Origin: Nostoc sp. HK-01
GTDB taxonomy: Bacteria; Cyanobacteriota; Cyanobacteriia; Cyanobacteriales; Nostocaceae
DNA length: 64,000 nucleotides
Assembly: GCA_003990705.1 (NCBI GenBank)
Contig: AP018318.1
Location: forward strand, 1,054,001 to 1,118,000
Direction: 5' to 3'
Under the pieces are notes generated by a model. It saw nothing but the letters and a program-made list of their open reading frames with translations. It made no database searches and was not told the origin of the DNA. Below, piece by piece: positions 1 to 64,000 of this stretch. A program made the translations under genes and the position numbers. Within the stretch, counting starts at the first letter, position 1; every line of letters begins with the position of its first letter.

Positions 1-2
1 TT

Positions 3-2207
3 TTGGAGTTAGCTAAAACTAATCCTTATGCCAAGCAAGTAATTAACTCATGGGCTGAGGCGGAATGGTTTACTGCGCGTCCCAAACTGCCAGAATTTAT
101 CACTGTCACAGTGTTTAAAGTTCCTGGCGAAACCAACACCGACGACTTATCCCCCGCCACCCACGCCACCACCCGGCCAGATATTCCTTTACATGCCTTG
201 GCGATGCTAGAAACGCGCCAACAAGGAAGTTTAGAAACCATTGCGGAGTTAAAAAAAATCGGACATCCCGTGGCTTATGTTGGCGATGTAGTAGGAACAG
301 GTTCTTCCCGCAAGTCTGCTATTAACTCCGTGTTGTGGCATACAGGACAAGATATACCCTTTGTGCCGAACAAACGTGCTGGGGGATACATTTTAGGTGG
401 TGCGATCGCGCCTATCTTCTTTAATACAGCCGAAGATGCTGGTGCTTTGCCCATACAATGCGATGTTACCAAGCTAGAAACAGGCATGGTAATTACCATC
501 CATCCTTACAAAGGCACAATTACCAACGAAGCAGGCGAAGTAATTTCCACCTTCACCCTCAAACCCGACACCATCCTTGATGAAGTTCGCGCCGGTGGTC
601 GTATCCCTTTACTCATTGGGCGTACCCTCACCGACAAAACTCGCCAAGCCCTAGGTTTAGAACCAAGCACAGTATTTATCCGTCCCGAACAACCAGCCGA
701 CACAGGTAAAGGTTACACCCTCGCCCAAAAAATGGTGGGGAAAGCCTGCGGTTTACCCGGTGTCCGTCCCGGTACATCTTGCGAACCCATCATGACCACC
801 GTTGGTTCTCAAGATACCACAGGCCCCATGACCCGCGACGAGTTAAAAGAACTCGCTTGTCTCGGTTTTAGTGCAGACTTAGTAATGCAGAGTTTCTGTC
901 ATACCGCCGCATATCCCAAACCCGTAGACATCAAAACTCACCACGACCTCCCCGACTTTTTCGCCCAACGTGGCGGGGTTGCATTACGTCCTGGCGATGG
1001 TATCATCCACTCTTGGTTAAACCGGATGCTGTTACCCGACACAGTAGGTACAGGCGGCGACTCTCACACCCGCTTCCCCTTGGGTATTTCCTTCCCAGCT
1101 GGTTCTGGGTTAGTAGCCTTTGCGGGTGCGTTGGGTGTCATGCCTTTAGATATGCCAGAGTCAGTATTGGTAAGATTCAAAGGTGAATTGCAACCTGGTA
1201 TCACCTTGCGAGATATCGTCAACGCCATTCCCTACGTCGCTATGCAAAAAGGCTTGCTGACAGTAGAGAAGCAGAACAAGAAAAACGTCTTCTCTGGCAA
1301 AATTTTAGAAATGGAAGGCCTGCCAGACTTAAAAGTAGAACAAGCCTTTGAACTCACAGATGCTTCCGCCGAACGTTCTTGTGCAGGTTGTACAATTAAG
1401 CTGAGTGTCGAGACAGTTTCGGAATATCTGCGTTCTAATATTGCGTTGTTAAAAAACATGGTAGCCAGAGGCTATCACGATGAACGTACCATTATGCGCC
1501 GCGTCGCCAAAATGGAAGAATGGTTAGCCAACCCCGTGTTACTAGAAGCTGACGCAGATGCGGAGTATGCAGAAATAATTGAAATTGATTTAAACGAAAT
1601 CAAAGAACCAATTGTTGCTGCTCCTAATGACCCTGATAATGTTAAGTTATTATCAGAAGTTGCTAATGATCCAGTACAAGAAGTATTTGTTGGTTCTTGT
1701 ATGACAAACATTGGTCATTATCGAGCAACTGCGAAAGTTTTAGAAGGTGCAGGGGAAGTTAAAACTCGTTTGTGGATAGCGCCACCAACCCGTATGGATG
1801 AACACCAATTAAAAGAAGAAGGTGTATACAGCATTTTTGGTGCGGCTGGTGCAAGAACCGAAATGCCAGGATGCAGTTTATGTATGGGAAATCAGGCGCG
1901 AGTTGCTGATGGCACAACTGTATTTTCTACCTCCACCCGCAACTTTAATAACCGTATGGGTAAAGATGCCAGAGTGTATCTAGGTTCAGCAGAATTAGCA
2001 GCAGTTTGCGCGTTATTAGGGCGTATTCCCACAGTGCAGGAATACCTTGATATTGTGGCGAATAAGATTCATCCTTTTGCTGATAATTTGTATCGGTATT
2101 TGAACTTTGATCAAATTGCTGGTTTTGAGGATGAAGGGCGTGTGATTCCGTTGGAACAGATGCCCAAGATTGAGGACATTTTAGGTATGCCTACTGCGGC
2201 GAGGTAG
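3..2207 (+). CDS. acnB: Aconitate hydratase B (bifunctional aconitase / 2-methylisocitrate dehydratase), 3' part
   Basis: Interconverts citrate and isocitrate in the TCA pathway, in the cytosol. The reading frame is open to the left edge, and the 734 visible residues compare with about 865 for AcnB, so roughly 130 N-terminal residues lie outside the window. Seen: the AcnB block around [18 protein letters not shown], the stretch [12 protein letters not shown], and the [4Fe-4S] cysteine sites [12 protein letters not shown] and [10 protein letters not shown] (CxxC). This is AcnB rather than AcnA: the swivel-like domain precedes the catalytic core. A strong terminator-like hairpin follows the stop. 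Codon use is ordinary for the window. Confidence 0.95.
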
Positions 2208-2249
2208 GTAGTTTTTAAGGAAAAATTTAACTTGCCAGTGTACAAAGCG

Positions 2250-2297
2250 CGCCAAGAACAAGACAAGATTAAGTCTTTAAACCTCTTGGCGTTTTTT
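2250..2297 (+). terminator. Rho-independent terminator after acnB
   Basis: CGCCAAGA (2250-2257) pairs with TCTTGGCG (2284-2291), followed by six T (2292-2297). It lies 43 bp past the acnB stop. Confidence 0.8.
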
Positions 2298-2371
2298 ACT
2301 AAATTTATACAATTCTGCTAAAGCAGTAATGATAATATGTATATGTAACAACATACACACACATTAGCCCT

Positions 2372-2803
2372 GTGGATTTAAGTAACATACCCAAACCCAT
2401 ACTATATGCCTCAATTGGTGTTTTTTTACTTGTAGTAGGTTATGGTGCTGCAAAGCACGTTCCAGGGCTTAATAGCTCAAATGAGCCAAATAATGACAAT
2501 CCAGCTTCTAAAGTTTCAAATTCAAAGAGTGTCAAAATACTTGTTTTTGATGAAGACTCTCAACAGGCTGTGGTTGGAGCAAAAGTAATAATGGAATCTG
2601 AAGGAGGAGTTGATTCAGATACAACTGATAATTTAGGTTTTTTTCGAGTTCAAATACCAAATACAGATTATGTAAGGATTCGTTTGAGTAAAAATGGTTG
2701 TACTCCTTATAATCAAAATATAAATTTACTAAGCAATCCTGATAGACCTAAACAAATTATATTGAAATGCTCTAAAACCAATATACCTAGCCTTAATAAA
2801 TAA
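2372..2803 (+). CDS. Membrane-anchored protein with a carboxypeptidase-regulatory-like beta domain
   Basis: 143 residues from a GTG start. One N-terminal hydrophobic segment (about residues 9-27, ILYASIGVFLLVVGYGA) is followed by a Ser/Asn-rich linker. A domain from about residue 52 (SVKILVFDEDSQQAVVGAKV...TDNLGFFRVQIP) has the pattern of the CarboxypepD_reg/transthyretin-like beta fold. It is probably anchored in a membrane with the domain outside the cytoplasm. The next gene starts 16 bp downstream and is also a membrane protein, so the two are likely co-transcribed. The function is not recognised. The gene is AT-rich relative to acnB. Confidence 0.6.
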   Translation: MDLSNIPKPILYASIGVFLLVVGYGAAKHVPGLNSSNEPNNDNPASKVSNSKSVKILVFDEDSQQAVVGAKVIMESEGGVDSDTTDNLGFFRVQIPNTDYVRIRLSKNGCTPYNQNINLLSNPDRPKQIILKCSKTNIPSLNK

Positions 2804-2819
2804 CTGATGTAATCTATTA

Positions 2820-3470
2820 ATGTCATCTCTACGCCAGCATTTTCAGCGTATAAAAGAAATAGTTGATTGGAGTTGGACTCTAGCTCTGCTTTGTCTCATC
2901 GGTTATCTAACGCTAGGGCAACTTGCCCAATTGTATTGGGCAATGCTGTTTTTAGGGGGTGTGGCAGGTAGTTTCGGACTTTTTTATGAATTTTCATGTG
3001 AAAAATTGGCAGAGCTAGATTCTCTTGATACTTATGAACTTCAGAAAGCTAATGCATCAGCTGCTGCGGCTCAAGTTATACTTGGAAAATTTGCTAACAG
3101 AAATCCTACAATTACAAACTACTCTTCAGATTTTGTAAGAGCAAAAGAGCAAGTAAATAATACTATACAAACTTCTTATACTAAGTTTCATGAGAAAGCT
3201 TATCAAAAAAGACGGTCTACTGAGCCAAAACCGCCAAAACCAACTCAACAAATACAACCACCGATAAGCCACTCACCTCCACAAAGCTCAACATCATCTA
3301 ATGCAGCATCACCAAGAACGCCACAATTAAGTAGAGCAAGTAAGGCAAAACTTACAGCAAGAGAGTATAAGAGCATTTCTAATCCAAGTGATTATGAATT
3401 TGTTCAAGGATACATGAAAAGAAATGGAACTTGGGTAGATGGATATTATAGGAGAAAAAGACGTAGATGA
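2820..3470 (+). CDS. Hypothetical protein with two membrane segments and a Pro/Ser-rich linker
   Basis: 216 residues. Two adjacent hydrophobic segments (about residues 18-52) form a hairpin in the membrane. Then come an Ala-rich helical stretch, a Pro/Gln/Ser-rich low-complexity linker (about 130-165) and a basic C-terminus (GYMKRNGTWVDGYYRRKRRR). The ending YVQGYMKRNGTWVDGYYR-like pattern resembles short 'GYxRxNGTxVxGYxR' segments seen in many small bacterial proteins, so it may be a separate module. It follows the preceding gene by 16 bp. The role is unknown. Confidence 0.6.
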   Translation: MSSLRQHFQRIKEIVDWSWTLALLCLIGYLTLGQLAQLYWAMLFLGGVAGSFGLFYEFSCEKLAELDSLDTYELQKANASAAAAQVILGKFANRNPTITNYSSDFVRAKEQVNNTIQTSYTKFHEKAYQKRRSTEPKPPKPTQQIQPPISHSPPQSSTSSNAASPRTPQLSRASKAKLTAREYKSISNPSDYEFVQGYMKRNGTWVDGYYRRKRRR

Positions 3471-3538
3471 TAAAAGTTACAATAATAAAAATTAAATAAG
3501 TAAAACTAGTAATCGCACCTTCCCATATTCCACATCAA

Positions 3539-3632
3539 CCTAACCCCCCAGCCCCCTTCTTTTGTAGGGAAAGGGGAGAAATCATACTCCCCTCTCTGAC
3601 GCGGAGAGGGGTTGGGGGAGAGGTCAGCCATA
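3539..3632. repeat. C/G-rich palindromic repeat, left copy beside the DUF559 gene
   Basis: Begins with CCTAACCCCCCAGCCCCCTTC (3539-3559, 21 bases in two blocks CCTAACCCCCCAG and CCCCCTTC) and continues with two hairpin-forming parts (CCCCCTTC...GAAAGGGG and CCCCTCTC...GAGAGGGG). A near-identical start recurs at 4083-4103. This type of repeat is widely dispersed in cyanobacteria. Confidence 0.75.
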
Positions 3633-3667
3633 ATGTATGAATAAACACCAGCAGCTAAGATTCATAC

Positions 3668-4087
3668 ATGAATAATCCAACACCGCCACACAAATCACCA
3701 CGTAAAGAAGAAAAAACTCATAACATAGTCATCGGACAAACAATAAACCTAGATAAAATGCAGCGTACTAAAGAACTTCGTCGCCAAATGACACCAGAAG
3801 AAAAAATTCTTTGGCAACATCTTCGTGGTAATCGTCTTAATGGATTACACTTTCGTCGTCAGCAAATCATTGATGGTTTTATTGCAGATTTTTACTGTCA
3901 CGCAGCTAGATTAGTGATAGAAGTAGATGGCAAAATTCATGAACAACAAGCTGAATATGATGTAGAACGTGACAAAGTTTTGTTAGCAAGAGGATTGCGT
4001 TTATTAAGGATTAGAAATGAGGAAGTGGAACAGCAACTTGATCGGGTTTTAATGCTGATTTCTCAAGCGTGTTTTGAAGAGACCTAA
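3668..4087 (+). CDS. DUF559 domain protein (Vsr/very-short-patch-like endonuclease fold)
   Basis: 139 residues. The DUF559 domain covers about residues 33-135. It has the typical ordering: RTKELRRQMTPEEKILWQHLR, FRRQQIIDGFIADFYC, then LVIEVDGKIH, where D and E fit the PD-(D/E)xK-like active site, then a C-terminal RLLRIRNEEVE. The family is predicted to cut DNA, but activity is not established for most members. Direct repeats frame the gene. Its stop codon (TAA, 4085-4087) lies inside the right repeat, so the repeat supplies the end of the protein. Confidence 0.8.
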   Translation: MNNPTPPHKSPRKEEKTHNIVIGQTINLDKMQRTKELRRQMTPEEKILWQHLRGNRLNGLHFRRQQIIDGFIADFYCHAARLVIEVDGKIHEQQAEYDVERDKVLLARGLRLLRIRNEEVEQQLDRVLMLISQACFEET

Positions 4088-4125
4088 CCCCCTAACCCCC
4101 TTCCCTACGAGGGAAGGGGGGACAA
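4083..4125. repeat. C/G-rich palindromic repeat, right copy beside the DUF559 gene
   Basis: CCTAACCCCCTAA plus CCCCCTTC (4083-4103) repeats the left copy with two mismatches in 21. It is followed by a hairpin, CCCCCTTCCCT / AGGGAAGGGGG. It contains the stop of the DUF559 gene. Confidence 0.75.
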
Positions 4126-4551
4126 TTCTGGTGTTTTTCTGTGTTGAGGATTCAGGCGATCGCACTCAAATATTGATAAAATCTACAAACTTGGCCTTGT
4201 GTGTATCCTTTCACATCCTCCTAGATAGCACAGATTGGTAAGTATATACTTTCCTACAAATATAGAAAAAAGCTATCGAGTGATTGCATAAACCGTATTG
4301 TGCTTGATGGCTGGTAGTTAGGCTGATTTTAATTCTGCATCTGCGATTCCATAAACTTTCCAATTTAATCTGGGAATTTTAAATCGATTTTGATGTATCC
4401 TAGATTTTCTTAGGTAATTTTTTCAACACCCAAGTTCATAAAACTTTTTTGCGGATTTTGCTCAAGGTTCTTGAAGAAGTTCTTGAACTCTCTAAGAATC
4501 TACCTTTTGTTGCTTATTTCTTTGTCACACTTTAAGGCTTAACAAATCATC
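4126..4551. other. Intergenic, AT-rich
   Basis: No credible ORF or RNA gene seen. It holds one HIP1-like site near 4157 and AT-rich upstream sequence for the next small gene. Confidence 0.5.
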
Positions 4552-4812
4552 ATGGATATACGACTCATCAAAAAATCCGAAAAATTAATCCTGAAAAAAA
4601 TAAAACAGATAGAAGAAGAAAATCTTTCAATAGATGATTTTGAGAGCCAAGAAGCTACAGTTGAGGAAAAACAAGCAATCAATTTAGTAGAAAATAGAGA
4701 GGATGACTATATTCCATTGCGAGATAATCCTGTAGTTTTATCTATCGCCAATTCTGGATGGCAGGTTTCGGAAATCTTACGGGATATCAGAGTAGATACT
4801 TTCTACGATTGA
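4552..4812 (+). CDS. Small hypothetical protein
   Basis: 86 residues, strongly charged. It has a Lys/Glu-rich N-terminal half that could be helical (LIKKSEKLILKKIKQIEEEN), an acidic middle and a more hydrophobic C-terminal part (PVVLSIANSGWQVSEILRDIR). The size and charge pattern would suit an antitoxin, but no toxin gene is next to it, so that is only a guess. A terminator-like palindrome begins 31 bp after the stop, which supports a real transcript. Confidence 0.5.
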   Translation: MDIRLIKKSEKLILKKIKQIEEENLSIDDFESQEATVEEKQAINLVENREDDYIPLRDNPVVLSIANSGWQVSEILRDIRVDTFYD

Positions 4813-4843
4813 TCAATAATTTGGTAAAAATCAATAGGGTCAC

Positions 4844-4872
4844 ATACCCGGTTTCTCTCAGAAATCGGGTAT
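4844..4872 (+). terminator. Palindrome, terminator-like, ATACCCG...CGGGTAT type
   Basis: ATACCCGGTTTCT pairs with AGAAATCGGGTAT (13 pairs, one G-U), 3-nt loop. Only a weak T-run follows. Related in sequence to the palindrome at 13479-13509, so it may be a dispersed repeat serving as a terminator. Confidence 0.6.
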
Positions 4873-4965
4873 CTTGTTGAATAAGAATAGGCAAAGATTC
4901 GCTTATTTATGTTGAATGCCTTGTGGTAAGTTTTTTGCTAGTTATCACAATATCTTGATATCGCA

Positions 4966-5769
4966 ATGCTAGAGCTAGTATTAATCAAGCTGGGGGGTTC
5001 CTTAATTACTGATAAGAATCAACCATACACTGCTCGACTAGAAACTATGCAGCACCTAGTTGAGGAAATTAGTCTAGTCCGCCAGCAAAATCCTAGTTTA
5101 AAAATGATTATTGGCAATGGGGCTGGTTCCTTTGGTCATCAGTCAGCGCATAAATACAATACTATCAATGGTGTTGTCTGTGATGCTGAAAAACTAGGAT
5201 TTTGTCTAGTCCACCAAGATGTTTTAGATTTAAATGTATTACTAGCTAAGTATTTTTTACAAGCAGGTTTGCCAGTAGTTAGTTTACCACCTCTAACTAT
5301 GGCAATCACTCACAATAAAAAACTAATTAAAGCTGACTTTTCTGTGATTGAAAACAGTTTACAATCTGGCTTAATGCCTTTAGTTTTTGGTGATGTGGTT
5401 TTCGACAAAGCTATTGGTGGGACTATTCTTTCTACTGATACATTGTTAGCAGAATTAGCTAAATACTTTCATAGTCAAGGTAACTACCAAGTACGACTCA
5501 TCAACGCAGGTAATTATCCTGGTGTGTACGACCAAAATAGGCAAGTAATACCTCATATTACGCCAGCCAATTATTCCCAAATTAAAGCTGTTATTGGTAA
5601 GAGCGCATCGGTAGATGTGACTGGTGGTATGACCCAGAAAGTAGAAGAGTTTTTAGCTATTTCTAGGTTAGGAATTGATTGTTGGATAATTGACGGCAAT
5701 ATTTCGGGAAATTTAGTCAAGGCTGTTTTGGGACAGCCGACTTTAGGGACGGTAATTCGTGCATTTTAA
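4966..5769 (+). CDS. Isopentenyl phosphate kinase-like protein (amino acid kinase family)
   Basis: 267 residues. Expected reaction: ATP-dependent phosphorylation of isopentenyl phosphate, or another isoprenoid monophosphate, to the diphosphate in the cytosol. Seen: the amino-acid-kinase start KLGGSLITDK (residues 8-17); NGAGSFGHQSAHKY with His58, matching the histidine that distinguishes isopentenyl phosphate kinases from other kinases of the fold; then LVFGDVVFD and GGTILSTDTLLAELA for nucleotide binding; and DVTGGMTQK near the end. Length is normal for the family. It converges with the SPFH gene, with 5 bp between the two stops. Glutamate 5-kinase or aspartate kinase is unlikely given His58 and the absence of PUA or ACT domains. 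Confidence 0.8.
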   Translation: MLELVLIKLGGSLITDKNQPYTARLETMQHLVEEISLVRQQNPSLKMIIGNGAGSFGHQSAHKYNTINGVVCDAEKLGFCLVHQDVLDLNVLLAKYFLQAGLPVVSLPPLTMAITHNKKLIKADFSVIENSLQSGLMPLVFGDVVFDKAIGGTILSTDTLLAELAKYFHSQGNYQVRLINAGNYPGVYDQNRQVIPHITPANYSQIKAVIGKSASVDVTGGMTQKVEEFLAISRLGIDCWIIDGNISGNLVKAVLGQPTLGTVIRAF

Positions 5770-5774
5770 TTTTA

Positions 5775-7358
5775 TTACCGATTAATCCGAATTAACTCTG
5801 TCAAAATACTATCCAAGCTACCATTAACTTGAATTTTTTCAATCTTCTCGGCGATTCGTTCTAGTACTTCCAGTTCTTTTAACCGCAATGCGACGGGATT
5901 ATCCTCCATAACTCTGGCAGTATTTAACATACTGCGAGTTGCAGCGGTTTCTTCACGACGACGAACTACGTTGGCTTGGGCTGCTTTTTCCGCTTCTACT
6001 ACTTTGCTCAAAATAGTTTTAATTTCACCGGGAAGGATAATATCTTTTACCCCCACCGAATCAACTTCAATTCCATAGTCGGCGGTTTTTTGGCGAATAT
6101 ATTCAAAAATACTGTTATCGATTGCGCCTTTATCCTCTAGCAACGCATCTAGAGTTCTTTCTCCGACGGCGCCACGCAAAGCAAATTGTAGCTCTTTGTA
6201 TAAGTAGCCAACAATATCCACTAACCCATTTTTGGCTCTCAAAGGGTCAATGATGCGATACCCAGCAGTTAAATTTAAGCGTAACGGTACTTTGTCTTTA
6301 GACAGGATATCTTGACCAGATACTTCTAACGTTTGCTGACGCAGATCAAAAACTTGTGTTTGCAAAGAACGCCCGAATAGCCACCAGACGTGCATTCCTG
6401 GTTGCAGTTGTGTTTGAAATTCTTGATTGATGTAGAGTAGCCCAAGATACTGTGCTGGAACTTCGCAGATATGCAAACAATTGCGGCTTAAAGCGAGAGT
6501 TTCTGGTAAGCCTGAAACTAACTCAGCAATTAAACGTGGTGGTAATGTTGCATCAGTGTTGATGTCAATGACTTCTACTTCCACACCCCGCCAAAATAGT
6601 TTGCGACTACATGGCTTGAGGATAGCAATGACTTTACCTTGATAGCGAGCGATCGCTACTTGCTGATTTTGTAACTGCACTATCTCACAATAAGCCGCGA
6701 CAAACTCAGGATGTCGTTCAATCAACACCTCTTCTAAGGGAAAATCAGGATTTGGGACAATTCGGCTGAGAGTCCGCACTGTCACATCTCTATCAATCGC
6801 CCAAAAAGCATACTCACCAGATTCTAGCGGCTGTACAAAGTTGTTCTGCACATACAGCAAACCAATCTCATACTCGGAAATTTGGAATTTCTTAATTCCA
6901 TTCAAGGCAATTCCCCGTAATTGTTGCACAAACTCAGCAGGTAATGCCAAACTTTCAGTTACGTTAAAAAGATGAGTTTCTACTTCAATAAAACCACGCC
7001 AAAAAGCCCGGAGTTGATTTGGCGGAATGCTAACCCAATTTTGACCCCAACGGACTAAAGCAGCTTGATTGAATCCAGTTCTCACTACTACAAGATATTC
7101 CTGTAATTCTGAACTGTGATTTCGCAACAATAGTTCCAAGTTTTCAATCTTAGCTTCCGGTTGGTTGAGGTCGTAGGTTGTGACTTGCCAATGTTTGCCA
7201 AAATAAGTGTAATTACCAGGCTGTAAAATTTTCTTAAAATCACTGCGGTGATATAAAATACCAATTTCGTTAGGTTTGATATAGAAAGTTTTCCACATAG
7301 TAATTCTCATAGATAAATTAGGCTGTTTTAGCCTAGAAAGAAGATTTGATAAAAACAT
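5775..7358 (-). CDS. SPFH/band-7 (slipin-like) protein with a repeated N-terminal half
   Basis: 527 residues. The C-terminal part (about 345-520) is an SPFH/slipin domain: LSKDKVPLRLNLTAGYRIIDP, LYKELQFALRGAVGERTLDALL, YGIEVDSVGVKDIILPGEI, then a helical VVEAEKAAQANVVRRREETAA. No N-terminal membrane hairpin is seen, unlike classical stomatins. Residues about 30-340 are built from recurring units of the form 'xxIGLLYxxxxFxxxLxPGxYxxW...xxVxxxDL', at about 30, 162 and 302, with weaker copies near 90 and 222. Such proteins act as scaffolds at membranes in general; the substrate here is unknown. The start is uncertain, since Met17 and Met21 are alternatives and none has a good ribosome site. Confidence 0.75.
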   Translation of the reverse strand: MFLSNLLSRLKQPNLSMRITMWKTFYIKPNEIGILYHRSDFKKILQPGNYTYFGKHWQVTTYDLNQPEAKIENLELLLRNHSSELQEYLVVVRTGFNQAALVRWGQNWVSIPPNQLRAFWRGFIEVETHLFNVTESLALPAEFVQQLRGIALNGIKKFQISEYEIGLLYVQNNFVQPLESGEYAFWAIDRDVTVRTLSRIVPNPDFPLEEVLIERHPEFVAAYCEIVQLQNQQVAIARYQGKVIAILKPCSRKLFWRGVEVEVIDINTDATLPPRLIAELVSGLPETLALSRNCLHICEVPAQYLGLLYINQEFQTQLQPGMHVWWLFGRSLQTQVFDLRQQTLEVSGQDILSKDKVPLRLNLTAGYRIIDPLRAKNGLVDIVGYLYKELQFALRGAVGERTLDALLEDKGAIDNSIFEYIRQKTADYGIEVDSVGVKDIILPGEIKTILSKVVEAEKAAQANVVRRREETAATRSMLNTARVMEDNPVALRLKELEVLERIAEKIEKIQVNGSLDSILTELIRINR

Positions 7359-7700
7359 TTATCAGTGTTGCTTGAAGAATTTACCTGGATGTTTTCTGGC
7401 AAGTAGGTAAAACTTGATGTATCACAAATTGCCTGACACACCCTGTAATTGAGCTAATAAGTTTTTAACATCTGTAATACATATAATACATTGCAACTTC
7501 AGACTCTGCAAATGTGGGAATTTATGCACTACTCATCTGTACTACAAAGAGAGTTAGCGATCGCTCTACAGCATTACCAGAAGTCCAGCCAAGAGAGGAA
7601 ACACAAAAATTAAGGTGCGTTAGGCTTTAAGCCGTAACACACCATGAATCTACACCCTCATACCTTAGATCAGGTGTAGCAAACGAAAACTATCTGGAAA
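7359..7700. other. Intergenic with HIP1 site and a hairpin repeat
   Basis: Contains a HIP1 octamer near 7559, an isolated 13-base match (7503-7515, ACTCTGCAAATGT) to the a2 arm of the retron RNAs, and the palindrome at 7614-7643. No coding region seen. Confidence 0.5.
7614..7643. repeat. Palindromic repeat GGTGCGTTAGGCTT/AAGCCGTAACACACC
   Basis: An imperfect inverted repeat, of the kind found dispersed in cyanobacterial intergenic DNA. It lies 58 bp beyond the end of the RidA-like gene and could end its transcript. Confidence 0.6.
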
Positions 7701-8273
7701 TTAATACCAGCCATTATTGGATGATTCTGGAATCACCGCATAAGCATCAATTTCAAACAACATACCGTCCAGAGCCAATCTCGGAACAGGAATCAATGTG
7801 TTTGCGGGTGGTGTGTTACCCCATAAATTACCAATTTCGCGTCCTAATGGAATCAATTTCTCTTGAGTGTGATTGACTATCAGAACAGTTGTTTTGACTA
7901 CATCTTTAGGTCTTGCACCGGCTGCATTTAAGGCAAACCGCAGATTCTGAAAAGCTCGTACTAACTGTGCTTCATAGTCATTGGAAACAAGATTACCTTG
8001 TAAATCTGACCCAAATTGACCAGAAATATATACAGTTCTTGTTCTTGGAGGTGTAATCGCTATATGACTATAGCCATTTTGAGGGGCATTATATAAAGTT
8101 GGCGGATTAAGCAAAGTTACATCTCTATTTGCATTACCCTGAGCAATTACTTCCTTTTGTGTTCCTGCAACTAAAGCGGTACCTAATCCACTACCTCCTA
8201 GCCACAAAAGAGCATTTCGCCGTGAGAATTTTGTCACTATTGAATTGACCGCACTGGTGATCCGTTGATTCAT
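7701..8273 (-). CDS. RidA/YjgF family protein with a twin-arginine signal
   Basis: RidA proteins hydrolyse reactive enamine/imine intermediates, and many relatives have other roles. The domain covers about residues 60-190 (YSHIAITPPRTRTVYISGQFGSD, VRAFQNLRFALNAAGA, VVKTTVLIV, then a C-terminal FEIDAYAVIPE). The N-terminus has SRRNALLWLGGSGLGTALVAG, a twin-arginine export signal with a hydrophobic core, so the protein is probably exported folded; a periplasmic RidA is unusual. The start at 8273 (MNQRITSA) is preferred over the longer frame to 8300 because GGAG stands 5 nt before it. It is on the same strand as the retron but about 340 bp away. Confidence 0.8.
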   Translation of the reverse strand: MNQRITSAVNSIVTKFSRRNALLWLGGSGLGTALVAGTQKEVIAQGNANRDVTLLNPPTLYNAPQNGYSHIAITPPRTRTVYISGQFGSDLQGNLVSNDYEAQLVRAFQNLRFALNAAGARPKDVVKTTVLIVNHTQEKLIPLGREIGNLWGNTPPANTLIPVPRLALDGMLFEIDAYAVIPESSNNGWY

Positions 8274-8606
8274 TGAAGCTCCGTAGATATGATTTCTCAA
8301 TTTTTGACTAGGCTCAAATTCTATTATGTATTTAATAGTCCTTAAAAATCACCACAAATCCCACTAATTGAGTGCAATTACGTAACGAATATACTAACTT
8401 TAAAGTATCTTTAATATTTCAATAATTGGTCTAAAAAATTTATAGTTTTTTGAAAAAAATAGCTAATTTTACAAAATTTTTGCTGTTATCGTTTTTCTTG
8501 GTACACAAATCATTTCAGCATCAAATCGGGTTGCTGTAATTTTATGATGATTAATTTGATCATCAGGTTATATCTACAGCTATTGCGAAAATACAACATA
8601 TCTAAT
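8274..8606. other. AT-rich intergenic between the RidA gene and the downstream retron RNA copy
   Basis: No ORF, tRNA or repeat recognised. It is where a second RT gene would be expected if a complete retron unit had been duplicated, but no RT-like reading frame is visible. Confidence 0.5.
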
Positions 8607-8609
8607 TTT

Positions 8610-8891
8610 AAACTCTGCAAATGTCAATGTTAACAGTTTAGTTGCGGGCAAAAATCTCTCCAAAACTGGATTAAAAGTGCTACTACTTTCTTGAAGCTCC
8701 CCAAGGGTAATCTCAAAAAATACGGCAGCCCTTAGATATGCCGTTCAGTTTGTCAGTTCCAGAAAACTGGATGTGACTAACGAAGGGACATACTCAAAAT
8801 TAAGGAGGAAACAATTGCACTAGCTTCCTTGCTGTTACTAACGAAGATTATGAGTAATCAACGCTAGTAGAACACTAACACCGCAGAGTTT
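8610..8891 (-). ncRNA. Second, diverged copy of the retron msr-msd RNA (no RT directly downstream)
   Basis: About 280 bp similar along its whole length to the RNA at 10282-10556, in the same orientation. The outer arms are AAACTCTGC (8610-8618) and GCAGAGTTT (8883-8891); in RNA the pairing extends with G-U pairs and a bulge. Shared internal blocks include AACGAAGG.ACATACTCAA, ATATGCCGTTC and the msd-side arm CTTTCTTGA/TCAAAAAA. The first hairpin keeps pairing with different bases (TTACT/AGTAA here, GACTAC/GTAGTC in the other copy). The basal msd stem is less regular, so this copy may be decaying or may act in trans with the same RT. Confidence 0.7.
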
Positions 8892-8995
8892 ACTAACCAA
8901 AATAGATTTTTTCTTTCTTGGTTTTTCCCGATTCTGTGAGTGCGAAATAGCCTTGTCCCTAACAAGGTGCCTTTATCCAAGGCGAGGTTTTGTGT

Positions 8996-9067
8996 GAGAA
9001 AGTCCAGGATTTTTACCTGTTATCAATCGGCGATACACCGATCGCTCACTTAATGAGCTAACTTTCT
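8996..9067 (-). pseudogene. Degenerate tRNA-like sequence beside the downstream retron RNA
   Basis: Acceptor arms AGAAAGT/ACTTTCT pair perfectly. A D-arm GCTC/GAGC and an anticodon stem ATCGG/CCGAT can be drawn. The D-loop lacks GG, the anticodon loop lacks U33, and the T-loop reads TAAAAAT instead of TTCxAxT. It is homologous in position and acceptor sequence to the tRNA-Asn at 12007-12078. Confidence 0.6.
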
Positions 9068-9180
9068 CATGACTAGTTACATATCAAGCGGAGGTATACG
9101 TTCAAGCCAATGGTTGGCGTACCAGTTGAGCATCCAGAACCCAAACTTAAGCTTTGCATCATGTATTCCTAATCGATACT
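9068..9180 (-). repeat. Conserved leader upstream of the degenerate tRNA (copy 1)
   Basis: GGTATACG (9093-9100) and GGTTGGCGTACCAGT (9112-9126), followed by GAG.AT...AGAACCC, recur at 12177-12184 and 12196-12210 with the same 19-bp spacing. It lies 5' of the tRNA on the minus strand in both places. The role is unknown; perhaps promoter or leader RNA. Confidence 0.55.
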
Positions 9181-9237
9181 CAATTTAACTCAAGCAGATA
9201 TCCAGAAACAGACGGTAATTACTTAAGGCAACAGTTC

Positions 9238-10278
9238 TCAATTTTTCTTACCATATTTTTTCTGAATACGCTGAATTTGTTGTTGGAACTCAGCACCTTT
9301 TTCGGGGTTTACCATTGCGACAAAATTGGCGAATCCGGTGATTGAGGCGACAAGATTAGATGATTTACCCCAATATTTACCTTCTAACCCTTCATTTTCT
9401 ATTTGATGTAGAGTTGCACGGAAGCTTTTTAATTTTTTCCGAGAAATATTAATTTTTTGATTAACGATAATACCCGTCACTTTTTGCTGTTGAGAGTTTC
9501 GCAGAATGCGGGTTTTGTCTGGGTTGATGGCAAATCCTTCATCAGAGATAATTGATTGAGCTTGTTTAATGAAACTGCTGGTATGTTTAATTTGCTCACC
9601 TGATGCTGAAAATGTTAAATCATCAACATAACGGGTGTAGGTAAAACCAAATTGTGTGGCGATCGCACTTAAGCGCTCATCTAAACTCCGACAAATAATG
9701 TTTGTAATTGCAGGGCTGGCTGGGGAACCTTGGGGAAGATGACGTTGTTTAAGTTCAACAAAGTTTATCTCACCGTCTACGTTGCGTTCTTCAACTACAG
9801 GCGCAGTACACAATAGCCCAAAGATTGTAGCAACGTATGAAGAATAACCGAAAGATTGAAATAATCCTTTAACCCGCGGATATGTAATAGCCGAGAAAAA
9901 ATCTTGTAAATCAATGTTAATAATGACTTCCGCGCCAATATGAGGGGTAGCATTAGTAATGATGGAGCGATCGCCACAAAAACCATGTGCTGCATTATGA
10001 ATGGCAATTTTTTGTAAGATATTATGCAAAATCCAGTATTGAGCGCGTTTTAAGTCGGGCAATGGTGCAGAAATAATTCGCGTTCCTGCAATTTTTTTCG
10101 CAGTTTTGAAATGAATGTAATGTGAAATATGGGAAGTTTGAGAATTAAATGCTAAAAAATGAAGTCGAGCAATACTAATTTCTATAGATGCTGCAATCTG
10201 TTCGGCATTATTATATACATCTAAATTGTATTTTTTTAACTGTTCAATATTGTTTTGATTATGATTTTGAAAATTCAT
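9238..10278 (-). CDS. Retron reverse transcriptase
   Basis: 346 residues from Met at 10278. It synthesises branched msDNA from its cognate ncRNA; retrons act as anti-phage systems in other bacteria. Seen: retron-specific NAxxH (NATPH, residues 109-113) just before the DLQDFF catalytic motif (123-128); LPQGSPASP (181-189); catalytic YVDD (217-220); and the retron VTG triplet (267-269, VTGIIVN) for RNA recognition. The longer frame to 10401 is rejected because its extra 41 codons lie inside the ncRNA's a2 arm. The gene starts 3 bp after the a2 arm, the standard retron order. No effector ORF follows on this strand before 8.3 kb. The protein has no extra domain, so the effector, if any, is elsewhere or lost. 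Confidence 0.93.
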   Translation of the reverse strand: MNFQNHNQNNIEQLKKYNLDVYNNAEQIAASIEISIARLHFLAFNSQTSHISHYIHFKTAKKIAGTRIISAPLPDLKRAQYWILHNILQKIAIHNAAHGFCGDRSIITNATPHIGAEVIINIDLQDFFSAITYPRVKGLFQSFGYSSYVATIFGLLCTAPVVEERNVDGEINFVELKQRHLPQGSPASPAITNIICRSLDERLSAIATQFGFTYTRYVDDLTFSASGEQIKHTSSFIKQAQSIISDEGFAINPDKTRILRNSQQQKVTGIIVNQKINISRKKLKSFRATLHQIENEGLEGKYWGKSSNLVASITGFANFVAMVNPEKGAEFQQQIQRIQKKYGKKN

Positions 10279-10281
10279 TTT

Positions 10282-10556
10282 AAAACTCTGCAAATGTAGG
10301 TGTTTACAGTTCAGTTGCGGGCAAATGTATCTCCAAAACTGGATTAAGATTGTTGCTACTTTCTTGAAACTACCCAAAGATAATCTCAAAAAAGACAGCA
10401 ACGCTCAAATATGCCGTTCGGTTTGCTCATTGCAGAACACTGGAGATAAACGAAGGACATACTCAAGTTGAAAAGAAAACATTTGCACAGGCTCCTTAAC
10501 TGTGACTACCAACACCACCATGTGATATTAGTAGTCAACCTACAATGCAGAGTTTT
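10282..10556 (-). ncRNA. Retron msr-msd RNA, directly upstream of the RT
   Basis: The outer inverted repeats fit a1/a2: 10539-10556 (read on the minus strand AAAACTCTGCATTGTAGG) and 10282-10300 (CCTACATTTGCAGAGTTTT), pairing over about 17 bp with a small bulge. Inside are an msr-type hairpin (10503-10536, GACTAC/GTAGTC with inner pairs) and a long msd-type hairpin with basal stem TATCTCCA/TGGAGATA (10328-10335 with 10441-10448). The msd inner stems are GTTGCT/AGCAAC (10352-10357, 10397-10402) and CTTTCTTGA/TCAAAAAAG (10359-10367, 10386-10394). Size and position match known retron ncRNAs. The priming guanosine was not fixed with certainty; a G occurs just after a1. Confidence 0.85.
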
Positions 10557-10561
10557 ACTAA

Positions 10562-11950
10562 CCCTGTTGTGTCACTTTAGGCAGAGGAAAAATAGAATTC
10601 AGGGTGAGTTAGGAAGATAAAAATTGGAGAAGTAAGCCTATAAACGATGGCTTGAAGCTGAGAAAAACCCTCATACAGTTGAGGAATAGAAAAAACTGTT
10701 AACCAGGGATATATGAGATTAAATAAAACGAAAGGTTGAATAATTAAACGCAGATTGTTGAGAATATTCTTCCAACCTTTACCATGATCCCACCAGGGGT
10801 GAGAAGCGAATGCTGATTGAGGAGATGGAGGAGAAGGACGCAGAGATTCTGAATGAAGACTAACCATAAGGTAGGCACTACAGACAATTTCCCACCAGCG
10901 TTCAATATCTTCATAGCGAGTAAAACGATAATCAGCCCAACCTAATTCATTCTTACTTTGTTTTAAACCATATTCTACCCATGTTCTTAACCCATAAAAA
11001 TTCCCAACCTCTCTAGGTGTGATGTCGGGATATTTGCTCATCACATACCAGGTAGAGTTTCCGGGTAATGCTTCAGTATCTGTGGTAATTTGCCAATATC
11101 TATGTTCGCCACGTTTGCCGTGAATTATTTCTCTAATAAATCGATTTTCACTACTTAAGTCAGAGAATACTCTTTTAAATTTCTGCCACTTTAAATATTG
11201 AGTATACTGACCTTTAAGCAAGTCTACAGAATGGTTTGAGCGTATTGCTACTAAATAATTTAAATCTAGTTCATCTAATACAGATACAAAATTTGTGCCG
11301 CTTTCGCCATATAAGCTATCAGCCAGTACCAAGTTGAATTTAAAACCCATCGACTGTAACTTTCGTATTAGCATTGCCCCGATTTGAGGCTTGGTCAGAT
11401 ATTTATCTCCTGGCTTTAATTTCTCCCGTGGTTTGTACACTTCAAACAGTAGTGGGAATGTCATTCCACAAAATACACCATAGGCTGTAACTGCCACAAC
11501 TCCGTTCTCTACTTTCCCCAAATTACCTATGTACTGACGTTTCACATAATCTGTGGTCGTACCTTTCTTTTTATCTCCGGTTTCATCAATAATTAAAATG
11601 ATTGGTCTACCTTTGAGTATTTGTAGAATTAGCTCTAATCTTAAAGCTCTTAACTGTTCTACTTCCCAATATGGGGTAGTTAAGAAATGGTGTAGCCCTT
11701 GATAGTTCTCTAATCCAACAATTTTTGCTATTTCTGGTAGACTCTTTCGTTTTATATCAGAAATACATCCTATATGCAGATACTTAAACGCTTCAAAATT
11801 TCTGACATCTGAAAACAGCTTTTTATACCAAAGACAATATTCATCCACAAATTTAACAGTTTGTTTAGGTGGACGAGGCTCTACCATGCTCTGTGTCTTC
11901 GTTCTAGGCTTTTTACATTCTTATACTACCGCGATAGTGACACAACAGGG
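10562..11950. mobile_element. Complete IS701-family insertion sequence
   Basis: The 15-bp terminal inverted repeats are perfect: CCCTGTTGTGTCACT (10562-10576) and AGTGACACAACAGGG (11936-11950). The target duplication is CTAA (10558-10561 and 11951-11954), which fits the YTAR target of the IS701 family. One transposase gene fills it. The element sits 5 bp outside the a1 arm of the retron RNA, between it and the tRNA genes. Confidence 0.92.
10577..11887 (-). CDS. IS701 family DDE transposase
   Basis: 436 residues, full length. Catalytic motifs: first Asp in LIIDETGDKKKG (about residue 100), second in LVLADSLYGESG (about 190), and Glu in RTWVEYGLKQSKNELGWADYRFT. It lies 1 bp inside the left terminal repeat and 49 bp inside the right one, on the same strand as the retron RT. 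The reading frame is intact, so the copy may still be mobile. Transcription from its right-end promoter would run through the transposase towards the retron RNA. Confidence 0.93.
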   Translation of the reverse strand: MVEPRPPKQTVKFVDEYCLWYKKLFSDVRNFEAFKYLHIGCISDIKRKSLPEIAKIVGLENYQGLHHFLTTPYWEVEQLRALRLELILQILKGRPIILIIDETGDKKKGTTTDYVKRQYIGNLGKVENGVVAVTAYGVFCGMTFPLLFEVYKPREKLKPGDKYLTKPQIGAMLIRKLQSMGFKFNLVLADSLYGESGTNFVSVLDELDLNYLVAIRSNHSVDLLKGQYTQYLKWQKFKRVFSDLSSENRFIREIIHGKRGEHRYWQITTDTEALPGNSTWYVMSKYPDITPREVGNFYGLRTWVEYGLKQSKNELGWADYRFTRYEDIERWWEIVCSAYLMVSLHSESLRPSPPSPQSAFASHPWWDHGKGWKNILNNLRLIIQPFVLFNLIYPWLTVFSIPQLYEGFSQLQAIVYRLTSPIFIFLTHPEFYFSSA

Positions 11951-12006
11951 CTAAATTTCAATTGGCTACCGTGACAGGGTAGTGTCTTTTAACCCGGACA
12001 GGGTGG

Positions 12007-12078
12007 GAGAAAGTACAGGAATCGAACCTGCAACACATCGATTAACAGTCGATTGCTCTACCAGTGAGCTAACTTTCG
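12007..12078 (-). tRNA. tRNA-Asn (anticodon GTT), accessory-type
   Basis: Cloverleaf drawn by hand: acceptor GAAAGT/ACTTTC with a mismatched first pair, D-arm GCTC/GAGC with a GG loop, anticodon stem ATCGA/TCGAT around CTGTTAA (anticodon plus-strand 12044-12046), T-arm GCAGG/CCTGT with TTCGATT. It lacks an encoded CCA. The weak first pair suggests an accessory rather than the main chromosomal copy. Confidence 0.75.
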
Positions 12079-12080
12079 GG

Positions 12081-12150
12081 TCTTTGATGTAGGAGTCGAA
12101 CCTACGACCAGCCGAGGGCTTCGGATGCTCTACCACTGAGCTAATCAAGC
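12081..12150 (-). tRNA. tRNA-like gene, imperfect, possibly Gly (GCC)
   Basis: Separated by only 2 nt from the tRNA-Asn upstream end, so the two form a tandem array. The D-arm GCTC/GAGC with loop AGTGGTA and the T-arm GTAGG/CCTAC with TTCGACT are canonical. The acceptor pairs over five of seven positions. The anticodon arm is short (CCG/CGG around AAGCCCT) and lacks U33, so the identity is doubtful and it may be a pseudogene. Confidence 0.5.
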
Positions 12151-12260
12151 GACGGAGTAACAACCTATTGCTCTACGGTATACGCACAATCTAGAGGTTG
12201 GCGCACCAGTCGGGTATAGAGAACCCGAACCATAGTTGAGCCGATGTATTATTACCTTGT
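12151..12260 (-). repeat. Conserved leader upstream of the tRNA pair (copy 2)
   Basis: Shares GGTATACG (12177-12184) and GGTTGGCGCACCAGT (12196-12210) at the same spacing with copy 1 at 9068-9180. It probably includes the promoter of the tRNA genes. From here to 12506 no other feature is seen except a HIP1 site near 12312. Confidence 0.5.
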
Positions 12261-12506
12261 AACTTAATGTAGCACAAGGAAATTGAAAGTCAACTTATTG
12301 CTGGCAGTAGTGCGATCGCACCATCATAAGACTTTAGTTAGAAGAAAACAGGATTCTTACTGGATATAAATATTATTTTTGACTGAATCCAGACAGATTT
12401 AACTGATATCTACAGCTAATGATAGAGTTCATTGGAATTTTCAATATTTAGCATCAAAGTAGTTACAAATATTAATCCATCCACTGAAAGCTGTATTTTA
12501 AATATT

Positions 12507-13451
12507 ATGCCTGTTAACTGCTTGACACAGCTAAATAAGAATAATGATTCTGATGCAGATCAGCATACTCAACAATCAATAAAAGTAGAATTTGCTCTAG
12601 TATTAGATCAAATTAAAAATTGTGTTTGGCTAATTGGAATTCCTTCATGGTTATTTGCCGTAACTGATAGAAGCGTTGCTATTTTTTATGATGGAAATTT
12701 ATCACCAATAGACATATTACAGCTATTAATGACTTGCTTATTTTTTGTCAGTTGGCTTTATTTAAAACCAGAAGAAAGTTTAAATAGCAATGATGTAGAA
12801 CCTAATGAATATGAAGAATATTTAAGTCGCAGTCAAGCTCACAAGTTCAGGCTAAAAAAGCGGCACATGATTAGTCAAGATTATATTTTACCTTTTCCTT
12901 ATTATTGTCAAATCTATCACTTGCTAAACTTAAAGCACTTAGAAACAGTGCATAAATTTAGCCTTAATAGTTTAAAAATTTTGAGTATCAGTCAATTCAA
13001 ACCAACTAATATTGGTGGAGTGATCAAATTTACTACTATGTTGCAACCAAATATTAATCTGTTAAGATTTTGGCGGCAACCAATTGTCGAGGTAGATTTA
13101 ATTTTACATACTCCCTATACTATTGAACTGAGTATTCCGGCATATAATGACAAACGAATAGTTGTGATATTTCATGCTTTTCCTTTAAGTGAGAGAGAAC
13201 ATCAATTATTTATAGATATATATAGTGATTTAGAATGGCCTAAGCCAATCTTGCAATTTATTTTGCATTGTGCTGCTTGTTTGACACTGTTTGAAGATTT
13301 GCCATATTTACAAGCTTTAGCAGAAAAAAATGTTGAACGTTTATTTAATGTGAATTTAGCTTCTAAACACGAAACCATGTTACTGTTTAAACGGTTTATA
13401 GAACTATATGGTACTCGACAAAAAAGCATCCAGTTACCAGAATCGACATAG
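12507..13451 (+). CDS. Hypothetical protein with two likely membrane segments
   Basis: 314 residues from ATG at 12507; the frame is open upstream to a TTG at 12432. A hydrophobic pair lies at about residues 40-85 (CVWLIGIPSWLFAV and LLMTCLFFVSWLYL), followed by a soluble region with HLLNLKHLETVHKFSLNSLKILSI, then a beta-rich part and a C-terminal helical part. No known motif is recognised. It faces the ABC exporter operon and ends before a strong palindrome at 13479. It is the nearest complete protein gene to the upstream end of the retron unit, but on the opposite strand, so a link is unproven. Confidence 0.6.
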   Translation: MPVNCLTQLNKNNDSDADQHTQQSIKVEFALVLDQIKNCVWLIGIPSWLFAVTDRSVAIFYDGNLSPIDILQLLMTCLFFVSWLYLKPEESLNSNDVEPNEYEEYLSRSQAHKFRLKKRHMISQDYILPFPYYCQIYHLLNLKHLETVHKFSLNSLKILSISQFKPTNIGGVIKFTTMLQPNINLLRFWRQPIVEVDLILHTPYTIELSIPAYNDKRIVVIFHAFPLSEREHQLFIDIYSDLEWPKPILQFILHCAACLTLFEDLPYLQALAEKNVERLFNVNLASKHETMLLFKRFIELYGTRQKSIQLPEST

Positions 13452-13478
13452 TATTTCTAAATCATACGTGAACAAACA

Positions 13479-13509
13479 GATACCCGACTTCTTAAAGAAG
13501 TCGGGTATC
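13479..13509. terminator. Bidirectional terminator-like palindrome
   Basis: GATACCCGACTTCTT and AAGAAGTCGGGTATC are perfect 15-bp arms around one A. It lies between two convergent genes and shares the TACCCG/CGGGTA core with 4844-4872. Confidence 0.7.
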
Positions 13510-13545
13510 TAAAACTAGCAATTTTGAAAATTCACAACAGCTACT

Positions 13546-15261
13546 TTAAATAGCAGACTCAGTTCCTGTCAACAATGCTTTAGTTGCAGACTCTCCTGCT
13601 TTTTTCAACTTGCGCGTTAGTTGAGATACCAAAAGTCCTGTGAGCGCAAAATGTCCTAAAATTGCCAGGAAATAAGAAAATGTTAATCCGTCGCTTGTTG
13701 GCCGAGATAAAGCAATGACTGGCGCAGCAATGGAAAATAGCCAAACTACAGCATAGTTGTCAGGTTTAGAGAAAAATATTCCTAAGAAAATAGGTGGGAG
13801 TATAATTACAGACATTAACACCCCTGTTGCCCACAATTGACGCTGTTCATTTTTCATGAATAGGATTAATTGGGTTAAAGCTGCATAGATCACAGCTAAA
13901 CTGCCAGCAAAAAGCAGCGCTAGGCAAGCATTAGTTTTATTTTCGATATTTACTTGCGAGATTAAAACAAAGCAACTTAAGGCACTAACAGACATTATCA
14001 CATTAATAGCGATCGCTAAAATTCCCGGACTTTTTTCACCCCAGATTAAATCATTAATTAGACTATTTTTCCCTAAACCTTTGGCATGAGAAACATGTTT
14101 ATATCTTGCCCAATCTTGCAGTGTGAGACGACCAGGACTGATGGCTGCAATTAAATATAAAAACAGCCCTAAATTCAAGACCATTAAAAGGCCAATATTT
14201 TCTTGAAGTGCATAACTTCTAGATGAGCTATTAAATATTAAATCTTGCCAATCAGCACATCCTAAAATGATGACTGTAAAGCAAACTGTGAGCAAATAAC
14301 TCTGCTTTTTGGTCAACATAGTTGCATTAGGATCACGAAAACAACGCTGTAAAGATTGCCAAATGAAGTACGCACCTACAAGATAAACTGCTATAGCAAA
14401 GCAAGCTGTAGTAATGAAACTTTCTCCTATAGGCAGAACAAACCAATGAAAGTCGGTAAATTGGGGAATATTTTTGGTTAATTCAGAATTAATCTCAGGA
14501 TATGGAATTAAGAAACATGGGTTAATTAGCCCAAAAAAGCTTACTGGATTATTAGCAGAAAAATTAGATGCTATGGTTTGCTTGCTAAATATGAGATAAC
14601 CTAATAATGCCCCACTACCTAACCAAGCTTGAAAACTGCCTAACCAAGAACCAACTAAGCCAAATAATAATGCAGCGCTGTAGTAGACAAAACTAGCAGC
14701 TATGACTACTGCATAAAAACTGATAATTTCTATTAAAGGAATTTTCGCATTCAACCCTGACCATAAATGTAAAGGTAAGGCTAACACTACAAAAACATAA
14801 AGTAAGGCTGGAACACCTAAGATTTTCCCCCATAAAATACTTTTTGGTGATTGGGGACTAAGGCGAATAAAATTGAGCGTATCACGTCTTTCTTCTGTAG
14901 CTAAATCATTAATCAGGAGATAGCTCCCTGCTGCTAATAATCCAAAGTTAACAATAATACTCAGCCAACTGAAAATATCAAACGACCATAATTGCCAATT
15001 AATTATAACTTGACCTAACCCATCAGTTAGGCATTCTGCATAGTCGTATTTTGTGATACCTGTACAATATTTATTGGGACTACCTTGTAATACACTCAGG
15101 CGCGTAGGTAACTGGACTTGAAATGACATGAATAATATAAATTGTCCCAGAAAAGATATGGCAGATGCTAATACAATATTGCGTGGTTTCAGTCGCCCTT
15201 TAATTTCCCGAAACAACTGCGGATTCCAATTTCCTAAGCGACCTATCAAATCTTCTATCAT
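13546..15261 (-). CDS. ABC-2 type exporter permease, second paralog
   Basis: 571 residues, about a dozen hydrophobic segments. It begins MIEDLIGRLGNWNPQLFREIKGRLKPRN, nearly the same as the start of the upstream permease (NWNPQLLREIKGRLKP). Both carry the conserved cytoplasmic stretch after the second membrane segment (EERRDTLNFIRLSPQSPKSILWGKILGVP). It is third in an operon running ATPase - permease - permease, and the two permeases probably form a heterodimer on the shared ATPase. The substrate is unknown. A terminator-like hairpin in the 78-bp gap before it could lower its expression. Confidence 0.85.
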   Translation of the reverse strand: MIEDLIGRLGNWNPQLFREIKGRLKPRNIVLASAISFLGQFILFMSFQVQLPTRLSVLQGSPNKYCTGITKYDYAECLTDGLGQVIINWQLWSFDIFSWLSIIVNFGLLAAGSYLLINDLATEERRDTLNFIRLSPQSPKSILWGKILGVPALLYVFVVLALPLHLWSGLNAKIPLIEIISFYAVVIAASFVYYSAALLFGLVGSWLGSFQAWLGSGALLGYLIFSKQTIASNFSANNPVSFFGLINPCFLIPYPEINSELTKNIPQFTDFHWFVLPIGESFITTACFAIAVYLVGAYFIWQSLQRCFRDPNATMLTKKQSYLLTVCFTVIILGCADWQDLIFNSSSRSYALQENIGLLMVLNLGLFLYLIAAISPGRLTLQDWARYKHVSHAKGLGKNSLINDLIWGEKSPGILAIAINVIMSVSALSCFVLISQVNIENKTNACLALLFAGSLAVIYAALTQLILFMKNEQRQLWATGVLMSVIILPPIFLGIFFSKPDNYAVVWLFSIAAPVIALSRPTSDGLTFSYFLAILGHFALTGLLVSQLTRKLKKAGESATKALLTGTESAI

Positions 15262-15301
15262 TACTATATTCTCCCAAACAATACTGAATAAATAGCTAAA
15301 A

Positions 15302-15327
15302 AAGAACTAGTTGAATATCTAGTTCTT
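15302..15327 (-). terminator. Hairpin with T-run between the two exporter permease genes
   Basis: AAGAACTAG/CTAGTTCTT stem, 8-nt loop, followed on the minus strand by TTTT. Possible internal attenuator within the operon. Confidence 0.6.
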
Positions 15328-15339
15328 CTTTTTGATAAA

Positions 15340-17235
15340 TTAGCGTCCTGCTAACAGTGCTTTTGTTGCAGATTCTCCAGCTAACTTCACCTGATTTGTC
15401 AAATGTAAATTTAACAACGCTAAAACAGTAAATTCAGCTAGAAGTGACATAAAAACAGTGACTGTTGCTGAGTGTTCTAGTCCTACCCAAGGAAAATTAG
15501 AAAATAACCAAAAGACAGAATTTGCTTCAGGTGTAATGTTCAACAGCCCAAAAATTATTGGTGGCACAAACATCACTGTACCTGTAGTTGCGATCGCAAA
15601 TAAAGTCCGCCGTGGAGTTTTGAGTAATAACATTCTCTGCGCTATGGTTGCATAAACCATAGCTAGAGTAATAAACATAGCTATTCCTAAGATAGCTTTC
15701 ATTCTGCCAATTTTGTTCACCCAGTCAATGGCATTGTTATCGTGAGTATTCAAAGCTGGTGCAAGTACAATCCACACTAGTAATGGGATAGTAATTATTA
15801 TCAAACTAAACCCAATTGAAACTATTGCAGGACTTTTATCATGCCAAACTAAATCTTGCCATATAGTATTGTGGCTCATTGTTTGTTGATGACGATATCT
15901 TGCCCAATCTTGTATTTGGTGTCTATGAGGAGACAAGATTGCTAACAAACAAGTTAGTAAAACTAAGTTAAATAATACAATCCAGAAGAAATTTTGACCG
16001 ATTTGATAATTCAAATCGTAGTAACAGTTCACTGGTTTATATTCTCGGTAAGAGGGACAGTAATTCTTGGTATATTGCAGAGTAAAACCCCAAAAAATTA
16101 CTTGAGAGCAAGCTACTAGTAAGTAACTTTGTCTTTTACTTAGCAAGGTAGCATTAGGATTGCGAAACCTCCGTCCGAGTGCTTGCCAAATCCAATAGCA
16201 GCTAACACCATAATTAAATAGATGTAATCCTATAAATGTAAAAACATTTTTTCCTAACGGTATATAGAAAAATTGAGTCTCTGATAAAAGTGATGAATTA
16301 CCTCTATTAAATAGATTTGGAAACAGATATTTCGTCATATCAAAAGGACTTAATAATCTCAGCCATGCTGCTGTGTTGTGCAGGTTTTCGGTATTAAATG
16401 CAAATTGCATTGTAGTTAGCAAAAACATGATTACTGCACCACTAGCTAACCAAGGTTGAAAGCTGCTAAATCGATTACTCATCAAGCCAAATAATAATGT
16501 GGCACTATAGAAGAAGAAGCAACTAGCAGCTAACACTATATAAAAGCTGAAAATATAACTTGTGGCAATTTTGGCAGAAATTCCTGACCAGATGTGTAGG
16601 GGAATTGCCACTAAAATCATCAAATAAATGACAATTGGTACTCCTAGTATTTTGCCAGTTAAAATGCTAGTTTCTGACTGGGGACTGAGGCGGAGAAAAT
16701 TCAGCGTACCACGGCGTTCTTCTTGTGCTAAATTATTGACTATTAAATATGTACCTGCAACTAAAAGTGTATAAATAAAGACGACACAGAGTGTGAGAAA
16801 TATGAATTCCCAGTGGTCGCGCCACCACCCTTGAAAGTTAATTTCTGAAATAGGACATGGTTGCTGGTATAAATTATATTCTACTTGTTTTTTTTGTACT
16901 TCTAAAGATTTTAATTGCTCTTTGAACTCCTGAACTTTTGTAAAGTCGTAGTTTTTCTTACTATTATAAAAGTTGATTTGTTTTTGAGCTTGACCTATGA
17001 GTTTATAAAATGATTCAGATTGCTTTTGATAAACCTTACTTAGATTACAATACGATCCATTCATAGGATACTTATTATTAGGATATTGACCAAAATGATA
17101 AATAAGTAGCCCTATTTGACCAATTAGGGAGATAGCGAAGGCAAATATCAAGTTAAAAGGTTTGAGACGACCTTTAATTTCCCTGAGAAGCTGAGGATTC
17201 CAGTTGCCGATTTTATCTAGTAGATTCAGATACAT
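15340..17235 (-). CDS. ABC-2 type exporter permease, first paralog
   Basis: 631 residues from the ATG at 17235 (MYLNLLDKIGNWNPQLLREIKG). This start was chosen because it aligns with the N-terminus of the sister permease; the frame is open further upstream into the ATPase gene. After the first membrane segment there is a soluble insert of about 100 residues with a helical stretch (KVQEFKEQLKSLEVQKKQVEYN) that the sister lacks. Then comes the conserved EERRGTLNFLRLSPQSETSILTGKILGVP. It follows the ATPase gene by 34 bp and is likely co-transcribed with it. Confidence 0.85.
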   Translation of the reverse strand: MYLNLLDKIGNWNPQLLREIKGRLKPFNLIFAFAISLIGQIGLLIYHFGQYPNNKYPMNGSYCNLSKVYQKQSESFYKLIGQAQKQINFYNSKKNYDFTKVQEFKEQLKSLEVQKKQVEYNLYQQPCPISEINFQGWWRDHWEFIFLTLCVVFIYTLLVAGTYLIVNNLAQEERRGTLNFLRLSPQSETSILTGKILGVPIVIYLMILVAIPLHIWSGISAKIATSYIFSFYIVLAASCFFFYSATLLFGLMSNRFSSFQPWLASGAVIMFLLTTMQFAFNTENLHNTAAWLRLLSPFDMTKYLFPNLFNRGNSSLLSETQFFYIPLGKNVFTFIGLHLFNYGVSCYWIWQALGRRFRNPNATLLSKRQSYLLVACSQVIFWGFTLQYTKNYCPSYREYKPVNCYYDLNYQIGQNFFWIVLFNLVLLTCLLAILSPHRHQIQDWARYRHQQTMSHNTIWQDLVWHDKSPAIVSIGFSLIIITIPLLVWIVLAPALNTHDNNAIDWVNKIGRMKAILGIAMFITLAMVYATIAQRMLLLKTPRRTLFAIATTGTVMFVPPIIFGLLNITPEANSVFWLFSNFPWVGLEHSATVTVFMSLLAEFTVLALLNLHLTNQVKLAGESATKALLAGR

Positions 17236-17269
17236 AGTAGAAGTGATGATGATTTTGATGAATAATATG

Positions 17270-18220
17270 TCAGGATGCTTGTTTATGACCAAGCTTGAGA
17301 AAAATGGTTTCTAAGTCTTCTTGAGTGCAATGAAAATCAGTAATGGGAATACCAGCTTGAATCAGCGATCGCAGTAATTCTGCACAAGCTGTTTGATCAC
17401 CAGAAAAATTTACTCTAATGTTGTGATTTCCCGGTAAGATCTCCCACTCTTCTACCAAAGGATGATTTTTCAATTCACTAATTACAGCGTCTATTTTTCC
17501 CAATGTTGATAACATAATCTGTTGGCGTGAAAGGCGCTGATAAAGTTGTTTGAGTGAAGAGCTTTCTACTAAAAAACCTAGTTCCATAATTCCTACCGAA
17601 GTACACAGTTCCGCTAAGTCGCTGAGAACGTGGGAAGAAATTAATATTGTCATCCCTGCTTCTTGCAAGGCTTTGATAATTTCGCGGAACTGCATCCTGG
17701 CGATGGGGTCAAGTCCAGATACAGGTTCATCTAGGAGTAATAAAATTGGTTCATGAATGATAGTGCGTGCTAAACTTAGCCGCTGCTTCATTCCCCGCGA
17801 CAGTGTAGAAATTAAACTGTTGCGTTTATTACCTAATTGGATAAGTTCTAAAACTTCATGGAGACGTTGAGTGCGCCGTGGTTCGCGTAAACGATACAAC
17901 CGCGCAAAGTAATCGAGGTAATCCCAGACTGTTAAATCTTCATACAGCGGATAGTCATCGGGTAAGTAGCCAAGACGACGCTTGATAGTGGGGTTACTCT
18001 TATCCCGTACCATGCGATCGCCATTAATATAAATCTCACCCGTTGTTGGCTCTTCAGCCGTTGCTAACATCCGGATGAGAGTTGTTTTACCCGCGCCATT
18101 CGGCCCTATCAGTCCGTATACTTCACCCGCTTGGATTTCTAAATCAACATCATTGACGGCTATATACCGTTCAAATTGCTTAGTGAGTCCACAGGTGCGA
18201 ATTGCTAATTCTTTTACCAT
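17270..18220 (-). CDS. ABC exporter ATP-binding protein (ABC-2/NatA type)
   Basis: 316 residues. Walker A GPNGAGKTT (39-47), signature LSRGMKQRLSLA, Walker B LLLLDEPVSGLDP, and the switch histidine in ILISSHVLSDLAE. The Arg-for-Gly signature LSRGMKQR is typical of ABC-2 exporters. A C-terminal tail of about 90 residues (LSTLGKIDAVISELKNHPLVEEWEI...) resembles the regulatory tails of this family. It drives the two permeases downstream in the operon. The direction is export by family; the substrate is unknown. Confidence 0.9.
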   Translation of the reverse strand: MVKELAIRTCGLTKQFERYIAVNDVDLEIQAGEVYGLIGPNGAGKTTLIRMLATAEEPTTGEIYINGDRMVRDKSNPTIKRRLGYLPDDYPLYEDLTVWDYLDYFARLYRLREPRRTQRLHEVLELIQLGNKRNSLISTLSRGMKQRLSLARTIIHEPILLLLDEPVSGLDPIARMQFREIIKALQEAGMTILISSHVLSDLAELCTSVGIMELGFLVESSSLKQLYQRLSRQQIMLSTLGKIDAVISELKNHPLVEEWEILPGNHNIRVNFSGDQTACAELLRSLIQAGIPITDFHCTQEDLETIFLKLGHKQAS

Positions 18221-18463
18221 AGCTGCTAGAGTACGGCGGTTAATTACACACTAACCTAGCCTCTCTCTAGCATTGTTGTCAGGCTCGTTTCCGAAATTGA
18301 AACTGAGTTAATGTCCAATTAACCTTCAGTGTTTAAATATACAGCTAATAACATTTTAGGCTTTTAAAAAAGTAGGTAAAGCAAATAACTTACCTACTTG
18401 TTCACAAATATTCTATTTTTTGAAAGAGTTTGACAAATTAAATTTGATATGGATAGGGCAAAC

Positions 18464-19330
18464 TTAACTCATCATAGATGCAGATGAAATCGCAGAGTTT
18501 CCATCATTTGGTGTACCATTTGTGGATTGACTGCTAAAAGCATAACGTTGTTCGGGTATGGGATAACCAGCTTCACCAAAGGCTTCCCGGATGGCTTTAT
18601 TAGTGTCAAAATAAACTTGCCAGTAGTGTTCATTATTGCAGTAAGGGCGTACTGCTAAGACTGGCCCGGCTAAATTAAAGGTGATAATTTCAACATCTGG
18701 TGCAGGGTTGTTGATCACGTTAGGAATTTCGCTGATTTTGGCTTTTAAACGAGCGATCGCATCATTATGATTCACATCATGATGCAGTTGAGCCAGCAAA
18801 TCAACCCGACGGTAGGGATTAGCGGAAAAATTTTGGATATTATCAGAAAAAATCTTATTATTGGCGACAATTGTTAAGACATTATCTGGTGTGGTGATAT
18901 TAGTGGTAAACAGTCCAATTTCTGTAACTGTGCCTGTGACACCTGCGGCTGTAATAAAGTCTCCAACTTTAAAGGGACTAAACACAATTAAAAAAGCCCC
19001 AGCCGCGAAGTTAGCCAACAATCCACCCCAAGCTGCACCAATGGCTATACCTGCGGCGGCTAACAATGCGGCAAAAGAAGTGGTTTCAATGCCGAAAAAG
19101 CCGAGAATTGCCACAACTAAAACAATTCTTAAAGTTACGGCAATGATATTCAGCAGGTAGTTAACTAGAGTTGGATCAACGTGTTGACTGCGGAAACCAC
19201 GTCTGATCAACTTGAGCGCAAAATCAATCAATTTCTGTGCGACAATCCACAGAGCGATCGCACCTAGGATTTTCAAGCCAAACCCTGTTAAAAGTGCAAC
19301 GGCAACTTGGCCAATTTGATTAAAATTCAT
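18464..19330 (-). CDS. Small-conductance mechanosensitive channel (MscS family)
   Basis: 288 residues. Opens under membrane tension to release solutes after hypo-osmotic shock. Three N-terminal membrane helices lead into the pore helix (ALLAAAGIAIGAAWGGLLANFAAGAFLIVFSPFKVGDFI), with the Gly/Ala packing typical of MscS TM3. The beta domain follows (ITAAGVTGTVTEIGLFTTNITTPDNVLTIVANNKIFSDNIQNFS). The length matches E. coli MscS. Single gene, not clearly in an operon. Confidence 0.92.
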   Translation of the reverse strand: MNFNQIGQVAVALLTGFGLKILGAIALWIVAQKLIDFALKLIRRGFRSQHVDPTLVNYLLNIIAVTLRIVLVVAILGFFGIETTSFAALLAAAGIAIGAAWGGLLANFAAGAFLIVFSPFKVGDFITAAGVTGTVTEIGLFTTNITTPDNVLTIVANNKIFSDNIQNFSANPYRRVDLLAQLHHDVNHNDAIARLKAKISEIPNVINNPAPDVEIITFNLAGPVLAVRPYCNNEHYWQVYFDTNKAIREAFGEAGYPIPEQRYAFSSQSTNGTPNDGNSAISSASMMS

Positions 19331-19468
19331 ACCCTTTTTTATTTCTTGCTACTTTTATCAAAAACATTACAAGAAACTGAGTAAAAAATCTTGATGAACA
19401 GTTTTTTTTTAATCTTTGGGTAAATACTAAAAACTGTCACTTTATTAAACTTAGTCAAAATTAGTTTA

Positions 19469-19693
19469 TTATTCGCCCTCCTCCTGTGTTTTTCGATGCT
19501 CTCCAATTCTGCCAAAGATGTCATCGATTGTTGGATTTCCTAAAATTTGATCTCTATTTTTTGTGTAATCTCTACTACCTTTTTCAAATTGCTGCATAAA
19601 TTCTGCCATTCCGGCAGGGCTAAGAGCTTTTATCAAGGCTTCTATTCTTAACCTTGTAATTTCAGCTTGAGTGAGCTTAGTCACATCTAGCAT
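19469..19693 (-). CDS. Small hypothetical protein
   Basis: 74 residues, MLDVTKLTQAEITRLRIEALIK at the start, predicted mostly helical. GNPTIDDIFGRIGEHRKTQEEGE forms a charged tail. A coding reading is supported by balanced codon use and a compact position between the MscS gene and leuB. No domain is recognised. It could be a regulator or antitoxin by size, but nothing in the sequence fixes this. Confidence 0.55.
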   Translation of the reverse strand: MLDVTKLTQAEITRLRIEALIKALSPAGMAEFMQQFEKGSRDYTKNRDQILGNPTIDDIFGRIGEHRKTQEEGE

Positions 19694-19794
19694 TTATTAC
19701 CGCTAATACTCACTGCAAAAATTAAAGCTTCCATAGGTACATCTTGCTCGGTATGATATTTAATCTGCAAGCATTTACCTAATAGAAACTAGCT

Positions 19795-20880
19795 ATGACT
19801 CAAAACTACCGCATTACCTTACTTCCCGGCGATGGCATTGGCCCTGAAATTATGGCAGTGGCGGTAGATGTGCTGAAAGTCGTAGGGACAAAATTTGATA
19901 TTGAGTTTGCCTTTCAAGAAGCTTTGATTGGTGGTGCAGCCATTGACGCAACGGGCGAACCTTTGCCCACGGCAACCTTAGATACTTGCCGTAACAGTGA
20001 TGCTGTTTTACTCGCAGCTATTGGTGGTTATAAGTGGGATAATCTACCATCTCACCAACGCCCGGAAGCTGGTTTGTTGGGACTACGCGCGGGTTTGGGA
20101 TTATTTGCCAATTTACGCCCAGCCCAAATTCTGCCCCAGTTAATAGACGCTTCGACTTTGAAACGGGAAGTTGTCGAAGGCGTAGATATCATGGTGGTGC
20201 GGGAACTCACAGGTGGGATTTATTTTGGTAAACCCAAAGGAATTTTTGAAACTGAGACTGGTGAGAAACGCGGTGTAAATACAATGGTTTACAGCGAATC
20301 AGAAATTGAACGCATCGGTAGAGTTGCCTTTGAAACTGCCAGAAAAAGAAGCGGTAAACTCTGTTCGGTGGATAAAGCCAACGTATTAGAAGTATCGCAG
20401 TTGTGGCGCGATCGCATCACGAAACTTGCCGCCGAATATCCTGATGTGGAACTGTCTCACCTCTACGTCGATAATGCCGCCATGCAATTAGTCCGCGCTC
20501 CCAAACAATTCGATACGATTGTCACAGGTAACTTATTTGGCGATATTCTCTCTGATGCTGCGGCGATGTTGACTGGCAGTATTGGGATGTTACCTTCGGC
20601 TAGTTTGGGTGCTTCTGGCCCTGGCGTATATGAACCAGTCCACGGTTCTGCGCCTGATATTGCAGGACAAGATAAAGCCAATCCTCTAGCACAGGTTTTG
20701 AGTGCGGCGATGATGTTACGTTACGGGTTAAATCAGCCACAAGCAGCAGATAGCATAGAAAAAGCTGTATTGCAAGTTTTAGAACAAGGCGATCGCACAG
20801 GCGATATCATGTCACCAGGAATGAATCTTTTGGGTTGCCAAGCAATGGGTAAGTCGCTCATTCAAGCATTAGAGAAATAA
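19795..20880 (+). CDS. leuB: 3-isopropylmalate dehydrogenase
   Basis: Oxidatively decarboxylates 3-isopropylmalate to 2-oxoisocaproate in leucine synthesis, NAD-dependent, cytosolic. 361 residues, normal length. Seen: [11 protein letters not shown] at the start, [86 protein letters not shown], and the NAD site [21 protein letters not shown]. It could be confused with isocitrate or tartrate dehydrogenase, but the [10 protein letters not shown] block is LeuB-specific. Single gene. Confidence 0.96.
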
Positions 20881-20973
20881 TTCTTTGAAGAGAAACTCGC
20901 CAAATTGGCAATCTTTACAAGAAGTTTCGGGTACACTATAGACAAAATCTAGTAAGTAGATAGCAGTAACATA

Positions 20974-21234
20974 GTGTACGCTTTACGACAAGATACATCT
21001 AATTTCACCGCCTCTAGAATCCAGCCACCTCTGGTTGATCCCGCAATCATCAGAGCAGCTGGCCAGATTTACTACACATATTGTGAAGTACATCCAGAAA
21101 TCGCCGGGCAGCCTTCCGGGGTAGCAATTAATCGTGTTACCCATCGGGGTAAGGTGATTTTTACTCACCAACCAGTTCTATTACCACAAGAATGTTTTGT
21201 GCCTTTAAATCAAATTGAGTCCCACATGTATTAG
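20974..21234 (+). CDS. Small hypothetical protein
   Basis: 86 residues from a GTG start. Pro-rich N-terminal part, then DPAIIRAAGQIYYTYCEVHPEIAGQPSG and HRGKVIFTHQPVLLPQE. No membrane segment or known motif. The codon pattern looks coding. The stop is followed at once by a short tandem repeat tract. Confidence 0.5.
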   Translation: MYALRQDTSNFTASRIQPPLVDPAIIRAAGQIYYTYCEVHPEIAGQPSGVAINRVTHRGKVIFTHQPVLLPQECFVPLNQIESHMY

Positions 21235-21312
21235 TTAATAGTCAATGGTCAGTGGTCATTTGACAAATGACAAATGACAAAGCACAAATGACACAGAACA
21301 TTTGACAAATGA
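21235..21312. repeat. Short tandem repeat tract based on (T)TGACAAA / AATGACA
   Basis: Repeating units such as TCAATGGTCA, TTTGACAAATGACAAATGACA and CAAATGACACAG. The same type of tract recurs near 31075-31115 and 38285-38330 and, inside a gene, near 41770-41880. This heptamer-type repeat is common in heterocystous cyanobacteria. Confidence 0.75.
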
Positions 21313-21316
21313 CTAT

Positions 21317-22138
21317 ATGGACTTTTTAATGGCTGTTCCGGCGATGATTGTTGTTTTCGCCTTGGGTGCATCTATAGGTAGCTTTATCAACGTTGTCGTT
21401 TATCGAATCCCTGCGGGGTTATCGATTCTTTGGCCACCTTCCCGTTGCCCCCATTGCTTAAACCAGCTAAAAGCTTATGACAATGTACCTGTGCTGGGAT
21501 GGTTGTGGTTACGCGGAAAATGCCGTTATTGTAAAAGCAAAATTGCTGTTCGTTACCCGGTGGTAGAAGCAATAACGGGTATAATTTTTCTGGCAATTTT
21601 TTTAGTATTTCAAGTTTCGATCGCTACATTAGGATATTGGACTTTTTGTAGTTGGTTATTAGCCTTAGCCTTAATTGACTTAGATACCATGACTCTCCCC
21701 AACGCCCTTACTCAATCGGGGTTAGTCGTAGGTTTAGGATTTCAAATAATTAGCGGTTTTGTCCCAGAAGTCAGCGGGGTAGGAATAATCAGACACCTGA
21801 TGATGGGAATAGTCGGTGCAGTTATTGGCTTATGGCTATTTGATGGCATCGCCCTTGGTGGTTCAATTGTGTTAGGTAAAACGGCAATGGGTGCGGGAGA
21901 TGCCAAATTAGCCGCCATGATGGGCGCTTGGCTAGGTTGGCGGTATTTACTTTTGGCTAGTTTAATTGCCTGTGCCGTGGGAGTATTAATAGGTGGATTA
22001 GTACTTGTGCGATCGCCTCAAAAAACCGGAGTAAAAATCCCCTTCGGCCCTTTTTTAGCACTAGGCGCAATCATCACTGTCTTTACTGGACAGGCAATAT
22101 TATCGGCTTATTTGCAATTTGCCTTGCCGTCCAATTAA
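21317..22138 (+). CDS. pilD: Prepilin peptidase (type IV leader peptidase / methyltransferase)
   Basis: Cleaves the leader of type IV prepilins in the plasma membrane and N-methylates the new N-terminus. Seen: N-terminal GSFINVVVYRIP, two CxxC pairs (CPHC and CRYC) of the methylase zinc site, and catalytic aspartates in DLDTMTLPN and GAGDAKLAAM. About seven membrane segments. The ATG at 21317 is preferred, because the upstream TTG at 21302 belongs to the tandem repeat. Single gene. Confidence 0.93.
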   Translation: MDFLMAVPAMIVVFALGASIGSFINVVVYRIPAGLSILWPPSRCPHCLNQLKAYDNVPVLGWLWLRGKCRYCKSKIAVRYPVVEAITGIIFLAIFLVFQVSIATLGYWTFCSWLLALALIDLDTMTLPNALTQSGLVVGLGFQIISGFVPEVSGVGIIRHLMMGIVGAVIGLWLFDGIALGGSIVLGKTAMGAGDAKLAAMMGAWLGWRYLLLASLIACAVGVLIGGLVLVRSPQKTGVKIPFGPFLALGAIITVFTGQAILSAYLQFALPSN

Positions 22139-22645
22139 CTAAATTTAAAGTAGGTAAACTTTACACACCCGATAAATCAGGCCAGGCGATCGCGTGATCT
22201 ACTATAATAATATTGTTTATCGGCTTTCTGTTTATAGCTTAAGAAAGCACTTACAATTCCTAACGACTGTAACAGTCATTACGCCATCGCCGCTTCACCT
22301 TTTGATAATATCAGCCTGTGACTTGTATTACCCTCTTAACGAAAGAGACCCGTTGGCAAAACTAAAGCCACAGATGCTAACTGCTCAGAAACTAGCACGA
22401 TATTTACAAAATATGGGGACAGCCGCTTGCCGCTAGGGTTGGGTAACAGCATCTTTTTGGGGGAGTTGGTATTCCAATGGAGATGACTTGGCTAATACAT
22501 TTACAAAATGATATCCGCGAGAGACTTGTATTGGTATAAGCATTTTCGTTAAGCTGGCAACCAAAGATACAAAATAAGGTCTGAATTGCTTATAAGCGTA
22601 ATTTTGGCTATGTAGTCATCAGGCATTTGTTTTGATTAATCACAA
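22139..22645. other. Intergenic region between pilD and the accD repeat
   Basis: About 500 bp with one HIP1-like site near 22190. An 80-codon frame at 22194-22436 lacks recognisable features and is not called. Confidence 0.5.
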
Positions 22646-22657
22646 ATGAACACCAGT

Positions 22658-22745
22658 TGCGCCAAGTCGGCAGAACCGACGACAGTTGCGACAACGGAGG
22701 AAACCTCCGTAAAGCATTGTTTCCCCAAAGCACTGGTTCCTAATG
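22658..22745. repeat. Dispersed cyanobacterial repeat of small hairpins
   Basis: Perfect hairpins GTCGG-cagaa-CCGAC (22666-22680) and ACGGAGG-aaa-CCTCCGT (22694-22710), in a stretch recognisable as a common Nostoc intergenic repeat. It lies within the leader of accD. Confidence 0.7.
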
Positions 22746-22789
22746 ACAAAAGACTGTTTTCGACCCATACCCACTTGAATAAGATAAAA

Positions 22790-23740
22790 ATGGCAAACAA
22801 CGAAGAATCACGCGGTTTAAAGTCTCTGTTTGATTGGTTTGCAAATCGAAGAAAATCAGGCTCTACCAACCTGGAACGGCAAGAACGGGAAATTGCTGAT
22901 GGGTTATGGCACAAGTGTTCTAAGTGTGGTGTTTTAACCTATACAAAAGATTTGAGAGCTAATCAAATGGTCTGCGTTGAATGTGGACATCATAATCGGG
23001 TAGACAGTGATGAACGCATCCGCCAATTGATAGATAACAATACTTGGCAACCGATAGATGAGCATTTGCGTCCGACTGATCCCTTACAATTTCGCGATCG
23101 CAAACTTTATAGCGATCGCCTCCGGGAAACGGAAAGCAAAATCGGCCTCATAGACGCGGTAAAAACCGGTTTAGGACAAATCAACGGAATGCCCGTAGCC
23201 TTGGGCGTGATGGACTTCCGCTTTATGGGTGGTAGTATGGGTTCCGTTGTTGGCGAAAAAATCACCCGCTTAATTGAACAAGCAACTGGGCGACGTTACC
23301 CTGTAGTTATTGTCTGCACCTCTGGTGGTGCAAGAATGCAGGAAGGTATGCTTTCCCTGATGCAGATGGCGAAAATCTCCGCAGCTTTAGACCGCCATCG
23401 TGATGCCAGATTATTGTATATTCCTGTCTTGACTAACCCCACCACTGGTGGTGTAACTGCGAGTTTTGCCATGTTAGGCGATATCATTTTGGCAGAACCT
23501 AAATCAACCATTGGTTTCGCTGGTCGGCGAGTGATTGAGCAAACCCTCCGGGAAAAACTGCCAGATGATTTTCAGACTGCTGAAGATTTACTCAAGCATG
23601 GCTTTGTGGACGATATCGTACCCCGGACTCAGTTAAAGAATACTTTGTCCCAGTTAATTGCTTTACACCAACCAGTTGCAACCGCCCCTTCAATGATGTT
23701 GTGGGAGTCAATGACATTGAGTTCTACCGCAGTTGAGTAA
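22790..23740 (+). CDS. accD: Acetyl-CoA carboxylase, carboxyltransferase subunit beta
   Basis: Transfers the carboxyl group from biotin to acetyl-CoA to form malonyl-CoA, as AccA2D2 in the cytosol. 316 residues from [14 protein letters not shown]. Seen: the zinc ribbon [13 protein letters not shown]...CVECGHH, then the crotonase-like core with [28 protein letters not shown] and [16 protein letters not shown]. The frame is open 48 codons upstream, but that part is encoded by the hairpin repeat, so the start at 22790 is chosen. Separate from accA, as usual in cyanobacteria. Confidence 0.95.
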
Positions 23741-23742
23741 AA

Positions 23743-23815
23743 GTAAAAAGGTAAAAGTAAAAAGGCAAAAGTTGAAATTTGTTTTGCCTTTTACCTTTTG
23801 CCTTTTATCTTCCTG
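23743..23815. terminator. Repeat-rich bidirectional terminator between accD and an MFS gene
   Basis: The tandem GTAAAAGTAAAAAG repeat followed by its inverted counterpart (GGCAAAAG...CTTTTGCC, AAAAGGTAAAAG...CTTTTACCTTTT) forms A/T-rich hairpins between convergent genes. Confidence 0.55.
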
Positions 23816-25181
23816 GTTCTTGCACAAAAAACAGTGGTACAAGTGCAGCTAGGCGCAACAAGCCAGAGAGGGCGAATAAGCCGAGTAAGCCATCCCAAAT
23901 AGCAAATTGGGCGATGAAACTGCCGATGGTGGTGCCTAAAGCGCCACTACCACCAGCCACAGCCGCCGCGATCGCAAAATAAATTGACTGATTTTTAATT
24001 GGTGCGATCGCTAATTGCAAATTGTTATTACACAAGTCAATGGCTGCCCAAGTCACACCAGCCAAAATATGTAAAAGTGGCAACCATAGCCAAATATCCA
24101 TTTGACTGGCACTAATTCCCAACCAAAAAATTGGTGTCAGTCCTACCATAATTCCCACAAAAATTAAAATAGGCAGATTCCCAACTCTATCTGCTAATTT
24201 GCCCCACCAAATCATCATCAACAAGTTAGCCCCAGCTTGCAAACTGCCGTAAAGCGTCACCCAACTAACATTTATACCCAGAGTATCCAGCATATAGAGA
24301 TTAAAAAAAGGTGCGCTCAAGTGAACAGCAAACATCCATAAAGATATATAAATCAAAAATATTAAAAAGTTAGAGTTTTTCCAAATACTAATAGTAGGTG
24401 CAACAACTAATTCATCTGTATTATTTATAGGTGTAGAACCCAGAGAATTTTGCAATTGGGGATTAATATCTACCTTGAAATATTGACAGCCGATGCTAAC
24501 AATGCCAAACACAACCCCAATTAGCAACACAACCCCATAACCTTGGATATTTCCCCCATACCAATGGGATATCACTAAACCAGTTAAAGGCAGACAAATT
24601 AAATTAGTCAAGCTAACCGCACTGTTGCGAATCCCGAAATACCTACCGCGCAAACGTCGGGGAACGATCATCGCTAACCAACTCATCCACGATGCACAAC
24701 CCAACCCTCCTAAAAGATGAGTGGCTAAAACAATCAACAGCGTCATCACAACTAACTGTTGTGAACTGATACCACCCCAACTAAAGATAGCAATAGCGAT
24801 CGCTAAAATTAGCCACAGTAACCGCGCAGTTCCATATATTCTCAGCGCATACCGAAAACGGCTAGTAGTGCGTTCTGATAAATAAGCACCCAAAGGCTGA
24901 ATGAGATTTACCAGCATGGGTATAGAAGATAACATTCCAAATACCACTGGACTAGCATCTAATTCCACCAGGAAATTACTGAGTAAAATACCGCCAGTAG
25001 TGATACCAAATACCGTTGCTAAAACAGCATCCACCGTAGAGGCTCGTAAACTAGTACGAATAGTATCCTTAGAAATACGGAAGACAGGTTTTTTGCTAGG
25101 AACAAGTGTAGTTGTTGGTGTAACAATCTGGGATATTTCCAGAGTCAGAGAAGCCGCTGTTTCGACCTGAACAGAATCCAT
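23805..25181 (-). CDS. Major facilitator superfamily transporter
   Basis: 458 residues with about 12 membrane segments. A soluble N-terminal tail of about 45 residues precedes TM1. The cytoplasmic loop between TM2 and TM3 reads GAYLSERTTSRFRYALRIYG, and the loop after TM4 reads VPRRLRGRYFGIRNS, a typical MFS position. The substrate cannot be told from sequence. It converges with accD and diverges from the sugar-binding protein gene downstream of 25.37 kb. Confidence 0.85.
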   Translation of the reverse strand: MDSVQVETAASLTLEISQIVTPTTTLVPSKKPVFRISKDTIRTSLRASTVDAVLATVFGITTGGILLSNFLVELDASPVVFGMLSSIPMLVNLIQPLGAYLSERTTSRFRYALRIYGTARLLWLILAIAIAIFSWGGISSQQLVVMTLLIVLATHLLGGLGCASWMSWLAMIVPRRLRGRYFGIRNSAVSLTNLICLPLTGLVISHWYGGNIQGYGVVLLIGVVFGIVSIGCQYFKVDINPQLQNSLGSTPINNTDELVVAPTISIWKNSNFLIFLIYISLWMFAVHLSAPFFNLYMLDTLGINVSWVTLYGSLQAGANLLMMIWWGKLADRVGNLPILIFVGIMVGLTPIFWLGISASQMDIWLWLPLLHILAGVTWAAIDLCNNNLQLAIAPIKNQSIYFAIAAAVAGGSGALGTTIGSFIAQFAIWDGLLGLFALSGLLRLAALVPLFFVQEPGR

Positions 25182-25372
25182 AGTTATGTTTGAAGTAACG
25201 CATCTGGGCGCAGTTTGAGTGAAATATTGAGGAATCGAAATTTCCTCATCAGCTTTGGTTATAATTTTTCGTTATTTTATCTTGCTTAATCTCAACAAAA
25301 ATTCAGATTTGTTAAACATCTGTCCTCAGCTACAGACGATATAAGTGAAGTGAAAGCTACTGTCATCCATCC

Positions 25373-26620
25373 GTGAAAAGAATTAGCTTGTGGAGATTTT
25401 TGGGTGTAGTCATAGCGATCGCGATCGCTATTATTGGCTGTCACAGCCTACAACAACCAACAGCCAACGCCGTCACTGTCAAACTTAGTGGCTGGGCTGG
25501 TTCCCAGGTTGAGCAAAAGCTATTAAGACAAGTTCTGCAAGACTTTGAAGCCCAGCGTCCCAACATCAAAGTTAAATACGAAGTTATTTCCGACCAATAT
25601 ATGGACGTAATTAAAACTCGTTTGGTGGGAGATGCGGCTCCTGATGTATTCTATCTTGATGCGTTGGAAGCGCCTTTTTTGATGAGTCAAAATGTTTTGG
25701 AACCCTTAGATAATTACATTCAGCCAGAATTTGAGATAGAAGACTTTGAAGTTACCCTTTTAGATAGTTTTAAATACCAAAACCATATTTATGGGCTACC
25801 GAAAGACTATTCTACATTAGCTCTGTTTTATAACACAAAATCTTTTGCTACGGCAGGCTTAAATACTCCGCCAAGTAATTGGTCAGAACTACGTTCTTAT
25901 TCCCAAAAATTAACAAGCAAGCTCAACAAATATGGTTTTGGTGAATTGCCTGAATTAGCACGTCAGGTATATAAAATTAAAGCATTCGACGGACAAATTA
26001 TCGATGAGAACGGTTATGCTACCTTTGCTAGTAAAACTAGTTTACAAGGATTGCAATTAGTTATCGACCAGTATCAACAAGATAAATCCTCTGCTCAAAA
26101 ATCTGATGTCGGTACAAACTCAGGTAGCGAAATGTTTGGACAGGGTAAAGTAGCGATGGTGATTGAAGGAAACTGGGCAATTCCTTACCTACAAGAAACC
26201 TTTCCTCAACTCGAATTTGCTACCGCAGAATTACCCACAATTAATCATCAAAAAGGCACAATGGTGTTTACTGTCGCCTATGTAATGAATAAGCAATCTC
26301 AGCATAAAGCCGCCGCTTGGGAGTTGATTTCTTACCTGACTGGTAAAGCGGGAATGCAAAAATGGACAGCCACAGGATTTGCACTACCAACCAGAAAATC
26401 TGTAGCACAGCAATTAGGCTATGACAAAGATCCTCTCAGAAAACCATTGGTTGCAGGTGTGAATTATGCAACACCGTGGCAAGTTGGTCAATATCCCGCA
26501 GCAATTATGAATAATTTTGATAATCAGTTTGTCAGTGCTTTATTAGGACAACAAACATTACAGCAAGCAATGTTACGGGCGCAAAATGCAGCGAATCAGC
26601 AAATTAAACTGATGGATTAA
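25373..26620 (+). CDS. Sugar ABC transporter substrate-binding lipoprotein (family 1)
   Basis: 415 residues from a GTG start. Signal peptide with a lipobox ending IIGC at Cys22, so it is lipid-anchored on the periplasmic face. The mature part has the family 1 pattern: VKLSGWAGSQVEQKLLRQVLQDFEAQRPNIKVKYEV, APDVFYLDALEAPFL, YGLPKDYSTLALFYNTKSF, and a C-terminal VAYVMNKQSQHKAAAWELISYLTG. It belongs with the two permeases at 29.3-31.1 kb. An oppositely oriented AAA+ gene separates them. The sugar is not identifiable. No ATPase gene is nearby; a shared MalK/MsmK-type ATPase elsewhere is likely. Confidence 0.9.
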   Translation: MKRISLWRFLGVVIAIAIAIIGCHSLQQPTANAVTVKLSGWAGSQVEQKLLRQVLQDFEAQRPNIKVKYEVISDQYMDVIKTRLVGDAAPDVFYLDALEAPFLMSQNVLEPLDNYIQPEFEIEDFEVTLLDSFKYQNHIYGLPKDYSTLALFYNTKSFATAGLNTPPSNWSELRSYSQKLTSKLNKYGFGELPELARQVYKIKAFDGQIIDENGYATFASKTSLQGLQLVIDQYQQDKSSAQKSDVGTNSGSEMFGQGKVAMVIEGNWAIPYLQETFPQLEFATAELPTINHQKGTMVFTVAYVMNKQSQHKAAAWELISYLTGKAGMQKWTATGFALPTRKSVAQQLGYDKDPLRKPLVAGVNYATPWQVGQYPAAIMNNFDNQFVSALLGQQTLQQAMLRAQNAANQQIKLMD

Positions 26621-26695
26621 GAAACTTCTAAATAAAAATTCTCTCTCTGTGTTCTCTGCGTCTCAGTGGTTTGTTCAGGCTAGTTATAGTAGTAA

Positions 26696-26738
26696 CATAA
26701 TATGTTGGGTTAAATTGCATTTAACCCAACATATTATG
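26696..26738. terminator. Perfect 19-bp inverted repeat, bidirectional terminator
   Basis: CATAATATGTTGGGTTAAA, 5-nt loop, then its exact complement. It lies between the stops of the convergent sugar-binding and AAA+ genes. T-rich sequence follows on the plus strand. Confidence 0.7.
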
Positions 26739-26756
26739 TAAATTTTTTGGATGTTT

Positions 26757-29189
26757 CTAATCAAGTTCCCACTCTAATTTTAATGTCTCCAACTTAGGAT
26801 TTTTGACACTCAGTTGCTTACATTCTTCCAAAAATTCTTTCACCTGTTCTTGGGTCAAACTTAAGCCGCCATCTTGGAGATTATGAATATAAGTAATTAC
26901 ATCTGAAGTTGTGAGATATGAATTTATTTCTTCCAGCAAAATAGCATTGTTGACTTCTCGACACACTAACTCAATATCAGATGAAGTAAATCTACTACTT
27001 TTCTCTGCTAACATCTCAAAATTAACTGATTTTTCTACATTCAATTGTGATAAATAATGCTTAAATATATCGACTCTTTCTGCTTGGTTTGGCGGAAAAA
27101 TAGGAACTTTCCAATCTAATCTGCCAGAACGTTTTAAGGCACTATCAATACCACTTAAATAATTAGTAGCAGCAATAACTATTACATCACTATTTTTGAT
27201 ATTATTCAGTTCAATCAATAATTGATTAATTGTGGCTCTTTGGTCAGTATGAGAGTTTTCATCATTACGGTTAAACCCAATGCTATCCAACTCATCGATA
27301 AATAATACAGAAGGGGCTTTTTTCTTAGCTTGGACAAAAATATCTCGAATATTTTTTTGGCTTTGACCTATCCATACACTGATAATATCAGCCGGAGAAA
27401 ACTTAAAGAAATATCGCCCTGATTCATTGGCAAAAGCATTAGCTAGTAATGTTTTACCACATCCAGGTAATCCATAAAACAGAATGCCACTAATTGCACC
27501 TTTATGTCCTTTAGATTGTAATTTGAGCAGTTTATTTAATTTTTCTTTTTCCTCATTTAATCCTTTGACTTGGCTAAAGTCCAGCTTTACTTGTTTGACA
27601 ACTGGTGTGAGGTGTCTGGTGACATTTCTTTTAACCCTATATTCAAAAGTCGGATATTCAATTTTTTCAAATGACACAGGTACTAGTTGATGTTTCTCAT
27701 AATCTGGTGTCATAACTATAATTTTAAAGTTAGCACCATAATATTCTGCTAGTTTATATTCTAAAATTTCTTTAGTTTTTTTCAGTTGATAGTAGTTGCG
27801 AGCAATTTCAAATCCCGGTACTACTAACCAGACACTTTCTAAATTATTTGGCCATACCTGAGATTTTCGTAAAATTCTCTTAATCATATCAAAAAACAGA
27901 TTGTTATCAGCAAACTCTTGATATTTGAGAGTTTCTATTTCCACAACAATTTTATTTTTGACATATACTTCTACTTTTTCAGTTTGATATTCTTCATATT
28001 CATCTTCATCTGTATTATCATCTTCTTGAGAAGTTAACTCTACCTCACAACCGATATGAGATAATTCATATCCTAAACTTTCTAAAGTTTTGATGGCAAA
28101 ATATTTCAGATATATGTATTCAGTGCTTTCTTGCTGCCACTTCAGATGATATAGATGTTCGGGTTTGATTTTCAGTAGTAGTTGTGATTCAGCTTGAATT
28201 TGAGCTTTTTGAAGTTCTAAAAAATAATTGAGTAGAGAGACATCATCTTCATCTGTTTGGTAATAAGGAAGTTCTAATAATAGCCGGAAGTGAGCTAAGA
28301 TTTCTTCTTTTTGTTCAATAGTAGCTTCCTGAGAATATTTACATCTCAGTGTAAAAGTAAAAGGGATTTTACTGGCAACTGTATCGACTAAATGTCCTAA
28401 ACTATCTTCTTTTTGTTGGGCTTGAATTTCTAATAATGATGGACAATGAAACAAAAGGAAAGATTGTGTAGAGTTATATTTGTTTAAAGACAAAGATATA
28501 TGTTCAAATTGCTCATCAAATTTTTCTGAATCTAGTAATTCTAAGCCTGTACCTCCAAGTATGACACTTGTCATGGTTGAACGATAGAAATGAAATATAT
28601 TAGCGCCTTTAATAGAACTTTCCTTATCATTTTCGCAATCATCATCAGAGTCAATGATATTAGTGGCGAATTGGCGGACAGAAGAACTTGCCACTTCAGT
28701 TAACCCTTGATATTGAAATTTCCTAATCAACTCGTAATTAAAGATTTTGACGACAATATCTGAAAAGAAATCTACATCTTGGGGAATGAGAAAAATCCCC
28801 ATAGGTTGATTTGAATCTAAACAAGATTGGAAGCGTTCGTATTCTTGATCAGAACCAAAGTCAAATAAATAGTAAAAGAAATCATGTTTGACTTGAATTG
28901 TTTCTTTAAGCTTTTGAGAAATTACTTCAGATGATAAAAATTCTTCAGAAATTTCTACACCTTTGAGAGAAATAGCTATTTTGGTGTCTAAGGGAACATA
29001 TAAATCAAAAGCTGGATTAGCACATAGCCCTAAGTTATCAAGAATGGTATTAAAATCATCTATGAATGCTTGGCTTCTGCGTTGATAACTAAACTGTTCC
29101 ATGATGGTTTTAACTCGCAAGCTTTTTTTGGCTTTACCTGTTCTTTGCAGTTCATTTTTGATAGAGCTTAAGTAGGCTGTATATGACAT
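26757..29189 (-). CDS. AAA+ ATPase with a large uncharacterised N-terminal region
   Basis: 810 residues from the ATG at 29189, chosen because AGGAG stands 5 nt before it. The C-terminal third is a classical AAA+ module: Walker A GLPGCGKT (573-580), Walker B VLFIDELD (628-635), sensor 1 IVIAATN, and arginine finger RSGR (687-690), followed by an AAA lid. This resembles FtsH/Cdc48/spastin-type ATPases. The N-terminal 530 residues carry no known domain with certainty. Residues about 355-430 (LKYFAIKTLESLGYE...VEVYVKNKIVVEIETLK) have the order of secondary structure of a PD-(D/E)xK nuclease, but E-x-E replaces E-x-K, so activity is doubtful. The gene is AT-rich and sits inside a sugar-transporter cluster. 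Confidence 0.75.
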   Translation of the reverse strand: MSYTAYLSSIKNELQRTGKAKKSLRVKTIMEQFSYQRRSQAFIDDFNTILDNLGLCANPAFDLYVPLDTKIAISLKGVEISEEFLSSEVISQKLKETIQVKHDFFYYLFDFGSDQEYERFQSCLDSNQPMGIFLIPQDVDFFSDIVVKIFNYELIRKFQYQGLTEVASSSVRQFATNIIDSDDDCENDKESSIKGANIFHFYRSTMTSVILGGTGLELLDSEKFDEQFEHISLSLNKYNSTQSFLLFHCPSLLEIQAQQKEDSLGHLVDTVASKIPFTFTLRCKYSQEATIEQKEEILAHFRLLLELPYYQTDEDDVSLLNYFLELQKAQIQAESQLLLKIKPEHLYHLKWQQESTEYIYLKYFAIKTLESLGYELSHIGCEVELTSQEDDNTDEDEYEEYQTEKVEVYVKNKIVVEIETLKYQEFADNNLFFDMIKRILRKSQVWPNNLESVWLVVPGFEIARNYYQLKKTKEILEYKLAEYYGANFKIIVMTPDYEKHQLVPVSFEKIEYPTFEYRVKRNVTRHLTPVVKQVKLDFSQVKGLNEEKEKLNKLLKLQSKGHKGAISGILFYGLPGCGKTLLANAFANESGRYFFKFSPADIISVWIGQSQKNIRDIFVQAKKKAPSVLFIDELDSIGFNRNDENSHTDQRATINQLLIELNNIKNSDVIVIAATNYLSGIDSALKRSGRLDWKVPIFPPNQAERVDIFKHYLSQLNVEKSVNFEMLAEKSSRFTSSDIELVCREVNNAILLEEINSYLTTSDVITYIHNLQDGGLSLTQEQVKEFLEECKQLSVKNPKLETLKLEWELD

Positions 29190-29343
29190 TTTGTCTCCTG
29201 ACAATAACCAAATCTATTATTCCCAAACTGAGATATGCAGTTAACTTACATAAGCGATCGCCACAATCTCCGATGTAACATAAATAATCATGCACTACCT
29301 ATCGCTTCAATTAGGTTGTGCAGAATTAGGCAGAGGTTAAGTT

Positions 29344-30237
29344 ATGTTCCAAATTAGCAGGCGGCAAAATCTGACAGAAAATTTGGCTGGATATCTGTTT
29401 CTCGCACCCACTATTCTGATTTTGGGAACTTTTGTTGTATTACCTATTCTCTACGCCGTTTTTCTGTCGTTACACAAAGTACAGCTTCTCGGCGGAATTA
29501 AGTATGAGTTTATCGGCTTTCGCAATTTCAGCCGCTTAGTTGAAGATGAACGCGTTTGGATTGCTTTGAAAAATACGGCGGAATACGTCGCCATTGTCGT
29601 ACCTTGCCAAACTATTTTGGCTTTAGTTTTGGCGGTAACGCTCAATTCGGGGATTCGCGGGAAAAATTGGTGGCGCATCCTTTATTTTTTGCCCACAGTC
29701 ACTTCTTCCGCCGTCCTGACGCTGATTTTTATGTGGATATACAACACAGATGGGCTACTGAACGATGGTTTAGCTTTTGTGGGTTTACCTACTTATAACT
29801 GGTTGGGTGATCCATCTGTGGCACTCAAAGGCATCATGATCATGAATATTTGGTCAACTGCGCCGTTTTATATGGTGATTTATCTAGCGGCGTTGCAAGA
29901 TATCCCCCAAAAATTGTACGAGGCGGCGGAACTGGATGGGGCAAATACTTGGCAGCAGTTGATTTACGTGACGATTCCTTTACTCAAGCCTGTCACTTTT
30001 TTTGTTGTCGCTATCGGAATTATCGGGACTTTTCAATTATTTGACCAATCTTATATTTTTTCTGGTGGAACTGGCGGGCCGAATAATGCGACGCTGACTT
30101 TGGTGTTGCTGATTTACCAAGCGGTATTTCGCAATTTACAGATGGGTTATGCAGCGGCGATCGCATTTTTATTAGCCGTAGTCATCATTACGATGACTTT
30201 AATTCAGCGGCGGTTATTTGGAGGTGAAAAAATGTGA
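29344..30237 (+). CDS. Sugar ABC transporter permease, MalF/UgpA type
   Basis: 297 residues, six membrane segments. The cytoplasmic EAA loop (EAAELDGANTWQQLIYVTIPLLKP) that docks the ATPase is present at about residues 195-218. It overlaps the next permease gene by 4 bp (stop within GTGA), showing translational coupling. It partners the binding protein at 25.4 kb. The start at 29344 is preceded by GCAGAGG, a weak ribosome site. Confidence 0.92.
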   Translation: MFQISRRQNLTENLAGYLFLAPTILILGTFVVLPILYAVFLSLHKVQLLGGIKYEFIGFRNFSRLVEDERVWIALKNTAEYVAIVVPCQTILALVLAVTLNSGIRGKNWWRILYFLPTVTSSAVLTLIFMWIYNTDGLLNDGLAFVGLPTYNWLGDPSVALKGIMIMNIWSTAPFYMVIYLAALQDIPQKLYEAAELDGANTWQQLIYVTIPLLKPVTFFVVAIGIIGTFQLFDQSYIFSGGTGGPNNATLTLVLLIYQAVFRNLQMGYAAAIAFLLAVVIITMTLIQRRLFGGEKM

Positions 30238-31070
30238 CTACAATTTCTCGCATTCCTTGGCTCAAAGTATTGTTATATCTGGTGCTGACGCTTTATGCCG
30301 TGATTACCTTAATACCATTTCTCTGGGCATTGTCGGCATCATTTAAACCATTGTCAGAGATTGTCAACAGCGGCAGTAATTTCATCCCGCAAAATTTTAC
30401 CCTAGATAATTACAAACAAATCTTTTTACAAGAACCACTATTTTGGCGCTGGTTATTTAACAGTGTAGCGATCGCCCTCAGTGTGACACTATTAAACTTA
30501 ATATTTAACTCAATGGCGGGTTATGCCTTAGCTAGACTGCGCTTTGTTGGTAAAAGCTTCTGGTTTTTCCTAATTTTGGCAATCTTGGCAGTCCCAGCGC
30601 AAATTACTTTGATTCCCACCTTTTTGATTTTAAAGGCGATCGGTTGGCTAAATTCTTATCAAGGCATGATTGTGCCGGGGATGGTTAACGCTACATTTAT
30701 CTTTATGATGCGGCAGTTTTTCATCAACTTCCCCAGAGAACTAGAAGAAGCAGGACAACTAGATGGCTTAACTACCTTTGGGATTTTTAGATATATTGTC
30801 TTACCTTTAGCAAAACCAGCCCTAGCAGCCCAAGCCGTTTTCGTCTTTATGGGTAGTTGGAATAATTTTTTGCTACCTGTTGTCATCTTATTTGACCCCG
30901 AAATGTTCACCTTACCCTTGGGCTTGAACACCTTCAAAGGTGTGTACATTAGCTATTGGAACTACATCATGGCGGCTTCTATGGTTTTTACTCTGCCTGC
31001 TTTAGGTATATATGCTTTCTTCAACCGCTATTTTATCCAAAGCGCCACCTTTACAGGCGGGAAAGGGTAG
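30234..31070 (+). CDS. Sugar ABC transporter permease, MalG type
   Basis: 278 residues, six membrane segments, GTG start coupled to the stop of the preceding permease. The EAA loop is EAGQLDGLTTFGIFRYIVLPLAKPAL. FKPLSEIVNSGSNFIPQNFTLDNYKQIF after TM1 is typical of MalG-type carbohydrate permeases. No ATPase gene follows; a repeat tract with TCATTTGTCA units begins directly after the stop. Confidence 0.92.
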   Translation: MTTISRIPWLKVLLYLVLTLYAVITLIPFLWALSASFKPLSEIVNSGSNFIPQNFTLDNYKQIFLQEPLFWRWLFNSVAIALSVTLLNLIFNSMAGYALARLRFVGKSFWFFLILAILAVPAQITLIPTFLILKAIGWLNSYQGMIVPGMVNATFIFMMRQFFINFPRELEEAGQLDGLTTFGIFRYIVLPLAKPALAAQAVFVFMGSWNNFLLPVVILFDPEMFTLPLGLNTFKGVYISYWNYIMAASMVFTLPALGIYAFFNRYFIQSATFTGGKG

Positions 31071-31074
31071 TTAT

Positions 31075-31116
31075 TAGTCAATGGTCATTTGTCAATGGTC
31101 ATTTGTCATTTGTTAC
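31075..31116. repeat. Short tandem repeat tract (GTCAATGGTCATTT units)
   Basis: GTCAATGGTCATTTGTCAATG followed by GTCATTTGTCATTTG: same family as the tract at 21235-21312. Confidence 0.7.
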
Positions 31117-31225
31117 TTCCCCTAATCCCCTGATCCCTCATCCAAATTTTGGGCAACAAATTGCACTCCTAACGTGATATTGGTATTACAGCGACTTAAT
31201 CTCTATTTGTCTGTTAACAAACATT

Positions 31226-31480
31226 ATGGGTTTTGCAGATCTACCGATCGCAGAGATAGCAATAAACTACAGTAAGACTGTAGCAAAGGTGTTTTCTCTG
31301 TATAAGCAATTGGGAATTGCCTATAAATGCCAAAAGGCTCATTGGGCGTTGGAAAATGCAAAAGCAATTATGGCGCAAACATCGTCAGAAATTTACCACC
31401 AAGGTACTAGCGACTCGGTGAGTGATACCAGAGTCACTTGGTGGGCGATTTCGGACTGGAGCGAATTTTTAATAACATAG
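31226..31480 (+). CDS. Small hypothetical ORF before psbV
   Basis: 84 residues, MGFADLPIAEIAINYSKTVAK, with a helical middle. No domain or ribosome site recognised. It lies 77 bp upstream of psbV on the same strand. It could be real or part of the psbV leader; evidence is weak. Confidence 0.3.
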   Translation: MGFADLPIAEIAINYSKTVAKVFSLYKQLGIAYKCQKAHWALENAKAIMAQTSSEIYHQGTSDSVSDTRVTWWAISDWSEFLIT

Positions 31481-31557
31481 AACCGCTGTTAGCGATATGG
31501 AGATTGAGCATCGCATTATTTAGCTGTGTTGAGCGTCAAAATTTTTAAGGGGAAACA

Positions 31558-32049
31558 ATGTTTAGAAGATTAATTGGCGTTGTTGTGGTTACTGTTTTAC
31601 TGACATTTCAGTTGATGGTCGGTAATGCTACAGCTGTGGAACTAGACGAAGCGATCAGAACAGTGCCATTAAATAAACAGGGTGATACAGTCGTTCTTAG
31701 CCTCAAACAAGTTAAAGAAGGCAAACGCTTATTTCAGTACGCTTGCGCTCAATGTCATGTTGGTGGTGTTACCAAAACCAACCAAAACGTAGGACTTGAA
31801 CCAGAAGCGCTATCACTGGCTACACCCAACCGGAACAACATTGAAGGTTTGGTAGATTACATGAAAAATCCTACTACTTATGATGGGGAAGAGGAAATCT
31901 CTGAATTACACCCCAGCCTCAAGAGTGCAGATATTTTCACAGAAATGCGTAATCTGACCGAAGATGATTTAGTAGCGATCGCTGGTCACATCCTCCTACA
32001 ACCCAAAGTTGTCGGTACCAAGTGGGGCGGTGGCAAAATTTATTACTAA
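31558..32049 (+). CDS. psbV: Photosystem II cytochrome c550
   Basis: Extrinsic lumenal subunit that stabilises the oxygen-evolving complex. 163 residues with a signal peptide of about 26 residues ending VGNATA, mature start VELDEAIRTVPLN. Heme motif CAQCH. The second axial histidine is expected in the conserved ELHPSLKSADIFTEMRNL region. The C-terminus KWGGGKIYY is characteristic. A good ribosome site AAGGGG lies before the ATG. A long imperfect inverted repeat follows the gene. It heads a block with petE and petJ. Confidence 0.97.
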   Translation: MFRRLIGVVVVTVLLTFQLMVGNATAVELDEAIRTVPLNKQGDTVVLSLKQVKEGKRLFQYACAQCHVGGVTKTNQNVGLEPEALSLATPNRNNIEGLVDYMKNPTTYDGEEEISELHPSLKSADIFTEMRNLTEDDLVAIAGHILLQPKVVGTKWGGGKIYY

Positions 32050-32084
32050 ACTTCAGTCCTAATTTCTGAACTGTGAGGGATTAG

Positions 32085-32168
32085 ATGCTAGGAATTGAGG
32101 TTTGAGAAAAAATTTTGGATTGGTCTGCAATCTAAAATCTCAAATCTAAAATTCCCAGCCCCTAATCC
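32085..32168. repeat. Long imperfect inverted repeat after psbV
   Basis: Matching arms in order: GGGATTAG/CTAATCCC, GGAATT/AATTCC, TTTGAG/CTCAAA. It can fold into a long hairpin and may end the psbV transcript. Confidence 0.6.
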
Positions 32169-32319
32169 CTATATTTTTGAGCAAGCAAGATATAATATCC
32201 ATTCTCTTGTGAGTTAAGCCATAAATTTTTGGGTGCAATATAGTTGATGAATAATTGCTTATTGCCAAGTTGCTGAATCTTAATTTATGACCCAATTAAT
32301 AAAAAAAATTGGATCTACG

Positions 32320-32330
32320 ACATATTGTCA
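32320..32330. promoter_or_regulatory. Short dyad upstream of petE
   Basis: GACA-TAT-TGTC lies 66 bp before the petE ATG. Plastocyanin genes are copper-controlled by a BlaI-type regulator in cyanobacteria, which uses dyads. That this is its site is a guess. Confidence 0.25.
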
Positions 32331-32395
32331 AACTTTGGCGTTGATTTTATTTAAAATGAAATAGGGAAAATAAAACCTTCTATTAGGAGAAAGTC

Positions 32396-32812
32396 ATGAA
32401 AATGATTGCGGCAAGCCTGCGACGCTTGAGCCTGGCTGTTTTGACAATTCTTTTAGTGGTGAGCAGCTTTGCTGTTTTTACACCTTCAGCTGCTGCTGAA
32501 ACCCACCAAATCAAGCTGGGTAGCGATAAAGGGTTGCTAGTATTTGAACCCAAAAAGCTGTCCATCAAACCCGGCGATACAATTGAATGGATAAACAACA
32601 AAGTTCCTCCCCATAACATTGTCTTTGATGCGGCTCTCAACCCTGCTAAGAGTGCAGATTTAGCTAAATCTCTGTCTCATAAACAGTTGTTAATGAGTCC
32701 TGGTCAAAAAGACACAACCACTTTCCCAGCCGATGCACCTGCGGGTGAATACACCTTCTACTGTGAACCCCACCGTGGTGCAGGTATGGTTGGTAAAATC
32801 ACCGTTGAGTAA
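32396..32812 (+). CDS. petE: Plastocyanin
   Basis: Lumenal blue-copper protein carrying electrons from cytochrome b6f to photosystem I (or cytochrome oxidase). 138 residues; signal peptide of about 34 residues ending SAAA, mature start ETHQIKLGSD. Copper ligands: His in VPPHNIVFD, and Cys, His and Met in CEPHRGAGM. Strong ribosome site AGGAG before the ATG. Next to petJ, which encodes the iron-containing substitute used when copper is scarce. Confidence 0.97.
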   Translation: MKMIAASLRRLSLAVLTILLVVSSFAVFTPSAAAETHQIKLGSDKGLLVFEPKKLSIKPGDTIEWINNKVPPHNIVFDAALNPAKSADLAKSLSHKQLLMSPGQKDTTTFPADAPAGEYTFYCEPHRGAGMVGKITVE

Positions 32813-32828
32813 AAGTAGCACTGTTGAC

Positions 32829-33171
32829 CTAGATATTTTCTAGGCTCTTCAGTACAATTCACAAACTGACAAATGCCAGAGTCTGGCAAATACAAAAAAT
32901 CTCACAATGGCGGTGACGAGTCTTATTTCCGCTAAGAATGCTCAACAGCGCATAGCGATGTCAGAGATTAACTCGTCACCGCTAATTTTATTGAAATGTA
33001 AAACTGATAAAATGTATAGCTGTAGTCAGATATGTTAGGACAATTTGAAAGCTTGAATGCCAGGAATAATCAGATTTTTCCTCCAGCATAGCTGCCTCCT
33101 GCCTTCTGCTATAGCAGTCCAAGTATAGATTAGAACTATATTTATTTAGTCGCTGGAGCCTGGAGAATCAC
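32829..33171. other. petE-petJ intergenic region with a nested structured element
   Basis: A small hairpin CCTAGATATTTTCTAGG follows petE. A larger structure spans 32910-32982: outer arms GCGGTGACGAGT and ACTCGTCACCGC (12 bp, perfect) enclose CGCT/AGCG and ATGC/GCAT pairs. No ORF seen. Confidence 0.6.
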
Positions 33172-33516
33172 TTGAGAATATTTTTGTTAATGTTATTTCT
33201 AGCGATCGCCCTCTTCAAATTAACATTTACTTATCCAGCACTAGCTGCCGAAACATCCAACGGTGCCAAAATCTTCAGCGCCAATTGTTCTTCCTGTCAC
33301 ATAGGCGGCGGTAACATTCTGGTTGCCGAAAAAACTTTAGCCAAAGAAGCATTATCAAAATACTTGGCAGATTATAACACTGACTCCATTCAGGCAATTA
33401 TTCATCAAGTGCAGAATGGTAAAAATGCCATGCCCCCCTTCAAAAATAAATTAACTTCTGACGAAATTTTGGCTGTAGCTGCTTATGTTTTTCAACAAGC
33501 AGAACAAGGTTGGTAG
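33172..33516 (+). CDS. petJ: Cytochrome c6
   Basis: Lumenal electron carrier, alternative to plastocyanin. 114 residues from a TTG start with GGAG 9 nt upstream. Signal peptide of about 27 residues ending ALAA, mature start [13 protein letters not shown]. Heme motif CSSCH and axial Met in [20 protein letters not shown] at the end is typical. It lies 360 bp after petE, separated by the structured element, so it probably has its own promoter. Confidence 0.94.
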
Positions 33517-33550
33517 TTATAGCACTATCCTCTAGCCTTTATTCCCAAAA

Positions 33551-36256
33551 CTAAACATTAGCCTGTTGACGCTGATAAAGAGACCAATACAAACCTTTCT
33601 GCTGTAAAAGTTGAGTGTGAGTACCGCGTTCAGCAATTACGCCCTTCTCCATCACTACAATTAAATCAGCCCGCTTGAGTGGTGCAAAGCGGTGAGCAAT
33701 CAGAAATACTGTGCGATTTGCCGAAACTCGTTGCAGATTTTGTAGTACCTGCTGTTCAGTTTCGCTATCCAAAGCACTCGTCGCCTCATCCAAAATTAAA
33801 ATCGGAGCATCAGACAAAAACAACCGTGCCAAAGCAATTCGTTGTCGCTGTCCTCCAGACAAAGCCGTACCTCGCTCACCGACATTTGTCTCGTAACCGA
33901 AGGGCAATTGACTGATAAAATCATGGGCTACAGCCAATCTCGCGGCTTCTACTACCTGTTCAGCCGTAATATTGGGATTGCCCAAAGTAATATTTTCTAA
34001 AATTGAACCATTAAACAAAAAGTCCTCTTGTAACACCACCCCAATTTGTTGCCGCAGTGATGCTAAATCTGCACTCTTAATATCAAAACCATCAATTAAG
34101 ATGCGTCCCGATTCAATTTGATACAACCGTTGCAACAACTTTGACAGTGTACTTTTACCTGAGCCACTACGTCCGACTATCCCAACAAACTGTCCTGGTT
34201 GCACATCAAAAGTAATCCCTCGTAACACAGGTTCAGTATGGGCTTGGTAACGGAAAAATACTTGTTCAAAATTCACTTGCCCTTTTAATCTTGGTAAGAC
34301 TAATCCTGTACCTAGTTCCGCTTCTGGGGCAGTGTTGAGAATATCACCAATTCTATCGACTGATAGTAATACTTGTTGCAGATTTTGCCAGAGTTGTACC
34401 AAACGTAATAGTGGTTCTGTCACTCGTCCAGATAACATCTGAAAGGCAACTAACTGACCAATGGTAAGTTGTTGACCAATTACTAACTTTGCACCTACCC
34501 AGAGAATTAGTAAGGTAGAAAAATTGGTGAGAAAGTCACCGATATTACTGCTGATATTAGATGTAGTTGAGGCTTTGAACCCAGTGCGGATAAATCGGGC
34601 AAATAAACCTTCCCAACGTTCCCGCGCTACGGGTTCAGCTGCATGGGCTTTTACAGAATGAATGCCTGTAATTGTTTCGACCAAAAATGATTGACTGTCG
34701 GCACTGCGGTTAAAGGTTTCGTTCAGCCAGTTACGTAAAATTGGTGTGGCAAAAATCGTTAAAATGGCAAATAACGGCAGCACCGCCAAGGCCACAAAAG
34801 TTAAAGGGATGTTGTAGTAAAACATCAATGCCAGATAAACAACGGCAAAGATGCTGTCCAAGATGACAGTTAAAGCTGTACCTGTGAGAAATTGCCTGAT
34901 TTGTTCCAGTTCTTGAACACGGGCGACAGTATCACCCACCCGCCGAGATTCAAAATAAGCTAAAGGCAAGCGCATAAGATGGCGGAATAGCTGTGCCGAT
35001 AAACTTAAATCTAAGCGTCGAGCAGTATGGGTAAAGATAAATAGGCGCAAAGTGCCAAGTATCGCCTCAAAGCAAGCAATTAATAATAAGGCGATCGCCA
35101 TTACATCCAGGGTAGGCAAACTTTCCTGCACCATTACCTTATCGATCACGACCTGGGTAATGAGGGGCGTACCTAAGCCAAATAGCTGTAGTGTAAAGGA
35201 TGCCAGCAGAACTTCCCCTAATAATCCCTTATATTTCCAAACAGCCGGAATAAACCAACTGAGGTTAAATTTTTCTTGTTTGTTAATCAGTTCTACTTGC
35301 CAAAGTTGTCCATCCCAGGCAGCTTCGACAATTGATTGTGGTAGAGTCTCACATATTTGTCCTAAATTTAGGGGGTTGGCAATAATTAAGCGTGAACCTT
35401 TAACGGCATAAACAACTACCCAACTGGGTTGGGGTTGAGTTTCGCTTTGCCATAACATCAGTGCCGGAAATGAAAGTTTGGGTAATTCGTCCCAACTAAC
35501 TTGGAGTCGCCGCAATACTAGTCCAAGTTTTTCCGCAGCTTCAACAATTTGTTTAGAGTTTTGTCCCCGCAGTTGTCGTTGTACCCATTCGAGTTGCACG
35601 GGGTTGTCTAGTTGTTGCGCCACCATTGTCAGGCAGGCGGCGGCGGTGTTGCTGTGGGCAATGAAAGGATAATTTGATGTGTCTGGAGTGCGGTTGAGTA
35701 ATTCTTGTAGAGTGGGCTGCTGAGTTTCTGGAGGACTAACCGTGGCTGCTGGTAGAGGCTGTTGTGGTTCTGGGCTGGGTTGAGATTGAGTATTAATTTG
35801 TGCTGGTTCTGCGGTGGAACCGGAGAAGAATTGTGCAATTTCGGGAGTGCTAAATTCTTTCCACAGGGCGCTGTCCCAACAGGCGACAATGACTTCTTTA
35901 CTGGCGGCTACGGCTTTGCAGTCTACTGCTATTGTGTAAAGGTCGCCGAACCAGTCGCCAGTTTGCAAGGCTGCAAGGGCAAGACTATCTTGTTCTTGTC
36001 TCAGTCTAACTTTCCCTGAGACTATATAGTATTGGTAGCCGCGTTTTTGCGTTGACCAGATTTTTTCTCCTAGTTGGTAGCGATGGATAATTACCAGATG
36101 ACGCAATCTTGCTTGTTGTTCGCTACTTAGCCAGCATAATGGCCCTTGATTCCACGGTATTTCTGCTATAGCGTTGATTTCTAAAGATTCATTATCCAGG
36201 GGTGTTAACCCATTTGTAATTTCACTGTTAGCTTTTGAATTTTCTCTGCTAGCCAT
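33551..36256 (-). CDS. Peptide/bacteriocin-type ABC exporter with cNMP-binding-like and C39-like N-terminal domains
   Basis: 901 residues. Order: a cyclic-nucleotide-binding-like domain (about 40-145, LVIIHRYQLGEKIW...GDWFGDLY), a Pro/Gln linker, a C39-peptidase-like domain (about 195-325), six membrane segments (about 330-620) and the ATPase domain (GIVGRSGSGKST, LSGGQRQRIALAR, LILDEATSALD). In the C39-like part the catalytic Cys and His positions read SNTAAACL and SWVVVYAV, so it looks inactive, like HlyB's C39-like domain. It overlaps the upstream parvulin gene by 52 bp. No HlyD-type adaptor is adjacent. Confidence 0.88.
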   Translation of the reverse strand: MASRENSKANSEITNGLTPLDNESLEINAIAEIPWNQGPLCWLSSEQQARLRHLVIIHRYQLGEKIWSTQKRGYQYYIVSGKVRLRQEQDSLALAALQTGDWFGDLYTIAVDCKAVAASKEVIVACWDSALWKEFSTPEIAQFFSGSTAEPAQINTQSQPSPEPQQPLPAATVSPPETQQPTLQELLNRTPDTSNYPFIAHSNTAAACLTMVAQQLDNPVQLEWVQRQLRGQNSKQIVEAAEKLGLVLRRLQVSWDELPKLSFPALMLWQSETQPQPSWVVVYAVKGSRLIIANPLNLGQICETLPQSIVEAAWDGQLWQVELINKQEKFNLSWFIPAVWKYKGLLGEVLLASFTLQLFGLGTPLITQVVIDKVMVQESLPTLDVMAIALLLIACFEAILGTLRLFIFTHTARRLDLSLSAQLFRHLMRLPLAYFESRRVGDTVARVQELEQIRQFLTGTALTVILDSIFAVVYLALMFYYNIPLTFVALAVLPLFAILTIFATPILRNWLNETFNRSADSQSFLVETITGIHSVKAHAAEPVARERWEGLFARFIRTGFKASTTSNISSNIGDFLTNFSTLLILWVGAKLVIGQQLTIGQLVAFQMLSGRVTEPLLRLVQLWQNLQQVLLSVDRIGDILNTAPEAELGTGLVLPRLKGQVNFEQVFFRYQAHTEPVLRGITFDVQPGQFVGIVGRSGSGKSTLSKLLQRLYQIESGRILIDGFDIKSADLASLRQQIGVVLQEDFLFNGSILENITLGNPNITAEQVVEAARLAVAHDFISQLPFGYETNVGERGTALSGGQRQRIALARLFLSDAPILILDEATSALDSETEQQVLQNLQRVSANRTVFLIAHRFAPLKRADLIVVMEKGVIAERGTHTQLLQQKGLYWSLYQRQQANV

Positions 36257-36963
36257 TTTTCAAATAACTCATTTTGTAATGCTTGTTGTAGTTGAGTATC
36301 TTCTAAAGACGCTGGCAGAAATTGTTCTACGCGAAACAAACCATAACGTCCTTCTAGTTCTACTGGCCCTACTAATTGCCCAGAACTGGCAACATCAATT
36401 GCCGCCCGTAATGTGTCTGGCATTGTGCCACGGCTGATTGCTCCCATCATGCCGTTCATGATGCGATCTTCTGTGAGGGAATATTCTCTGGCTAGTTGTT
36501 CAAAACTGCCTCCTTCTTCGATTTGGGTTCTGAGTTCTTCACAAAGTTCTTGGCTTTCAACAATAATGCGAGAGATAACAACCCGATCTAAAAAAATTTT
36601 TCTTTCAATAAAGTACTCAGGAATGCTAGTTTGAGTGACTACTGTTTTGAGTTTTTCTAATTTAAAACCCAAGGTAATTGATGAATGAAATGTTTCATAA
36701 TCTGTACCATTTGTTTGTAACCATTCTTGAAAAGTTTGTGGTTGAGTTAGTTGATTTTTTAACCGAAAGTCAATAACTGCTTGTTCTGTTAAAGCTGGGT
36801 TGATATCTAAATCATCTCTAGTTTGGATTTCTTGCTCAATCACATACTGACGGAGAATATCGCCAATAAACTGTGATAATTTGCCAGAAGCTTGCAGATA
36901 TTTTACTGCCTGTGTGATTGAGAGTGGATGATCATTTATTGACAGAAATGATAAAGATTCCAT
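36205..36963 (-). CDS. Parvulin-type peptidylprolyl isomerase
   Basis: 252 residues. N-terminal helical chaperone-like part (about 1-130) and a parvulin domain (about 130-225: VVISRIIVESQELCEELRTQIEEGGSFEQLAREYSL, GMMGAISRGTMPDTLRAAI, GPVELEGRYGLFRVEQFLP). No signal peptide is visible, so it probably acts in the cytoplasm. It is translationally coupled to the ABC exporter (52-bp overlap). This suggests it prepares or folds the exported peptide; parvulins beside such exporters recur in cyanobacteria. Confidence 0.85.
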   Translation of the reverse strand: MESLSFLSINDHPLSITQAVKYLQASGKLSQFIGDILRQYVIEQEIQTRDDLDINPALTEQAVIDFRLKNQLTQPQTFQEWLQTNGTDYETFHSSITLGFKLEKLKTVVTQTSIPEYFIERKIFLDRVVISRIIVESQELCEELRTQIEEGGSFEQLAREYSLTEDRIMNGMMGAISRGTMPDTLRAAIDVASSGQLVGPVELEGRYGLFRVEQFLPASLEDTQLQQALQNELFEKWLAEKIQKLTVKLQMG

Positions 36964-37098
36964 GAATTAACTCAAGAAAAACAGCTAAAATTTCATAATT
37001 GACGGCTACCTGAACTGTGTCAGGAGTCAGCATAGAAAATTATGGCAACTACACTGTTAATGTGTTACCTAAAAATATGTCTAAATTCCACTAGTTAA

Positions 37099-37896
37099 CT
37101 AGCCGATCGTAATTGTCCACAACCAAGCAAAGAGGATGGCGGCGATCGCACCAATTAACGTATTTAAAATATTGACTAATTCATTCGTCAGCCAAGTATA
37201 TTTAGTTTGCAGTGTGGCTCCAATAACACTTTCTAAATTGGTCGCAATAAAAGCCGCTAAGATACACCACAAAATCCCTAGTGAGTCGATCAATCCTACC
37301 GTCCAACCAACGCAGGCGATCGCGATCGATGCCACCACACCAGCTAATGTTCCTTCTAAACTAACTGCGCCTTCTGTACCTCGCGGTACTGGTTGCAGTG
37401 TGGTAATTAAAAATGTACTTTTACCATAGGCTTTCCCGACTTCGCTGGCTGATGTGTCAGATAGCTTGGTGCTAAAACTCGCTACATAGCCCAACAATAG
37501 CAGGGACACAGGATGGGGAACTAGAGACTGGGAATTAGCTACTATAAATCCCGAATTGATGATTCCTACACCCAAAGCACATAATGCTGCGGTTAATGCT
37601 GAACCCCAAACATTTTCCGGGCCTCTTGCACCAGAACGCTTTTCGGCTATACCTTGCGCTTCTTTCTCTGCCATACCAATGCGCGTCACTCCTGAACCCA
37701 CCAGGAAATAAAACGCCACTACTAGATATCCTTGCCAACCTACAGTTCCCCAAACTAGTACACCCAGTATCCAGGCGTGGAATAACCCCGCTGGGGTGAG
37801 CAGCTTTTTCGGAGCAATCCAAACTAAACCCAATAAAATGGCGTTTAATCCTACTCCCACTAACCAGGGATTCGCAGAGTCAATTAAAGGTAACAT
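37099..37896 (-). CDS. DUF92 / TIGR00297 membrane protein (phytyl-phosphate kinase-like)
   Basis: 265 residues, about seven membrane segments. Family signature: KKLLTPAGLFHAWILGVLVWG, GARGPENVWGSALTAA, SFSTKLSDTSASEVGKAYGKSTFLITTLQPVPRGTEGAVSLEGTLAG. The plant homologue VTE6 phosphorylates phytyl phosphate for tocopherol and phylloquinone synthesis, so salvage of chlorophyll-derived phytol is the likely role here. This is inferred from the family; no neighbour supports it directly. Confidence 0.85.
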   Translation of the reverse strand: MLPLIDSANPWLVGVGLNAILLGLVWIAPKKLLTPAGLFHAWILGVLVWGTVGWQGYLVVAFYFLVGSGVTRIGMAEKEAQGIAEKRSGARGPENVWGSALTAALCALGVGIINSGFIVANSQSLVPHPVSLLLLGYVASFSTKLSDTSASEVGKAYGKSTFLITTLQPVPRGTEGAVSLEGTLAGVVASIAIACVGWTVGLIDSLGILWCILAAFIATNLESVIGATLQTKYTWLTNELVNILNTLIGAIAAILFAWLWTITIG

Positions 37897-38412
37897 TAGC
37901 AGTGAATCACAAGTAATGTTGTCATTGGCAGCATATCAACAGAATAACCAATTTTCGACCTTAGATGTTACCTCTCATTCTTTAATTTTAAAAGTGCATA
38001 GATTCTCTTACTTTTACTAGTGGTGAGAGAAAAAACAGGCAAGACAAAGAACAAATTTTTTAGCTAGAACAAGTCAGGAGTCAGAAGCATAATTTCTGTT
38101 GTTAATTTTTAGTTATGTAGCTCATAACCTTAGAAGCTGCTGTAAATATCGCTATCAGCATATAAGTGACAGCAATATAAAACTGTGTTGCACTTAACCA
38201 CAAACAAGTTTTTAGCGCATAAATTGTAGATATAGCAGGTTACAAGTTACAGAGTTAAAGCATTAGAGACTTTCATTAATCATTTGTCTCTTGTCAATAC
38301 AAATGACCAATGACTAATAATCAAGGACGACCTTTACGGATGATTCTGTAATTTAGACGTGTTTTAGCTTACCTTGGCTATACATATAGTACAAATCTAG
38401 TAAACATTAGTT
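37897..38412. other. Intergenic, with a short repeat remnant
   Basis: AT-rich. A short ATTTGTC/AATGACCAATGAC repeat occurs at about 38283-38320. No ORF or RNA gene seen. Confidence 0.5.
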
Positions 38413-38844
38413 ATGAGTCAACCTATATTCCATCTGGCTTTTCCGGTTAGTGATATCCAACAGACAAAAGCTTATTATGTCGATGGTTTGGGCTGTATTC
38501 CTGGGAGGGAAAACCCTCACGCGCTGATTCTCAATCTTTATGGACACCAACTAGTAGCACACACTACCAAAGAAATTTTAACTAGACAACGTACTATATA
38601 CCCCAGACACTTTGGGTTAATTTTTACTCAGGAAAGTGACTGGGAAAACTTGTTAAATAAAGCACAACTGCACCAACTTTTGTTTCGGGAAGAAGCGAAG
38701 GATCGCTTTGTTGGTTCTCCTTTAGAGCATCGGACTTTCTTTTTAGAAGATCCTTTTTATAATTTGCTGGAGTTTAAATATTACCGCTATCCAGAGGCAA
38801 TATTTGGTAGTTATGAGTATACCCAAATTGGCGATCGCTCTTAA
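38413..38844 (+). CDS. VOC (glyoxalase/dioxygenase) family protein
   Basis: 143 residues, two beta-alpha-beta-beta-beta units. HLAFPVSDIQQTKAYYVDGLGC starts the first, and HRTFFLEDPFYNLLEFKYYR ends the second with a metal-ligand-type His and Glu. The Q/H-x-E metal pattern is present, but the reaction cannot be assigned. Single gene. Confidence 0.85.
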   Translation: MSQPIFHLAFPVSDIQQTKAYYVDGLGCIPGRENPHALILNLYGHQLVAHTTKEILTRQRTIYPRHFGLIFTQESDWENLLNKAQLHQLLFREEAKDRFVGSPLEHRTFFLEDPFYNLLEFKYYRYPEAIFGSYEYTQIGDRS

Positions 38845-38919
38845 AATTAGCACTTACATATAAAAACGCAAAATCAAGTTTTGGGTAAGGATGTAGGAGT
38901 TTAAGTATCCAAAAACCCC

Positions 38920-39606
38920 TTACACTCTTTCACCCCTAAGCCCAGTCTCCATCGACAATCTTTGTGCGTCATTCCGGTTAATATTTCGTATGGGTTCGGC
39001 TAAGGCTGTGGCGACTGCGGCTAAACTCCTAGAGTCGGTTAACATCCAAGGGTGCGATGCTGCGGGGATAATTACTTCTGTACCTATGGGCATTTGCGAA
39101 CTTTTTGCTGGCACAATCATCAAATCATAAGGTGTCCAAATTGAGGTAAAGTTCAATTGCTTGAGCATTACAGCGTCAGAGTTTAAATCCTTGAGGAAGT
39201 TACTGTGAGGACGCATTTGTTCACAACCTGGCAGCCAAGAACCATAAGCCACTACAGTTCCATAATGAGGGGATGAAATGGTGATAAACCGCTGTACGCG
39301 CTCAATTCCTTGCAGTCGTTGGACATAATAACGACTGACAATTCCGCCCATACTGAAACCAACTATATCTAGTTTTTGTTCTGGTTCAAAGGTCACATTA
39401 ATATAATCAGCTACTTGCTGCGCCAACACATCCAGACCCACATCACCGTTATTAGGTACTAAATTTAGAGCATACACAGACCAACCCTTATCTTGTAAAT
39501 AATTTTGCATTTTGCGGAATACTGCTTCTGTATCCCCAATACCGTGTATTAATAAGACTGGGTTGTGCGTTTGATGAATTTTGTTCATTGCCTGATTCAC
39601 TTGCAT
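38920..39606 (-). CDS. Lipase/esterase, alpha/beta hydrolase
   Basis: 228 residues. HNPVLLIHGIGDTEAVFRKM gives the oxyanion-loop His-Gly, and GFSMGG the nucleophile Ser. The catalytic His is probably in AASHPWMLTD. Similar to triacylglycerol lipases of the EstA/LipA (Bacillus) group. No signal peptide is seen, so it is probably cytosolic. Substrate unknown. Met7 is an alternative start. Confidence 0.85.
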   Translation of the reverse strand: MQVNQAMNKIHQTHNPVLLIHGIGDTEAVFRKMQNYLQDKGWSVYALNLVPNNGDVGLDVLAQQVADYINVTFEPEQKLDIVGFSMGGIVSRYYVQRLQGIERVQRFITISSPHYGTVVAYGSWLPGCEQMRPHSNFLKDLNSDAVMLKQLNFTSIWTPYDLMIVPAKSSQMPIGTEVIIPAASHPWMLTDSRSLAAVATALAEPIRNINRNDAQRLSMETGLRGERV

Positions 39607-39986
39607 GAGTCTGTCAAAAATCTAGCTGAGTTATCTTGCTATCTGTGAATGAGCTATGACACTCACATCACTGGCGTGGATCTAAATATTTGCTTCACAG
39701 TTATTTATATATTTACTCAAGCTGAAATGTTAATTTTTATTAAGCTAACTTTCATAATCTTGCTTATAGTTACAGTAAAATTTAATAATGAGTCTTGATA
39801 TATACGGGCGGCAAGTGCCTGAAAAATCAAAGACATTTGCTCTGTAGTCTTACTCCAGTGTTGCTCAAACACTAAACTATAAAGCTAGTCAAAGTAATAG
39901 TACAGTGCAAAAAAATGTAGCATTAAGCTGCAATTTTTAACATTACGGTCAGATTTACAGAATTATAGAAGGCAGGAGAAATTCTA
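39607..39986. other. Intergenic upstream of the Ala-rich gene
   Basis: 380 bp, AT-rich, with no ORF or clear palindrome. GGCAGGAG 9 nt before 39987 is a good ribosome site. Confidence 0.5.
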
Positions 39987-40448
39987 ATGTTCGGTTTTAT
40001 CAAAAATTTAATTGCTGGGATTTTAGGCTTCTTCACAGGGTTGTTAGGTGGCAAAAAGAAAAAAAATGGGGGCTACTACTTACAATTAGATGAGAGTGGT
40101 GCAGAAGTAACTCCAGCACCAGCACCTAAAGCCGCACCAGCACCTAAAGCTGCACCAGCAGCAGCCTCTAATGGTACAAAAGCTACAGCAAAAGCGCCTG
40201 AGCCAGCGAAAAAACCCGCCGCTGCTCCAAAAGCAGCCAAAGTAGAAGCATCTAAAAATGGCAAAGCTGCACCAGCTGAGCCAGCAAAGGCTCCCGCGGC
40301 GGTAGCTGTGAAGAAAGAACCAACCGAAACAACATTTGCACCCAAATATTTAACGCCTACTGCTACCAATGGTCGCCGCCGTCCAGGCGCTAATATGAGT
40401 TCTTTCTTAGACATGGCCAGTCAAGTTAAAACTCCTAACCAAGCTTAG
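39987..40448 (+). CDS. Ala/Pro/Lys-rich low-complexity protein with amphipathic N-terminus
   Basis: 153 residues. The first 22 residues form a hydrophobic, Gly-rich helix (MFGFIKNLIAGILGFFTGLL) suited to membrane contact, followed by KKKK. Residues about 43-110 are histone-H1-like repeats of APAPKAAPA, KAPEPAKKPAAAPKAAK. The C-terminal 35 residues (FAPKYLTPTATNGRRRPG, MSSFLDMASQVK) look conserved rather than low-complexity. The function is unknown. It may be a linker or scaffold protein at the thylakoid or plasma membrane, or bind nucleic acid. Strong ribosome site. Confidence 0.75.
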   Translation: MFGFIKNLIAGILGFFTGLLGGKKKKNGGYYLQLDESGAEVTPAPAPKAAPAPKAAPAAASNGTKATAKAPEPAKKPAAAPKAAKVEASKNGKAAPAEPAKAPAAVAVKKEPTETTFAPKYLTPTATNGRRRPGANMSSFLDMASQVKTPNQA

Positions 40449-40452
40449 TGAT

Positions 40453-41544
40453 TCAATTTTCATTGTGAGCGATCGCCGAGCATTTATGAAATACTAATCC
40501 GCTGTACAACTGAAAAGCAGCATCCCAATTTGTCGGTTCTCGGCGAAACAGATGTATATGGGGTGTGATATTGTTTAACATTTCTGTTTGATCTAAAATC
40601 GTCTCCGCAAAAGGTGTGAAATCTGACCAAAGCTTCACTTGTGGTAAATGCTGCTCTAACCAGTTGAGTACTTGATTCCAGTTAATTCTGATAGTATTTT
40701 GACTAGGTTGGGCAGCAATTTCTACACCTTGTTGGAAATCATAACTATGATCAGATAGTCGCAGAATGCAGCGTCGCCCAGGTATGTGTAGATCACAAAA
40801 CTGAGCATAGTCTTGAGTTTGAGTTTTCCGTTCTAACTTGTGACGCGCATCAATATCGACAACTTCCTCAAAAATCGGTAATAGTCCAACTACTCTAGCT
40901 TGTACTTCTGACCAATTAAAAGTTAAAGAACCAAGTTGATTAGTTTGGTTGCGACAAGCAACAGTAGCTTGTTGAGCAGATTCCGAAAAATATTCGACTT
41001 GATAAACTTGTATTTGTTGAACTGCGGCGATTGTTGTCCAAAAACAAGGAATTCCCGCTGCTTTTAGCTGTTCACCATAAAATTTCAACACTCCCACTTG
41101 TCCAGAGCGATAGACTTTCCAACTCCGACTGGGTATAACGAGCCTCGCTGTATAAGCGTCTAGCTGCATAATTTGAGCAAATTTAGCGATAACTGTAGAC
41201 TTTTGCTCCTGATTCAAAGGTTCTAGTACGAGTACTCCTGGTTCACTACTGTTAGGCTCGGCTGTAGCTTTAGCAATAGCACGTTGTCTTTCTTCTTGTT
41301 CAACTTCTTGGAGACGTTGTAAACCTTGACGTGTTTGGGTAACGATTTTGGTATTGGTGGTACTCCGCAACAACTGGCGATAAATTTTCTCGGCATCCTG
41401 TCGTTTATGAGATACTTCGTAAAGTCTGCCAAGATAAAATTGCACCCAAGGATTATCGGGTGATTCTTTTAACAGTTGTTGGAGTAATTTCGCAGCTGTG
41501 TGATAATCTTTACGGTCAAAAGCGATCGCAACACGCTCAATCAT
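40453..41544 (-). CDS. Tetratricopeptide-repeat protein
   Basis: 363 residues. Two TPR units at the N-terminus (about 1-75: DYHTAAKLLQQLLKESPDNPWVQFYLGRLYEV, RQDAEKIYRQLLRS), a charged helix (EVEQEERQRAIAKA), then about 260 residues of unrecognised mixed structure. The latter includes AKFAQIMQLDAYTARLVIPSRSWKVYR and CDLHIPGRRCILRLSDHSYDF. It ends 5 bp after the facing Ala-rich gene (convergent). It follows rsmE by about 50 bp on the same strand and may be co-transcribed. Confidence 0.8.
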   Translation of the reverse strand: MIERVAIAFDRKDYHTAAKLLQQLLKESPDNPWVQFYLGRLYEVSHKRQDAEKIYRQLLRSTTNTKIVTQTRQGLQRLQEVEQEERQRAIAKATAEPNSSEPGVLVLEPLNQEQKSTVIAKFAQIMQLDAYTARLVIPSRSWKVYRSGQVGVLKFYGEQLKAAGIPCFWTTIAAVQQIQVYQVEYFSESAQQATVACRNQTNQLGSLTFNWSEVQARVVGLLPIFEEVVDIDARHKLERKTQTQDYAQFCDLHIPGRRCILRLSDHSYDFQQGVEIAAQPSQNTIRINWNQVLNWLEQHLPQVKLWSDFTPFAETILDQTEMLNNITPHIHLFRREPTNWDAAFQLYSGLVFHKCSAIAHNEN

Positions 41545-41597
41545 AGTTTCTTTCCCTGCATCCCCGCGTTTGCTTGGATTGACGCGAGATATATCAT

Positions 41598-42326
41598 TTA
41601 TACTTCATACGCTGCGGTAACTATGGATAAAGCCACAATAGGTGCAGTAACAGCGCGGAGGACACGACGACCGAGGGATACGGCTTGAAAGCCAGATGCG
41701 ATCGCATTTTCAATTTCTGTTTCTGTCCACCCACCTTCGGGGCCTGTAGCAATAATTAGTTCTTGGTCATTTGTCCTTTTTCCGTTCTTGGGTAAGCAAT
41801 TAAGTAAGTGAGGATAATTACCACGCGCCTCACAGATATACTTACTCTTGACTATTGACTCTTGACTATTGACCCTTGACATAAAAGCCACTGGTTCTAA
41901 AATTGTCGGGACAAACGCTCGTTCCGATTGTTCAGCGGCTTCCGCGGCGATGCGTCGCCAACGTTCGATTTTTTGGGGACTAGGATGAAGGAGAGTGCGA
42001 TCGCTCATCACCGGAGCAATACAAGTTACACCAATTTCCGTACAGCAGCGGACAACTTCATCAAAGCCATTGCCTTTGGGCAAAGCTACTATCAACGTAA
42101 TTGATACAGGTAATTCCGCTTCTACGGAAAGTGTTTCTAAAACCTGCGCTTGTTCCCCTGTTAGCTGCGCCAACCACCATTTACCCATACCATCCATTGC
42201 AATAAAGCGATCGCCCTCACGCAAACGCAAGACACGTCCGAGATAATGTAGTTGTTGGGGTGTAAGTAAAATTTGGTCTTGTTGAAATTGAGAAAGTGCG
42301 ATCGCAATTCGTTGTAGTTGAGCCAT
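41598..42326 (-). CDS. rsmE: 16S rRNA (uracil1498-N3)-methyltransferase
   Basis: Methylates U1498 of 16S rRNA with SAM. 242 residues. PUA-like N-terminus (QILLTPQQLHYLGRVLRLREGDRFIAMDG) and SPOUT core: VALPKGNGFDEVVRCCTEIGVTCIAPVMSDRT, WRRIAAEAAEQSERAFVP, IATGPEGGWTETEIENA, VSLGRRVLRAVTA. Two linkers in the core (SRVNSQESIVKSK and KNGKRTNDQ) are encoded by short tandem repeats like those found between genes (about 41765-41785 and 41850-41880). Confidence 0.93.
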   Translation of the reverse strand: MAQLQRIAIALSQFQQDQILLTPQQLHYLGRVLRLREGDRFIAMDGMGKWWLAQLTGEQAQVLETLSVEAELPVSITLIVALPKGNGFDEVVRCCTEIGVTCIAPVMSDRTLLHPSPQKIERWRRIAAEAAEQSERAFVPTILEPVAFMSRVNSQESIVKSKYICEARGNYPHLLNCLPKNGKRTNDQELIIATGPEGGWTETEIENAIASGFQAVSLGRRVLRAVTAPIVALSIVTAAYEV

Positions 42327-42376
42327 GCTAAATTACTTATGTCCAGAGGAAATAGGCAAAAATGTTTTTGCCTGTA

Positions 42377-43768
42377 CTAGACAATGTTTGCACCAGATAC
42401 TGTTTTTTTCCCATCTTCAGCAGCGTTCAACTGGATTCGCTTGATTTCCACCTTCAGCCCATTTTCTGGACGTAACGTAATTGAAGGCTGCGGTACAATT
42501 GGATATCCTGGCACTAAATCTATTTGGAAGCTTTGAGCAATCGTCGCTAGTAATAAAGCCGCTTCCATCTGAGCGAAACCTTTACCAATGCAAATTCTTG
42601 GCCCATCACCAAAAGGAATATATACTCCTTTAGGTAGTTGTTTTTCTAACTCTTCTGTCCAGCGTTCTGGCTGAAAAACTTCGGGGTTCTCAAAATATTT
42701 GGGATGACGGTGCATTACCCATTGGCTAATCATGATTGATGTACCTTGGGGAATTTCGTAATCGCCAATTTGTGTATCTACTGCGGCTTCTCGTCCCATC
42801 AGAGATACGGGAGGATATAAGCGCATTGATTCTTTAATTACTCGCTGTGTATACACCAGCTTTCCTAGGTCTTCTAGAGTTGGTAACTTTCCTTGCAGGA
42901 CTTGACAAAGTTCCGATTGTAATTTTTCACGGACTTGGGGATTTTGTGATAAAAGCATCCACGTCCAAGATAAAGTATTGGCGGTAGTTTCATGACCTGC
43001 CAACATTAAGGTAGCGACTTCATCCCGCAGCAATTTATCATCCATCTGCTGACCTGTTTGTTCGTCTTTCGCTTCCATTAACATCGTCAACAAATCATTA
43101 GTTTTTTCTTTGCTATTGCGACGTTGTTGAATCAGTTTGTAGATAGCTTCATTCATTTGAGCAATAGCCTGACGATAACTGATGTTTTCTGGTCTAGGGA
43201 ACCACTCCCACACCAGAAAATTTTGCTTGCGCTTACTTTCAAACCAGTTCATTGCTACATCCAGTGCATGAGCCACCACCTTTGCTTCTCCAGCATCCAC
43301 CTCAGCGCTAAATATGCACTTCATCACAATTTCTAAAGTCAACCGCATCATATCTGCATGGATATCATGGGTTTCACCATCGCCCCAACGTTGCAGCATC
43401 TGGTTGGTGTAATCCACCATGATTTGGCTATAGACATTAATTCGCTTTTGGTGAAATACTGGTTGAGCAAGACGACGCTGCCAAAACCAAGATTCGCCTT
43501 CTGCTGTTAATAAACCTTCTCCTAGCAGAGTTTTTAAACTACGTAAGCCTCGGCTTTTAATAAAATCAGTGCGATTTTTGAGAACTTCTTCTATGTAGTC
43601 GGGGTTAGTGACTAAACAAGCAGGTGTTAATCCCAACTGCAAAGGCACAATATCACCATAATCACGACAACGGCTGAGAAATCCTAATGGATCTTGCCCC
43701 AGTTGCTGGAGATGACCAACAATAGAATTAACTGGCGGTGCTGATAACTCAAATACATCTTTAGACAT
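42377..43768 (-). CDS. Cytochrome P450
   Basis: 463 residues. I-helix oxygen-activation motif AGHETTANT, ESMRLYPPVSLMGR with the ExxR pair, PERW, and heme-cysteine loop FGDGPRICIGKGFAQ. Soluble type without a membrane anchor, as in cyanobacteria, so it uses ferredoxin-type partners. Overall it resembles class E P450s (CYP110-like and fatty-acid or terpenoid hydroxylases). The substrate cannot be given. Single gene. Confidence 0.92.
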   Translation of the reverse strand: MSKDVFELSAPPVNSIVGHLQQLGQDPLGFLSRCRDYGDIVPLQLGLTPACLVTNPDYIEEVLKNRTDFIKSRGLRSLKTLLGEGLLTAEGESWFWQRRLAQPVFHQKRINVYSQIMVDYTNQMLQRWGDGETHDIHADMMRLTLEIVMKCIFSAEVDAGEAKVVAHALDVAMNWFESKRKQNFLVWEWFPRPENISYRQAIAQMNEAIYKLIQQRRNSKEKTNDLLTMLMEAKDEQTGQQMDDKLLRDEVATLMLAGHETTANTLSWTWMLLSQNPQVREKLQSELCQVLQGKLPTLEDLGKLVYTQRVIKESMRLYPPVSLMGREAAVDTQIGDYEIPQGTSIMISQWVMHRHPKYFENPEVFQPERWTEELEKQLPKGVYIPFGDGPRICIGKGFAQMEAALLLATIAQSFQIDLVPGYPIVPQPSITLRPENGLKVEIKRIQLNAAEDGKKTVSGANIV

Positions 43769-43941
43769 AGAAAAAATCCTTCAGGTTTGTATCTCCTCAA
43801 GAAGATTAGTTCAGAATTGAGATAAATTCTTCAATAGATAGAGGTATTTAAGTATGTCGGTAGAAATAAAAATCTGGTCATTCAATTTATTGAAATATCC
43901 AAATTCTCAGTCTCACTACACCTCTACATCAAACAATTCAT

Positions 43942-44652
43942 TCACGAAGCTAAACTCATAACAGAATTATTAGTCAATTTGCCATCTTCCATATAGACAA
44001 TGCGATCTGCAATATCCAGAATTCGGTTATCGTGAGTTACAAGTAAAATAGTACAGCCTTGTTCTTTGGCTAATGTCTGCATCAAGGTGACAACATCTCG
44101 TCCAGATTTGCTATCTAAGGCGGCGGTTGGTTCGTCAGCCAGAACAATTTGCGGATTGTTGACTAAAGCCCGCGCGATCGCTACTCTTTGTTTTTGTCCT
44201 CCAGACAAATCATCAGGATAATAGTTCAGACGATGACCTAAGCCAACTAAGTCCAGCATTTGTGCTGAACGCTCTAGCATCTGCTTCACTGACAAATTAT
44301 TATGTAATTCTAAAGCCATCTTGACGTTTTGGACAGCAGTTAAGCTATTGTGTAAGTTGTGTGCTTGAAAAATATAACCGTTGTGTCTGCGGGCTAAAGT
44401 CAATTCTGCTGCATTAGCACCACAAAGTTCTTGTTGTAAAACTTTCAAACTTCCACCAACTTGAGCAGAACGCAGTCCCCCAATTAAGGTGAGTAAGGTA
44501 GTTTTACCAGAACCCGAAGGCCCGGTCATAATCACAATTTCGCCAGTATTTATTTCTAAGTTAACATCAAACAAAACTTGTTTTTGTAATTGACCTTTAC
44601 CAAAGTAATGGTTGAGATTCTGAATAGAAATGACAGCTTCTTTAGTCATCAT
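43942..44652 (-). CDS. devA: DevA-type ABC exporter ATP-binding protein
   Basis: 236 residues. Walker A GPSGSGKTTLL, signature LSGGQKQRVAIARA, Walker B IVLADEPTAALD, switch ILLVTHDNRILDIADRI. It is of the LolD/MacB/DevA group. Third gene in the devB-devC-devA operon, 89 bp after devC. DevBCA systems export glycolipids or other envelope material through a TolC-like channel in heterocyst-formers. Which substrate this paralog handles is not clear; the TetR neighbour suggests inducible efflux rather than the heterocyst operon. Confidence 0.92.
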   Translation of the reverse strand: MMTKEAVISIQNLNHYFGKGQLQKQVLFDVNLEINTGEIVIMTGPSGSGKTTLLTLIGGLRSAQVGGSLKVLQQELCGANAAELTLARRHNGYIFQAHNLHNSLTAVQNVKMALELHNNLSVKQMLERSAQMLDLVGLGHRLNYYPDDLSGGQKQRVAIARALVNNPQIVLADEPTAALDSKSGRDVVTLMQTLAKEQGCTILLVTHDNRILDIADRIVYMEDGKLTNNSVMSLAS

Positions 44653-44741
44653 ATTAAATAGCGGTCAAGAATTGGTTACACAAAGATTGATAAAAATGAG
44701 GCTGGATAGAAAGTAATATTTTTACTCAGCAGTTTGTTTGC

Positions 44742-45917
44742 TTAAAACATATCAGCAGGGTCAGCAGATTGGAGTTTACGAGTTGCGATCGCTCCAGAAA
44801 TGCCACACATAATAATAGTTAAAATCAACACCGTCGTTGCTCTAGAAAGGTTCATGGCAATGGGTAAAGCAGTGGCATTGGCTGCTAATTGATAAAGTCC
44901 AATGGGTAAAATAAAACCGGGGATAAAGCCTAAAAATGCCAAAATAATGGCTTCTTCAAAAACTACCGTAAGTAAATATTGATTACGATATCCCATTGCT
45001 TTGAAGGTGGCATATTCTTTTAAGTGACTGTTAACATCAGTAGAAAGAACTTGATAAACAATCACCACACCTACGACAAATGCCATCCCTGTTCCCAAGC
45101 CAAAAATAAATCCAATAGGACTTTCTTTTTGCCAATAACTTTCTTCAAAGGTGATATATTCTTGATGTGTGAAAACTCTCACATCATTGGGAAGATAAGC
45201 GGCTAATTCCTTAGCTACCTGCTGCGAATCATATCCAGGTTTTAGCTTGATTAATCCTAAGTTGACGCTGGCTGCTTCTCTGCGGGGGAAAAAATGCAAG
45301 AAGGTTTGGTCACTACCAATTAAAATTCCATCAGCGCCAAAAGATGCGCCTAATGTAAATAATCCACTAATGGTCACTGTCCGACGCTCAATTTCCGTGG
45401 TGACAGTTTTTCCTTGCTCAACTTGGGCGATCGCCTGTTGATAATTTCCTCTAGAATTGCGATCGAACAAAACTCTATCTGGGAGCTTAACTTTATTTAA
45501 TTGCTCATTCACTTCCGGCAAGTTCAACGCAGGTTGTTCGGGAGAAAAACCGATCACTTGCATGGATGTATCTTTGCGCGTTTCTGGATGTTTCCAAGTA
45601 ATTGTGTTGGAATAAAACGCTTGGGTGATTTGGACTCCGGGAATATCTTTGGCTTGATATAAACGTCGGCGGGAAAATGTACCCAAATTTTGAGTATTTC
45701 GCGCTTGGGGACTAACTAATATAATATCTGCATTCAAGCTGCGGCTGAGTTTTGTGTTGCTATCATACAAAGCGCTTTGAAAACCCATCTGCATAAACAT
45801 CAACACATCAGCAAAAGCAATGCCTGATAATGCCACGAGAAGACGGCCTGTTTCTTTGCTGAGTTGTAGCCATCCTAGGGGTGTCCGCCGTTGAAATTGC
45901 TCGATAAATGCAATCAT
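44742..45917 (-). CDS. devC: DevC-type ABC exporter permease
   Basis: 391 residues. MacB/FtsX-like layout: one membrane segment near the N-terminus (GRLLVALSGIAFADVLMFMQMGFQ), a large periplasmic domain (about 45-270), then three membrane segments. The start overlaps the end of devB by 4 bp (translational coupling). DevC family features include LMFMQMGFQSALYDSNTKL and RNTQNLGTFSRRRLYQA. Confidence 0.92.
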   Translation of the reverse strand: MIAFIEQFQRRTPLGWLQLSKETGRLLVALSGIAFADVLMFMQMGFQSALYDSNTKLSRSLNADIILVSPQARNTQNLGTFSRRRLYQAKDIPGVQITQAFYSNTITWKHPETRKDTSMQVIGFSPEQPALNLPEVNEQLNKVKLPDRVLFDRNSRGNYQQAIAQVEQGKTVTTEIERRTVTISGLFTLGASFGADGILIGSDQTFLHFFPRREAASVNLGLIKLKPGYDSQQVAKELAAYLPNDVRVFTHQEYITFEESYWQKESPIGFIFGLGTGMAFVVGVVIVYQVLSTDVNSHLKEYATFKAMGYRNQYLLTVVFEEAIILAFLGFIPGFILPIGLYQLAANATALPIAMNLSRATTVLILTIIMCGISGAIATRKLQSADPADMF

Positions 45918-47104
45918 TGTTCGATTTCGGCTGTAATTTGCAAGTTGGTAAATTTAGCGGCTTTTTTACTGGATGCAGCATCTAAGGCGATATGCACTTC
46001 TACTACCCGGCCATCAATATTGGTGCTGGGGTCGGTGTTGACAACATTTTGCCGTTTGACTTGAGAATCAATACGTTCTACTTTTCCGAGTAGTTCACCG
46101 GAGATAGAATCACTACTGACGCGCACTTTTTGCCCGACTTTAACTTTACTAATGTCGCTTTGATAAACTTCAGCAACTGCATACATCTGCTGAGTCTGCC
46201 CAATTTCCACAATGCCATCATTGCCAACTACTTCGCCTGCATGGGTATGAATTTCTAAAATCTCCCCATTCATGGGCGATCGCACATAAGCTTGATCGAG
46301 TTCGGCTTTGGCTTGCTTCATCGCCGCAACAGCCCGATCAATTTCGGCTTGGTTTTGTTTCACATCCACCGGACGGACTTCTGCTATTCGCTCTAAATTC
46401 GCTCTGGCTTGATTGAGTTGTGCGGGACTAGTTGATTGAATCCGTTCTAATACGGCTTGTGCTTCTTGCAAACTTTTTTGTGCGGTATCTAAAGCTAACT
46501 GTCTGCTGTCTCGATCTGACGCTGAAATTGCACCCTGTTCATACAAAGATTGATAACGGTTGTACTGTCTTAAGGCATTTGTTTGTTCTGATGTTAACCG
46601 CGCGACGGTTGCAGCTTGAGCATCAATATCACCTAAGCGCTGTGCTTCCAGACGCGCTATTTCCGCACGTTGAGCATTGATTTCTCCAGTTTTCGCTCCG
46701 GCTTTGGTAATTGCCATTTTGGCTTGGGCAACTTTCACATCTTCCTGCGCTTGCTGATAAGCGGCGAACAGGCGATCACGGCTATCCAAAATTGCAATTA
46801 CTTGTCCTATCTTGACGCGATCGCCTTGTTTCACTAGCAATTGGTCTACCCGATTGCCGTTATTTGCTGTCGGCGCTGACAACTTAATAATTTCTCCTTG
46901 AGGTTCTAACCGCCCCAAGGCTGTCACTGTGGTAATTTGCGGTGAAATGATGACGGCGTTTTGATTCTCTATCTGTGGCTTTGATGGCGATTGGGATAGT
47001 AGATAGGCAGAAACCCCACCCGCAACAATCAGCGCCGTCGCACCTAACCCTATCCATTGACGAACTGTAGCTGAAGAAGCTTTGGCTGGTAAGTTTTGCA
47101 GCAT
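45914..47104 (-). CDS. devB: DevB-type membrane fusion protein (HlyD family)
   Basis: 396 residues. N-terminal membrane anchor (about 17-36, LGATALIVAGGVSAYLLSQ). Lipoyl/barrel halves flank a long alpha-helical hairpin (about 120-245, with AEIARLEAQRLGDIDAQAATVARLTSEQTNALRQ). DQLLVKQGDRVKIGQVIAILD and RSPMNGEILEIHTHAGEVVG are the paired lipoyl motifs. First gene of devBCA. Two near-identical palindromes 38-86 bp upstream are candidate operators for the divergent TetR protein. Confidence 0.92.
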   Translation of the reverse strand: MLQNLPAKASSATVRQWIGLGATALIVAGGVSAYLLSQSPSKPQIENQNAVIISPQITTVTALGRLEPQGEIIKLSAPTANNGNRVDQLLVKQGDRVKIGQVIAILDSRDRLFAAYQQAQEDVKVAQAKMAITKAGAKTGEINAQRAEIARLEAQRLGDIDAQAATVARLTSEQTNALRQYNRYQSLYEQGAISASDRDSRQLALDTAQKSLQEAQAVLERIQSTSPAQLNQARANLERIAEVRPVDVKQNQAEIDRAVAAMKQAKAELDQAYVRSPMNGEILEIHTHAGEVVGNDGIVEIGQTQQMYAVAEVYQSDISKVKVGQKVRVSSDSISGELLGKVERIDSQVKRQNVVNTDPSTNIDGRVVEVHIALDAASSKKAAKFTNLQITAEIEQ

Positions 47105-47141
47105 TTTGCAAGCCCCTAATCTCTTGATATTAACTTGTAAA

Positions 47142-47156
47142 ACTAAACTGTTTTGT
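47142..47156. promoter_or_regulatory. Candidate TetR operator O2, ACTAAACTGTTTTGT
   Basis: Imperfect dyad matching O1 at 12 of 15 positions. Centre-to-centre distance to O1 is 34 bp, about three helical turns. 38 bp before the devB start. Confidence 0.55.
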
Positions 47157-47175
47157 TTCGTCTATTTGAAATTAA

Positions 47176-47190
47176 ACGAAACAGTTTCGT
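47176..47190. promoter_or_regulatory. Candidate TetR operator O1, ACGAAACAGTTTCGT
   Basis: Perfect 7-bp arms around a central A, 72-86 bp upstream of devB, in the intergenic region shared with the tetR gene. Confidence 0.65.
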
Positions 47191-47270
47191 CTTGTCAAGG
47201 GTATACTGGAAATTAGGTGAATTACTAAAAAAACTCACGCAGAAAAACACTCTGTTAAGACTGAGTGTAG

Positions 47271-47421
47271 GGGTATAAGTCAATATGGTTCAGTTAGTGA
47301 AATTTAAGTCTTAAAGATCCCCCTAAATCCCCCTTAAAAAGGGGGACTTGAAGAAAATTCCCCCCTTAAAAAGGGGGGCTAGGGGGGATAGAAACCTTAA
47401 CTGAACCATATTGGGGTATAA
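47271..47421. mobile_element. MITE-like repeat in the devB-tetR intergenic region
   Basis: Terminal inverted repeats CAATATGGTTCAGTTA (47281-47296) and TAACTGAACCATATTG (47398-47413) are perfect over 16 bp. An interior of C/G-rich palindromes (CCCCCTTAAAAAGGGGG and CCCCCCTTAAAAAGGGGGG) fills it. GGGTATAA occurs on both sides (47271-47278, 47414-47421), a possible target duplication. No coding capacity. Confidence 0.65.
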
Positions 47422-47525
47422 AGGTGTAAGATTTTTGCTCATATAGAAACCCTGTATAACCCTAGATTTTTCTCGCTGCGTGAGTCTTATCAGGTATTCG
47501 CTAGTCTGTTTGCAGCCATTAAGCA

Positions 47526-48128
47526 ATGAAATCCAAAAGTGTTGAGCGCGATTTATCTCCAGAAAAGACGGAAGCTATTTTAGATGGAGCAATGCAAGAG
47601 TTTTTAGAACACGGCTATGCGGCTGCCAGAATCGATAAAATTGCTGTAGCGGCGGGCGTTTCTAAAGCGACAATTTATCGGCGCTTTCCTGATAAAGAAA
47701 GCTTATTTACAGGACTCATGCAGCAATTAGCTTGCAAAAAAGAGCTTTTTAATTCAACTCAACTTCAATCTGCACAAGGCGATGTCACTGCTTTCTTAAA
47801 ATCCTTGGCAAACAAGATGCTAAATAATGTTGCCGATGATCCACAAGTTCTGACATTTTTGCGGATTATTATTGGTGAGTCAGGGCGTTTTCCAGAATTA
47901 GCACGCGCATTTGTGCAAAATATTGAAAAACCGATACTGGAAGCAATGACACAATATCTAGCTTCTCACCCTGAACTAGAACTACCAGATCCGGAAGTTG
48001 CAGCACGAGCCTTTATGGGAACACTGATTCATTTTGTTCTACTGCGAGATGTGATGCACAGTGGTGATATTGTACCCATTGACCGCGATCGCCTGGTTGA
48101 TCAGCTAGTCAAACTAATTATTAAATAA
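47526..48128 (+). CDS. TetR family transcriptional regulator
   Basis: 200 residues. N-terminal helix-turn-helix (about 25-55: IDKIAVAAGVSKATIYRRFPDKESLFTGLM); the C-terminal ligand domain resembles the TetR_C AcrR-like group (FLKSLANKMLNNVADDPQVLTFLRIIIGESGRFPELARAF). Divergent from devBCA. It probably represses that operon, and perhaps itself, by binding the ACGAAACnGTTTCGT palindromes. The inducer is unknown. Confidence 0.92.
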   Translation: MKSKSVERDLSPEKTEAILDGAMQEFLEHGYAAARIDKIAVAAGVSKATIYRRFPDKESLFTGLMQQLACKKELFNSTQLQSAQGDVTAFLKSLANKMLNNVADDPQVLTFLRIIIGESGRFPELARAFVQNIEKPILEAMTQYLASHPELELPDPEVAARAFMGTLIHFVLLRDVMHSGDIVPIDRDRLVDQLVKLIIK

Positions 48129-48234
48129 ACACTACAACAGCTAATGAAATTTTTCTCTTAATCACCCATCAAGTCTTGAAGTGAAGCAAGGGTTGTGTGA
48201 AAATTGGGGTCTTTGGCATCTAAGGAATTGAGAC

Positions 48235-49755
48235 ATGGCGCGTCTAGCACTGCTGAGTGTATCTAATAAAACTGGTTTAATTGACCTAGCCCGTAGCTTG
48301 GTAGAAGAATTTGGCTTTGATATCATCAGCAGTGGGGGAACAGCCAAAGCCCTCAAGGATGCAGGAATACCCGTGACTAAGGTTTCTGATTACACAGGTT
48401 CACCGGAGATTTTAGGTGGACGGGTGAAAACGCTACATCCACGCATTCATGGTGGAATTTTGGCACGGCGGGATGTACCTCAAGATATTACAGATTTAGA
48501 AAATAACCAAATTCGCCCGATTGATTTGGTGGTAGTGAATCTTTATCCGTTTGAGGAGACTATTGCTAAACCAGGGGTGACTTTGGCGGAAGCTGTAGAA
48601 CAAATTGATATTGGTGGCCCGGCAATGTTGCGGGCATCATCCAAGAATTTTGCTCATTTGACGGTATTATGTGACCCAGCGCAGTATGATGAATATCTGC
48701 AAGAGCTACGGCAAAATAACGGAGTAGCTTCCTTAGAATTTCGCCAACAAGCAGCCTTGAAAGGATTTTTACACACAGCGAGTTATGATAACGCGATCGC
48801 CTCTTACCTCGCAGGTACACAACAGCATACAGTCAGCGGTACTGAGTTACAATCTCTGCGTTATGGCGAGAACCCCCATCAACCCGCCGCTTGGTATCAA
48901 ACTGGCGCTACACCCACAGGATGGGCAGCCGCCAAGAAATTGCAAGGTAAGGAACTCAGTTACAATAACTTAGTTGACTTAGAAGCCGCCCGTCGGATTA
49001 TTGCCGAGTTTACCGACACGCCAGCCGCGACAATTATTAAACATACCAATCCCTGTGGTACAGCTTTGGGAAATACCATTGTTGAAGCTTATCAAAAAGC
49101 TTTTAATGCTGATTCGACTTCGGCTTTTGGGGGAATTGTCGCCTTGAACCATCCCATTGATGCAGCGACAGCCAGCGAGTTAACTAAGACATTTTTAGAA
49201 TGTGTCGTTGCGCCTGACTGTGACGCAGAAGCGCAAAAAATTCTCTCAAAGAAAACTAACGTGCGAGTTTTGACATTAGCCGATTTAAGTAATGGCCCGA
49301 AAACTTTAGTCAAACAAATTGCTGGCGGTTTCTTAGTGCAAGCTGCGGATGATATTGTGGCTGATACGAGTAAATGGCAAGTGGTGACAGAACGCCAACC
49401 TACAGTCGATGAATTAGGAGAATTGCTGTTTGCGTGGAAAGTCTGCAAACACGTTAAATCTAATGCCATTGTAGTCACAAGCGATCGCACTACTCTAGGT
49501 GTTGGTGCTGGACAAATGAACCGCGTTGGTTCCGCGAAAATCGCTCTAGAACAAGCTGGTGATAAAGCTCAAGGCGCAATACTCGCCAGTGATGGATTTT
49601 TCCCCTTTGATGATACTATCAGAGCCGCCGCCGCCGCCGGGATAACCGCCATTGTCCAACCAGGTGGTAGTTTGCGTGATCAAGATTCCATCAAAGCTGC
49701 TAATGAATTAGGTTTGGTGATGGTGTTGACAGGAGTACGTCACTTTTTACACTAA
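48235..49755 (+). CDS. purH: Bifunctional AICAR formyltransferase / IMP cyclohydrolase
   Basis: Last two steps of purine synthesis, giving IMP in the cytosol. 506 residues. N-terminal MGS-like cyclohydrolase domain (ALLSVSNKTGLIDLARSL, ISSGGTAKAL, GGRVKTLHPRIHGGIL). C-terminal formyltransferase (SLRYGENPHQPAAWY, AATIIKHTNPCGTALG with the catalytic Lys-His, ADSTSAFGGIVALNHP, SDGFFPFDDTIRAAA, GVRHFLH at the end). Normal length. A Yfr2-like RNA follows on the same strand. Confidence 0.96.
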   Translation: MARLALLSVSNKTGLIDLARSLVEEFGFDIISSGGTAKALKDAGIPVTKVSDYTGSPEILGGRVKTLHPRIHGGILARRDVPQDITDLENNQIRPIDLVVVNLYPFEETIAKPGVTLAEAVEQIDIGGPAMLRASSKNFAHLTVLCDPAQYDEYLQELRQNNGVASLEFRQQAALKGFLHTASYDNAIASYLAGTQQHTVSGTELQSLRYGENPHQPAAWYQTGATPTGWAAAKKLQGKELSYNNLVDLEAARRIIAEFTDTPAATIIKHTNPCGTALGNTIVEAYQKAFNADSTSAFGGIVALNHPIDAATASELTKTFLECVVAPDCDAEAQKILSKKTNVRVLTLADLSNGPKTLVKQIAGGFLVQAADDIVADTSKWQVVTERQPTVDELGELLFAWKVCKHVKSNAIVVTSDRTTLGVGAGQMNRVGSAKIALEQAGDKAQGAILASDGFFPFDDTIRAAAAAGITAIVQPGGSLRDQDSIKAANELGLVMVLTGVRHFLH

Positions 49756-49923
49756 TTGGGATTGACGTACAAGGGTGGAGATTGGATGTAAGAGTTTTGG
49801 AATATAGCGCCACACCCAGCCACAACCCAAAATTTTGGGTGCTAATTGAATCTAGATAGTGCAGTTGTAAAACTGTCACTAATAACACTTGCCCTTCTCT
49901 AACTATAGTGTTATTCTCTAGTT

Positions 49924-49992
49924 GTGTGAGGAGCAAGTTGAAATTAAAAAGCGTCTGGGGTGGAAACACGGCAACACTCCCAGGCGTTTTTT
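49924..49992 (+). ncRNA. Yfr2-like (Cyano-1) small RNA, copy 1
   Basis: Carries GAGGAGCAAGTTGAAA, then a terminator hairpin whose loop contains TGGAAACACGGCAACA. Stem GCGTCTGGG/CCCAGGCG and six T. Promoter: TTGCCC (49889-49894), 17-bp spacer, TATTCT (49912-49917). Two more copies lie at 54470 and 54635. The GGAAACA loop is the hallmark of the Yfr2 family. Confidence 0.75.
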
Positions 49993-49993
49993 A

Positions 49994-52900
49994 TTATTTA
50001 TCATTCTTGCTTATGCGAATGATATTAGCAATTACTGCTGCTAATTCTGCGGGTTCGATAGGCTTGGTAAGATGTTGCTGAAAGCCTGCGGAAATAATCT
50101 TTTGGGAGTTAGCTTCACCAGCAAAAGCAGTTAAAGCGATCGCAGGTAAAATACTAGCTGAAGTTGTACTTCTCACCTGCTCAATTAGCATATAGCCATC
50201 CATTGTGGGCATACCAATATCGCTTAATAGTAAATGTGGTTGGGTTTCGGCGATCGCTTGCAGTGCTTCTTGGGCTGAGTTTACCGCTTGGACTCTAGCA
50301 CCATACTGTTCCAAAATAAAAGTTAGTAAATTTAAAGTATCAACATCATCATCAACAATAACTATTTGGACACCTTGAAGATTAGGTGTATTTTCAATTA
50401 AAGGATCATCAGTTAATGTTTCATTCGCAGTCACCATTAAAGGTAACTGTACTGTAAAGGTTGCACCTAAATTCTCTCCGGGACTGGTGACTTGCACAGA
50501 ACCACCGTGGAGTTCTACAAGATGACGCACAATTGCTAATCCTAGTCCTAGTCCACCAAACTTCCTAGTTGTAACCTCATCGGCTTGGCGGAAGCGGTCA
50601 AAAACGAATGGGAGAAACTCTGCACTAATACCTTTACCTGTATCAGTAACTTGAATTTGGGCAAAATTGCCAACTTTTTCTAGTCGTAATTGTACCCGTC
50701 CGCCTTCTGGTGTAAACTTGACTGCATTTGTGAGTAAGTTCCAAATAATTTGCTGTAAGCGGTTGGGGTCGCCTTCAACTTTCACTTCACCAACAGCAAA
50801 CTCAGTGTGCAGGTGAATTGATTTGGTTTCAGCGGCTAGACGTACAGTTTCTAATGCAGATTCAATCGTAGTTACTAAGTCAACTGTACAGAGATTCAAA
50901 CTGAGCTTACCCCGCAGAATCCGCGAAACATCGAGTAAATCTTCGATTAACCGCGCTTGTAATTTGGCATTGCGTTCGATAGTTTCTAGAGCTTGGGTTG
51001 TCTTGGCTGCATCTAATCTGCGACTCTTGAGTAGTTTTGCCCAACCGAGAATGGGATTAAGGGGCGATCGCAATTCATGAGAGACAATTGCTAAAAAGTC
51101 GTCTTTCATGCGGTTGGCTCTTTCGAGTTCTATCCGGGCTGCACGCTCTCTTTCTAATGCTTGCGCCCGTTCTTCAACCACCAACTTCTGTTCATGAATA
51201 TCCGTACATGAACCAAACCATTTGATGATCTGCCCATCTTGATTTCGTAATGGAAATGCTAATCCTAAATGCCACCGATATTCACCATCCGCAGCACGAC
51301 GCATACGATATTCAATCTCATACTTTTTCCCAGTTTGCAAGCAATCTTGCCAGCAGTTGATAGTATTCTGCACATCATCTGGATGTAAAGTATCCAACCA
51401 GCCTTCACCTTGGGTTTGTTCTAAGGTTTTGCCTGTGTAGTCATACCAGCGTTGATTAAAATACTCATGGTAGCCATCTGGTTTGGTAATCCAAAACATT
51501 TGTGCCATTGTGTCCGCTAAGGTACGAAACATCAATTCGCTTTGCCGTAATGCGGCTTCGGCTTGTTTACGATTGGTAATATCTAAATCAACACCCACCA
51601 TGCGGATTGGCTTGCCTGTTTGGTCATAAAATACACAACCTCTGACAATTGCCCACCGAATTTGACCATCAGGTTTAATAAATCGACATTCAAGATTGTA
51701 TTCTTCTCTTTCGTAAATAGCACTATGAATTGCTTGTTCTACTAAAGCCACATCATCTGGATGAAGCATGGCAGCAAATGTTTCATATCTGCCATCAAAA
51801 GTCCTAGGCATTATGCCAAAGATGCGTTCTAAATTAGTAGACCAGTGAATTTCTCCCGTAATGATGTTCCAGTCCCAAGTACCCATATCAGCGGCTTCTA
51901 AAGCCAAATTCAGACGATTCTGACTTTCTTGCAACGCTGTTTCTGCTTGCTTACGTTTGCTTAAATCCAGCACAAAGCAAACCCATCTAAAGGGATTGCG
52001 CGTTAATAAAGTCGCACCTATTAAAATCGGCACACGGGAGCCATCTTTGTGGATATATTCTTTCTCAAATGGAGTACAGACACCAGATACAAATACTTCT
52101 TGTACTTTAGCTTGATCCAATTCACTATATTCTGGTGGAGTCATATCTTGCCAACGCAAGTTACCTGCTAATAAATCTGCTTGGGTGTAACCGAGCATCT
52201 GCAAAAAGGCATCATTGGCAAAGGTAATTTTATCTGGCTCGGCTTCAATAATGCCGATAATGCTTGATTCTAATAGCTGTCGCAGTCGAGACTCACTTTG
52301 TCGTAGTGCTTCTTCGGCTTGTTTGCGATCGCTAATATCAACATTCACGCCCACCATACGTAAAGGTTTACCTTCGCGATCGTAGTAAACTTTGGCTCTA
52401 GCATGAAGCCAATGAATGCTACCATCCCGCCAAATTACGCGAAAGTCGGTGAAAAACTCGCCTGATTTTAAGGAATTGACAATATCTGTATGTGCTTTAG
52501 CTAAATCATCGGGATGAACCCATTTTTTCCAATCTTCGTAAGTTCCACCAAACTCACCGGGCTGTAAACCATAGATTGCTTCTAATTCCTTTGACCAAAT
52601 ATTATCGTTAGTGGGAATGTTCCACTCAAAGCTGCCAATTTTACCAACTGCTTGGGCTAAATCTAGCCATTCTTGCTTTTGTCGTAATACTTCTTCACCT
52701 TGCTTGCGCTCAGTTATATCTATAAAAGCTCCAATTACGCCCCTAATAGTACCCGAATGATCGCGCAAAGGTGCGGCTTTGCCGTAAATATATTGCACAT
52801 CATCTTCATCAAAAACAAATTCAAATTCTCCCTCCATCTCCTGACCCGTCAAACCGGCTTGCTGCATCGGTAATTCGTTGAGGGGAACATCTTGACCATT

Positions 52901-54271
52901 TTTTTGAATTTTAAATGGGAAAGTATATTCTCCACTAGCGGGAGTTGCTGTCATGATTGAGCCTGGTTGTAGGCGCATCAATTTATAAGCACTAAGGTTG
53001 ACTGTCATCTGATGACATTGGGGATCATGAGCAATCCAAACTGCGGCGGGTACAGTTTCCATGATGGTTTCAAGTTCTTCAGCCCGCGCTTTGGCTGTTG
53101 CTTCACTTTGACGCAATTTTGCTTCAGCCTGCTTGCGTTCTGTAATATCTACATTGACAGCTACTGCATTAATAATGGCTCCGGTTTCATCTCGAATCGG
53201 TACAACAGAATTGAGAATAGTTTTGCGCTGACCATCAAAGCTTTCAATATCAATTTCTTCACCAATAATTGTCTCACCTGTAGCTAAAACCCTGGCGAGT
53301 GTCCATTCTTCTGCGGCAATCGGTTTACCTGTATCTGCCCACCATCCTTTATATTCATGGTATTGACTGGGATCGTCCAAAAATGGTGCGTTTTCGCCCC
53401 AAATTGCTTTAACGGCGGGATTAATTTCGATAAATTTGCCCTTAGCATCAGAGATGACTACTCCTACAGGCAGAATATCTAGCATGGCACGCAGCAATTG
53501 ACTTTCGCGATCGCGCTTTGCTTGTTCTTGAGCCAGAATTGTCTCGGAATGCTGACGCTCACTAATATCAGTCAGCATAGCCACCATCCCAGAAAATTTG
53601 CCTTGCTCATTCAGAATGGAGCTAATAGAAACAATTACCCATAGTTCAGATGCGTCTTGGCGGTGTAAACGCACTTCAAACTGCCGTTTAGCCTCCTGAT
53701 GATGTTGCTGATTTTGCTCTACCCATTGCTGAATTTCGCTTTGAGCATCATTTTCGAGAAAGTCAAAAATCGAGCGATCGCGCATCTGCTCTACACTATA
53801 ACCAAGCATTTGGGCTAACTGAGAATTCACATATTCTGTTTGTCCGTCTTGGTCAAATATCCAGATACCTTCGTAGGCTGTCTCCAATAGACTGCGATAG
53901 CTCACTGTGAGCTTTGCCAGCTTGGCCTGGGACTTTTGTTTAGCAATATGCAATTCTGAATTTAAAGAACTAATTAATAGCGATATCAAGCTAAAAACAA
54001 TTAGCTGGAGTACATTAGTCCAGGTGTTGGGTATAAGAGAGTAGATGGGCGGAATGAAGAAGTAATTATTGACTAAAACCGCCAAGACTGTAGCCAATAA
54101 ACCAGGCTTTAATCCCCCATACCAGCTACTCAAAACTACAGCCCCAAAAAACAGTGGCGAGACTTCTAGTTTAAACAGGCTATCCAGCGTTAAGCCTAGT
54201 AGCAGCGCAATTAACACGGACAAAATAGAAACACAGTAACGCTGCAAATAGGAGCGCTGGATTTTTGACAT
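49994..54271 (-). CDS. Hybrid sensor histidine kinase with seven PAS domains and a receiver
   Basis: 1425 residues. Four N-terminal membrane segments (about 12-105, DUF4118-like), then seven PAS/PAC units (about 120-1030), each ending in a DITERKQ/DISDRKQ-type helix. Next come HisKA with phospho-acceptor His1065 (IVSHELRSPLNP), the HATPase domain (about 1165-1280: NLLTNAVKFTPEGG, DTGKGI, FGGLGLGLAI) and a C-terminal receiver (1301-1425) with Asp1351 in LLLSDIGMP. The ligand or light signal is unknown; no GAF or bilin-binding Cys is seen. The stop is 2 bp from the end of the facing small RNA. Confidence 0.92.
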   Translation of the reverse strand: MSKIQRSYLQRYCVSILSVLIALLLGLTLDSLFKLEVSPLFFGAVVLSSWYGGLKPGLLATVLAVLVNNYFFIPPIYSLIPNTWTNVLQLIVFSLISLLISSLNSELHIAKQKSQAKLAKLTVSYRSLLETAYEGIWIFDQDGQTEYVNSQLAQMLGYSVEQMRDRSIFDFLENDAQSEIQQWVEQNQQHHQEAKRQFEVRLHRQDASELWVIVSISSILNEQGKFSGMVAMLTDISERQHSETILAQEQAKRDRESQLLRAMLDILPVGVVISDAKGKFIEINPAVKAIWGENAPFLDDPSQYHEYKGWWADTGKPIAAEEWTLARVLATGETIIGEEIDIESFDGQRKTILNSVVPIRDETGAIINAVAVNVDITERKQAEAKLRQSEATAKARAEELETIMETVPAAVWIAHDPQCHQMTVNLSAYKLMRLQPGSIMTATPASGEYTFPFKIQKNGQDVPLNELPMQQAGLTGQEMEGEFEFVFDEDDVQYIYGKAAPLRDHSGTIRGVIGAFIDITERKQGEEVLRQKQEWLDLAQAVGKIGSFEWNIPTNDNIWSKELEAIYGLQPGEFGGTYEDWKKWVHPDDLAKAHTDIVNSLKSGEFFTDFRVIWRDGSIHWLHARAKVYYDREGKPLRMVGVNVDISDRKQAEEALRQSESRLRQLLESSIIGIIEAEPDKITFANDAFLQMLGYTQADLLAGNLRWQDMTPPEYSELDQAKVQEVFVSGVCTPFEKEYIHKDGSRVPILIGATLLTRNPFRWVCFVLDLSKRKQAETALQESQNRLNLALEAADMGTWDWNIITGEIHWSTNLERIFGIMPRTFDGRYETFAAMLHPDDVALVEQAIHSAIYEREEYNLECRFIKPDGQIRWAIVRGCVFYDQTGKPIRMVGVDLDITNRKQAEAALRQSELMFRTLADTMAQMFWITKPDGYHEYFNQRWYDYTGKTLEQTQGEGWLDTLHPDDVQNTINCWQDCLQTGKKYEIEYRMRRAADGEYRWHLGLAFPLRNQDGQIIKWFGSCTDIHEQKLVVEERAQALERERAARIELERANRMKDDFLAIVSHELRSPLNPILGWAKLLKSRRLDAAKTTQALETIERNAKLQARLIEDLLDVSRILRGKLSLNLCTVDLVTTIESALETVRLAAETKSIHLHTEFAVGEVKVEGDPNRLQQIIWNLLTNAVKFTPEGGRVQLRLEKVGNFAQIQVTDTGKGISAEFLPFVFDRFRQADEVTTRKFGGLGLGLAIVRHLVELHGGSVQVTSPGENLGATFTVQLPLMVTANETLTDDPLIENTPNLQGVQIVIVDDDVDTLNLLTFILEQYGARVQAVNSAQEALQAIAETQPHLLLSDIGMPTMDGYMLIEQVRSTTSASILPAIALTAFAGEANSQKIISAGFQQHLTKPIEPAELAAVIANIIRISKNDK

Positions 54272-54469
54272 ACTGCATTAATCCTTGGCAGTAATATGTC
54301 TTAAAGACATAGAATTTTGGTTATGGTGGGCAACCACCCTGAGTTATATCTTATCTAAATATCTAATTTGTATGCTTTTCAGCCCAATAAAGTAGGTCTT
54401 ATATCAAGACTTCATAAAGTGTTACATAATATACTTGCCATTTGAAAAAACAAGTGATATCTTCTAGTT

Positions 54470-54540
54470 GTGTGTGAGGAGCAAGTTGAAACTAAAAAGC
54501 ACCGAGGGTGGAAACACGGCAACACTCTTAGGTGCTTTTT
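54470..54540 (+). ncRNA. Yfr2-like (Cyano-1) small RNA, copy 2
   Basis: Same conserved parts (GTGAGGAGCAAGTTGAAA and loop GGTGGAAACACGGCAACAC), but the stem is GCACC/GGTGC (54499-54503, 54531-54535), a compensatory change against copy 1. Promoter TTGCCA (54435-54440), 17-bp spacer, TATCTT (54458-54463). Confidence 0.78.
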
Positions 54541-54634
54541 AATTTGGGATAAAATTATACCATACTTTGTGCAATAAGTAAAACTGTCACACAACAGATT
54601 TACTTATTCAAAAAACAAATGCTATTTTATAGTT

Positions 54635-54705
54635 GTGTGTGAGGAGCAAGTTGAAAAGAAAGAGCGCATGGGGTGGAAACACGGCAACACTCCCAGGCGC
54701 TTTTT
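54635..54705 (+). ncRNA. Yfr2-like (Cyano-1) small RNA, copy 3
   Basis: Stem GCGC/GCGC (54664-54667, 54697-54700) with TGGGG...CTCCCA above it; loop TGGAAACACGGCAACA; five T. Promoter TTACTT (54600-54605), 17-bp spacer, TATTTT (54623-54628). It is tandem with copy 2, about 165 bp apart. Confidence 0.78.
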
Positions 54706-54726
54706 CATTTTTAGATTCTGCCATTC

Positions 54727-55482
54727 TTAACCAAGTTTGCTTAAAACAAAAGCAGCCAAAAATCCAAAAACGACAATTAGCCCAGCAAAATCATGGGCTT
54801 GCTCAAAAGCTTCGGGAATCATGGTGTCTGTAATCATCGCCAAAATAGCACCAGCGGCTACAGCAGTAGTTGCAGCGATAATTTCTTGTGAAAAGTGGCT
54901 GAATAAAGCGTAACCAACCAGCGCAGCTATGCCAGAAATTAAGGCAATTCCTCCCCATACGCCAAAAATATAAGCCGTAGAACGCCCGGCTTTTTTCATC
55001 CCCGCAGCACTAGAAAGACCTTCGGGAACGTTGGAGAGAAACACCGCCGCCACAGTTACCCAACTGACCACTCCGCCGTCAATCATACTGACACCGATGA
55101 CGATAGATTCGGGGATACCGTCCAGTAAAGCACCAACTGCGATCGCCACTCCACTTCCACTATTTTCTGCTTCTGATGGTTGCTGTTTTCCTGAACGCTT
55201 ACGATGCTTTGCACCTTGATAGGAAAGTAGCCAGTTTGCAGCTGTATAGACAACTGCACCACCAACAAATCCAATGGCGGTGGAGTCAAAGCCACCACGC
55301 TGATAAGCTTCATCCATGAGTTCAAATGCTAGTGCTGAAATTAACACCCCAGCACCAAAAGCCATAACTGCGGCGATCGCTCTTTGGGGGATTTTGGCGT
55401 AGTAACCTACTGCTGAACCCAGTAACAACGCTGAACCACCAACCAAACCCCAGAAACCTGCTTTTAACCAAAGTGGAAACAT
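54727..55482 (-). CDS. ZIP family metal transporter
   Basis: 251 residues, about eight membrane segments. The family metal-binding helices are visible: ALLDGIPESIVIGVSM and FLSNVPEGLSSAAGM. A short cytoplasmic loop, KHRKRSGKQQPSEAENSG, sits between TM3 and TM4 but is poor in His. It probably moves zinc or another divalent cation into the cytoplasm. The facing Yfr2-like RNA ends 22 bp from its stop. Confidence 0.9.
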   Translation of the reverse strand: MFPLWLKAGFWGLVGGSALLLGSAVGYYAKIPQRAIAAVMAFGAGVLISALAFELMDEAYQRGGFDSTAIGFVGGAVVYTAANWLLSYQGAKHRKRSGKQQPSEAENSGSGVAIAVGALLDGIPESIVIGVSMIDGGVVSWVTVAAVFLSNVPEGLSSAAGMKKAGRSTAYIFGVWGGIALISGIAALVGYALFSHFSQEIIAATTAVAAGAILAMITDTMIPEAFEQAHDFAGLIVVFGFLAAFVLSKLG

Positions 55483-55517
55483 CAGAACCCCACACTCTTT
55501 TTAGTCCTGGAATTATG

Positions 55518-56246
55518 TTACTTAGCAACAAAAGTCCACTCCAGCACCTTAATAGGAGCTTTTTGCAGTGCTTGAATTAATTGAGATGGACTTTCAAATT
55601 TGACTTGGGATAAGTCACAAGCTTCGACATTGACTGTAAATTTTTCATCTTCAAATGGCCAAGGTTGGACAGTCACTAAAGAATCACTGCGTTGCATAAT
55701 GTCATAACGTTGACCATCAGGCCCCTGGCTAATTTCTAAAAATCGTTCATCAGCCGGGAGTTCTTGCTGACAGAGAATTAATGATAAGCGATCGCACCAT
55801 TGCATAAATGCGTAAGCTGCATCCACTTCATCTTCTTCAATCCCCAAATCTTTCCGCCAATGTTTCTGGTTTTTTACTTGTTCGTCTAAAAATTTGTCTA
55901 ATTCTGGAGATTTACCTCGTTTAGACTCATTTATCCGACACAGATGTTTAGAAATTAGTAGAGTTACCCAGCGTCCGCGATAGTGAGCATTTTTAATCAG
56001 ATTCGCCAACTTATCAACATTAATTTCTGGATTCAACATAAAATCCATTGGTGCGCCCGCTGCGGTAAGATTATCTTCTTCCCACTCTTTTTCTAAGTCA
56101 TCATGATGAGAAATTGCGGCGAGTGTTTCATATAATCGTGGTGGTGCATTCTTCCGTCGCCATTGTCCTGCTAGTTGTGCTGCAAGTAAAGCATGGGCGC
56201 GGTGATAAATAACTTCCCAACCATTTTGTGTAGACTTAACAATCAC
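55518..56246 (-). CDS. DUF3891 family protein
   Basis: 242 residues. Start MIVKSTQNGWEVIYHRAHALLAAQLAGQWR and ISHHDDLEKEWEEDNL are characteristic of DUF3891. His-His-Asp at about residue 47 and the helical layout suggest an HD-like metal site, though the family is uncharacterised. It lies 35 bp upstream of the ZIP gene on the same strand, so the two may be co-transcribed. Cytosolic. Confidence 0.85.
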   Translation of the reverse strand: MIVKSTQNGWEVIYHRAHALLAAQLAGQWRRKNAPPRLYETLAAISHHDDLEKEWEEDNLTAAGAPMDFMLNPEINVDKLANLIKNAHYRGRWVTLLISKHLCRINESKRGKSPELDKFLDEQVKNQKHWRKDLGIEEDEVDAAYAFMQWCDRLSLILCQQELPADERFLEISQGPDGQRYDIMQRSDSLVTVQPWPFEDEKFTVNVEACDLSQVKFESPSQLIQALQKAPIKVLEWTFVAK

Positions 56247-56393
56247 AAATCAATCTTCCTTAAATAGTACTGAGTTACAAAAGCAGAAATAATAACTTAT
56301 TTCTTTTGACAATAAATTGAGCCAGGGAAGCAACTCCAACTGACTCAAGTTATGATCATTGAGGTTTGATAAGGAATTAAGAGGAGAGAAGAT

Positions 56394-57089
56394 TTAGTTA
56401 GTTTTGCTTTCTAAAGGGTTAGCAATGTATTTGAAAGCAGGTTCAGAATTCCAAGGGCCGCGCTCATCGTGACCATTGCCATTACTTGACAGATTGTAGT
56501 AAATATTCACCGTTTCATCGGGTTGTATATTACCAAAAAATGGATCTGTCAATTTACCCAGTGAATCGAGAGCTTTCATAAACATCTGGGTATGCGAAAT
56601 TTCTCGCGTTAATAGATGTACCAAAGTATTTTTTGTACCTTGATCTGTTGCTAATTTAATTAGCTCTTCGTAAGTTTGGCGAGCGCCAGCTTCAGCTGCA
56701 ATATTAGCTCTCAAATCACGAACTACATCGCCACCTTCATTGATATAGCTGGCTGTCCAAGAATTTCCTTGGCTATCTAAAAAGTGAGGCCCAATACCAC
56801 GAATAGCAAACAGAGTACTTTTATAAACCTCTGTTTGATCTGTATTTTTAGTATGAGACTCGATAAGTTTACCAACCATCTCTAAATGCCCGAATTCTTC
56901 AATGGCAATATCTTGCAACATATCTTTAATTCCAGCATTTTCCACATGAAAAGATTGCACCCAATATTGGAGAGCAGCAGTTAGTTCTCCAGTTGCACCA
57001 CCAAATTGCTCAAGAAGTAACTGAGCAAATCGAGGATTGGGTTCACTAATATTGACAGAATGAATTGGCTCTTTTTTATGAAAAAACAT
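56394..57089 (-). CDS. Manganese catalase (non-heme)
   Basis: Breaks down hydrogen peroxide at a di-manganese site in a four-helix bundle. 231 residues. Metal-ligand segments: GELTAALQYWVQSF, IAIEEFGHLEMVGKL, AAEAGARQTYEELIKL and REISHTQMFMKALD. The length matches the short KatB-type Mn-catalases of Anabaena, a likely identity. A possible hairpin-free AT-rich leader precedes it. Not in an operon. Confidence 0.88.
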   Translation of the reverse strand: MFFHKKEPIHSVNISEPNPRFAQLLLEQFGGATGELTAALQYWVQSFHVENAGIKDMLQDIAIEEFGHLEMVGKLIESHTKNTDQTEVYKSTLFAIRGIGPHFLDSQGNSWTASYINEGGDVVRDLRANIAAEAGARQTYEELIKLATDQGTKNTLVHLLTREISHTQMFMKALDSLGKLTDPFFGNIQPDETVNIYYNLSSNGNGHDERGPWNSEPAFKYIANPLESKTN

Positions 57090-57358
57090 GCAATGCCTCT
57101 TTGATTATTTTCAACAAAAAATAGTGGACAATAAATACATCTATTGCCGTGGCAGTTTATAGTTCTGCACTGCTCTTCTAGATAATTTCTGGTACTGCCA
57201 ATAATATGATTAGTGTGGCGTTTACGGAAAACTAGCTTTCTACAGTAGGTACATTATGGTTTCAACTAATGAGTAACCGTGCTTCATATTTGTAAAGAGT
57301 GTTATTGGCATAATTACCAAATACACTCTATATTTAATAATGGGCTATGCACAGTAAT

Positions 57359-57631
57359 TTACGCATTACTGCTTCTTCGCAGCAGTCCCCACAAGTAAAT
57401 AGCAATGATTGCACCAATGACTGCAATAAATAAACCGGGTAGACTAAAACTTGTGGCTGTCAACTGCAAAGTACCCGTTTGCAACAAAGTATATAAACTT
57501 CCACCAAGGAAAGCACCAACAATACCTAAAATCATTGTCGAAAGAATTCCGCCACCTTGATAACCTGGGTAAATGGCTTTGGCGATCGCACCAGCTAAAA
57601 GACCTAATATTATCCAAGCAATAATATTCAT
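57359..57631 (-). CDS. GlsB/YeaQ/YmgE family small membrane protein
   Basis: 90 residues, three membrane segments. MNIIAWIILGLLAGAIAKAIYPG and GGILSTMILGIVGAFLGG are the family motif (transglycosylase-associated, stress-induced). Role unknown beyond association with general stress. Confidence 0.9.
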   Translation of the reverse strand: MNIIAWIILGLLAGAIAKAIYPGYQGGGILSTMILGIVGAFLGGSLYTLLQTGTLQLTATSFSLPGLFIAVIGAIIAIYLWGLLRRSSNA

Positions 57632-58084
57632 AACGACCTCAAAATCTCATCTGTAACCAGATTAACAACATTGATTTCTTGGCGTTTCTCCCAGATGAGG
57701 TAACTTGTAAAGTCAAAAGATAGATAGGAGTTGATCTACCGATTTATAGATAAAAATATCCTGATATATGCAGCATCAGTATTTTGCTTAAATCTCATTG
57801 AGGGTTCATATATTTTAGATAAATTTTAGTTTTTAAATCTTAGCTATATGCAGAGAATATAAGATAGTACTGTTTTATTCTTAGGACTTACACAGGATAC
57901 CAAAACTAAAATTTTAGCAAAGTGCTGAATGCTGAGTATAAATCTAGCCCTTATTATGGCTTTGAGCAATCAACAATTTCCTAACATATTAGGCTGAAGC
58001 TATATAGATGGATCTGGGATAATATTCAGCCCAACCTTGACACCCTGAATCCTAAACTTTTGCTGAAATCATTACAATTATTTA
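57632..58084. other. Intergenic between the GlsB-type gene and hemN
   Basis: AT-rich. CTCATCTG (57646-) and CAGATGAG (57692-) are inverted copies that could form a loop just upstream of the GlsB-type gene. No other feature seen. Confidence 0.45.
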
Positions 58085-59467
58085 TTAAATTGTCCGGGAG
58101 AATTGCTTGTCTTGCTTTTGATTATGAGCATCAAAAACAACAGCAATGTTTCTCACTAATAATCTGCCTATATCTGTAATTTGAATGTAATGGGCAGATA
58201 ATTTAATCAGTCCATCTGCTGCTAATGGTTGCAATGCTTCTAGTTCTTGAGAGAAATATTGATCAAAATTGATGTGATATTTCTCGGCAATATCTTGTTT
58301 ATACAACTGAAAGTGCGACATAATGCACATGATCACATCTCGGCGGATAATATCATCTTGAGTTAGTTTGATACCTTTACTAACAGGTAAAACATTGTTA
58401 GCAACTGCCTGATAATAATCTTTCAATTGTTTATGGTTTTGGACATAGGCATCGTTTAACATACTAATTGATGTTGCACCAAACCCAAATAAATCTGTGC
58501 CAGCGTGGGTAGTGTAGCCTTGAAAGTTGCGCTGGAGGGTGCGATTTCGTTGGGCGATCGCTAATTCATCATTAGGTTTGGCAAAATGATCCATACCAAT
58601 AAATAAATACTCGCTATTGGTTAATTCCTCAATGGTCATTTCCAAGATTTCTAACTTTTCTTGGGGTTTAGGTAAAGCCTCTTGCGGAATATTTTTTTGC
58701 GCTGGTTTTAACCAAGGCACATAAGCAAAGTTAAACACCACAATTCGATCAGGATCTAGAGCAACTGTCTTTTTGATTGTCTCTCGAAATGTCTGGAGAG
58801 TTTGATAAGGTAAACCATAAATTAAATCGACATTTACGCTGTCAAACTTGGCTGCTTTAATCCAGTCCATGACATTGAATAATAATTCTTCTGGCTGGAT
58901 GCGATTGACTGCTACTTGTACTTCGTTATTAAAGTCTTGAATGCCAAAACTAACACGATTAAATCCTAGTTCCCGCAGAAAGAAAATATATTCTTTATCC
59001 ACATAGCGGGGACTAATTTCAATGGAAATTTCTGCTTGGGGGTCAAACTCAAAATGTTGTGTAATCTTTTTCCAGAGAAATTCTACTTGGTCAAGGTCTA
59101 AGTAATTGGGTGTACCACCACCCCAGTGCATTTGCAATACTTTTCTATCTGGAGAAATCAAGGTAGACATATTCCTGATTTCTTGAGCTAAATGTTCTAG
59201 ATAAGGTTTGGCAATATTTTTGTTGTTGGAAATTACTGTATTACAGCCACAGAAATAACAAGCACTTTGGCAAAAAGGGATGTGGAAATAAAATGATAGC
59301 GGAGATTTTCTTTGATTGGAAGCGGCGATCGCCGCATGAAAATCAGCTGTCGTAAATGCTTCATTTAACTCTGTCGCAGGTGGATAACTAGTGTATCTTG
59401 GTGCCGCTGTGTCGTACTTTTTGACCAAATCCAAATCAAATTTGACACCAGGTGATATGAATACCAT
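58085..59467 (-). CDS. hemN: Oxygen-independent coproporphyrinogen III oxidase
   Basis: Radical-SAM enzyme converting coproporphyrinogen III to protoporphyrinogen IX without oxygen. 460 residues from ATG at 59467, chosen because GGAGG stands 6 nt before it; an upstream TTG lies within that site. Seen: RYTSYPPATEL at the start, the cluster-binding FCQSACYFCGC (CxxxCxxC), GGGTPNYLD, EISPRYVDKEY, RVSFGIQDFN, GFGATSISML and a C-terminal HemN domain. HemN rather than HemW: the RYTSYPPA start and CGC are HemN features. Downstream of heme oxygenase on the same strand. Confidence 0.93.
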   Translation of the reverse strand: MVFISPGVKFDLDLVKKYDTAAPRYTSYPPATELNEAFTTADFHAAIAASNQRKSPLSFYFHIPFCQSACYFCGCNTVISNNKNIAKPYLEHLAQEIRNMSTLISPDRKVLQMHWGGGTPNYLDLDQVEFLWKKITQHFEFDPQAEISIEISPRYVDKEYIFFLRELGFNRVSFGIQDFNNEVQVAVNRIQPEELLFNVMDWIKAAKFDSVNVDLIYGLPYQTLQTFRETIKKTVALDPDRIVVFNFAYVPWLKPAQKNIPQEALPKPQEKLEILEMTIEELTNSEYLFIGMDHFAKPNDELAIAQRNRTLQRNFQGYTTHAGTDLFGFGATSISMLNDAYVQNHKQLKDYYQAVANNVLPVSKGIKLTQDDIIRRDVIMCIMSHFQLYKQDIAEKYHINFDQYFSQELEALQPLAADGLIKLSAHYIQITDIGRLLVRNIAVVFDAHNQKQDKQFSRTI

Positions 59468-59885
59468 CAAAACCTCCAATGTATTGGGTAGGCTGTATTT
59501 TCAAACTCTCAAATCACAACGAGGCTGAAAACCAGTCTGAGTAGTTGGTTGTATAGCAATCTGATTTAATTGCTGAATTACTTGTAAGGATGGGGAATGG
59601 GAAACAGCAAGAAGAAAGAAGAATCTACCTCAGCTTTGCAAAAATCAAATAGCAATCTTGTATCGTGATGAGAAGTGGCAACTTGTTGATTTTGTTCACA
59701 GCCAACAAATTGCCCATAGATTTTCTATTTGCTAATGCAAAGCAGCAGAAATATTCATACTGAGTCAGATATTCTCACCCTGCGCCTCTACTCTTCTAGC
59801 TTTTCCGTCTAGCTGCTGTCTAGTTTAGATATCAGTTGCAGTGCATGATGTGTTGACTCCAACCAAACAGCTAATTTCTCGAAAA
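59468..59885. other. Intergenic between heme oxygenase and hemN
   Basis: 418 bp without an ORF or strong palindrome. Its length means hemN may have its own promoter. Confidence 0.45.
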
Positions 59886-60602
59886 TTAATTAGTGGCGGC
59901 GGCTTCAGTGCTACCTGGGTTATGAGAACCAGTCAGGTTATTAAATAGTACTTGACCGATCGCTCTAATTAAACTTCCTTCTAGTTCCTCCGCCATTTGC
60001 ATATTCAAACTAAAGGCATAATTGGCTTCAGCTACAATGCTTTCGGCTGTGGCATCATCAACAGGTACAGCGTTTAAAGCATCCCGGTATTTGTCTTTAA
60101 AGGCTTTTTTGTCGGGAATTTGGTCAAAGTTATAAAAAGATGTACCTTCGTAGCTAGACAGCTTGAGGGTTGACTGGGCAATTTTTTGTAACATCTGACC
60201 ACCAGAAAGGTCGCCCATGTAGCGGGTGTAGGCATGACCGATTAATAAAGCAGGTGCAGATGCAGATAATTCTTGAATACGGGCGATGTACTTTTTGGCA
60301 TTGTTGGAAGGTGTGATTAAATTTCGCCAGTCGTTGCCATAGTAAAATACCATGTCGGTTTCTAAAGCTGCCCGGCGATTCAGTTCAGGAAAGTACATCC
60401 CACCAATCACAGGATTGTTTTGGTGACTGGCTAAGGCTGTTTCTAGTTCGGTGTACACAAAATACAAGTTGCCAAGAAACTTCGCAAAGCAGTCTTTATC
60501 TACAACACCTTTGAGAAAACATTTCATGAATCCGACATTTTCTGCTGCTGTATGAGCTTTTTGCGTACCAGAACGCAGTTTTATGGCTAGATTGCTACTC
60601 AT
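59886..60602 (-). CDS. Heme oxygenase (biliverdin-producing)
   Basis: Opens heme to biliverdin, iron and CO, feeding phycobilin synthesis. 238 residues from MSSNLAIKLRSG; AAGGA stands 8 nt before this ATG, so the 6-residue longer frame is rejected. Proximal His in GTQKAHTAAEN, distal helix GHAYTRYMGDLSGGQ, and YFVYTELE. Length and sequence fit Ho1/Ho2 of cyanobacteria. The setting between hemN and acsF argues for the low-oxygen paralog (ho2). Confidence 0.93.
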   Translation of the reverse strand: MSSNLAIKLRSGTQKAHTAAENVGFMKCFLKGVVDKDCFAKFLGNLYFVYTELETALASHQNNPVIGGMYFPELNRRAALETDMVFYYGNDWRNLITPSNNAKKYIARIQELSASAPALLIGHAYTRYMGDLSGGQMLQKIAQSTLKLSSYEGTSFYNFDQIPDKKAFKDKYRDALNAVPVDDATAESIVAEANYAFSLNMQMAEELEGSLIRAIGQVLFNNLTGSHNPGSTEAAATN

Positions 60603-60846
60603 TTTTGGTTCCTTCATCACCGACTTACATTAATTAAGAGGCTAGGCGCTAGTATTCTTACTCAGCACAGGCTGAACGCCTCGCTACCGCTAACAGCACT
60701 TTTACAAGAATTTACGTCAGAGATAGAGAATTGTTATTCTAGATGTAGAGGGGAAAAGCATCGGCATCACTTCAACCAGCAAATACCACTGCCGATACTG
60801 TTCTTAGGGATTTTTGTTCTCCCAAAATCATTTAACTATCAATACT

Positions 60847-60860
60847 TGTATAACTATACA
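60847..60860. promoter_or_regulatory. Palindrome TGTATAACTATACA between heme oxygenase and acsF
   Basis: Perfect TGTATA/TATACA arms with a 2-bp centre, in the divergent promoter region. A partial relative (TTATATAACTATTA) lies near 61050. Candidate site for a MarR-type regulator such as ChlR; untested. A further hairpin GAGATG/CATCTC is at 60904-60926. Confidence 0.4.
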
Positions 60861-61089
60861 GCTATTAATATTTCTTTATATTCCTATATGTTTGGACAAA
60901 ATGGAGATGCTGCATTGCTACATCTCTAGAAAGCGGCAAAATTAGCTAAAAAATAGGTGCTAAAACCCTGAGAAACCGAAGCATTAAGGTTATCTCGTGA
61001 AATCTGCTTTTCAATAATTTAACTGATGTGGAATAACAACATTTTATGCTTATATAACTATTAAAAGATAAAATAATTAAAGGAGTCTC

Positions 61090-62166
61090 ATGGTCGATTC
61101 AGTGGCAACTCCAGAGCCTCAATTGCTGAAGCCGGGTGTTAAAGCACCTGTTGCAGAAACATTATTAACACCTAGGTTTTACACCACTGACTTTGATGCA
61201 GTGGCGAAATTGGACATATCGGCTAATGAGGCAGAAATCCGGGCGATCGTTGATGAACTGCGTGCTGACTATAACCGCCATCACTTTGTGCGTGATGATG
61301 AATTTAAACAATCATGGGATCACATTACAGGGGAAAAACGCCGCGCCTTTATTGACTTTTTAGAACGCTCTTGTACCTCAGAGTTTTCTGGCTTTCTGTT
61401 ATTTAAAGAATTATCTCGCCGCCTGAAAAAGAATAACCCACTGTTATCAGAAGCCTTTGAATATATGGCTAGAGATGAAGCTCGCCATGCAGGATTTCTC
61501 AACAAATCAATGGCAGACTTAAAACTATCTCTAGACTTAAACTTTTTAACTAAGTCCCGCACATATACTTTCTTCCCGCCAGAGTGGATTATTTACACAG
61601 TTTACCTATCGGAGAAGATTGGTTACTGGCGTTATATCTTGGTTAATCAGCACATGCAGGAGCATCCAGAATACCAATTTTATCCACTGTTTCGCAAATT
61701 TGAGAGTTGGTGTCAAGACGAAAATCGACATGGGGATTTCTTTAAAGCATTGCTGCGATCGCAAACCAAACTCTGGAAAAGTTGGCAAGCCAAATTGTGG
61801 GTGCGGTTCTTTCTCCTGACTGTGTTTGCTACCCATACAATGACAGTATTTGAAAGGGCATCATTCTACGAAGCAATTGGTATCCATCCCCGTAAATACA
61901 ACAACAGAGTTATTCAAGAAACAAACAATACTTCTGCACGAGCATTTCCCCTCATCCTCAATACAAATCACCCGGAATTTTTCTGGCGCTTAGAACAGTG
62001 TTCTGAGAACAACTTGAAAATCGTTGCAATTAACAAAAGTAATCAGCCAAGTTTGGTTAAATTCTTCCAAAAAATCCCGCCAATTCTCGCCATTGTTTGG
62101 AATATGTTACAGCTATATCTCATCAAACCAATCGATACAGAAACCACACGCGGCACAGTTCTGTAA
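61090..62166 (+). CDS. acsF: Mg-protoporphyrin IX monomethyl ester (oxidative) cyclase
   Basis: Makes the fifth ring of chlorophyll using oxygen, at the thylakoid or plasma membrane. 358 residues. Strong ribosome site AAAGGAG. Di-iron motifs: LEYMARDEARHAGFLNKS-type region (AFEYMARDEARHAGF) and SWCQDENRHGDFF, plus LERSCTSEFSGFLLFKEL. Divergent from heme oxygenase and hemN, the same gene set as the micro-oxic chlAII-ho2-hemN operon of Synechocystis, so this is likely the low-oxygen paralog. Confidence 0.95.
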   Translation: MVDSVATPEPQLLKPGVKAPVAETLLTPRFYTTDFDAVAKLDISANEAEIRAIVDELRADYNRHHFVRDDEFKQSWDHITGEKRRAFIDFLERSCTSEFSGFLLFKELSRRLKKNNPLLSEAFEYMARDEARHAGFLNKSMADLKLSLDLNFLTKSRTYTFFPPEWIIYTVYLSEKIGYWRYILVNQHMQEHPEYQFYPLFRKFESWCQDENRHGDFFKALLRSQTKLWKSWQAKLWVRFFLLTVFATHTMTVFERASFYEAIGIHPRKYNNRVIQETNNTSARAFPLILNTNHPEFFWRLEQCSENNLKIVAINKSNQPSLVKFFQKIPPILAIVWNMLQLYLIKPIDTETTRGTVL

Positions 62167-62323
62167 TTTAGTAATTTTGGGGTGTTAATAATAATACTTT
62201 GAAGACATAACACCCTAAACATTCAGTTGCCTGCATCATCAATCAAATACTAACTCTAACTTTTGTCCGTGGTTGACCGTGGTTTAATAGAATCACTAAT
62301 TAGTTTTCAGGTTGCAACTGACA

Positions 62324-63031
62324 ATGGTAAGCCTCGGCAAAAGTCTTTGGAACCGCTTATCTCACAAGTTGTTCAGACCAAAACGCCTTGCTATTTTTGA
62401 AGCTTGCCTGATTGGTCTGGTTTCTGGACTAGCAGCTGTTTTATTAGGGCAAGGCGTGGGATGGCTGGGCGGATGGCGACAGCACATATCTAATTTGTTT
62501 CCAGCCTTTTATGTGCTACCAATCATTGGGTTGGTGGGTGGATTCACAGCAGGTTGGTTAGTAGAACATATCGCCCCCGCGGCGGCTGGTAGTGGGATGT
62601 CAGAAGTGAAGGCAGTGTTGGCAAGAGTACCCATGCCCCTCAACCTGCGAATTGCTGTGGTGAAATTGCTCGGTGCAACATTAGTTTTGGCTACAGGCAT
62701 ACCCTTGGGGAGGGAAGGCCCGACAGTGCAAATTGGAGCGGCCATAGCCAATCAGTTCAGTCGCTGGTTTCCGACTTCACCTGATCACCGCCGTCAGTTG
62801 ATTGCTGCCGGAGCCGGTGCCGGATTAGCCGCAGCTTTTGATGCCCCGATCGCCGGGGTGTTGTTTGTAGTCGAAGAACTACTGCAAGATGTCTCTGGTA
62901 TCACATTAGGAACAGCAATTCTCGCTTCATTTATCGCCGCTGTAGTTTCTCGAATTCTAGGTACTCATAGTCTAGATTTAGACTTGCATTTTTCAAGGGG
63001 CGACAAGCCAGTTAAAGAGCTTGCTGTATAA
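62324..63031 (+). pseudogene. CLC-type chloride channel/exchanger, 5' part, interrupted by an IS
   Basis: 236 codons from ATG at 62324. N-terminal CLC helices with GSGMSEVKAVL (the GSGIP region), GIPLGREGPTVQIGAAIANQ (GKEGP region) and DAPIAGVLFVVEELL. The protein then breaks off after DLDLHFS, and the last codons (RGDKPVKELAV) belong to the adjoining IS end. A full CLC needs about 200 more residues, including the GxFxP region, so the product is unlikely to work. The missing 3' part is expected beyond the right edge. Confidence 0.85.
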
Positions 63032-64000
63032 GCTTCATAGCCCTTAAACCTCGCTGATAATATGCTTGCTTATTGCGACTGAAACCGGCCAGTTCCTCGA
63101 CCCATGCTTGACACTCATGCCAAGCAACTATCCAATTTTGACCATATAAACCTATCCAGAAATTACTGTGACGTTTCTCATTTCTATTTTTTTCTTGGCT
63201 ACGACAAATATATGATTCTTGTTTTTGAAATTTAGTCCTTTGTCCATGTAACCAAGCACTGGTCATAGCTAAAGCAATTAAGAATATTAAACGTACAAGT
63301 CTATCAGGATTAGCTTGAGAACTTTCCAAATTGTAACCGCCAGTTTTACAATCTTTGAACATGGCTTCAATCCCAAAGCGTTGAGTATATATTTTGAGGG
63401 CAGTATTTAAATCAGGCAAATTAGTTAATAAATACCAAGCTTCCTTTTCTTGTTTACTTCTATACTTTCTTTTCCAGTAGACTGCTAAATTAAACCGACC
63501 AAAACCTTTTTTCTGAGTCAACTTAACATTGGGATAAAATTGACGAATACCAGGGTAAATCTCAATGCTACTTAAAGACTGAAATTTTTGTCTTTTTTCT
63601 TGAAAAGTCGTATCCTTTTTTTGACGAAATACAAAACTCTGGTTCTGCTTGTGGAGCCAATGCGCCAGTTCTACGCTATGAAATTCTCTATCCCCGATAA
63701 TCACTAATTTATACTTTTTTAATAAACGGATTACTGGGCGTAATACTTTTTGCTGTTCTTCTAAGTTACTGCTACCATCTTTTTCTAATAAGCACCAATA
63801 TATTGGCCATGCTCTTTTTTGGTAAATCACACTTACCATCAATATATTATTTTCTTTCCACTGTGTTCTATCCATCGCAATTGTTAACTGTGACCCTACT
63901 TTAAAATTTTGGTTAATTATTGCTTCAATGATAGGGAACCACAACAAGACTACACTCAAAGCATTTAGTGTTAAAAACCTTTGTAAATGCCGCCTACGAC
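63012..64000 (-). CDS. IS4 family transposase, 5' end outside the window
   Basis: The frame is open to the right edge; upstream of the TTG at 63959 it continues with RRRHLQRFLTLNALSVVLL, so the true start lies beyond 64000. DDE residues: Asp in AMDRTQWKENN, Asp in VIIGDREFHS, and Glu in the Y-x2-R-x3-E-x6-K signature (YTQRFGIEAMFKDCK). The stop is about 15-20 bp from the apparent IS end (near 62995). The terminal repeat cannot be confirmed because the other end is not visible. Confidence 0.9.
   Translation of the reverse strand, partial: RRRHLQRFLTLNALSVVLLWFPIIEAIINQNFKVGSQLTIAMDRTQWKENNILMVSVIYQKRAWPIYWCLLEKDGSSNLEEQQKVLRPVIRLLKKYKLVIIGDREFHSVELAHWLHKQNQSFVFRQKKDTTFQEKRQKFQSLSSIEIYPGIRQFYPNVKLTQKKGFGRFNLAVYWKRKYRSKQEKEAWYLLTNLPDLNTALKIYTQRFGIEAMFKDCKTGGYNLESSQANPDRLVRLIFLIALAMTSAWLHGQRTKFQKQESYICRSQEKNRNEKRHSNFWIGLYGQNWIVAWHECQAWVEELAGFSRNKQAYYQRGLRAMKLIQQAL

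What the first reader, a model, noticed from the sequence alone, without database searches (positions are those of the whole stretch)
8607..10561. Retron with two copies of its msr-msd RNA bracketing one reverse transcriptase
The RT (9238-10278) has NATPH, YVDD and VTG. The ~275-nt RNA directly 5' of it (10282-10556) has 17-bp a1/a2 arms and msr- and msd-like hairpins. A second ~280-bp relative in the same orientation lies 340 bp beyond the RT stop (8610-8891). Its a1/a2 arms are kept, and its first hairpin is rebuilt with different bases (TTACT/AGTAA against GACTAC/GTAGTC), which suggests selection on structure. Retrons normally have one ncRNA per RT. A single RT serving two RNAs could make two different msDNAs.
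Basis: partly seen in the sequence, partly recalled or inferred. Interest (0 to 1): 0.88.

Follow-up and report, generated by a model that had tools for sequence, protein, structure and literature searches.

The report
Retron-type enzyme inside tRNA-mimic RNA locus
A retron-type reverse transcriptase sits between two copies of a large structured RNA that carries tRNA look-alikes and that, in most related cyanobacteria, occurs without the enzyme in front of a slipin gene of the RNA-repair kind, so it may link reverse transcription to the response to damaged tRNA.

Summary
Observation confirmed: RT 9238-10278 is a type XIII retron-type RT; RNA A (10279-10557) and RNA B (8606-8895) are real structured relatives with strong covariation. 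The interpretation changes. The 290-nt RNA is the 3' domain of a composite unit (5' structured domain, tRNA-like genes, RNA) upstream of a 527-aa slipin gene across the order, mostly without RT: 102 of 217 family genomes have the RNA, 97 of these a slipin orthologue, 52 no retron-like RT. Slipin homologues lie beside rtcR in Citrobacter and in an rtcR/rtcB RNA-repair operon in Burkholderia; the presumed Anabaena equivalent, alr0739-alr0740, is repressed by the translational-stress regulator TrcR. Here the unit occurs twice with the RT between. Copy A is the resident slipin-locus RNA (its unit split by IS701). Copy B is not a local duplicate of A (AU p 0.0006): it groups with RT-adjacent copies of other families, and no T-loop consensus is left in its tRNA-like (0 of 11 such units, 119 of 122 others). 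So probably one RT-partnered RNA beside a resident one, not two equal msr-msd copies. Whether either RNA is reverse-transcribed is untested.

The parts
5775..7358 (-). slipin (SPFH/Band 7) protein, 527 aa, constant downstream partner of the RNA; model shows tandem beta-repeats, SPFH domain, long C-terminal helix
   Evidence: Pfam Band_7 1e-28; downstream, same strand, within 2.5 kb in 99 of 108 fetched RNA loci; model mean pLDDT 80.9
7701..8300 (-). Rid/L-PSP family protein between RNA B and the slipin gene; among the clustered loci only in this genus
   Evidence: Pfam PF01042 2.4e-23; cluster c22, 6 members
8606..8895 (-). RNA B: 3' structured domain of unit B (RT-linked copy)
8950..8970 (-). 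small conserved hairpin between the tRNA-like and RNA B
   Evidence: gap sequences, position
8995..9068 (-). tRNA-like of unit B; acceptor and anticodon arms kept, T-loop consensus lost
9055..9177 (-). element a: 5' structured domain of unit B
   Evidence: nhmmer 8.5e-34; 127 of 134 RNA hits have one within 900 nt upstream; covariation
9238..10278 (-). type XIII retron-type reverse transcriptase, 346 aa, without the N-terminal coiled domain seen in 12 of 14 unlinked cyanobacterial type XIII RTs examined
10279..10557 (-). RNA A: 3' structured domain of unit A (resident slipin-locus copy)
10562..11950 (-). IS701-family insertion splitting unit A between its tRNA-likes and RNA A; 4-bp duplication CTAA at 10558-10561 and 11951-11954
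   Evidence: NCBIfam IS701 3.4e-74; empty site in L128
12006..12077 (-). tRNA-like of unit A, called tRNA-Asn(gtt)
   Evidence: Rfam tRNA
12079..12150 (-). tRNA-like of unit A, called tRNA-Gly(gcc)
   Evidence: Rfam tRNA
12142..12265 (-). element a: 5' structured domain of unit A
   Evidence: nhmmer 4.4e-22

Best explanation
The locus is an RNA-repair-type slipin operon preceded by a large composite non-coding RNA (5' structured domain a, tRNA mimics, 290-nt 3' domain). The composite unit is present twice and a type XIII retron-type RT lies between the copies. Unit A is the resident copy of the slipin locus. Unit B is the copy that goes with the RT here; its tRNA mimic has lost the T-loop. How it most likely works: translational stress or tRNA damage induces the operon; the tRNA mimics act as baits or processing signals; the RT binds the 290-nt domain of unit B and uses it as its retron-like RNA, making one cDNA species; the slipin, a membrane-type protein with a vault-like domain order, is the protein partner of the RNA. 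Shown: anatomy, conservation, covariation, co-occurrence, separate histories of A and B. Inferred: that each unit is one transcript, induction in this strain, RT use of B, and the slipin's role.
For: RT class; 26 of 26 intact RNA-linked RTs have NAxPH, YxDD and V/ITG; dN/dS 0.15-0.32 in 5 pairs. RNA in 102 of 217 family genomes; RNA against slipin orthologue (E about 1e-190 or better; a few of these are truncated) 97/5/2/113, Fisher 1e-52, not corrected for shared descent, lists copied by hand. 99 of 108 fetched RNA loci have the slipin gene within 2.5 kb downstream. tRNA genes within 450 nt upstream in 117 of 133 RNA copies, 2 of 3962 control points; element a upstream of 127 of 134. Covariation. 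B groups with RT-adjacent copies of families f22 and f33 (11 rows, 96/83, whose bootstrap had not settled; 100/97 in the reduced set); A and B of this clade as one group rejected, p 0.0006. No T-loop consensus upstream of 11 of 11 B-clade copies, present for 119 of 122 others. L219 against its RT-less congener L239: RT and unit B are extra sequence just before the resident unit's element a. Slipin homologues of 41-45% identity: beside rtcR in Citrobacter, with rtcR, rtcB and rlaP in Burkholderia stagnalis, there behind a tRNA-like gene and an element-a-like motif. TrcR represses alr0739-alr0740 in Anabaena (PMC10272220, passages). Slipin model: best Foldseek hit by E-value is major vault protein over the whole length.
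Against: No expression or msDNA data. Three f33 loci carry a canonical type XIII RT (with N-terminal domain, outside the linked clade), yet the RT-adjacent RNA of two of them (L221, L222) falls in the B clade, so B is not tied to one RT lineage. In genus g38 and family f2 the downstream copy groups with its own lineage's RNAs, so there B may be a local duplicate. The AU groups were chosen after seeing the first tree. The long RNA with many fixed sequence motifs is unlike the sequence-variable msd of known retrons (recalled). The element-a match in Burkholderia is weak by HMM (E 2.1 in L259) and rests on position and a motif in 2 of 4 proteobacterial loci, both Burkholderia; the E. coli slipin locus has no annotated rtcR neighbour. 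The vault resemblance has TM 0.31 and rmsd near 15; stomatin-type SPFH domains score higher by VIA Z (17.6 against at most 12.3 for vault) and a sequence profile finds stomatins but no vault protein.
Confidence: 0.5

Rival explanations
1. One reading: a retron with two interchangeable msr-msd genes, one RT making two msDNAs.
For: Both RNAs keep the closing stem and fold; RNA A abuts the RT start, the usual retron order (recalled); twin layout in 18 loci.
Against: A-type copies occur without any RT in many genomes; 9 of 27 RT-linked loci have no intact RNA upstream of the RT in the fetched stretch; A and B are not sister copies.
Confidence: 0.2
2. Hitch-hiker: the RNA is purely an RNA-repair or decoy RNA of the slipin operon; the RT merely settled in a tRNA-flanked, duplicated site and uses some other template.
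For: The RNA persists without RT; none of 24 unlinked cyanobacterial type XIII RT loci examined has such an RNA in the fetched flank (mostly 1.5 kb a side); RT is patchy (16 changes on the slipin tree, at least 10 on starred branches) and decays (remnants L122, L123, L146).
Against: All 16 type XIII RTs with frames of 357-415 aa found by an RT-only search of the family are flanked by the RNA on both sides; an RNA follows the RT in all 27 linked loci, though 11 of these were picked for having the RNA; B-type copies in several families share the RT-adjacent place.
Confidence: 0.25
3. Relic: the locus is decaying and neither RT nor unit A works in this strain (unit A split by IS701).
For: IS701 in unit A; RT and slipin remnants in relatives.
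Against: RT open with all motifs and dN/dS 0.15-0.32; RNA A and B both keep pairing; slipin open and 96% identical to L107's.
Confidence: 0.05

Closest known systems
Type XIII retrons (PADLOC RT_XIII)
   Same: RT family, NAxxH / YxDD / VTG motifs, RNA next to the RT
   Different: RT lacks the ~120-aa N-terminal coiled domain of 12 of 14 unlinked cyanobacterial members examined; the usual type XIII partner genes were not sought by name, and the constant partner here is a slipin; the RNA unit carries tRNA mimics and is doubled
RtcR-regulated RNA-repair operons with slipin, RtcB and RlaP (Proteobacteria)
   Same: Slipin homologue; tRNA-like gene upstream in Burkholderia
   Different: No RtcR or RtcB recognised beside the cyanobacterial slipin; 290-nt extra RNA domain and, in some, an RT
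Bacterial Y RNAs (YrlA), tRNA-mimic RNAs of rsr-yrlBA-rtcBA operons
   Same: Non-coding RNA with a tRNA-like domain in an RNA-repair operon (PMC7790460, passages)
   Different: No Ro60/Rsr search was run; the RNA is a composite with two further domains; no Rfam match at gathering
Eukaryotic vault particle (major vault protein with vault RNA; the RNA part recalled)
   Different: TM 0.31, no sequence match, fewer repeats (recalled for the vault); no cage shown
OLE, GOLLD and ROOL large ornate RNAs (recalled, from no call)
   Same: Large structured RNA beside a membrane protein gene (OLE) or tRNA genes (GOLLD, ROOL)
   Different: No Rfam match

Membership tests
Retron (type XIII) | RT of the retron clade with NAxxH, YxDD, VTG | tested here: met
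Retron (type XIII) | structured ncRNA next to the RT with paired 5' and 3' arms | tested here: met
Retron (type XIII) | ncRNA belongs to the RT (does not occur without it) | tested here: not met
   52 of 102 RNA-bearing genomes have no retron-like RT hit at E 1e-8
Retron (type XIII) | msDNA with 2'-5' branch made from the ncRNA | not testable with these tools
   needs msDNA extraction
Retron (type XIII) | the type's usual accessory genes next to the RT | tested here: inconclusive
   PADLOC scan of the two neighbouring ORFs and the slipin gave no retron partner; neighbours of unlinked RTs were clustered but not named
RNA-repair slipin operon | slipin homologue of that operon | tested here: met
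   41-45% identity to slipins beside rtcR
RNA-repair slipin operon | RtcB ligase or RtcR regulator in the operon | tested here: not met
   none recognised among the window ORFs listed for 1-20000 (read by eye); in Anabaena rtcB is elsewhere but also repressed by TrcR (PMC10272220)
RNA-repair slipin operon | tRNA-like RNA upstream of the slipin | tested here: met
   117 of 133 copies; Burkholderia L259, L260, not called in L257, L258
Bacterial Y RNA | binding by Ro60/Rsr | not tested
   no Ro60 search was run
Vault-like protein | major vault protein fold and cage assembly | tested here: inconclusive
   domain order alike, TM 0.31; assembly not testable here

The most novel reading that the evidence does not exclude
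A new kind of stress ribonucleoprotein: a large tRNA-mimic RNA paired with a vault-like slipin of the RNA-repair kind, which in some cyanobacteria has been doubled, one copy (tRNA mimic without its T-loop) having become the dedicated partner of a reverse transcriptase, so that tRNA damage is read out through RNA-templated DNA. The RNA, shared in outline with Burkholderia RtcR operons, would be a new class of composite ncRNA.
Probability: 0.3. Interest if true: 0.93.

Novelty: new variant of a known kind. Interest (0 to 1): 0.8.

Why it matters
If right, it joins two fields that no paper in the listings of ten literature searches joined (open-licence papers only): retron-type reverse transcription and tRNA-damage repair. 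It gives a natural experiment, the same RNA-slipin locus with and without an RT in close relatives, to ask what reverse transcription adds. It also supplies a conserved, covarying RNA with no Rfam 15 match whose tRNA mimics may be sensors or baits of slipin RNA-repair operons, and a concrete difference of the RT-linked copy (loss of the T-loop) to test.

Tried and rejected
Rfam: no family for the RNA at gathering, and nothing convincing at E up to 10 in 8500-10700. RNA near unlinked type XIII RTs and the other RT loci L069-L106: none with nhmmer --max, E up to 1. Viral contigs: no RT relative. Plasmids: no RNA match. Use in trans by unlinked type XIII RTs: 20 of 30 such genomes carry the RNA against 64 of 169 others, p 0.005, confounded by kinship, not pursued. 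TrcR operator: 36 of 131 units have the published 8-bp site with at most one mismatch against 19% of mononucleotide shuffles; inconclusive. RNAalifold on 56 non-redundant copies of 89 did poorly until four (g38 downstream copies and a partial one) were set aside; those rows are not in A2. Model R1 has only 7 pairs, so it is nearly a sequence model. A slipin dN/dS value used wrong coordinates and is discarded. My note 5 that B-clade units lack a tRNA was wrong: ARAGORN misses it because the T-loop is lost. Solo RNAs as products of A-B recombination: L128 fits, but RT gain fits as well; not decided. Sequence profile of the slipin against PDB: stomatin family, no vault protein. Papers not held; the type XIII retron and cryptic-tRNA papers were therefore not read.

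Full report
What is there. On the minus strand the window reads, 5' to 3': element a (12265-12142), two tRNA-like genes (12150-12079, 12077-12006), an IS701 insertion (11950-10562), RNA A (10557-10279), RT (10278-9238), element a (9177-9055), a degenerate tRNA-like (9068-8995), RNA B (8895-8606), a Rid-family gene (8300-7701) and the slipin gene (7358-5775). The RT is PADLOC type XIII (1e-158), carries NATPH, YVDD and VTG and falls within a cyanobacterial type XIII family.

The RNAs are real. Fifty-two non-redundant copies align (A2). Of 48 consensus pairs, 28 show changes on both sides with pairing kept, against 13.3 in shuffles (0 of 500 as high), and sliding the partners removes most of the signal. 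In the window A forms 47 and B 46 of the 48 pairs, and the 5 pairs that differ on both sides between A and B all stay paired.

The RNA does not belong to the RT. A core model of the RNA (R1) hits 102 of 217 genomes of the family, 58 of 388 sampled from the order and 11 of 291 sampled from the class, the 3 outside the order being weak. In the family 97 of the 102 have a slipin orthologue at E about 1e-190 or better, 4 of the other 5 a slipin fragment; 2 genomes have such a slipin without the RNA, one at a contig edge and one truncated. At least four of the slipins counted (G052, G086, G150, G208) are partial and some frames carry stops. Fifty-two of the 102 have no retron-like RT hit at E 1e-8 and 65 no type XIII RT at E 1e-60 (lists transcribed by hand). 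In 99 of 108 fetched RNA loci the slipin lies downstream on the same strand within 2.5 kb. In G001, G012, G157 and G166 both are in the genome but apart.

The RNA is part of a larger unit. Of 133 copies 117 have one to three tRNA genes within 450 nt upstream on the same strand; 2 of 3962 control points do. The 219 tRNA calls have 44 different anticodon calls (CAT 78, TAT 29; some not assignable), so decoding is unlikely to be what is kept. A further ~120-nt element with its own covarying hairpins precedes 127 of 134 RNA hits.

The two copies in the window have different histories. In the RNA tree copy A of this genus groups with RT-free copies of the same genus; copy B groups with the RT-adjacent copies of G237 (f22), G288 and G361 (f33) and the upstream copy of G270 (f33, no RT in the fetched stretch): 11 rows, 96/83 (bootstrap not settled) and 100/97 in a 50-row tree. 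Holding A and B of this clade together is rejected (p 0.0006), as is holding the two copies of G237 with that of its RT-less congener (p 0.0005); these groups were named after the first tree was seen. The gap between RT and B is conserved across these families. A T-loop consensus is found within 450 nt upstream of 0 of 11 B-clade copies and of 119 of 122 others; the 3 exceptions are L133, L168's downstream copy and the window's own A, displaced by the IS. In G237 the RT and unit B are extra sequence just before the resident unit's element a compared with G263 of the same genus; that resident unit has a further 2.4-kb interruption.

RT distribution. Within the family an RT-only search finds 16 type XIII RTs with frames of 357-415 aa, all between two RNAs, and 30 further genomes with other type XIII RTs; none of 24 unlinked loci examined has the RNA in the fetched flank. 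In other families of the order, where loci were chosen for having the RNA, 11 of 31 fetched regions hold an RT: two RNA-RT-RNA, three RT-RNA-RNA and six RT-RNA (one of these with an RNA remnant, one with a split RT). The linked short RTs form one group of 23 (94/83, not starred); the three f33 RTs have the coiled domain and lie among the unlinked ones, so RT and RNA probably met at least twice. On the slipin tree RT presence needs 16 changes, at least 10 on starred branches. RT remnants in L122, L123 and L146 show losses.

What the locus probably does. Homologues of the slipin at 41-45% identity lie beside rtcR in Citrobacter and between rtcR and rtcB plus rlaP in Burkholderia stagnalis. In both Burkholderia loci fetched a tRNA-like gene stands upstream of the slipin, preceded by a motif like the core of element a; the HMM match is weak, and the two Enterobacteriaceae loci gave neither the motif nor a tRNA call. 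In Anabaena sp. PCC 7120 alr0739 (YdeI-like) and alr0740 (slipin) rise 72- and 42-fold without the repressor TrcR, as does rtcB (77-fold); TrcR also represses a 26-gene tRNA operon (PMC10272220, passages; PMC9938897, passage). In three loci a KptA/Tpt1 family gene lies between RNA and slipin (one scanned). This points to an RNA-repair or tRNA-damage response.

Verdict. The feature is real and more interesting than stated, but it is better described as a retron-type RT lodged between two composite tRNA-mimic RNA units of a slipin operon, one resident and one RT-linked, than as a retron with two copies of its msr-msd. Whether the RT copies B, A, both or neither is the open question.

Noticed in passing
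G000:C1:4301799-4302950 (L125): A second type XIII-like RT (435-aa frame, 57% identity over part) in the window's own genome; none of this RNA found in the fetched 17 kb.
   Followed up: partly
window 49920-49995, 54468-54543, 54633-54709: Three Cyano-1 RNA family matches on the plus strand.
   Followed up: no
L013-L033, L035: Twelve of 14 unlinked cyanobacterial type XIII RTs examined, and both Chryseobacterium ones, carry a ~120-aa charged coiled N-terminal domain that the window RT lacks; their neighbours differ between loci.
   Followed up: partly
L168, L169, L170: Two RNA units in tandem before the slipin with no RT between them, so doubling of the unit does not need the RT.
   Followed up: partly
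L141, L152, L164: KptA/Tpt1 RNA 2'-phosphotransferase family gene directly after the RNA, before YdeI and slipin (L141 scanned).
   Followed up: partly
L260 6327-7003, L259 6400-7003: Burkholderia interval upstream of the slipin holds a tRNA-like gene and a motif like the core of element a.
   Followed up: partly
window 5775-7358: Slipin model resembles major vault protein in domain order.
   Followed up: partly
G118, G187, G038, G144, G029, G113, G153, G074, G142, G094: The slipin gene is reduced to fragments in these ten family genomes, suggesting it is dispensable or contested.
   Followed up: no
G610:C141, G621:C49, G761:C439: Weak hits of the RNA core model outside the order (E 4e-4 to 7e-4).
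   Followed up: no
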